Shown here one piece after another: positions 1-29,082 of a stretch of DNA of 29,082 nucleotides. This stretch comes from Candidatus Latescibacterota bacterium (lineage in GTDB: Bacteria; Latescibacterota; UBA2968; GCA-2709665). The stretch is from positions 1 to 29,082 of the forward strand of contig JAAXHE010000044.1 of NCBI GenBank assembly GCA_012271065.1, written 5' to 3'. Position numbers and translations under genes: made by a program. How positions within the stretch are numbered: position 1 is the first letter of the stretch; every line of letters begins with the position of its first letter. The notes below the pieces were generated by a model. The model was not told the origin of the DNA, did not search any database, and worked only from the letters and a program-made list of their open reading frames with translations.

Positions 1-1
1 G

Positions 2-58
2 TATTTCGACCGCAAGGGCCGGCCGTATCCCGGATGGGCTTTTTCAACGGGCTGCTAG
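2..58 (+). CDS. C-terminal tail of an unidentified protein (partial)
   Basis: The frame starting at base 2 is open from the window edge and ends in TAG at 56-58, giving 18 residues that finish in GWAFSTGC. It lies 18 bases before the next start codon, on the same strand, which fits the end of an upstream co-transcribed gene. Another forward frame is also open here, so the choice rests on spacing alone. Too short to name. Confidence 0.35.
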   Translation, partial: YFDRKGRPYPGWAFSTGC

Positions 59-76
59 GCAACGAAGGAGGACGCT

Positions 77-1015
77 GTGTTCAAAAACATCATTGTACGT
101 CTGGTCTTTTACTACGTAACCTGGCTTGTGATCCTCAATTCGATCTTCCACTTCTATCCTCAGATTCTGCATTACGTCGCTCAGGAGAGGGAGCGCATAT
201 TCATCGGAAAATCCCTCGACTCCGGAATTGACGCGGGCATTCCTCTCGGAGACATCAAGGAAGGCGTAAACCGTCTCGCCGACCCGGCTCATACAATTCC
301 AGTCGTGGTGGCTCTGGTACTGGCTTTCGCGGTAACTCTACCGATTACCTGGGTATATGCGTGGACACGTTCGCCCAAGAATTACAGTCAATCCTTTTTG
401 CACACGTTGCTTGTAATGCCTGTCGTCATCTCGCTGGTTGTCTTTCTGGTCAAGGGTAGTCTGGCCCTGGCGTTCAGCCTCGCGGGCATCGTGGCGGCCG
501 TCAGCTTCCGGACCTCCCTCAAAGCAACCATGGACGCCGTGTACATGTTTATGGTTATCGGAATAGGACTGGCAGCCGGTACCCAGCTAACGACAGTGGC
601 CTACCTCGCATCGTTGGCGTTCGTTACCATTACCCTGGGGGTATGGAAGACCAATTATGGCGCCCAACCTCCTGTACTTTCCGGCTGGAAAATAATCTCG
701 CCCAGGAAATCGGAGCGGACCTCCGAAGAAGAGGAAAACGCTTCCGGGAATGCCAATGATATCCGGCTTGTCGTGCACGCTGCGAACCTGAACGCAGCGC
801 AAAAAGCAACAGGTCCGACCCTCGACGACGCTGCCATTCAATGGAAGGTGGCAGATGCTATCGAAAATGAAGATGGATCCTTCACCGTCATGTATGACAT
901 TACATCGAAAAGATCAGCAGATATACGCGCCCTTATCAGGGAAATCGAGAAACGAGGGAAGAAACACATTATGGACGTAGAACTGACGGACGTTGAGACG
1001 GATCGAAGCGTGTAA
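77..1015 (+). CDS. DUF4956-like integral membrane protein
   Basis: This 312-residue protein starts at GTG, preceded by GGAGG at good distance. It has one N-terminal membrane segment (about residues 8-28), a soluble stretch, then a block of four to five hydrophobic segments from about 73 to 195. The block carries SLALAFSLAGIVAAVSFRTS and a following D-A-V-Y-MF stretch, which resembles the core of the DUF4956 family as I remember it. The C-terminal 110 residues are soluble and charged and end in a compact domain that looks like a ferredoxin-like or ACT-like fold. In other bacteria DUF4956 genes often sit beside VTC-type polyphosphate polymerases or CotH kinases; the upstream gene is cut off here, so this cannot be tested. 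Function unknown. Codon use is less GC-rich than in the central genes. Confidence 0.7.
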   Translation: MFKNIIVRLVFYYVTWLVILNSIFHFYPQILHYVAQERERIFIGKSLDSGIDAGIPLGDIKEGVNRLADPAHTIPVVVALVLAFAVTLPITWVYAWTRSPKNYSQSFLHTLLVMPVVISLVVFLVKGSLALAFSLAGIVAAVSFRTSLKATMDAVYMFMVIGIGLAAGTQLTTVAYLASLAFVTITLGVWKTNYGAQPPVLSGWKIISPRKSERTSEEEENASGNANDIRLVVHAANLNAAQKATGPTLDDAAIQWKVADAIENEDGSFTVMYDITSKRSADIRALIREIEKRGKKHIMDVELTDVETDRSV

Positions 1016-1163
1016 CCATTGAGACTGATTCGAAAAATCAGATGACCGCGCGCCGCAAAAGGCCACGGAGGATCACCTGAGCCCGGGCGCACCTCTGTGA
1101 CAGCGCCTGAACCGGTACCGCAATTTGCCAATTTGCGGCGCGGACGAATCGGCGAAATCGGAA

Positions 1164-2135
1164 ATGAAAATCATCAGTAGCAAATTTTCGCTTAACTGTC
1201 TTGGTCCCGGTATACTTCTCTGCATGCTGACGATGGGATCAGGAGAGGATGCATCCGCGCAATTCATCGGCGGACCTTCCGGCGCAGATTCGGGTATTGC
1301 TGGCGGCCCGTCTCCGGCGGACGCAGTTGCGGCATCAAAACAGGGAATTTCCCTCGAAAACTATACCCTGGATCCGGAGAATGCAACCCACTGGAAGCTC
1401 CCCCGGGGACTCGAAGAGGTCTCCGGCCTGGCAATGACAGGAGACAATCGTCTCCTCGCGCACAACGACGAAAGAGCGATCGTTTACGAGATTGATTTTC
1501 AGAACGGATCGATAGTAAAAGCATTTCAGCTTTCGGACACGAATTACCCGGCTGCCGGTGATTTCGAGGGCATTGCCACAACTGACGACGGAATTTTCCT
1601 TGTCACAAGTTCCGGGCGGCTATACGAGTGTCGCGAAGGAAATGCCGGCGAGTCCATTCTCTTTAATGTCTATACGACGGGGGTGGGCAGAGATTGCGAA
1701 ATTGAGGGTCTGGCGTATGACCATACCCGGCGGGAACTGATACTGATGTGCAAGGAAGCCCGCAATCTGGACATGGAAGGGCAGTTGGCGCTATGTCGTT
1801 GGTCGATCGACAATAAACAGCTCGATAAAGATCGACGGACCGTAATTCCGGTTGATGATTTCTCTCGACATATCAAAGGAAAAAAATTTCACCCCTCGGG
1901 AATCGAACGGCATCCGGTGTCCGGGAATTATTATATCGTGGCAGCCCGTCAGGGGGCAATCGCGGAAATGACGCCGGGCGGGCGGGTCGTTGCGGTGAGA
2001 AAGCTTCCTGCCAAATGGCATCGACAGGTCGAAGGCATTGCCTTTGCCGCGGACGGCACGCTGATCGTCGCCGATGAAGGCGCGGGGCGGAAGGGAAGAC
2101 TGACCCTTTACCCGGTTTCGGATCGCATACAATAA
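1164..2135 (+). CDS. Secreted SdiA-regulated-type beta-propeller protein
   Basis: I start this 323-residue protein at ATG 1164 rather than at 1125, because only then does the protein begin with a proper signal peptide: a short basic N-terminus, the hydrophobic run LGPGILLCMLTMG and an ASA-Q cleavage site. The mature part has repeated blades with motifs typical of the SdiA-regulated (YjiK-like) family: SGLAMTGDNRLLAHND, GDFEGIATTDDG, EIEGLAYD, PSGIERHPVSG and VEGIAFAADGTLIVADEG. Such proteins are six-bladed propellers related to phytase-like and esterase-like folds, mostly uncharacterised, and exported. No metal or catalytic site can be assigned from sequence. It follows the DUF4956-like gene by about 150 bases on the same strand. 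Shine-Dalgarno sequence is weak. Confidence 0.75.
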   Translation: MKIISSKFSLNCLGPGILLCMLTMGSGEDASAQFIGGPSGADSGIAGGPSPADAVAASKQGISLENYTLDPENATHWKLPRGLEEVSGLAMTGDNRLLAHNDERAIVYEIDFQNGSIVKAFQLSDTNYPAAGDFEGIATTDDGIFLVTSSGRLYECREGNAGESILFNVYTTGVGRDCEIEGLAYDHTRRELILMCKEARNLDMEGQLALCRWSIDNKQLDKDRRTVIPVDDFSRHIKGKKFHPSGIERHPVSGNYYIVAARQGAIAEMTPGGRVVAVRKLPAKWHRQVEGIAFAADGTLIVADEGAGRKGRLTLYPVSDRIQ

Positions 2136-2463
2136 GAACGACCTCAATGAAAAACTCGCGTTCGAGTTGGAACCTATTGTCAATCCATGCCAGTCAATAC
2201 TATCCATTTCCCTCGATAGTGGTCGTGAATTTGTGAAGCCTTTCCGCTGTAGTGATCCTCAATGCCCTGATGATCAATTCGTGGTGGCTTTCGACCACCA
2301 AACCGTCCGTAATACATGATAGCGTCCTTGTCAGCCGTTCCGATCAGCCTCGAAAACCCAATTTTGCCATCTCCGACGTTCTGTAGATAAGTCTTATCCC
2401 ACTCTTCGGCGATCTTCGCCGGGTTCACTTCAGAACCTCCCCAGAAAATGAGAATGTGCGACC
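2136..2463. other. Region between convergent genes; possible small minus-strand ORF
   Basis: The plus-strand propeller gene and the minus-strand oxidoreductase gene converge here. The minus strand has an open frame from the oxidoreductase stop to TGA at 2180-2182, about 96 residues, beginning near ILIFWGG and ending in KWIVLTGMD. It has no ATG; the only plausible start is a TTG at about 2467 overlapping the TGA stop of the upstream gene (TTGA), without a Shine-Dalgarno sequence. Its third codon positions are only about half G/C, unlike the neighbours. It may be a relic or a translationally coupled small gene. A weak hairpin TGGTGG/CCACCA (2282-2300) is the only other structure seen, and no convincing terminator was found. 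Confidence 0.3.
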
Positions 2464-3555
2464 TCAAGCTGATATCGGCCTGCGTTCCATATACGCCCTT
2501 GTAATATCGATAATCAATTTGACATCCTCTCGCGCATCCGCCACGGGCGTCCGGCATGCTTCCTGTCCGGTAATGCACGAGTGAAAGTGGCGCAATTCGC
2601 GCACGAAGGGGCTCTCCCACGCCACCGCCGGCCGGCGGGTGGACGTCTCCCCGGCCTCGTTGATCTCGTGCAGGACAACGGTGGACAGAATACCGCGCGC
2701 GAATCCGGTAGGATACGAAACCAGTACGCGCCGGTCGCCGCCGTACACTTCCAGCGTCTCCTTGAAATCCCATAGCTCGGGCAGGTCGACCCAGGACGCG
2801 ACGCAGCGCGCGCCATTGCTGTATGACAATACGGTTGAAATCGCCCTGCCCTCGTTCCACACCTCCGTGCTGACGACCGACTCCGGCATCCCCAACATTG
2901 TCCGAAGACAGTAGAGATCGTGGATCATGCTTCCCGAAAGCGTATGAAAAGCGAGGACCGCATCCTGGGGGGCCTCACCGATCGCTTCCAGAACCGCCGC
3001 CTTCCTGGCTGCCTGGGTCTCTGCAACGGGACCCGCCGGCAGATCGTCGAACCGCTTCAGTCTGAACTGGCGCAGATGAAGCCGGTTGTCCGGATGCAGA
3101 TGATTCACCTGAACGAATCGAATATCGGTCATCCCGTCCACTTCGGCTTTCGCGGTCTCGAACGCCGGATCGTACACCTTCATGTATCCGGCCTGGGCAA
3201 CCACTCCTGCCCGCCCGGCGGCGCCGGCGATCGCATCCGCCTCCCTGAGCGAATAGCAGACCGGCTTTTCAATGAGTACGTGTTTGCCCGCGTCCAGCGC
3301 GGCCAGGGCAGCATCGGTCTTAGGGTCTGAATGACAGAGCAGCACCGCCTCCACGTTGTCCGACCCGACGAGCCGGCGATATTCCGTCACCGACGCGGGC
3401 ACGTGAAACGTCTTCGCGGCCCAGTCGCCCAGTCGTGGCGACAGGTCGCATACGGTCGTGACCTCGAACTCCCCGGTCAGCCCCGCCAGATTCGGCAGGT
3501 GCTGCACCTGCGCAATCGCTCCGCATCCGACCAAACCCAGCTTGACGGGATCCAT
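2464..3555 (-). CDS. Gfo/Idh/MocA family oxidoreductase (1)
   Basis: A 363-residue NAD(P)-dependent dehydrogenase of the glucose-fructose oxidoreductase/inositol dehydrogenase/MocA family. The Rossmann glycine motif GLVGCGAIA is at residues 7-15 and the family EKP motif (IEKPVCYSL) at 96-98, where Lys normally contacts cofactor and substrate. A histidine-containing segment (AFHTLSGSMIHD) lies in the C-terminal alpha/beta domain. AAAGGAAAAG precedes the ATG. Members oxidise or reduce sugars, inositols and related polyols, usually in the cytoplasm; the substrate cannot be read from sequence. It follows a cupin gene on the same strand by about 65 bases and is probably co-transcribed with it. It is one of three divergent paralogues in this window (also 5066-6076 and 14156-15220), which suggests uptake and conversion of unusual sugars. 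Confidence 0.88.
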   Translation of the reverse strand: MDPVKLGLVGCGAIAQVQHLPNLAGLTGEFEVTTVCDLSPRLGDWAAKTFHVPASVTEYRRLVGSDNVEAVLLCHSDPKTDAALAALDAGKHVLIEKPVCYSLREADAIAGAAGRAGVVAQAGYMKVYDPAFETAKAEVDGMTDIRFVQVNHLHPDNRLHLRQFRLKRFDDLPAGPVAETQAARKAAVLEAIGEAPQDAVLAFHTLSGSMIHDLYCLRTMLGMPESVVSTEVWNEGRAISTVLSYSNGARCVASWVDLPELWDFKETLEVYGGDRRVLVSYPTGFARGILSTVVLHEINEAGETSTRRPAVAWESPFVRELRHFHSCITGQEACRTPVADAREDVKLIIDITRAYMERRPISA

Positions 3556-3620
3556 GGTGCTTTTCCTTTCTGTCCGTTCCGACCTGGGAGGCGGAAAGGG
3601 ACCGCGCGCAGAATCCGATT

Positions 3621-4253
3621 CTAACCGTCGGGCATCCGTTCAACCCGATCCGCCAGCGCGTTCCATCCATCCGCAAGTTCGTACGCCTGTCGGAATACCC
3701 TGTAAAGCGCCTCCCATACGGCCTCGCGCGCTTCCACGGCGTCCTCCCTGCGGTGGCCCCGGAGTCGATCCGCGGTCTCCTCCTGTACCCTCGCGAGGGT
3801 CGCCGCTTCCCGAGCCAGGGTCTGAGCGGCTTCCAGGCAGGCGTTGACGATCTCCGCCATCGGCGCCGTATCGTCCGGCTCCACGTCGTACGAACGCGAC
3901 GGAGAGAAGCGAGTCGGCATCCGCTCGCCATCCGCGGTCCTCCCGGTATGCGTGGGCTGGATGTGCGGCGTGACGGACAGGTACATCGTCATCGGTTCAT
4001 CCCCAACGGCCCGCACCGAATGGATCTCATCCGCCATCGCAACGCACAGTTGCCCGGGGTCCACCTCCCGAACACCGCCATCGATCGTAAACTCGGCCCG
4101 GCCAGCCAGCACAAGAAAGATCTCGTGGCCCAGGTCATGGCTGTGCAGGGCTGCGGACTCACCCGGCTCCATCCGCAGGAAACGCGACCGGATCCAGGGC
4201 GTGACGAGCATGTTGCACACATCCGTCCGATAATCGTGCACCTGAAAACTCAC
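3621..4253 (-). CDS. Cupin-domain protein with helical C-terminal extension
   Basis: A 210-residue protein starting at GTG behind a strong AAGGAGGAAG. Residues about 20-100 form a single cupin barrel: motif 1 is HSHDLGHE (H37, H39, E44) followed by G51, and motif 2 has H78, so the four usual metal ligands are present. The C-terminal third (about 130-205) is charged, alanine-rich and predicted helical (EAAQTLAREAATLARVQEE), possibly a coiled coil for oligomerisation; this part is not standard for small cupins. The start lies 24 bases after the higA stop, and the downstream Gfo/Idh/MocA gene follows closely. Role is probably metal-dependent sugar isomerisation, oxygenase chemistry or ligand sensing. 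The family is too broad to choose. Confidence 0.75.
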   Translation of the reverse strand: MSFQVHDYRTDVCNMLVTPWIRSRFLRMEPGESAALHSHDLGHEIFLVLAGRAEFTIDGGVREVDPGQLCVAMADEIHSVRAVGDEPMTMYLSVTPHIQPTHTGRTADGERMPTRFSPSRSYDVEPDDTAPMAEIVNACLEAAQTLAREAATLARVQEETADRLRGHRREDAVEAREAVWEALYRVFRQAYELADGWNALADRVERMPDG

Positions 4254-4277
4254 AACTTCCTCCTTGGGAACCCGCTT

Positions 4278-4565
4278 TTATCCCGCCGCACGAAGTTTCC
4301 GGATCTTCCTGTCGGGTCGGCTTCTGGCCAGGTCATGATTTCGCTGAAGGTTCAGCCATAACTCCGGCGTTGTGCCCAACGCTTGTGAAAACAGCCACGC
4401 GGTCTCCGGGGTTACTCCGCGCTTTCCATTCACGATTTCGTTGACCCTCTGAAGCGGCACCTGAATGTGACTGGCGAACGCCACCTGGGTCATATCCATG
4501 GGTCTCAGAAATTCCTCCAGGAGGACCTCGCCTGGATGGGTTGGAATCCGGTTTTCCGGTAGCAT
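4278..4565 (-). CDS. higA: HigA-type antitoxin (XRE family)
   Basis: A 95-residue protein with the typical HigA/VapI layout. It begins near NRIPTHPGEVLLEEFL, followed by a helix-turn-helix (MTQVAFASHIQVPLQRVNEI, then NGKRGVTPETAW) and the closing block LGTTPELWLNLQRNHDL. It is the DNA-binding antitoxin that neutralises the HigB mRNA interferase and represses its own promoter together with the toxin. TAGGAGG precedes the ATG. It follows higB by 17 bases, in the toxin-first order usual for higBA. The cupin gene follows after 24 bases, so readthrough into metabolic genes is likely. All expected features are present and it looks intact. Confidence 0.93.
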   Translation of the reverse strand: MLPENRIPTHPGEVLLEEFLRPMDMTQVAFASHIQVPLQRVNEIVNGKRGVTPETAWLFSQALGTTPELWLNLQRNHDLARSRPDRKIRKLRAAG

Positions 4566-4582
4566 GGTTGCCTCCTAATTTG

Positions 4583-4873
4583 CTAATGATAGTCTGTAAG
4601 TGTTACCTGACGCGCGGAACTTTCAGCCCATCGAAAAATGATCCTCCATTGTTCATTAACCCGGATACTGTGAAATCCCCTTAGGTTACCCTTGAGGCCT
4701 TCCAGTCGATTGCCCGGAGGTACCCGCAAGTCCTGCAGGCGGTGAGCATTGTCAAGAACGTCCAATTTCCTTAAAGCTGTGCCGATGATCTCCGGCGGAA
4801 AACTTCGTGCGCGCCGGGTTCTTCTGTTGTGAAACAAATCTTCAGTTGCGGGATCTCCAAATGATTCTATCAT
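4583..4873 (-). CDS. higB: HigB-type toxin (RelE superfamily mRNA interferase)
   Basis: A 96-residue ribosome-dependent endoribonuclease toxin. I start it at ATG 4873 (MIESFGDPATEDLF), because HigB proteins begin this way and a promoter-like pair lies just upstream. The reading frame stays open to an ATG at 4975, but that would place the promoter inside the gene. The family core is clear: RKLDVLDNAHRLQDLRVPPG, RLEGLKGNLRGFHSIRVNEQ, then WRIIFRW and a closing VTLTDYH. The usual acidic/basic active-site region around RVNEQWRI is intact. It is followed by higA. The Shine-Dalgarno sequence is weak, which is common for toxin genes. Paired with an intact antitoxin, it is probably a functional stability module. 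Confidence 0.9.
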   Translation of the reverse strand: MIESFGDPATEDLFHNRRTRRARSFPPEIIGTALRKLDVLDNAHRLQDLRVPPGNRLEGLKGNLRGFHSIRVNEQWRIIFRWAESSARQVTLTDYH

Positions 4874-4888
4874 GGAGTCGTCTTCGAG

Positions 4889-4972
4889 TGATATTTTAAT
4901 GCTTTCACGGTAATCGTGTAAAATATAGACAATCGCGAGTGAATCATCAATGCAAATTTCGTAATCGTTTGC
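4889..4972 (-). promoter_or_regulatory. Putative higBA promoter flanked by two copies of a 33-base unit
   Basis: On the minus strand TTGATG (4945-4950) and TATATT (4922-4927) are separated by exactly 17 bases, giving an expected transcript start near 4915 and a leader of about 40 bases to higB. The -35 box lies in one copy of a unit with the conserved blocks ACGATTAC, GCATT and TCACTCG in the same spacing. A second copy lies 51 bases downstream, with the -10 box between the two copies. Inference: these may be HigA/HigBA binding sites. Confidence 0.5.
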
Positions 4973-5065
4973 CATGCGAGCGAGATGAACAAAGGCGGAT
5001 CGATCGCGTCGACCAGGCCGAATCAGACCCCGATAGCCGAACCGACTCCCAATGGAATAGAAGCT

Positions 5066-6076
5066 TCAAACAGGTCCAATCGTCCCGTCTTTCAGCATTG
5101 TCAACAGCGCCGAGTCGTCGACATCCAGGGGCAGGTCCACCTTCCCTCGGCGACGGCTGGACTCATAGGTCGCAAAGATCAGTTCCGTGGCCTGCAACGC
5201 TTTCCGGCCGCTCAACACCGGTTCGCGCCCCGTCTTGACGCAATCTATGAGATCCAGCACCGAGAGAACGGTTGGATTCACCTGGGGTCCCGGCAGCTCC
5301 GGGACTTCCCAGTCCGAGCCGGAGCGCATGATCCGGATCGGCGGTCCGTCGCGGCCGCCAATCACCTCGATGATTCCGTCCGTGCCGATCAGCCGGTTCG
5401 CTGCTCCTTTCAGGGCCGCGTCGCCGGTCGCGAGCAATCCTTCCAGCCCGTTCCGCCAGCGAACCCACGAAACACCGCCCGCCTCCACTTCAACACCGAA
5501 GATTTCCCGCTTCTCCGACGCGTCAATCTGCCCGAGTACCCACTCGGCGGGGGCGTCTCCATTGTAGAAGAAAAACATATCGAACCAGTGCGTGCCCCAG
5601 TCGAGCAGATTGGGGCACGCGCCTTCCACCCTCACCAGCCGGCCGATCGCTCCAGCACGAACGAGGGATCTTGCCTTCCTGAAAGATTCCTCGAATCGCC
5701 TCTGGTGACAGAATGTCACGGTAACGTCGCGGTCGACGCACGCCCGGTACATTGCTTTTGCATCGCCCCACGTGGGGGCCATCGGCTTCTCCGCGTGAAT
5801 CGCCCGTGCGCCGCTCTCGGCCGCCGCCACGACCATCTCCCGATGCATCCCGATCCAGGTGCACACGCTGACGAAATCGAGACCTTCCCTTGCCAGCATC
5901 TCCCGGTAGTCCCCGTACGTCCGCGAAACGTCGAACTGCTCCGCCAGGTTCGTCCTTGCCTCCTCCATCGGATCCGCGCACGCCACGATTTCGACTTCGG
6001 GCGATGCGGCATACCCCTGCGCATGCCCGCGGCCCCTGCCCCCGCATCCGATGATGCCCGCCTTGAACCTCGCCAT
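5066..6076 (-). CDS. Gfo/Idh/MocA family oxidoreductase (2)
   Basis: A 336-residue NAD(P)-dependent oxidoreductase. The Rossmann motif GIIGCGGRGRGHA is near residues 8-20, ACADP marks the end of the second beta strand, and the family motif AEKPMAPT has EKP at 96-98. The C-terminal domain has the conserved DWGTHWFDMFFFYNGD region, whose histidine is usually catalytic in this family. AGGAGG lies about 13 bases upstream of ATG. The protein is quite different from the paralogues at 2464 and 14156, so these are not recent duplicates. It lies downstream of the molybdenum hydroxylase genes on the same strand, separated by 186 bases, so co-transcription is possible but not required. Substrate unknown; sugars, inositols or their amino or keto derivatives are usual. 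Confidence 0.88.
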   Translation of the reverse strand: MARFKAGIIGCGGRGRGHAQGYAASPEVEIVACADPMEEARTNLAEQFDVSRTYGDYREMLAREGLDFVSVCTWIGMHREMVVAAAESGARAIHAEKPMAPTWGDAKAMYRACVDRDVTVTFCHQRRFEESFRKARSLVRAGAIGRLVRVEGACPNLLDWGTHWFDMFFFYNGDAPAEWVLGQIDASEKREIFGVEVEAGGVSWVRWRNGLEGLLATGDAALKGAANRLIGTDGIIEVIGGRDGPPIRIMRSGSDWEVPELPGPQVNPTVLSVLDLIDCVKTGREPVLSGRKALQATELIFATYESSRRRGKVDLPLDVDDSALLTMLKDGTIGPV

Positions 6077-6200
6077 AGACCCTTCAACCCTCCTGTTGCG
6101 ATTCAGCCTGAGATAGCCGATTCGAACGCTTCATTCCTTCGGGGAACTGGATATCTTTCCGCGATTTCTCGCACTCCGTTCTCCGCCCGAAATCGAACAA

Positions 6201-6222
6201 CGCCGCGTCATTCGACACGGCG
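6201..6222 (-). terminator. Weak hairpin downstream of the hydroxylase genes
   Basis: CGCCGCGT and ACACGGCG can pair over 8 positions with one mismatch and a 6-base loop. On the minus strand the hairpin is followed by a T-biased stretch (TTGTTCGATTT). It lies about 40 bases after the stop of the 2Fe-2S subunit gene, where a terminator would be expected. The T run is poor, so this is tentative. Confidence 0.3.
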
Positions 6223-6262
6223 TGCTCGGCGGAAACTGAATCGTCGTGGATGATCCGTCCGT

Positions 6263-6760
6263 TTACGCAGCTGCCCGTTTTCCGCCCTTCCCGCCGGCCA
6301 TTCGCTTTGCGGCCTCCTGCACGGCCTCCACGATCTTGGTATACCCCGTGCAGCGACAAAGATTGCCGGCCAGCGCGCGCCGGATATCCTCCTCCGAAGG
6401 CGCGGCATTCTTCTGTAGAAGCCCGTAGGACGAGACGATGAACCCGGGCGTGCAGAAACCGCACTGCAGCCCACCCATACTTACCATCGCCTCCTGGACG
6501 GGATGCAGGGCGTCAACGTCCGCGATGCCCTCCACCGTCGTCACTTCGCGCCCCTCGGCGGCAACGGCCAGTACCAGGCAGGACGTGACGGGTTCGCCGT
6601 CGAGCAGCACCGTACATGCGCCGCAGTCGCCGGTCGAGCACCCCTCCTTGGTGCCGGTCAGTCCGAGGCGATCCCTCAGGACCGCCAGCAGGGTCTTGCG
6701 CGGCTCCAGGGAAAGGTCATAAACGGTATTGTTGACGTTCAATTCGATCTGGTGGTTCAC
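6263..6760 (-). CDS. Molybdenum hydroxylase 2Fe-2S subunit (XdhC/CoxS type)
   Basis: A 165-residue small subunit of the xanthine dehydrogenase family. The N-terminal plant-type ferredoxin cluster has C41, C46, C49 and C61 (CSTGDCGAC...C), and the C-terminal helical domain binds a second 2Fe-2S cluster with C100, C103, C135 and C137 (CGFC...CRC). It passes electrons from the molybdenum centre to FAD. The start is GTG and overlaps the TGA stop of the FAD subunit gene by four bases (GTGA), so the two are translationally coupled. The gene order large-FAD-FeS is one of the usual orders. The C-terminus is a short basic tail (GGKGGKRAAA). All eight ligands are present, so the subunit looks functional. 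Confidence 0.93.
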   Translation of the reverse strand: MNHQIELNVNNTVYDLSLEPRKTLLAVLRDRLGLTGTKEGCSTGDCGACTVLLDGEPVTSCLVLAVAAEGREVTTVEGIADVDALHPVQEAMVSMGGLQCGFCTPGFIVSSYGLLQKNAAPSEEDIRRALAGNLCRCTGYTKIVEAVQEAAKRMAGGKGGKRAAA

Positions 6761-7653
6761 GCCGCCCTCCTTTTGACGCCCGACCGTTCCTGCGCGTTCC
6801 CGAACGCCGAGTTCACCATCCGCCCCGTCAGCACGCGCACCATCTCGCGCCTGAAGTCGGCCGATCCCCGAACGTCGCTGATCGGCCGGGCTTCCTCTGC
6901 CGCTGTCTCTGCCGCCCTCTCGATCAGCTCCCCGGTCAGGCGCTGTCCCTTCAGCATTCGCTCGGCGGCCTTCGCCCGAAGCGGCGTGGGCGCGACCGCG
7001 CCCAGCACGATACGCGCCTCCTGGCAGTCGCGAGTACGAGGCGCCAGCGTCACGGCCGCGCCCACACCCACCATCGCGATATCCATGGCGCCCCGGGGCG
7101 TATGTCGAACATAGGCGGATCCGGTTCGAGGAGGCGGAACAGGAACGTGAATGCCAACCACGAACTCGCCCGTTCCAAGTGTGGTCCGGCCCGGGCCGAC
7201 CATGAAATTCTCCACGAGCATCGTCCGACGTCCCTTCGGGCCGGCGATTTTCACCTTCGCGCCAACCACGATCAACCCCGGCGCCGCATCCGCGGAAGGC
7301 GCCGCATTGCAGATATTCCCCACGATCGTGGCGAGATTCCTGATCTGAAAGGAACCCACCACGCGGGCGCCCTCGGCGAGTCCGGTGTAGTGCAACTGTG
7401 CGGCCGGCATGAGTTCCACCTGACGCATGGTCACGGCCGCCCCGATCGTCAGCCCGGTCTTCCGGTCGAAACGGAGCTCGTCCACGCCCGGAATTCTCCT
7501 GACGTCCACCAGCGTATCGGGGGTCCGCGCCCGTTCCTTCATCTGCACCAGCAGGTCGGTCCCTCCGGCCAGCACCCTCGCACCGGGATGGGCCTGCAGC
7601 ACCTCGGCAGCCTCCCGAACCGTTTCAGGCGCGAAATATTCGAAGCGATTCAC
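6757..7653 (-). CDS. Molybdenum hydroxylase FAD-binding subunit (CoxM type)
   Basis: A 298-residue medium subunit that binds FAD and hands electrons to the final acceptor. Both FAD motifs are present: AGGTDLL at 29-35 and TIVGNICNAAPSAD at about 110-122, the second matching the family T-x-GGN/GN-x-x-x-A-x-P-x-A-D pattern. It ends with the CO dehydrogenase flavoprotein C-terminal domain (from about residue 180). It lies directly after the large subunit gene (4-base gap) and overlaps the small subunit gene by four bases, so the three are one operon. No family-typical iron-sulphur insertion is present, as expected for the non-fused, three-subunit form. It has no membrane segments and is cytoplasmic. 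Confidence 0.92.
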   Translation of the reverse strand: MNRFEYFAPETVREAAEVLQAHPGARVLAGGTDLLVQMKERARTPDTLVDVRRIPGVDELRFDRKTGLTIGAAVTMRQVELMPAAQLHYTGLAEGARVVGSFQIRNLATIVGNICNAAPSADAAPGLIVVGAKVKIAGPKGRRTMLVENFMVGPGRTTLGTGEFVVGIHVPVPPPRTGSAYVRHTPRGAMDIAMVGVGAAVTLAPRTRDCQEARIVLGAVAPTPLRAKAAERMLKGQRLTGELIERAAETAAEEARPISDVRGSADFRREMVRVLTGRMVNSAFGNAQERSGVKRRAA

Positions 7654-7657
7654 AACT

Positions 7658-9850
7658 TCAACCTCCTTTGCAGGCTTCCTGCAACGCCGCCACCACGCGC
7701 TCCGGTGTCATGGGCAGCTCACGGACCCTGGCTCCAACCGCGTCGTAGATCGCGTTTGCAACCGCGGCGCCACCGGGAATGATGGGCGGTTCACCCACGC
7801 CCTTGCCTCCATAGGGTCCGTGTTCGCAGGGGTCCTCGACCATAACCGTCTGGATGTTCGGCACGTCCAGCGCGGTCGGGATCGCATAGTCCAGCAGATT
7901 GGGATTCAGCATCCGACCCTTCTCGTCGTACCGGTATCCCTCCATGAGTCCGAAACCGATGGATTGTATGGCACCGCCCTGCATCTGACCCTCCACGAGC
8001 AGGGGATTGAGCGCGCGGCCCACGTCCTGGCCCGCCACGAGATCGAGGAGCCGCACCTGCCCCGTACCGGGGTCCACCTCGACGGTGGCGACGTTAACCG
8101 AATAGGAGGGGTAGGTGGGAACGCTGCTCAGCACGCACCGGCCGTTGACGGCGCCGCTGGACTCGATCGCTTCGGCGGCCAGTTCGCCAAGGCCGATGGC
8201 GTGGTCCGGCGAACCCACGATATGCACCCTCTGGTTCGTGACGACCAGGTCGTCAACGGCGGCCTCGAGCTTTTCGGCTGCCAGGCGCAACAACTGCTCT
8301 CTCGCCTCGCGTCCCGCCTCCCGCGCGGCGGTGCCGGCGGAATAGGCCGCTTTGCTTCCGGCGCTCAATGACGCGTAGGGGACCGTGTCCGTATCTCCCA
8401 GCCGGACCGTCACCATCTCGACGGGCGCCCCCATTTCCTCGGCCACAACCTGTGCCATCACCGTATGCAGACCTGTAATGTCGACCTGCCCGGTCACGAG
8501 GGCCACCGATCCATCCGCCGACATCGTAACGAACGCATTGGTCGGCCCGGATGCGTTGTGCCAGTCCCCCACCGCGATTCCCATGCCCTGGTTGGGTTTC
8601 AGTTCGCGACGGCCCCATCCCGCGGTCTCCGCGGTTTTTCGTATGGTGTCTTTCAGCCAGTCGTGCTGTATGAGCGGCTGATCGCCCTTGCCGAGCCCGT
8701 TCTTCAAGCGGAACTCCAACGGGTCGATCCCCAGCTTGTGGGCCACCATGTCCAGGTTGGACTCCCTGGCAAGCGCCGTCTGCGGTCCACCGGGCGCCCG
8801 ATACGCGCCCGGGCCCGGTTTGTTCGTTCGCACGGCCATGCCTTCCAGCCTGAAATTCGGAATCCTGTAGGGTCCCAGCAGACGGTTCGCGGCGCCTCCG
8901 CTGCCCATCACGCCCCCGTCCCACACAATTCGCCCCTCTACGGCCGTTACGGTCCCGTCCTTGCGCGCGCCTGTTTTCAACCGGACCCAGCAACCCGGGC
9001 CCGGGCGGCTGTCGCGAAAATCCTCCCCTCGGTTTATCGTTAGCCTCACGGGGCGGCCCGTGCGCATGGCCAGCAGCGCGGTGTGCGCTTCGATATTTAT
9101 GCGATTCTTGCCCCCGAAGCTGCCTCCGGTTTCGGTCATGATCACGCGTATGCGCCCCTCGGGGATGTTCAATGCTTCCGAGAGGCCTTCGCGTTTGGTG
9201 AACGTGCCCTGCCCCGCTGCCCATACCGTAAGCCTTCCGTCCGCTTCCACGCGCGCCGTGGCGGCGTTCGGCTCCATATAGGTCTGGTTGAAGAACGGAA
9301 CCTGATATTCCGCCTCGACGACTGCGTCTGCATCCGAGAAGCCCCGCTCGACGTCCCCCTCCTCCAGGACGTTGTAGGCCGTCACGTTCCGCAATCTGCG
9401 TCCATCCGGAGCCTTTACGTCCTCCGTCGGCGCCCCCAGCACGGCCTCGGGAGCGTCGGGGTCCATGGCGTCCACGGGATCCACGACCGCGGGCAGTACA
9501 TCATAATCCACCTCGATCAATGCGAGCGCGTCCTCTGCGATATCCGGATCCACGGCAGCCACCGCCGCCACCTTCTGACCCTGGTAGCAGACCTCTTTGC
9601 ACTCGAAAATTGACAGGTCGGGCACGTCCAGGCCGCACACCACGTCCACCACCCCGGGCAGCTCTTTGGCTCTGGAGGTATCGATTTTCAGAATGCGCGC
9701 GTGACCGTGCGGGCTGCGCAGAATGCGGCCGTACAGCATACCGGGAAGCTGGATGTCGTCGGCGTACTGAATCCGGCCCGTCACGATATCCGGCCCGTTC
9801 AGCCTGGCCACCCGCTGCCCTACGGATTTCAATTCGCGTGGGGCCTGCAT
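7658..9850 (-). CDS. Molybdenum hydroxylase large subunit (xanthine dehydrogenase/aldehyde oxidase family)
   Basis: A 730-residue molybdopterin cytosine dinucleotide-type catalytic subunit. I start at ATG 9850, which has GAGGAGGG close upstream; a TTG 39 bases earlier would only add a leader. The first domain (GQRVARLNGPDIVTGRIQYA, then DDIQLPGMLYGRILRSPHG) is the a/b hammerhead, and the molybdenum-binding domains follow with TETGGSFGGKN, AYRAPGGPQT and SLSAGSKAAYSAG. The catalytic glutamate is in GGKGVGEPP (E687), equivalent to the Glu of xanthine dehydrogenase. The AYxCSFR loop of true CO dehydrogenase is absent, so CO is unlikely as substrate. The enzyme should hydroxylate an aldehyde or N-heterocycle. 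No cofactor-insertion (XdhC/CoxF) gene is found in this window, so maturation factors must be elsewhere. Confidence 0.93.
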   Translation of the reverse strand: MQAPRELKSVGQRVARLNGPDIVTGRIQYADDIQLPGMLYGRILRSPHGHARILKIDTSRAKELPGVVDVVCGLDVPDLSIFECKEVCYQGQKVAAVAAVDPDIAEDALALIEVDYDVLPAVVDPVDAMDPDAPEAVLGAPTEDVKAPDGRRLRNVTAYNVLEEGDVERGFSDADAVVEAEYQVPFFNQTYMEPNAATARVEADGRLTVWAAGQGTFTKREGLSEALNIPEGRIRVIMTETGGSFGGKNRINIEAHTALLAMRTGRPVRLTINRGEDFRDSRPGPGCWVRLKTGARKDGTVTAVEGRIVWDGGVMGSGGAANRLLGPYRIPNFRLEGMAVRTNKPGPGAYRAPGGPQTALARESNLDMVAHKLGIDPLEFRLKNGLGKGDQPLIQHDWLKDTIRKTAETAGWGRRELKPNQGMGIAVGDWHNASGPTNAFVTMSADGSVALVTGQVDITGLHTVMAQVVAEEMGAPVEMVTVRLGDTDTVPYASLSAGSKAAYSAGTAAREAGREAREQLLRLAAEKLEAAVDDLVVTNQRVHIVGSPDHAIGLGELAAEAIESSGAVNGRCVLSSVPTYPSYSVNVATVEVDPGTGQVRLLDLVAGQDVGRALNPLLVEGQMQGGAIQSIGFGLMEGYRYDEKGRMLNPNLLDYAIPTALDVPNIQTVMVEDPCEHGPYGGKGVGEPPIIPGGAAVANAIYDAVGARVRELPMTPERVVAALQEACKGG

Positions 9851-9955
9851 CTCCTGCCCTCCTCGTTCTCGAATGTCGCAATTTGACAAGGTATCAGGAA
9901 TCCAATATCAAAAGTTAATACTCGCCGGGTAAAAGTCAATGGACAACATGAAGCG

Positions 9956-10156
9956 GTGAGACGTTAGACGGTAGAAGAAATGCGGGGAGACGGTAAAGGT
10001 GAGACGGAAGAAGAAGCCCTTACCCGATATGTCTTCCCTCCTTGCCTTAGGCATGAAAAGAATCCTGACAAGGCAGGCAATCTCTCCCCTCTCCCGTCTT
10101 CCTTCTCACCAGGTGGTGGGGTGTCGTCCTCTCACGTCTCACGTCTTACGTCTACC
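9956..10156. repeat. Degenerate inverted-repeat element overlapping the end of glcB
   Basis: The left side contains GTGAGACG, GTTAGACGGTAGA and GGTGAGACGGAAGA. The right side contains the reverse complements of the same words: TCTTCCTTCTCACC, CACGTCTCACGTCTTACG and GTCTAC. Near the centre TTGCCT (10042-10047) can pair with AGGCAA (10075-10080). The whole is an imperfect palindrome about 200 bases long built of short GTGAGACG-like units. No open reading frame of note lies inside. The right end supplies the last codons and the stop of glcB. It could be a miniature inverted-repeat element or a transcribed hairpin. Confidence 0.6.
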
Positions 10157-12324
10157 CGTTCTTTCACTTCCCGCCGCCGCTGGTGCAGCACCCGTTCGGT
10201 GTAGCCGTTCGGTTCCGCCACGCCCTCGAAGACCAGCTCCAGCGCGGCCTGGAACGCGACGCTTTTCACGAAGTCCGGCGCCATGTTCCGATAGTCCGGA
10301 TCTCCGCTGTTCTGTTCGTCCACCAATACCGCCATCTTTTCGAATGTGGTACGCACCTGTGCCTGGCTCACGATTCCGTGATGCAGCCAGTTGGCGATGT
10401 GCTGGCTGGAAATCCGCAGCGTCGCCCGGTCTTCCATCAGTCCCACGTCGTTGATATCGGGCACTTTCGAGCAACCCACGCCCTGTTCCACCCACCGCAC
10501 GACGTATCCCAGAATACCCTGGGCATTGTTGTCCAGCTCCCGCTGGATCTCGTCCTCCGTCAGGTCCCGGTCCAACAGCGGCGGCGTCAGGATTTCGTCC
10601 AGGCTCGCACGCTCCCGCCTGGCAAGCTCCGCCTGCCTTGCCGCCACGTCCACCCGGTGATAGTGCATGGCGTGCAGAACCGCCGCCGTGGGGGACGGCA
10701 CCCACGCCGTGCTTGCGCCGGCTTCCGGATGTCCGATCTTGGTTTCCACCATATCCCGCATCTCGTCCGGCATGGTCCACATCCCTTTCCCGATCTGACC
10801 CCGACCGCTGAAACCGGTGTCCACCCCCACGTCCACGTTCCAGTCCTCGTACGCCGCGAGCCAGGGTTGCGCCCTGATGTCCGCCTTCGGATGCATCGGA
10901 CCGGCCTCCATGCTCGTATGGATCTCGTCTCCGGTACGGTCCAGAAAACCCGTATTGATGAACACCACCCGATCCCTGGCCTCCCGGATCGCCGCCTTCA
11001 GATTCACCGTGGTCCGTCGCTCTTCGTCCATAATGCCGATCTTGATCGTATTCCGCTCCAGACCCAGCGCCGCTTCCACGCGTTCGAACAGGTCGATCGT
11101 GGCAGCGACCTCCGCGGGTCCGTGCAGCTTGGGTTTCACGACGTAGATGCTGCCCGATGCGCTGTTGACGAATTCCCCGTGTCGAATCAGATCGTGTTTG
11201 GCCGCAAGCGCGGTCACCATCGCATCCAGGAAACCCTCCGGGATTTCCGCCCCGTCGCTGGTTGTAACGCTATCGGTGTACATATGGATGCCGACGTTCC
11301 GGACCAGCAGGAGGCTGCGTCCCGGCAGGGTGAGTTTCCCCCCATCCGGCGCCGTAAACTCCCGGTCCGGATTCAGCCGCCGCGTCATCGGCCGGCCGCC
11401 CTTTTCGAAGGTCGTCTCCAGCGTGCCTCGCATGATGCCGTTCCAGTTCCCGTATACCCGTGCCTTGTCCTCGGCGTCAACGGCAGACACCGAATCCTCG
11501 CAATCCTGGATGGTCGTCACCGCCGCCTCCAGAAGAACGTCCTTGACCCCCGCCGGATGCGCGGCGCCCACCGGATGACCGCGGTCGATTCGGATTTCGA
11601 TGTGAAGACCGTTGTTTACCAGCAATACCGCGGAGAGTTCGCCCCCATCTCTCCGGTATCCGCGGAACTGATCGGGATCCGCCATGCCGACCTCTCCACC
11701 GACCCGAAGCGTCGCAATGAGTCGACCGACGCCGTCCTCTTCCTCAACCGCAAAGCGCGTGACCTCCGAGTATCGGCCGGATGCCAGACCCGCAACGTCG
11801 TCCAGAAACGCCTCGGCCGCGTCGATCACCTTCGCGCCGCGGACCGGATTGTAGGCCTCTTCCCTTTCGGCGCGGGGTTCCTCGGGAATGACGTTCGTTC
11901 CGTAAAGGGCGTCGTAAAGACTGCCCCAGCGCGCGTTGGCCGCATTGAGCGCATACCTGGCATTGTCCACTGGGACCACCAGCTGGGGGCCGGCCACCGT
12001 TGCGATTTCGGGGTCCACGCGGGCGGTGGTCAGCTCAAAGTGGTCTCCCTCCGGCGCCAGGTAGCCGATTTCAGCCAGAAAAGTCCGGTACTCCGCCCGG
12101 TCTATCGGCCGTCCCTTCCTCTCCAGGTACCACCGGTCCATCTTCTCCTGAATGCGGTCCCGATCTTCCAGCAACTCCCGGTTCCGGGCGCCCAGGGCCT
12201 GGACGATCTCTCCGAGCGCAGTCCAGAACGCATCCGGGTCGACATCCGTACCCGGGGCGATCTCGTCTCTGACCAAATTGTACAGGACCTCGCTTACCCT
12301 TAAACCGCCAATTTCAACAGCCAT
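10132..12324 (-). CDS. glcB: Malate synthase G
   Basis: A 730-residue enzyme condensing glyoxylate with acetyl-CoA to malate, cytoplasmic. The length fits the G isoform (about 720 residues). ATG 12324 has AAGGAG nearby and starts [16 protein letters not shown]; an earlier in-frame ATG six codons upstream has no such signal. Family blocks are clear: [63 protein letters not shown] (metal-binding Glu region), [18 protein letters not shown] and [18 protein letters not shown]. The last residues (RVDVRRET) are encoded by a GTAGACGTAAGACGTGAGAC-type repeat that also gives the stop codon, so the natural C-terminus seems to have been replaced. No isocitrate lyase gene is in the window; glyoxylate may come from glycolate or purine-type catabolism. 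Confidence 0.95.
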
Positions 12325-12470
12325 CGTTACGCTCCTTTTCACCTATGGAAAAACCGCGGCGGCGGTCAAGATAATCACAACAAAAGGGCGGCACAACAGG
12401 AAGTGTTCTTTCCCGAAAATACCTCGCCATCGGGTCGCGGATGCATCCCGCTGCGCGCCACGTCGCCTGG

Positions 12471-13904
12471 TCAGCGTTCCGACTTCATCTGAGCCGCCAG
12501 ATCGCGCGTTCGCTCTTTGTAGCCCTCTACCCCGTCCTGTGAGTAGGTGAGATCGGCGGCCGGGTCCACGTCCCCCGCGTCGTTCACGTGCTGGCCTTGC
12601 AGTCTTCCCTTCACCGCAACGGTATCCATCAGTACCCGCATCAATGCGCCAAGGTGCCTCTCGTCCCGCCTGGCCACATGCAGCGTCGCGTTCGGAATCC
12701 CGCGCGCGGAAAAGTCCCGGGCCGTGCCAAGGTACGAAGCCGACTGCGCCCCGCTCATACGCAGCCCGCCGAACGCTGCCATCTCGCCCCCGATCTCCGT
12801 TCCGTCCGGAATCCGCAGATCCCGGCCCAGGTCCTCCCAGTGTACGAAAAGAACCACCCTGTCCGCGCGTCCGGCGACGATTCCGTTCAGGACGGAATGG
12901 TTTCCCGCCGGTCCAACGGCAGGAACGACGTGGAGGCCGCCTCCCCTCTCCTGCAGCGACTCGTCGTATAGCTGCTGAAACCAGTCTCCCGGACGTCGGT
13001 TGTCCGCGTAATTGTAGAAAACCAGCGCCTGTTTCCGGCCGTACCGTTCCTGGAGATGCAGCCATCTGGCGAGGCGGCAGGCGATGTTTCGCTCGTCCGG
13101 CCAGGGCAGGCGCCAGCGCGCCTCCGCCCACCGCACCCCCTCGAGCATCTCCCGTACACGTGAACCGGGGGACATCCCCGTTCCGGCTGTCATCGCCAGA
13201 AAGAACGTCCCCACGGGTGAAAATGCCGAAAACCTGCCTCCTACGCCGTCCGGCACCGGCAGCAGCGACTCACCGAAGAACGGACGCTTCCGGTGCATTT
13301 CAAACAGCGGGCTCCCGCCGTACGGACCGGTTGTAGCTACAATGTGGCTATTCCAGTCCTTCACAGCCTGACGTGAAAGCCGGTCCCGCACCACCATCAA
13401 CGCACCGATGGTCTCGCCCGTGCGCCCGGATTTGCTGATCACGTTGAACAGGGTCCGGCCCAGCATCCCGCGCCGGGTCAGCATGTCCAGCAGCTCGCCC
13501 AGCCGGCGGGGGTCGAACGTATCCCCCGTGAAATAGACTTCCGGCGCTCCGCCCCGCCCGTCCGCCGGCAGGAGGTTGTGGTAAGCGGGATTGAGCACGT
13601 CGTGAAAGACCCGCGCGCTCAGATCGGACCCCCCGATGCCGACCGTTACGAGCGCGGCGAATTCGCCGCGGGCGCGATTCGCGAGGTCCAGCGTCCGTCC
13701 GAGATCGCCATCCTGCAGATGGCTGCGCGTCCATGCCCGCCCGTACCGCGCAAGGGTGTCCGCCGGCAGCGACGCTTCATCCGCGAACCGTTCGTGGATT
13801 GCGGCGAGGCTATTGTCGACATCCCGGATGTCTGACGATTGACCGGTCGGCAACGACGCCTCACCCGCCACCTCCAGCCGAATCCCGGTTTCACCGTCGT
13901 TCAT
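12471..13904 (-). CDS. pgi: Glucose-6-phosphate isomerase
   Basis: A 477-residue cytoplasmic enzyme interconverting glucose 6-phosphate and fructose 6-phosphate. GGGAGG precedes the ATG. The two SIS sugar-phosphate domains are visible: TVGIGGSDLSARV (about 87-99) and FNVISKSGRTGETIGALM (153-170) bind phosphate, and VGGRFSAFSPVG is the first PGI signature. Catalytic positions are retained: QQLYDES has the base Glu (E315), GPAGNHSV has the ring-opening His (H336), and GVEGYKERT near the C-terminus has the Lys (K463). It is shorter than the ~550-residue E. coli enzyme and closer to the ~450-residue bacterial form. It is upstream of glcB on the same strand with a gap of 146 bases. The annotation is secure at family level. 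Confidence 0.92.
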   Translation of the reverse strand: MNDGETGIRLEVAGEASLPTGQSSDIRDVDNSLAAIHERFADEASLPADTLARYGRAWTRSHLQDGDLGRTLDLANRARGEFAALVTVGIGGSDLSARVFHDVLNPAYHNLLPADGRGGAPEVYFTGDTFDPRRLGELLDMLTRRGMLGRTLFNVISKSGRTGETIGALMVVRDRLSRQAVKDWNSHIVATTGPYGGSPLFEMHRKRPFFGESLLPVPDGVGGRFSAFSPVGTFFLAMTAGTGMSPGSRVREMLEGVRWAEARWRLPWPDERNIACRLARWLHLQERYGRKQALVFYNYADNRRPGDWFQQLYDESLQERGGGLHVVPAVGPAGNHSVLNGIVAGRADRVVLFVHWEDLGRDLRIPDGTEIGGEMAAFGGLRMSGAQSASYLGTARDFSARGIPNATLHVARRDERHLGALMRVLMDTVAVKGRLQGQHVNDAGDVDPAADLTYSQDGVEGYKERTRDLAAQMKSER

Positions 13905-14020
13905 TCAGCCTCCCGATCACGTTCGCTTTGGACGTATGTCCGTCAATTCACGCGTCACCGCGCCCGACGCGCCAGCCCCAACCGGCGCCCCGTCCAAAAC
14001 GCCTCCGCGAACGATTGCGC

Positions 14021-14053
14021 TTGACAATGCCACGGATATTGCCATAAATATCC
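14021..14053 (+). promoter_or_regulatory. Putative sigma-70 promoter with overlapping operator palindrome
   Basis: A consensus TTGACA (14021-14026) is followed after 16 bases by CATAAA (14043-14048). A perfect 7-base inverted repeat, GGATATT (14034-14040) and AATATCC (14047-14053), spans the spacer end and the -10 box. It lies in the 250-base divergent gap, about 100 bases upstream of the plus-strand oxidoreductase gene. An operator covering a -10 box suggests repression by a dimeric regulator not encoded in this window. Confidence 0.5.
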
Positions 14054-14155
14054 ACCCGTGAACAGCATACGGGGGGCGCGCCGGATACCGGGTCTGCGAA
14101 GCGACGATCCCGCGGGCCCATTTCGTTCGTCGCCAGTTACGCGGGAACTGAAACC

Positions 14156-15220
14156 ATGGCGCTGAAAGCGGGCGTGTGCGGCATCGGATCTTACTATTCC
14201 AATGCGTTTGCCCGGTCCGCGACACGTAACCCGGACATCGAACTGGCGGCGTACGCACATCTGGACCAGAGCGACGAAACGCTCGGCAGACTCGGCATGC
14301 AGTCCAGGGAGGCGTTCGGCGTCCAACACGGCATCCAGGCATACGCCGCGGTGCCGGAGATGGTCCACGCCGAGTCCCTCGACCTCGTCTTCATCACATG
14401 TCCGGATGACCAGAAACCGCAGCAGGCGGCCGGCGCGATGGACGCGGGCGCTCACGCATTTATCAGCAAGCCCATGTGTATGAGCCTGGCGGGCGCCGAT
14501 GTGATGATCGACGCATCCCGCCGCAACGACGTACTGCTGTCCGCCCTGCTGCCCGGACGGGAAGACGGCGCCATCCGCGCGATGGGAACCCGGGTGCAAA
14601 ACGGGGCGGTCGGACGCGTCATCACGTCAAGGGCGTGGATTCAGCACGGCTGTTTCGGCCCGGGAACGGTTTTTGACGGAAGCGGTGAATTCGGTCCCGG
14701 CCAGGGCGGCATCGGGCTTTCGCTGGGCTTCTACGCCGCGGACCTGCTGCTCTGGCTCATCGATTCACCCGCGGTCCGCGCCTTTGCCGAATACGACAAC
14801 CTGGCCACGCCGCACAGCATCTGGATGGATTCCGGCAAGGGCACCGTCCGGTTCGAAGACGGCCGTATGGGGTCCATGGACATCATCTTCAACGTCAATT
14901 GCGGCGCCCCGGCCTGGGAAATGGAAGTCGTGGGCGCCGAAGGTATCGCCCGGGCGCATCTGGATGTCATGGAAGGCATCGTCTGGCACAAGGACGACGG
15001 GGGCGCTCCGCGCGTTTTCTACCGGGCGCAGAACGATACGATCGACGCCGCGGTCGAACGTTTCGTCCGCAGCGTCCGTGAGGGCCATCCGCTTGACGTC
15101 ACGCCGGAACACGCTCGAAACGTGCTGGAACTCTGCCTGGCCTGGAACCGCGCCGCCGCGGAACACCGCGCGGTCGATCTCCCGTTGGCGGACGGCGGCC
15201 TGAATATTCGCTACCATTAG
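14156..15220 (+). CDS. Gfo/Idh/MocA family oxidoreductase (3), divergent
   Basis: A 354-residue protein with the family fold but altered motifs. The N-terminal Rossmann region reads AGVCGIGSYYSNAF, with a less usual glycine pattern, and the expected EKP is SKP (ISKPMCMS, residues 104-106). The C-terminal domain carries GQGGIGLSLGFYAADLLLWL where a conserved histidine usually sits in related enzymes, so catalytic residues may be missing or moved. MEVVGAEGIARAHLD matches the usual closing strand region. Start is ATG with a poor GGGA upstream. It heads a plus-strand group with a BNR/Asp-box protein and an amidase, behind a promoter with a palindromic operator. It may bind rather than turn over a sugar derivative; this is inference. 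Confidence 0.82.
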   Translation: MALKAGVCGIGSYYSNAFARSATRNPDIELAAYAHLDQSDETLGRLGMQSREAFGVQHGIQAYAAVPEMVHAESLDLVFITCPDDQKPQQAAGAMDAGAHAFISKPMCMSLAGADVMIDASRRNDVLLSALLPGREDGAIRAMGTRVQNGAVGRVITSRAWIQHGCFGPGTVFDGSGEFGPGQGGIGLSLGFYAADLLLWLIDSPAVRAFAEYDNLATPHSIWMDSGKGTVRFEDGRMGSMDIIFNVNCGAPAWEMEVVGAEGIARAHLDVMEGIVWHKDDGGAPRVFYRAQNDTIDAAVERFVRSVREGHPLDVTPEHARNVLELCLAWNRAAAEHRAVDLPLADGGLNIRYH

Positions 15221-15300
15221 AACACGGACTCGTGGCTGATCTATGGGTCCCATCGCGGGCCGCATCCGGCCTCGCGACCCGTTCCGAGAGAGGAGTCGGT

Positions 15301-16224
15301 ATGCTGATTGCCACCCGAGATACGGTGTACGCCCTGGATGGAGGTCCAACCGCGCCGCGAGACGTTCTGGCGGACGGTGAAGTCCAGGCGATTGCGGAAG
15401 GGGGATCCATCCGCCTCGCCGCACTGCAGGGCGGGGCGGTCGCGGTCCTTTCGCGTAATGGCGCCAGAACCCTCGGCACGGGAATCGAGGAACCCATAGA
15501 GTGCCTTCTCATCCTGGATGAAGATCCGCTGCGCTTCCTCGTTGGCGTGGAGGCCCCCCACGTGTATGCCGTGACGGACGGCGAGACCGAGCGCCTGGAG
15601 TCTTTCGACGCGCTGGAATGCCGCGCGGATTGGTACACGCCTTGGGGTGGACCCGCGGCCGTCCGGAGCATGGCGCGCACACGGGACGGCTGGGTGTACG
15701 CCGACATCCACGTGGGCAGCATCATGCGGTCGCCCGACCACGGCCGCAACTGGGAACCCGTCACCCCGGAGCTGCACCAGGACGTCCACCAGGTGGCCAC
15801 CTCGCCCAGGGAAGACGACCGGGTCTACGCGAACACGGCACGCGCCGTGTATCTCAGCAACGACAGGGGCAAGTCCTGGCAGCACCGCTCAGACGGTTTT
15901 CCATACTATTACGGCCGGGCCATCGCCGTACACCCGGATGAACCGGACTGCCTGCTCGCTTCGGTCAGCACCGGGCCCCACGGCGATGCGCAGGGACAGC
16001 TCTATCGGACCGACGACGCAGGCCTTTCCTGGTCACACGTCACAGACGGCTTCCCCGGGACCACGGCGGGCAACATCGACACCTTTCACATCGGCTTTAC
16101 GCCCGACGGCCGCGCCTGGTCGGTCGCAGACGACTGTCTTTACCGCAGCCAGGACCGGGGCCTCACGTGGGTATCCACGTGGAGGGCGCCTTCGAACATC
16201 CGTATGATTGCGGTGCAACAGTAA
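15301..16224 (+). CDS. BNR/Asp-box repeat beta-propeller protein
   Basis: A 307-residue protein. I start at ATG 15301, behind AGAGGAG; an earlier in-frame start at 15232 has no such signal and adds a non-conserved leader. Four Asp-box motifs (S/T-x-D-x-G-x-S/T-W type) are visible: SPDHGRNW (144-151), SNDRGKSW (186-193), TDDAGLSW (237-244) and SQDRGLTW (283-290). The family includes sialidases, VPS10-like and photosystem-stability-like propellers. No signal peptide is seen, and the sialidase arginine triad cannot be recognised, so an enzyme activity is not supported. Spacing to its neighbours is 80 and 92 bases, so it is probably part of the same transcription unit. Possible roles are carbohydrate binding or scaffolding. 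Confidence 0.8.
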   Translation: MLIATRDTVYALDGGPTAPRDVLADGEVQAIAEGGSIRLAALQGGAVAVLSRNGARTLGTGIEEPIECLLILDEDPLRFLVGVEAPHVYAVTDGETERLESFDALECRADWYTPWGGPAAVRSMARTRDGWVYADIHVGSIMRSPDHGRNWEPVTPELHQDVHQVATSPREDDRVYANTARAVYLSNDRGKSWQHRSDGFPYYYGRAIAVHPDEPDCLLASVSTGPHGDAQGQLYRTDDAGLSWSHVTDGFPGTTAGNIDTFHIGFTPDGRAWSVADDCLYRSQDRGLTWVSTWRAPSNIRMIAVQQ

Positions 16225-16316
16225 CCAGTCCGCCGGCGCAGGGCGTCAAACGGGAAGGCCTCCCTTCATCCGACCGCCCGGCAGTCGCTCCCGCACTTTC
16301 TATAAGAGGAGTATCC

Positions 16317-17252
16317 ATGGCTCACCATCACTTCGTCCCGAAAGCCTACCACACGGCCATTGGCGCGCATGACCCGGTGCTTAGCGTCGCCACCGGCGAC
16401 ACCATCACAACCACCACCGTGGATGCCGGAGGAAGCGACGCCACGGGCAAGCCGATTACACCTGCCGGCAATCCCCAGACGGGACCTTTCTACCTGGAGG
16501 GGGCCGAACCGGGCGATACGCTGGCCGTAACCTTCGACAAACTGGCGCCCAACCGCAAGATCGGGTACACGTCGGGCGTTGTGGCCGCCAACGTGCTGGA
16601 TTTCGGGTACACGCCGGAATTCGACGATAACCTCGACCGCCTCCTGGATTGGGAAATCGACTTCGAAAACAACACGGCCACGCCCGTCGGCTTCGATGAC
16701 CTCCCCATCGGCAGGCTCCGGATTCCCCTGAAACCCATGGTTGGCTGCTTCGGGGTGGCGCCGCCCCGCGGCCAGGCGATCTCCACCGCCACATCCGATA
16801 CGCACGGCGGCAACATGGACTACAGGGAATTCGTCCAGGGCGTAACCGTGTACTTCCCCGTTTTCGTCGAAGGCGGGCTGTTCCATATCGGCGACGGCCA
16901 CGCCGTGCAGGGCGACGGTGAAATCGCGGGCACCGGCATCGAAATCTCCTTCGACGTCACCTTCACGCTGCGCCTGTTGAAGGGAAAAACCATCAACTGG
17001 CCGCGTGCGCTCAACGAGACCCACGTGATGGCGGTGGGCAACGCCCGCCCTCTGGACCAGGCAACGCAACACGCCACCACCGAGCTGATCCGGTTCCTCC
17101 AGGAAGACTACGGCCTGGATACCCGATCGATTCACATCCTCATGGGCCAGGCGGTGGAATACGACGTGGGCAACGTCTACGACCCCGCCTACACCATGGT
17201 CTGCAAAATGCCCATCGACATCCTCGAAAGCATCGGCGCAAGCAGGCAATAA
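16317..17252 (+). CDS. Acetamidase/formamidase family protein
   Basis: A 311-residue hydrolase of the FmdA/AmdA family, which cleaves small amides to acid and ammonia. ATG 16317 has AAGAGGAG in front; the frame extends further upstream but without a ribosome site. Family marks: GPFYLEGAEPGDTLAV near residue 60, HGGNMDYREFVQGVTVYFPV, the strongly conserved GDGHAVQGDGEI, and the closing DYGLDTRSIHILMGQAVEYDV then NVYDPAYTMVCKMP. It has no signal peptide and is cytoplasmic. It lies downstream of the oxidoreductase and Asp-box genes and could deacylate or deamidate a product of the same pathway, but small-amide nitrogen scavenging is equally possible. Confidence 0.87.
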   Translation: MAHHHFVPKAYHTAIGAHDPVLSVATGDTITTTTVDAGGSDATGKPITPAGNPQTGPFYLEGAEPGDTLAVTFDKLAPNRKIGYTSGVVAANVLDFGYTPEFDDNLDRLLDWEIDFENNTATPVGFDDLPIGRLRIPLKPMVGCFGVAPPRGQAISTATSDTHGGNMDYREFVQGVTVYFPVFVEGGLFHIGDGHAVQGDGEIAGTGIEISFDVTFTLRLLKGKTINWPRALNETHVMAVGNARPLDQATQHATTELIRFLQEDYGLDTRSIHILMGQAVEYDVGNVYDPAYTMVCKMPIDILESIGASRQ

Positions 17253-17443
17253 CCGCATACACAGGGGAATTCGGATCGGAGGAGAACCCCGGCGCACTGC
17301 CACGGGAGCCGACCGTGCAGGTCCCCGGCGCATGTTGCCATTGAGATAGCTACGGCGGCAATTCGACGCCCGGAGCCACTGGCAAACGTCCGGAATCCAG
17401 GTTCGCCCGCTGCATTCCTTCCCACCTTTCCATTCGCGCTATT

Positions 17444-18811
17444 ATGTCCCCGGAAGACAAGGCCCGCCTCAAAGACCTCGACCGCCGCCTGGTGTGGCAC
17501 CCGTTCACGCAGATGCTCACCTACGCGAGCGAGGATCCCATTATCATCGCGCGCGCCGACGGCGTCTACCTGGAGGATATCGACGGCAACCGGTACCTCG
17601 ACGGCTACTCCTCAATGTGGTGCAACGTACACGGTCACCGCGTCAAGGAAATCGACGACGCCGTTCGCGGGCAACTGGACCAGGTCGCGCACAGCACCCT
17701 GCTGGGTCTTTCCAACATACCCGCGATCCGGCTGGCCGAAAAACTCGTGGAAATCACACCCCGCGGACTCGACCACGTGTTCTACTCGGACACCGGCGCG
17801 TGCGCCGTGGAAATTGCCCTCAAAATCGCCTTTCAGTACTGGCGGCAGAAGCCGGATCCGAAACAGGAGAAGACGAGTTTTCTCAGCCTTGAGAAGAGCT
17901 ATCACGGCGACACCATCGGCGCGATGAGCGTGGGAAACATCAACCTCTTCCACGAGGCGTACGGCCCGCTCCTCTTTCCGTCGCTGACCGCCCCGTCGCC
18001 CCATGAATTTCGCCGATCGGAGGGTGCGCGCCAGAATGAATGCGACCGAGGCAGTCTGCGCGCGGTCGAGGATATCCTCAAGCGGGAAGCCCACCGCATC
18101 GCCGCCTTCATCGTCGAGCCGCTCATCCAGGGCGCGGGCGGGATTCTGGTTCATCCGGAAGGCTATCTGAAAGGCGTCGCCGACCTCTGCAGGGACCACG
18201 ACGTCCTGCTCATCGCCGATGAAATCGCCACCGGCTTCGGCCGCACCGGCGCCATGTTCGCCTGCGAGAAAGAAGGCGTCGCGCCGGATATTCTCTGCCT
18301 GGGCAAGGGCATCACGGGAGGATACCTGCCCGTAGCCGCCACACTCACCACAGGTGAAATCTTCGATGCCTTTCTGGGCGAAGACAACGAAGGCCGGACG
18401 TTTTTTCACGGCCACACGTACACTGGCAATCCGCTCGGATGCGCGGCGGCGCTGGCCGCCATCCGGCACTTCGAAACCCATAACGTACTGGCGTCTCTGC
18501 GCCCGAAAGTCGAACTTCTCACGCAAGGACTCGGACGCTTCAGGACCCTGGCCCACGTGGACGACGTTCGCCAGTGCGGCTTCATCGCCGGGGTCGAACT
18601 GATTGCCGACAGATCCGGCGCCCGGCCGTATCCCCCCGAAGACAGGATCGGCGCCCGCGTCTGCGGCGAAGCCCGAAAACGGGGTCTTCTCATTCGCCCG
18701 CTGGGCGACACCATTGTCCTCATGCCGCCACTGTCCATTTCCGACCGCGAACTCGAAAAGCTGCTGGACATCGTCTACGAGTCCATCAGCGTCGTGACGA
18801 ACCAGGCGTGA
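17444..18811 (+). CDS. bioA: Adenosylmethionine-8-amino-7-oxononanoate aminotransferase
   Basis: A 455-residue PLP-dependent class III aminotransferase that makes 7,8-diaminopelargonate in biotin synthesis, normally with S-adenosylmethionine as amino donor. The BioA signature WHPFTQM is at the N-terminus, followed by [18 protein letters not shown] and [13 protein letters not shown]. The PLP aspartate is in [14 protein letters not shown] and the Schiff-base lysine in [16 protein letters not shown] (about residue 288). It is followed by bioD, which settles the identity against other class III enzymes. The ATG has no recognisable Shine-Dalgarno sequence in the T/C-rich leader, and I find no BirA-type operator. 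Whether the amino donor is SAM or lysine cannot be told by eye. Confidence 0.93.
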
Positions 18812-18848
18812 TCGCAGCCGGGCCCCCCGCCCGCGCGCCACTGTTGAA

Positions 18849-18868
18849 AGGCCGCCTGACGGCGGCCT
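18849..18868 (+). terminator. GC-rich hairpin between bioA and bioD
   Basis: AGGCCGCC (18849-18856) and GGCGGCCT (18861-18868) form a perfect 8-base stem with loop TGAC. It lies 38 bases after the bioA stop. No T run follows, so it is probably a pausing, processing or mRNA-stability hairpin rather than a full terminator; bioD follows 60 bases later. Confidence 0.45.
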
Positions 18869-18927
18869 GATGCGTATTCACGACATTCCCGGCCGGACTC
18901 GTCCGACTTGACGGAAAACTAACGACT

Positions 18928-19617
18928 ATGGGATTCAGGGGAGTCTTCGTTACCGCCACGGACACCGGCGCGGGCAAAACAGCCGTTACCGCCGGGATCG
19001 CGGCATTATTGCGCGGACGCGGCGTCGACGTGGGCGTATTCAAGCCCGTCTCCTCGGGCGGAACGGCCGACGCGCGGCTTCTGTCAAAGGCAGCCGGCGT
19101 CACGGATGCTCTCGAACTCGTCAATCCCGTCCGCCTCGAAGCGCCGCTATCGCCCAACGTAGCGGCCGAACTGGAAGGCCGCCAGATTCCGCTGGAACCC
19201 ATCGACGATGCCTACAGCCGCCTGACACGCCTTCACGATATCGTCCTGGTGGAGGGTGTGGGCGGCCTGCTGGTACCCATCCGGGAAGACTTCCTGGTCG
19301 CGGACCTTGCCCGCCGTCTGGACCTGCCGCTGCTGGTCGTCGCCCGCGCCGCGCTGGGCACGATCAACCACACGATGCTGACGCTCGAAGCGGCGGACAG
19401 ACGCAATCAGGAGGTCATCGGTGTCGTCTACAACACCACCGGCCCCGGAGATCCGCGTGCCGCCCGCACCAGCCCGGAAGTGATATCCCGACTGTCCGGC
19501 GTCCGCTCCCTGGGCATCGTGCCCTACGATCCCGGCGTGGACGTGGACGCCGGAGACACCGGATGCCTGTCCGGCCTCATTGAACAACACGTGGACCTGG
19601 ACGGCGTCTTCTTCTGA
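18928..19617 (+). CDS. bioD: Dethiobiotin synthetase
   Basis: A 229-residue ATP-dependent carboxylase closing the ureido ring of dethiobiotin. The P-loop is ATDTGAGKT (residues 10-18), close to the family GTDTGVGKT with Ala for the first Gly. KPVSSG (39-44) has the lysine that contacts the substrate, and VEGVGGLLVP is the conserved BioD motif. ARAALGTINHTMLTLEA matches the dimer/substrate region. The ATG follows a purine run (GGAAAAC) without a strong ribosome site. The gene ends 43 bases before the convergent ether-lipid dehydrogenase gene, with no clear terminator between them. bioB and bioF are not in the window, so the pathway is split in this genome. Confidence 0.93.
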   Translation: MGFRGVFVTATDTGAGKTAVTAGIAALLRGRGVDVGVFKPVSSGGTADARLLSKAAGVTDALELVNPVRLEAPLSPNVAAELEGRQIPLEPIDDAYSRLTRLHDIVLVEGVGGLLVPIREDFLVADLARRLDLPLLVVARAALGTINHTMLTLEAADRRNQEVIGVVYNTTGPGDPRAARTSPEVISRLSGVRSLGIVPYDPGVDVDAGDTGCLSGLIEQHVDLDGVFF

Positions 19618-19660
19618 ATCCTTCCCCGCGCTTCTGCCTCCGGTCCGCCGGCCATACCCG

Positions 19661-20470
19661 CTACTCCCCCTTCTCCTGCTTCGACACCCCGCGCGTGACC
19701 AGGTATTCGACAATTTTCGGATTGATCAGATGCAGCCAGGGCAGGAATCGGAGCTTGAACGGAATGATCAACTCGCGTTTTCGTTTCTTCATCGCTTCGA
19801 TGATGGCCTCGCTGGCGTCGTCCAGAGAAATGGACTCTTTGCTGTGCTTGCGGCTGGACCCGCCAAGAGAACCGCCGTCCCTGCCGAAGGCCGCTTTGCG
19901 CAGATTCGTGCCCCGCAGCCAGTGGGGCAGAACCGTCAGCACGTCCACGCCAGTGTCCAGCAACTCCGTCCGCAGAGACTCGAAGAATCCCTGCACCGCG
20001 TGCTTGGACGCCACGTACCCTGTATGCAGGGGTACGCCGATCTTTCCCTGGATGGAAGAAATCGCCACCACCATCCCGTCACGCGCCTTCAGATGGGGGA
20101 GCGCATAATACACGCAGTGTACAATGCCCAGATAGTTCGTTTCCATCAACTTGCGGAAAATCGCCACGTCCTCCACCTCGTCAAACCGCGCCCACATGCT
20201 GATCCCTGCGCAGGCTACCAGGTAGTCCACGGCGCCGAGCTCGGAAACCGCCGCGTCGATCCATGCCTTACAGTCGTCGGGTTTTCCCACATCGCCCGTG
20301 GCCGTAATGGCGCGGCTGCCCCGCTCTCGACACGCTTCCGCGGTATCCTGTACCCCCTCGTCCAGTGCGAACAGCGCCACGTCCGCGCCCTCATCCGCGA
20401 ACGCCAGCGCCAGTGTTGCCCCAAGGCCCGATGAAGCGCCGGTTATCGCGACGACTTTATCATTGAACAT
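19661..20470 (-). CDS. Short-chain dehydrogenase, candidate acyl/alkyl-DHAP reductase
   Basis: A 269-residue classical SDR. TGASSGLG (10-17) binds the nucleotide, ACAGIS replaces the NAG motif, and the catalytic set is Ser in ISS (138-139), Tyr152 and Lys156 (YVASK). Where most SDRs have PG-x-x-x-T it has LPHWLRGTNLR. The C-terminal 35 residues (KKRKRELIIPFKLRFLPWLH, then LINPKIVEYLVTRG) form a basic, hydrophobic tail suited to membrane attachment, like the tail of animal DHRS7B (PexRAP), the acyl/alkyl-DHAP reductase. GGAAGG precedes ATG. As last gene of the ether-lipid set it would reduce alkyl-DHAP to alkyl-glycerol 3-phosphate. SDR family membership is firm; the substrate is inferred from context. 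Confidence 0.8.
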   Translation of the reverse strand: MFNDKVVAITGASSGLGATLALAFADEGADVALFALDEGVQDTAEACRERGSRAITATGDVGKPDDCKAWIDAAVSELGAVDYLVACAGISMWARFDEVEDVAIFRKLMETNYLGIVHCVYYALPHLKARDGMVVAISSIQGKIGVPLHTGYVASKHAVQGFFESLRTELLDTGVDVLTVLPHWLRGTNLRKAAFGRDGGSLGGSSRKHSKESISLDDASEAIIEAMKKRKRELIIPFKLRFLPWLHLINPKIVEYLVTRGVSKQEKGE

Positions 20471-20505
20471 ACGCGACCTTCCAGGTCAGATTGAACCTTC
20501 GCTCA

Positions 20506-20580
20506 CACAAAGGCACGAAGACACAAGGGGAAACCGGTAACAGCCAAAAGGCGGGCAACCACAAGGGTTGCCCCTACTGG
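20506..20580. repeat. Dispersed-repeat-like hairpin between AGPS and SDR genes
   Basis: Two blocks are present. CACAAAGGCACGAAGACACA and a few G follow at 20506-20530. At 20553-20573 GGGCAACC and GGTTGCCC form a perfect 8-base stem with loop ACAAG, flanked by CCTAC. From memory, both words recur as interspersed repeats in many environmental bacterial genomes. On the minus strand the hairpin starts directly at the AGPS stop codon, whose TAG is part of the repeat's GTAGGGG edge. It may attenuate or stabilise the operon transcript. Confidence 0.65.
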
Positions 20581-22424
20581 TCCGTTCCCCCAAACACGCC
20601 ATTCCGGATCCCGAAGATGTTGTTCGGATCCATCGCGTTTTTCGCCTGGCGCATAACCTGCATGCTGTTATCGGTCTGGATCTGCGGGAGGAAATCCCTT
20701 CTCACCTTGCCAACGCCGTGGTGGTGTGACAACGACCCCCCGTTGTCCAGGATAACCTGCCGCAACTGGTGTTCGATCGCGTGAAACGTCCGGCCGGGTT
20801 GTTCCAGGCCCTTGCCGTAGATGCCCATGGTGAAATAGATGCAGACGCCGGTATGATAGGTTTGCGTCACTCTGTACGAAAGATAGGGCTTGCCCGGGAC
20901 GCCGTGTCTGCCGGCCTGGGCGACCAGTTCGCCGGAGACCGCATCGCACACCTGGTGGATCCGGTCCCAGGGCACCGACGTCTCAAAGGTTTCGCCCAGA
21001 ATGCCGTACTGGTTCAGAAAGTCTCTAATGTAGGCGATGCCGAACGTAAGCGAGTATCCTCGCTTGCCGTTACTCGCGCCCGCGCTCTTGGCGCCGTACT
21101 CCTTCGCCAGGCTGAAGATCGTGCGTTCCTGCTGGCCGACCTCGTCGTTCGTGCCCTCCATCACGATGGTGCATGCCGCCATCTTCATCGGATCGAAACC
21201 CAGCACCTTCAACAGGACGAACTTCTGAAGCCGTTCCTTGACGCCCTTCAGGAATTTCGGCGCCGGTTTCAGGGCCTGGCCGAACCGGAACTCATTATTG
21301 TTGACCAGGCGGATGCTCGCGGGCAGCATCCCGGTCTGCCGTAGCGCCTTCAGGTACGCGACGCCCTTCTCGAATGCCGGAAACACAAGCGCTCCGTACC
21401 TGCGCGTCTCCGGGATCGGATGAATCTTGATCACCGCCGTAGTGATAATACCGAAATTGCCTTCGCTGCCGAACAGCAGGCCCCTGGGCTGAACGCCCGT
21501 GGAATTCCTCGGTGTCACCGCGCGGGTCGCAATCTCCCCGGTAGGCGTTACCAGCGTCGCCTCGAGTACAATATCCTCTATATTACCGTAACGGTTCTTC
21601 TTCATCCCGCTCGCGTTGGTTGAGATCCACCCGCCCATCGTGGAGAGTTCCACGCTGTCGGGATCGTGCCCCGACGTATACCCCCGCTCCCCCAATACCC
21701 GCTCCAGCGACTTTCCGGATATGCCTGCTTCGACGCACGCCTGCAGATTCTCCTCGTCGATCCAGAGAACCCGGTCCATCCGCCGCATATCCACGGACAC
21801 AATCGTGCGCCGCTCGTCGGGCGGACACGCCAGCGCCCCGCTCACATTCGTCCCTCCGCCGTAGGGCACCAGGCAGACGTCGTGCTCGTTAGCCAGGTCG
21901 ATCATGGCCTTTACATCCGCCTCTTCCGCCGGATAGAACACCAGATCGACCAGCCTGGGCAGTGAATCCCCGTACATCACCCTGTACACTTCTTCAACGC
22001 TCAGCTGCCCGTGGCTGTGCACGAGCCTGGCTTTGGAATCGAATGAAACCTGCCCGTCTCCGAACCGTTCTTTCAGCGCGTTGCCGAAAGCGGCGTCGAG
22101 ATTCGGCTCGGGCGCCTCGACGTCCTCGCGTTCCGCGTACGAGTCTTCCCGTCGGATTGTAATCCCCAACACGTCCTCCACAAAGTCCAGCAGAAACGGC
22201 ATCCGATACCCCGAAATCGGGTACCTGCTCCCGGTTACCTTCACCGTCCGATCGTCTACAAACTCGAACCGCGTATCCGTGTATCCCCACTTGTGGGGGA
22301 ACCGTTCTCCTTCCGAATGATCGAAGAAATCATCCGTTTCGTTTCCGGATCGCCTCCGGTTCGACAGGTGCGCAAACACCAGGACAACCGCTACGGCAAC
22401 CGCTGCTAATCCCCAATCAGACAT
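20574..22424 (-). CDS. agpS: Alkyldihydroxyacetonephosphate synthase (AGPS)
   Basis: A 616-residue FAD enzyme that exchanges the acyl chain of acyl-DHAP for a fatty alcohol, forming the ether bond. Residues 4-20 form a membrane anchor. The FAD domain has PYGGGTNVSGA (187-197), and the family stretch from TSGHDPDSVELSTMGG to SGMKKNRYGNIED (250-284) is nearly identical to my memory of animal AGPS. The active site is kept: R372 in SIRLVNN, R467 in YIRD, Y530 in CIYF and the H567-H569 triple in GSLSHHHGVGK. Y530 and H569 are 39 residues apart, as are Tyr578 and His617 in the mammalian enzyme. The end DPNNIFGIRN is also typical. GGAG precedes ATG. These details separate it from glycolate or lactate oxidases of the same fold. 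Confidence 0.93.
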   Translation of the reverse strand: MSDWGLAAVAVAVVLVFAHLSNRRRSGNETDDFFDHSEGERFPHKWGYTDTRFEFVDDRTVKVTGSRYPISGYRMPFLLDFVEDVLGITIRREDSYAEREDVEAPEPNLDAAFGNALKERFGDGQVSFDSKARLVHSHGQLSVEEVYRVMYGDSLPRLVDLVFYPAEEADVKAMIDLANEHDVCLVPYGGGTNVSGALACPPDERRTIVSVDMRRMDRVLWIDEENLQACVEAGISGKSLERVLGERGYTSGHDPDSVELSTMGGWISTNASGMKKNRYGNIEDIVLEATLVTPTGEIATRAVTPRNSTGVQPRGLLFGSEGNFGIITTAVIKIHPIPETRRYGALVFPAFEKGVAYLKALRQTGMLPASIRLVNNNEFRFGQALKPAPKFLKGVKERLQKFVLLKVLGFDPMKMAACTIVMEGTNDEVGQQERTIFSLAKEYGAKSAGASNGKRGYSLTFGIAYIRDFLNQYGILGETFETSVPWDRIHQVCDAVSGELVAQAGRHGVPGKPYLSYRVTQTYHTGVCIYFTMGIYGKGLEQPGRTFHAIEHQLRQVILDNGGSLSHHHGVGKVRRDFLPQIQTDNSMQVMRQAKNAMDPNNIFGIRNGVFGGTDQ

Positions 22425-22510
22425 AACGGACTCCAGACGACCGCAGGCGGCCGTACCATACGTTTGCGACAGCGCAATTCAATGACGGTTGTTCGGGACG
22501 TCCCGACGCA

Positions 22511-24451
22511 TCACCGGGACGGCTCCGGATTCAGCAGATTGGAAATATGCACCGCCTGGAGCAGGTTGGCGGCTTCCAGCTGGATTCGCAGCGACCGGCG
22601 TCGGGGCAGCAACGTGGTCTCGCCCGGCATAGGGGGCAGGATCACCGCCTCGATCACACCCGGATTGATATTCAGATTGCGCGCCGGGCACTTCGGCCAC
22701 AGCGCGTGGCTGCCCCGAAAGACGATGGGAATCATCACCACGTCCTGGGGGAGCTTCGCGAACAGCGCGTGCTGGAGCGGGAACAGCTGTACGTCGAACG
22801 AAGCCGTTGTTCCCATCGGATAGATCACACCGGGGCGGCGTTCCATCTCCTGCAGGATGCGTGGAATCGTATGGGATGAGATATCGACGCTGTCTCTGGT
22901 GATAAAGCCGTCCACGGTCTCGAACATCCTGTCGAATTTGTCCGGGGACATTCCGAAGATGCTGATCTCGCGGGACCCGATTTTCACCGACGTCGACTTC
23001 GCCAGTCCCGTGCGTGCCAGCTGAACCACCGGGCGGGAACGGTCCCACCCCATCGCATCCAGAAACACCGGGTCATTGAAAACCGAAAACACAACGAAAT
23101 GTTCCAGCATGCTCTGATGTGAGGGCAGGAACAGGATCCTCTGGCCGCCACTGGAAAGGTCCATCTCCCTGACAAGCGTCCGGAACATCGGGGCTATCGT
23201 CACTTCCAGCCGGATGCCGAAGGCATTCATCGTGTCGCGGGACCAATCCAGCCAGACCTCCCATGCGCGCTCATGCCGCATTGACGGCGTGAGATCCTCC
23301 TCTGCGATGCGTTTCCGGCGCCGCCCGACCCGCCAGCAGCGCCTCGCCCAGCGCAACATCCGGATTTTGCGCTGGAAGGACGTCAGTTCCTCCGTTACGC
23401 CGACGTGAGCATATTCCAGGAATCGACCCGTATGGGCACCGGCCAGCAGCGGAGGGAGCGCCACTTCAGCCGATCCGTCCCCGTTTCGAACCGCCGAATT
23501 CACCGCATCAACAATCCGGACGCTCAGATCGATCATATCCCGTGTCAGATAACTGTACGGCTGCCCGTACCAGTAGTTCGCCGGCCTCAGCCGGGCGGGG
23601 TCCTCCCGGTGCGCCGCGAGAAACTCCACGAGCATACTCCGGCACAGGTTGACGTCGGCCTTCAGGGTTGCCAGGCCCTCCGCGTCCGAATCCTCCATCT
23701 GATGCAACCGCACATCGGCGTCGGCGACCACCTTCCATACCGAACTGCCGAACCATCCCAGGTTATTGTACGTGTTGTAGCGCGTGGCGAGAAGCTCCCC
23801 GGCGGAAATCAGGTGCAACGTCCGCTGCGCCACGTTTTCCAGGAGTTCACGGAGGGTGCCATTCCATGTTTCGCCATTCACGTCGCAGGCGTATTCGAAC
23901 TGCCAACGCGGATCTTCGTCCGTTTCCACGGTGGGCAGCGCTTCCGCAACGGCCCTGGCGTGAGACAGCGGTACCCGTGAAATCCTGGCCTGTGCCAGCG
24001 CTGTCTCGGCCCGGTCGGGAGAGAAATCGTCGCCCTTTGCAAGTGCCTCAACGTAGAGAGACTGGTACAGCTTCAGGAAATCCGAGCCCGTTCCTGCGCC
24101 GCTGCCCACAAACTCATCCCGCAGCCGCAGGTAGATCCGGTTCCCCTCGTGGTAAGCCGGCGTCAATTCAATGAAATGGTCGTGCGCCTCCCTGAGACGC
24201 CGGTCCCGCAACGCCGGGACGCCGTTATAAATCGCATCCACGATTCGCGCGCCCTTAAGCAGTCCTTCAAGGCCGATCTGATCCGCGCCGTGGGACGGCC
24301 ACGTCAGCTCCTCGGCCGTCCAGCCCTCGAAATAGCCTTCGGGCCGGACCGCTTCGATCAACTCCGAGGCAGCCTGATCATATGCTGCACGCAGTTTGCC
24401 CGGATCCCGCAACAGCAGCTGGTGCATTGGGATTTTCTTGTTTCGATCCAT
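22511..24451 (-). CDS. PlsC-superfamily acyltransferase, candidate DHAP acyltransferase
   Basis: A 646-residue protein from ATG 24451 (weak AGGCG upstream; an in-frame start 66 bases earlier adds an arginine-rich leader). Residues 1-420 are mostly helical and match nothing I recognise. Residues about 435-600 resemble glycerolipid acyltransferases: LPSHQSMLEHF (443-452) aligns with the H-x4-D block, IYPMGTTAS (543-551) with the EGTR block and IPIVFRGSHALWP (574-586) with the V/I-P-I block. But the acid of motif I is Glu (H445/E450), and EGTR reads MGTT. With AGPS downstream and a fatty alcohol-forming reductase upstream, the expected job is making acyl-DHAP, as GNPAT does in animals. Family assignment is moderately sure; substrate is inferred. 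Confidence 0.7.
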   Translation of the reverse strand: MDRNKKIPMHQLLLRDPGKLRAAYDQAASELIEAVRPEGYFEGWTAEELTWPSHGADQIGLEGLLKGARIVDAIYNGVPALRDRRLREAHDHFIELTPAYHEGNRIYLRLRDEFVGSGAGTGSDFLKLYQSLYVEALAKGDDFSPDRAETALAQARISRVPLSHARAVAEALPTVETDEDPRWQFEYACDVNGETWNGTLRELLENVAQRTLHLISAGELLATRYNTYNNLGWFGSSVWKVVADADVRLHQMEDSDAEGLATLKADVNLCRSMLVEFLAAHREDPARLRPANYWYGQPYSYLTRDMIDLSVRIVDAVNSAVRNGDGSAEVALPPLLAGAHTGRFLEYAHVGVTEELTSFQRKIRMLRWARRCWRVGRRRKRIAEEDLTPSMRHERAWEVWLDWSRDTMNAFGIRLEVTIAPMFRTLVREMDLSSGGQRILFLPSHQSMLEHFVVFSVFNDPVFLDAMGWDRSRPVVQLARTGLAKSTSVKIGSREISIFGMSPDKFDRMFETVDGFITRDSVDISSHTIPRILQEMERRPGVIYPMGTTASFDVQLFPLQHALFAKLPQDVVMIPIVFRGSHALWPKCPARNLNINPGVIEAVILPPMPGETTLLPRRRSLRIQLEAANLLQAVHISNLLNPEPSR

Positions 24452-24564
24452 AAATCGCCTGTCGTGAAAGAGACCGAAAGACCGCCTATGCCTGGTTCGG
24501 ATTCGCCCCGTTCGCATCCCCGTCGGATAAACTCACGACTGATGACGATCCTGAATCCCAAACC

Positions 24565-26211
24565 TCAATTGTGCGGTCCGTCGGCTTCGGCGGCCACCAC
24601 GGAAACCGCCCCATCCCCCTCTTTCAATACATGGTGTTTCAATCCCGGGATGTGGATCTCCTGGATGTACTCCGGCCAGTTGATGCGCGTCACGTCGAAG
24701 TTGAACACCTTCTGATCTTCGGGATTCAGCGCCTGGTACAGCCGGCGCGTATTCTCCGTTTCGAACTCGCAATCGAGGTGAGTGTACCCACAATAGGTAT
24801 CGACCAGGGACTCAAGCCGCGCCAGAACGGCCTCCATGCCGGTTACCCGGCGCCTGTAACGGGAAACCCATCGTGCGGGCAGATAGTCCACGGCAGCCTT
24901 CAACAGGCCAAGCGGAAGCTTGTACTTCAGTGCGACCAGACAACGGAACCGCCGCTGGCTGATGAACTGCCAGGGCCTGACGTGGATGGGCCGCCCGCTT
25001 CGGTCCTGCATGGGCGAAGATTTGAAATACCCGTAAACAAGCTCGACCATTTCACTCGCCAGAACCGGATTCTGCGAACCCGAGGCCACATGGTAGACCT
25101 TCATCTCCTCCGACCCGTGTACTTGCGGAAGAACCGCCGTAACGGCGTTGTTCAGGACGTCGACGGGTATGATATCCAGCACAATTCCGGGATCGATCGG
25201 GAAATTCGACAGCCGGCCCTTGCCATAGTGGACGATCAGCGGGTCGGCGACTTTCAAATCCTCCACCCAGCCGGGTACCGGGTCCTCGAGGCTGCTCTCC
25301 ACGATTGACGGCCGGACGATGGCCGTTGGAAGGTCTCCCCGAGACTTCACGATCATCTGCTCACCCATCGCCTTGGTGAGCGTGTAGCTGTCGTTCCAGC
25401 CGTGGCGCCTCGCACGCCGCATCCCTTCGTCCACCAGCTGCTTCCGGATCCAGCGCTGGCGAAGGGCTTCTACCTGGTGGGCCTTCCGGTAGTCGGTAAC
25501 GCGTTTTCCACGGTCCTGCCGCCGGAGCTGCTTCAGGAACGCCGCCTCGAGGTCGGGCTTTCTGGATGCCTCCTCGACTTCCCGGGTGAAAGCCCGGATG
25601 GCGTCGATCTCGCCCTGCAGGTCGAAGCCGGCGGCGCTTCCGTTGATGAGGTCCGAAACGCTCCGGTCCTGGGGAAACGGCGCTTCGGGTATCCGACCGG
25701 TGCGCTTTCCGCTCACGTACGCGGTTGATACATGAACGAGCGCGGCTTTCCGGCAGGCCTTCGCGAAGGTGACGACGCGGGCGGCGCCCATTGCATTCTG
25801 TTCGAGTGCGCTGTCGATGGGCTCGTCGAATACAACCGTTCCGGCGAAATTGACGACAAAATCGACGTCCTCGACAAGACACTTGCGCTGATCGGCGGCA
25901 ATCCCCAGCCCGTCTTCGGTCAGATCGCCGGCGACCGCGACGAGCTTATCCGCCATCACGGCGGAAAACGCCCCACCCCACCTCTCACGCAGCCTTTCGA
26001 ACGCGCGGGACTGAAGGATTTCGGTCTCCAGGCGTTCCGCGTCGGAGACAAGCTGCCCGTTGGAGCGCGACCGCGGCCGGATCAGGAGATAGATCCGCGC
26101 CACCTCGGGCGCGGAATACAGGATCTTCTCCACGAATCCCTTCGCCAGAAAGCCCGTCGCGCCGGTCACAAACAGCGTCTTGCCGCTGAGATACTCTGCA
26201 ATGGACTGCAT
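24565..26211 (-). CDS. Fatty acyl-CoA reductase, alcohol-forming (FAR1-like)
   Basis: A 548-residue protein reducing fatty acyl-CoA (or acyl-ACP) to fatty alcohol with NADPH. I start at ATG 26211, since MQSIAEYLSGKTLFVTGATG aligns with the FAR1 N-terminus as I remember it; 14 earlier in-frame residues are charged and non-conserved. Rossmann motif GATGFLAK (17-24), STAYVSGKRTG (162-172), and catalytic YTLTK (276-280) are present. The C-terminal FAR_C (sterile) domain ends in FNFDVTRINWPEYIQ, the family mark. A basic helical insertion (about 222-270) is longer than in animal FAR1. It is the first gene of the cluster and supplies the alcohol for the AGPS reaction. Other products (wax esters) are possible, but no wax synthase gene is near. 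Confidence 0.9.
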   Translation of the reverse strand: MQSIAEYLSGKTLFVTGATGFLAKGFVEKILYSAPEVARIYLLIRPRSRSNGQLVSDAERLETEILQSRAFERLRERWGGAFSAVMADKLVAVAGDLTEDGLGIAADQRKCLVEDVDFVVNFAGTVVFDEPIDSALEQNAMGAARVVTFAKACRKAALVHVSTAYVSGKRTGRIPEAPFPQDRSVSDLINGSAAGFDLQGEIDAIRAFTREVEEASRKPDLEAAFLKQLRRQDRGKRVTDYRKAHQVEALRQRWIRKQLVDEGMRRARRHGWNDSYTLTKAMGEQMIVKSRGDLPTAIVRPSIVESSLEDPVPGWVEDLKVADPLIVHYGKGRLSNFPIDPGIVLDIIPVDVLNNAVTAVLPQVHGSEEMKVYHVASGSQNPVLASEMVELVYGYFKSSPMQDRSGRPIHVRPWQFISQRRFRCLVALKYKLPLGLLKAAVDYLPARWVSRYRRRVTGMEAVLARLESLVDTYCGYTHLDCEFETENTRRLYQALNPEDQKVFNFDVTRINWPEYIQEIHIPGLKHHVLKEGDGAVSVVAAEADGPHN

Positions 26212-26656
26212 ATCATCCCGACGTGGACAAAAAACCCGTTTCCCCGGCCTCATAAGTCAGGCGCAGGATTCCGGAAGAATCTCCGTCATTGTTCTTCCGT
26301 CATCGCGCCGCGAGGTCGAGTGAACGGGACGTCATAAAATCGCTAAATCGCAATAACCAATGGCAACCGTAAACCGCACGACCGGTGTTCGTTTACCAGA
26401 CAAGGAAGGAAAGCCAAGATCCGCTTCGAGTCAAGGGAAATCTGCCGCACATACAGGGCGCCAGGCACTGATGCCGGCCTGAAACCTCCGAGCGTCCACG
26501 TCGCGATCTTGCAATCACGATTGATCCTGACTATATTAGCAGCAGAACGAGGAATCAAGCCCGAACTGCGGTACCGTATTGCCATCATTCGGTCAATGTA
26601 TAATCTTTAAATATAGTATCTTATATCCAAACCATCAGTGACAATAGCGTGCGACA
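26212..26656. other. Divergent intergenic region between ether-lipid and restriction-modification genes
   Basis: No convincing gene is seen in these 445 bases. Small frames (for instance a 40-codon one at 26360-26482) lack ribosome sites. The right part is AT-rich, with a promoter-like pair at 26509-26537 and a TATAAT at 26599-26604. No clear promoter was found for the minus-strand FAR gene. Confidence 0.6.
26509..26537 (+). promoter_or_regulatory. Putative promoter of the methyltransferase gene
   Basis: TTGCAA (26509-26514) and TATATT (26532-26537) are separated by 17 bases and lie about 115 bases upstream of the methylase ATG. A perfect TATAAT occurs closer in (26599-26604), but without a good -35 box at proper distance. 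Either could serve. Confidence 0.4.
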
Positions 26657-27949
26657 ATGAAGGATTTAAACAAACTCCGAACCGAAGACAGAGCCGTTCA
26701 TGACTGGTACCGGTTCGTCCTGTCATTTCCGCCTCATCTGGTCCGTGAGTATCTTGACCGGTTCGATGTCCAACCTTATCACACCGTACTGGATCCATTC
26801 TGCGGTACGGGAACCACGACCGTTGAGTGCAAGAAACTCGGAATCGGCAGCATTGGAATCGAGCCGAATCCGATGGCGTATTTCGCAAGTTCGGTGAAGG
26901 TCGACTGGACGGTAAATCACAAGGAATTGCTTGAGTACGCGGAAGAGGTAGCGCTATATACTAAGAAAACTCTGGAAGAAAACGGCTTTGGCGAGTGGAA
27001 GGATCTACCGCTTTTCGCGCAAAACGGTATTCCGAATATCATATTGAAGCAACTTCCCGATGAACAGTCGAGAATCCTGTTGAAGGACTCCATCAGCCCC
27101 CGTCCCCTGCACAAAGCGCTCGTACTTCTGGATGCAATCGACCGGGAAGGAGGTCCTCATCTCCAGCGATACGGCCGCCTCTGTCTTGCCAACGCGCTCG
27201 TGCATCGAATTGGTAATCTGAAATTCGGGCCGGAAGTCGGGGTCGGGAAAATCAAGAATGATGCACCTGTCGTGGGGGCTTGGCTGGAATGCATTCGCAC
27301 GACTGTCCGCGATATCCGCCGATATGGTGACCGGGCACAAATCGGCAGCCGGATTATCAACGCAGATGCCCGCAGCGTCGAAAACATCCTGAAACCGGGT
27401 TCGGTCGATTTTGTAATTACATCGCCGCCATATCCGAACGAGAAGGATTACACGAGGACGACCCGCCTGGAGTCGGTCATACTTGGCATGATCAGGAACA
27501 GGCAAGAGTTGAGGACGTTGAAACAAAACCTGGTCAGGTCCAACACGCGCGGAGTGTACAAAGCCGACACAGACGACCGGGAGATCGCGGACAATCCTAC
27601 AATACGCAATCTTGCGGATGAAATTGAAAAACGCCGTATCGCTCTGGGTAAGACATCAGGTTTCGAGCGTCAGTACTCCCGCGTCACTCTGCTTTACTTC
27701 GGGGGAATGGCGAAGCATCTGGCGTCGCTTCGGCCCGCTCTCAAATCTGGCGCAAAGCTCGCTTACGTGGTGGGTGACCAGGCATCCTATCTTCGGGTGA
27801 TGATCAGAACGGGCGAACTCCTGGCCGGCATCGCCAAATCCCAGGGTTATAACGTCACCGGAATCAATCTGTTTCGTACCAGGCCATCAACGGTGACAGG
27901 CGAACAGCTCAGGGAAGAGGTTGTGACGCTGGAATGGCCGGGTGATTGA
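26657..27949 (+). CDS. Site-specific DNA methyltransferase (N4-cytosine/N6-adenine type)
   Basis: A 430-residue DNA methylase. The SAM-binding motif DPFCGTGTT (46-54) comes before the catalytic motif TSPPYPNEKDY (255-265), so the motif order is that of gamma-like, non-permuted amino-methylases. SPPY favours N4-methylcytosine, though N6-adenine cannot be ruled out. The long stretch between the two motifs (about 55-250) probably holds target-recognition sequence. GIEPNPMAYF just after motif I is the acidic loop that binds SAM. The ATG has no clear Shine-Dalgarno sequence. It is followed in the same frame, after one TGA, by a probable restriction endonuclease. Base composition is more AT-rich than the upstream genes, consistent with horizontal gain. 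Confidence 0.88.
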   Translation: MKDLNKLRTEDRAVHDWYRFVLSFPPHLVREYLDRFDVQPYHTVLDPFCGTGTTTVECKKLGIGSIGIEPNPMAYFASSVKVDWTVNHKELLEYAEEVALYTKKTLEENGFGEWKDLPLFAQNGIPNIILKQLPDEQSRILLKDSISPRPLHKALVLLDAIDREGGPHLQRYGRLCLANALVHRIGNLKFGPEVGVGKIKNDAPVVGAWLECIRTTVRDIRRYGDRAQIGSRIINADARSVENILKPGSVDFVITSPPYPNEKDYTRTTRLESVILGMIRNRQELRTLKQNLVRSNTRGVYKADTDDREIADNPTIRNLADEIEKRRIALGKTSGFERQYSRVTLLYFGGMAKHLASLRPALKSGAKLAYVVGDQASYLRVMIRTGELLAGIAKSQGYNVTGINLFRTRPSTVTGEQLREEVVTLEWPGD

Positions 27950-27970
27950 ACTAATCGAGAGGAGTATCGT

Positions 27971-28780
27971 ATTTCTGCCACGAATCGTTATACTGCCATC
28001 ATAGAGGCGATTTTCCATGCCAGGTATCAGCCCGGACATCGTGAAGTCGATTTTGAACGGCAAGATATCGTCACGTTTGCCTCAGAACTTGAAATTGATC
28101 TGCCGAGGAATCTCGGCGATCTGATCTACAGCTTCAGGTACAGAACGCCACTTCCAGCCAGTATTCGTGAAACTGCGCCAGACAAACAGGTTTGGATAAT
28201 ACGAGCTGCCGGACGGAGCAAATATAGATTTGTACTTGTGAGTGATATACCACTCACTCCAAACCCCAATCTATCCGTCACAAAGGTCCCGGACTCTACA
28301 CCGGGTATAATCGCGAAATATGCGTTCAGCGACGAGCAGGCGCTGCTGGCTCGGGTTCGCTACAACCGTTTGATCGATATTTTCCTGGGGATTGCCTGCT
28401 ACTCGCTGCAAAACCACCTCCGGACTACCGTACAGGAAATGGGACAGGTCGAAACCGACGAAGTTTACGTGGGAGTCGACAAGAGCGGCTCCCACTATGT
28501 CATCCCGGTACAAGCCAAGGGGGGCAGCGATAAACTCAGCCGTGTGCAGATCGAGCAGGACATCGCCCTTTGCGCCGGAAAACTGCCAGACCTGATTTGC
28601 CGCCCTATAGGCGCGCAATTTATGGAGCAGGATGTCATCTCTCTCATGGAGTTCGAGGAAGACGGGGATGATATCCGAATCGTGGCGGAGAAACAGTATC
28701 AATTGGTGCCGCCGGACGCCATAACACGCGAGGATTTAATCAGATACAGACAGCGATTATCCGATGGGACGGGGAGTTGA
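27971..28780 (+). CDS. Probable type II restriction endonuclease (PD-(D/E)xK-like), apparent ATT start
   Basis: The open frame begins right after the methylase stop. No ATG, GTG or TTG occurs in it before GTG 28238, yet the peptide from 27971 (NRYTAIIEAIFHARYQPG and on) is protein-like throughout. GAGAGGAG (27957-27964) stands six bases before ATT 27971, so I take ATT as start, giving 269 residues. The core VETDEVYVGVD (160-170) then IPVQAKGGSDKLS (178-190) looks like a PD-(D/E)xK nuclease site with D163/E164 as the acid and QAK (Q181, K183) in place of ExK, as in Mrr-type nucleases. It is followed by QIEQDIALC and a conserved-looking tail. The partner methylase supports a restriction role. 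Starting at GTG 28238 would lose 89 residues but keep the nuclease core. Confidence 0.7.
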   Translation: MSATNRYTAIIEAIFHARYQPGHREVDFERQDIVTFASELEIDLPRNLGDLIYSFRYRTPLPASIRETAPDKQVWIIRAAGRSKYRFVLVSDIPLTPNPNLSVTKVPDSTPGIIAKYAFSDEQALLARVRYNRLIDIFLGIACYSLQNHLRTTVQEMGQVETDEVYVGVDKSGSHYVIPVQAKGGSDKLSRVQIEQDIALCAGKLPDLICRPIGAQFMEQDVISLMEFEEDGDDIRIVAEKQYQLVPPDAITREDLIRYRQRLSDGTGS

Positions 28781-28817
28781 TTGGAGGAAAAGACGTGATC
28801 GAGAAGGTCGTATGAGT

Positions 28818-29018
28818 TCACTCGGAGTTTCGTGACAGAAGCGCTTTTACTGAAGGAACCAGAGCATTGGGTATTGCCATCAGCGTCTGGTCTGGATCCT
28901 CCGATACCGCTTCATCCTCCGCCACAGCTTCGTCGTCTGTCTGCGATTTGTAATGTTCCAGAAGGCGTCGGACACGGTCCTCGTCCCAACCTTCCGGAAA
29001 CCTGGTCACATATTTCAT
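28818..29018 (-). CDS. Small acidic protein of unknown function, antitoxin-like
   Basis: A 66-residue protein starting at ATG 29018 with GGAGA seven bases upstream; a TTG two codons earlier is less likely. It has a basic start (MKYVTRFPEGWDEDRVRRLL), an acidic middle with repeated DEAVAEDEAVSED, and a closing helix (NALVPSVKALLSR). I recall similar small proteins of the GWDE-RV-RVL-HYE type in many bacteria, often beside short toxin-like genes, but no function is known to me. The gene runs towards the restriction endonuclease (convergent). The upstream partner, if any, lies beyond the window edge; the same frame is open to the edge, so a longer form cannot be excluded. Confidence 0.6.
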   Translation of the reverse strand: MKYVTRFPEGWDEDRVRRLLEHYKSQTDDEAVAEDEAVSEDPDQTLMAIPNALVPSVKALLSRNSE

Positions 29019-29082
29019 CGACAATCTCCATTTTGATTTGTCCTTTGGATTTAATCCTTGAGTCCACTCCGAAAAGTCGAGT

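Follow-up and report, generated by a model that had tools for sequence, protein, structure and literature searches.

Four adjacent genes in a Candidatus Latescibacterota contig probably constitute an operon that makes ether phospholipids by an AGPS-type route, in which the second gene product, a putative acyltransferase (AT), would have an additional, wider role in the initiation of lipid synthesis. The genes lie in a 29,082-nucleotide stretch of DNA, referred to here as the window, and encode a FAR1-like fatty acyl-CoA reductase (FAR), AT, an alkyl-DHAP synthase (AGPS) and a short-chain dehydrogenase of the SDR family. We infer the substrates and products named below, as well as the general role of AT.

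Gene order and domain composition of the cluster

The four open reading frames (ORFs) are all found on the minus strand, in the transcription order FAR, AT, AGPS, SDR given in the preliminary description. FAR (24565..26211) possesses both domains of the FAR1-type enzymes, NAD_binding_4 and Sterile (PF07993, 9.9e-63; PF03015, 2e-16), and matches the fatty acyl-CoA reductase 7eoz from the PDB with an E-value of 7.5e-94. Its ORF (24565-26253) opens at 26253, and homology favours a start near residue 15, in agreement with the originally assigned position 26211: the near full-length matches from outside the genus of the window begin at residue 6-18. The AT frame (22511..24451, within the ORF 22511-24517) probably starts at Met23 (24451), because residues 2-19 are missing from 119 of 121 aligned sequences. 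The cluster genes are of ordinary size.

AGPS (20574..22424), composed of FAD_binding_4 and FAD-oxidase_C domains, matches the solved structure of peroxisomal AGPS (4bby, presumably from guinea pig) with an E-value of 1.9e-151 over residues 45-608 and 43% identity (242/560 aligned residues), the best non-AGPS match in the PDB reaching only 2.9e-25. If the active site of 4bby comprises residues 300, 419, 515, 578 and 615-617, as we assume, then H253, R372, R467, Y530 and H567-569 of the window protein align with H300, R419, R515, Y578 and H615-617, i.e. seven of seven presumed active-site residues are identical; among 18 compared positions 15 are identical, and 211, 220 and 244 differ. Across the 41 aligned rows each active-site residue is retained in 40 or in all 41, a gap being the sole exception. 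The family identity of this protein is unmistakable, and acyl-to-alkyl exchange is its predicted reaction.

SDR (19661..20470) contains the adh_short domain (4.9e-45), and its best curated model is that of a generic SDR (NCBIfam PRK06181.1, 282 bits vs the cut-off of 215). It carries the Ser-Tyr-Lys residues typical of the family: Y152 and K156 are present in 35/35 aligned rows and Ser139 is conserved in at least 90% of these 35 rows, while the adjacent Ser138 is variable (24 S, 10 A, 1 G). DHRS7B, to which the preliminary description likened the tail of SDR, is not named among the best 60 of its 545 PDB matches. Each locus contributed to the residue alignments its top match, provided that this exceeded a fixed bit score; with the window included they comprise 35 rows for SDR, 20 for FAR and 41 for AGPS. 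We propose that SDR is an alkyl-DHAP (and acyl-DHAP) reductase.

AT gave no match to any Pfam family, even up to an E-value of 10, and no match in the PDB sequence search at the same threshold; neither PF01553 nor GPAT_C, by which GNPAT and PlsB are recognised, was found in the window protein, and its assignment to GNPAT by sequence was rejected. Among its homologs, PF01553 touches AT itself only in four genomes of family f4 and exceeds the cut-off in three of them. The predicted structure (mean pLDDT 90.9), when used for a structure search, points to a PlsC fold over residues 378-668, i.e. in the C-terminal half. The window protein has an HX4E motif, and 99 of 121 aligned sequences have HX4D. 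On the grounds of the modelled fold and the HX4(D/E) motif AT is a member of the PlsC-fold acyltransferase superfamily. Its motif III reads YPMGTT, which departs from what we take to be the usual PlsC motif III and counts against our preferred explanation. For the N-terminal helical domain (about 30-360) a search with the whole model returned no convincing match. A second, alignment-based search collected 136 proteins at E <= 0.001, and those named among the best 120 of 136 belong to the groups found earlier; this search scored only candidates sharing exact words, and remote relatives may escape it. The family is apparently specific to the class.

The proposed pathway and its conservation

In the pathway we propose, FAR would convert acyl-CoA to fatty alcohol, AT would transfer an acyl group onto the C1 hydroxyl of DHAP to yield acyl-DHAP, AGPS would exchange this acyl group for the fatty alcohol, giving 1-alkyl-DHAP, and reduction of the ketone by SDR would yield 1-alkyl-sn-glycerol-3-phosphate, the substrate for sn-2 acylation by a PlsC-type enzyme encoded elsewhere in the genome. 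The preliminary description had seen here the full set of activities for 1-alkyl-glycerol 3-phosphate; family membership, the conservation of the AGPS active site and synteny speak for it, whereas AT cannot be recognised as GNPAT.

The suggested comparison of synteny across genomes bore out the grouping: 20 of the 40 loci fetched carry FAR, AT, AGPS and SDR in this order, all on one strand. In each of the 20, AT precedes AGPS on the strand they share, at a distance of up to 0.5 kb in 19 loci and of 1.9 kb in the remaining one (L053); SDR is found downstream of AGPS in the loci of relatives. A 21st case is split between two contigs in G002, with AGPS-SDR and FAR-AT each at a contig end, and in G014, a genome outside the 40 fetched loci, FAR-AT lies at a contig start. 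At one locus (L077) an AMP-binding protein of the acyl-CoA-synthetase type precedes FAR. On the other side, neither FAR nor AT lies close to AGPS in 19/19 loci of family f4, which argues against our explanation. All four genes are under purifying selection (dN/dS 0.069-0.227 vs four relatives; for the most distant of them dS, at 1.5-2.0, approaches saturation).

This recurrence bears on two rival readings. One holds that the fatty alcohol or aldehyde made by FAR goes into wax or plasmalogen formation and that the adjacency of FAR to AGPS is incidental. Enzymes of the FAR type are indeed used by several pathways; AGPS, however, requires a fatty alcohol, and half of the 40 loci have FAR ahead of both AT and AGPS, so we consider this reading very improbable. 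The other makes the product of the cluster an alkyl-glycerol signalling lipid, a neutral ether lipid or a secreted natural product instead of a membrane ether phospholipid. There are precedents in the production of the alkyl-diacylglycerol lipid TG-1 by Myxococcus xanthus, as described in PMC9131029, and in the ether-lipid-like NRPS-like clusters of sponge symbionts, treated as natural-product clusters in PMC9426513. Against this, the cluster genes recur across the class, their direct neighbours with Pfam matches are bioD and a methylase-like gene, and neither NRPS nor transporter families were matched among the 20 window ORFs scanned; we regard a non-membrane product as unlikely.

Distribution of AT and of the genes of lipid entry

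The distribution of AT was analysed in 64 genomes related to G001, 47 from the class of the window and 17 from the rest of the phylum. AT is present in 46/47 genomes of the class and in 0/17 of the others. The converse pattern is exhibited by PlsY (0/47 vs 12/17), GpsA (0/47 vs 12/17) and PlsX (0/47 vs 15/17, counting only matches over the cut-off, without e.g. that of 25.0 bits in G006 and a second one in G055). Since AT occurs in a class where PlsX, PlsY and GpsA were not found, it probably replaces PlsX/PlsY as the sn-1 initiating acyltransferase, and since the usual bacterial genes of lipid initiation were not found in the class, the four genes may join the main route. Judged by its distribution, AT probably serves the class as its general first acyltransferase, beyond being an ether-lipid gene, and perhaps starts membrane lipids from DHAP. 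If AT is the initiating enzyme, acyl-DHAP may feed ester lipids too, upon direct reduction by SDR. Exactly one PF01553 match was detected in 17/21 genomes of families f1 and f2, in open frames of 223-300 aa, which is the size of PlsC; AT is therefore the only other protein of the superfamily seen in those 17.

A stronger version, which we find quite possible and put forward tentatively, is that the whole class builds its glycerophospholipids DHAP-first: DHAP would be acylated by AT and the product reduced by SDR, directly for ester lipids and via AGPS for ether lipids, GpsA, PlsX and PlsY having been lost. The acyl/alkyl-DHAP reductase, in place of glycerol-3-phosphate (G3P) dehydrogenase, would therefore determine the stereochemistry of the backbone. 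The rival that differs from our preferred explanation only in the main substrate of AT regards it as an ordinary G3P acyltransferase replacing PlsX/PlsY, with bulk lipids made from G3P (whether taken up, recovered by turnover or made by glycerol kinase) and an accessory AGPS branch fed with acyl-DHAP by a side activity of AT. We consider it possible, if rather doubtful. In its favour, GlpK exceeds the cut-off in 30/47 genomes of the class, a count that omits below-cut-off matches such as the large fragments in two more, so free G3P can come from glycerol in most of them, which speaks against entry through DHAP only. GlpK is over the cut-off in 20/21 genomes of f1 and f2, GlpD-type matches among them being confined to G021; the GlpK neighbours in G001 do not form a glycerol operon. 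PgsA-like proteins over the cut-off in G001 and G038 also need free G3P. G038 gave no match for GpsA or DAO_C and none over the cut-off for GlpK, yet encodes Lgt and a PgsA-like protein (115.6 bits, slightly above the cut-off of 109.1), which imply phosphatidylglycerol and therefore some free G3P; upon this finding we rejected as a firm claim DHAP-only entry with no free G3P.

The genus g14 (G031, G032, G037 and G040) likewise supports the G3P substrate: AT is present there while AGPS and SDR (E <= 1e-40) are absent together. The joint absence of these two speaks in itself for our preferred explanation; but AT is not tied to AGPS in this genus, and with the close SDR absent no acyl-DHAP reductase was identified, both of which count against that explanation. 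So do G022, G025, G027, G028 and G029, which have AGPS but, among the best 40 candidates scored, no SDR reaching E <= 1e-40 (in G022 an SDR of 27% identity adjoins AGPS). Contig ends or the scoring of the best 40 may explain some of these absences, not clearly those in G027 or G029. On the other hand, the reading of AT as an ordinary G3P acyltransferase fits poorly with its place ahead of AGPS, and in the same orientation, throughout the four-gene loci, with the single-contig genomes G038 and G047, which lack DAO_C and GpsA matches as well as any over-cut-off GlpK, and with the need of AGPS for acyl-DHAP in G001-G004, where only one PF01553 protein is seen besides AT.

The neighbourhoods of AT that were scanned in f4 and g14 revealed no consistent partner; they contain a transposase, an esterase-like protein, a GFO/IDH oxidoreductase, DUF4159 and several proteins without a family. 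The PF10520 desaturase of the CarF/PEDS1 plasmalogen pathway was matched in 0/64 genomes, but also in 0/14 controls, which makes the count uninformative. Of the best 120 among 6206 proteins retrieved with AGPS from G027, those with a named organism belong to Blastocatellia, Pyrinomonadaceae or Acidobacteria. Matches below 240 bits, which are small fragments or paralogues of the GlcD-like type, do not enter the AGPS counts, and the FAR counts leave out weak matches in G048, G049 and G053.

Relationship to known systems

The idea of a bacterial AGPS cluster is itself not new, and the initial view that a compact bacterial set is unusual needs correction: as described in PMC9131029, an operon with like activities in M. 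xanthus comprises MXAN_1676 (AGPS), MXAN_1675 (a fusion of FAR1-like and GNPAT-like parts) and MXAN_1674 (a putative NAD-dependent epimerase/dehydratase), the loss of MXAN_1676 being of minor consequence. By this description M. xanthus fuses FAR and the acyltransferase, which are separate ORFs in the window, and the window further differs from that operon in its Pfam-unnamed AT and in a class without GpsA, PlsX or PlsY matches. AGPS homologs are reported in 67/92 Latescibacterota MAGs from the Black Sea (PMC11868695). Apparently new are the AT family itself, which joins a PlsC fold to the HX4(D/E) motif under no Pfam name, and its near-universal presence in a class where PlsY, PlsX and GpsA gave no match. 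Among the papers listed, from a source that covers subscription journals thinly, titles and abstract openings contain no mention of AT or of the absence of GpsA, PlsX and PlsY in Latescibacterota.

The animal peroxisomal pathway (FAR1, GNPAT, AGPS, PexRAP/DHRS7B) has the same four kinds of steps as the window cluster, whose genes, by contrast, are bacterial and clustered, with AT unlike GNPAT in Pfam and PDB sequence searches and SDR placed at the level of the SDR family only. The metabolic position proposed for AT is that of sn-1 acylation by PlsX/PlsY and PlsB. PlsY is outside the PlsC-fold superfamily, unlike AT as modelled, in which the PlsC-aligned part is preceded by a large helical domain at the N-terminus. 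If AT initiates, an unnamed family takes the usual place of PlsX/PlsY or PlsB, in many of these bacteria from within an ether-lipid cluster; if it uses DHAP, bacterial membranes can start like peroxisomal ether lipids, and GpsA would not be indispensable for the G3P stereochemistry of the "lipid divide". Mutants of E. coli in plsB, plsX/plsY and gpsA exist. According to the survey in PMC5059525, GpsA is the major bacterial G3P dehydrogenase, and only Atribacteria and Caldiserica seem to be without it.

A further arrangement is represented by ElbD of myxobacteria and sponge symbionts, whose domain order, as described in PMC9131029, is shared by a 1406-aa protein of the f4 relative G038, in which FAR, AMP-binding and acyltransferase parts are fused and Pfam listed no ACP domain. 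In contrast to the multidomain ElbD, the FAR matches in G001-G022 (f1-f3) are stand-alone proteins, with open frames of at most 598 aa.

Layout and identity of the four genes

The four genes lie on the minus strand and encode, in transcription order, a fatty acyl-CoA reductase (FAR, 24565-26253, likely start 26211), an acyltransferase with a PlsC fold but no Pfam match (AT, 22511-24517, likely start 24451), an alkyl-DHAP synthase (AGPS, 20574-22424) and the proposed alkyl-DHAP reductase (SDR, 19661-20470). With the likely starts, the successive gaps are only 113, 86 and 103 bases, so a single transcript is plausible; a scan for promoters and terminators gave no decisive signal. Downstream of the cluster, on the opposite strand to the SDR gene, lie bioD and bioA (17444-19617), which adjoin it in the same way in the nearest relatives (loci L039, L040, L042 and L043). 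Upstream, divergent from FAR, lies a DNA methylase-like gene (26657-27949; N6_N4_Mtase, 4.2e-11), around which the GC content is 0.535 vs about 0.61 otherwise; this stretch is possibly acquired DNA. Elsewhere the window encodes Molybdopterin dehydrogenase/xanthine-dehydrogenase-type subunits (6757-9889) and a malate synthase-like protein (10132-12342).

AGPS matches the solved peroxisomal enzyme 4bby (presumably from guinea pig) at 1.9e-151, with 242 of 560 aligned residues identical, and a second solved AGPS, 2uuu (which we take to be from Dictyostelium), at 4.3e-85, while GlcD-like proteins score far lower. Fifteen of 18 positions inspected are identical to 4bby (211, 220 and 244 differ), including seven presumed active-site residues, which are conserved in 40 or 41 of 41 aligned rows, a gap accounting for the difference. 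The AGPS N-terminus (22350-22424) is strongly hydrophobic over its first ~20 residues and reads as a putative membrane anchor. FAR carries both FAR domains; its match to a fatty acyl-CoA reductase of solved structure has an E-value of 7.5e-94. The preliminary description of the fourth protein as an SDR with a DHRS7B-like tail holds in its first part: the protein belongs to the classical SDRs, and all 35 aligned rows have Tyr152 and Lys156. Specific likeness to DHRS7B found no support, either from the best curated model, which is generic, or among the PDB matches listed.

Conservation of the gene order

The closest named DNA by AGPS (92-94% identity) comes from three RHO-bin MAGs labelled Gemmatimonadota and one (277c_44) labelled Candidatus Latescibacterota; RHO presumably denotes a sponge host. 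Between the window and four relatives, dN/dS is 0.069-0.227 for the four genes and similar for bioD (0.087-0.243).

FAR-AT-AGPS-SDR, alike in order and strand, was found in 20 of 40 fetched AGPS loci, counting L062 (FAR cut by the contig end), L076 (broken AGPS and AT frames) and L077 (divergent AGPS and SDR), with gene spacing of up to 1.9 kb (L053). L077 has an AMP-binding protein upstream of FAR, and in L076 (genome G012) AGPS and AT are each matched in two pieces, which resembles a frameshift or assembly error. In G002, AGPS-SDR stands alone at the end of one contig; FAR and AT adjoin each other at the start of another. The other 19 loci belong to one group of class genomes (f4) and have no FAR or AT nearby; an SDR match lies within 14 of them. 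The AGPS of locus L078 (G027) is of a second type, sharing 47% identity with that of the window, and no SDR match was found nearby; its nearest named homologues, among the matches listed, come from MAGs of Acidobacteria type (Blastocatellia, Pyrinomonadaceae). It is possibly a separate transfer. Besides a full AGPS, G029 has a second piece (G029:C113:41864-42862), 65% identical over residues 8-341, which is a duplicate, a strain variant or a binning mix.

Distribution in the phylum and the substrate of AT

Among 64 genomes of the phylum, presumably Latescibacterota, AT occurs in 46 of the 47 from the window's class (G001-G047; the one miss, G028, is 75% complete) vs none of the remaining 17 (G048-G064). 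AGPS matches (>240 bits, fragments included) were found in 42/47 vs 0/17, being absent from G014, where FAR-AT stops at a contig start, and from G031, G032, G037 and G040. FAR occurs in 45 class genomes (missing from G040 and G045), with weak matches in only three of the rest, and SDR at E <= 1e-40 in 37/47 vs 0/17. The latter is missing from the five genomes without AGPS and from G022, G025, G027, G028 and G029, which possess AGPS. The genes with which bacteria commonly begin membrane-lipid synthesis show the reverse pattern: PlsY and the G3P dehydrogenase GpsA were each found in 0/47 class genomes vs 12/17 of the rest, and PlsX over the cut-off in 0/47 vs 15/17, with matches in 8, 10 and 8 of 14 control genomes, respectively. 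These absences are not due to assembly gaps, because four class genomes (G008, G011, G038 and G047) are single contigs. As all such counts contrast a single class with the other genomes, they possibly reflect one evolutionary event, not 47 independent ones. PF01553 proteins occur in 47/47 and 15/17, and CDP-alcohol phosphatidyltransferases in 64/64 genomes.

The PlsC-superfamily proteins found in the window's genus (G001-G004) comprise only AT and one PF01553 protein (open frames of 252-300 aa). As AGPS requires acyl-DHAP, we therefore take AT to be its maker; and, as no PlsX or PlsY was found in the class, AT is probably also the general first acyltransferase. Bulk lipids may begin from DHAP, acylated first and later reduced by SDR: GpsA was found in none of the 47 class genomes, and in G038 and G047 neither glycerol kinase (GlpK) over the cut-off nor a GlpD-type match was found. 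They may instead begin from G3P, which is favoured by GlpK over the cut-off in 30/47 class genomes (2/17 of the rest; large fragments in two further class genomes), PgsA-like proteins over the cut-off in G001 and G038, Lgt in G038, and four genomes of one genus (g14) that retain AT but lack AGPS and a close SDR. AT may accept both substrates. GlpD-type matches are found in 8/47 class genomes and 1/17 of the rest; among G001-G021, GlpK over the cut-off is present in 20 of 21 and a GlpD-type match in G021 only, so in G001-G020 glycerol-derived G3P would not enter glycolysis by such a GlpD.

Relation to known ether-lipid systems

Bacterial AGPS is already in print, including a myxobacterial operon that combines FAR, acyltransferase and AGPS parts (PMC9131029). 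Homologues of AGPS and of the multidomain ether-lipid enzyme ElbD are reported in 67/92 and 50/92 Latescibacterota MAGs, respectively (PMC11868695), elbD-like clusters in sponge symbionts (PMC9426513), and alternative phosphatidic acid acyltransferases in mycobacteria (PlsM, PlsB2; PMC10593935). Among the literature matches listed, none was found that describes the AT family, an order of four separate genes, or the lack of GpsA, PlsX and PlsY throughout the class.

Of the 23 FAR matches in f4, 21 fall within long open frames (983-1508 aa) and two within shorter ones (553 and 559 aa). The one long frame scanned (G038) fuses FAR, AMP-binding and acyltransferase parts, as in ElbD. Its neighbours within L090:3885-10317 are an FMN oxidoreductase-like gene and Lgt, the prolipoprotein diacylglyceryl transferase; a link between lipoproteins and ether lipids is conceivable.
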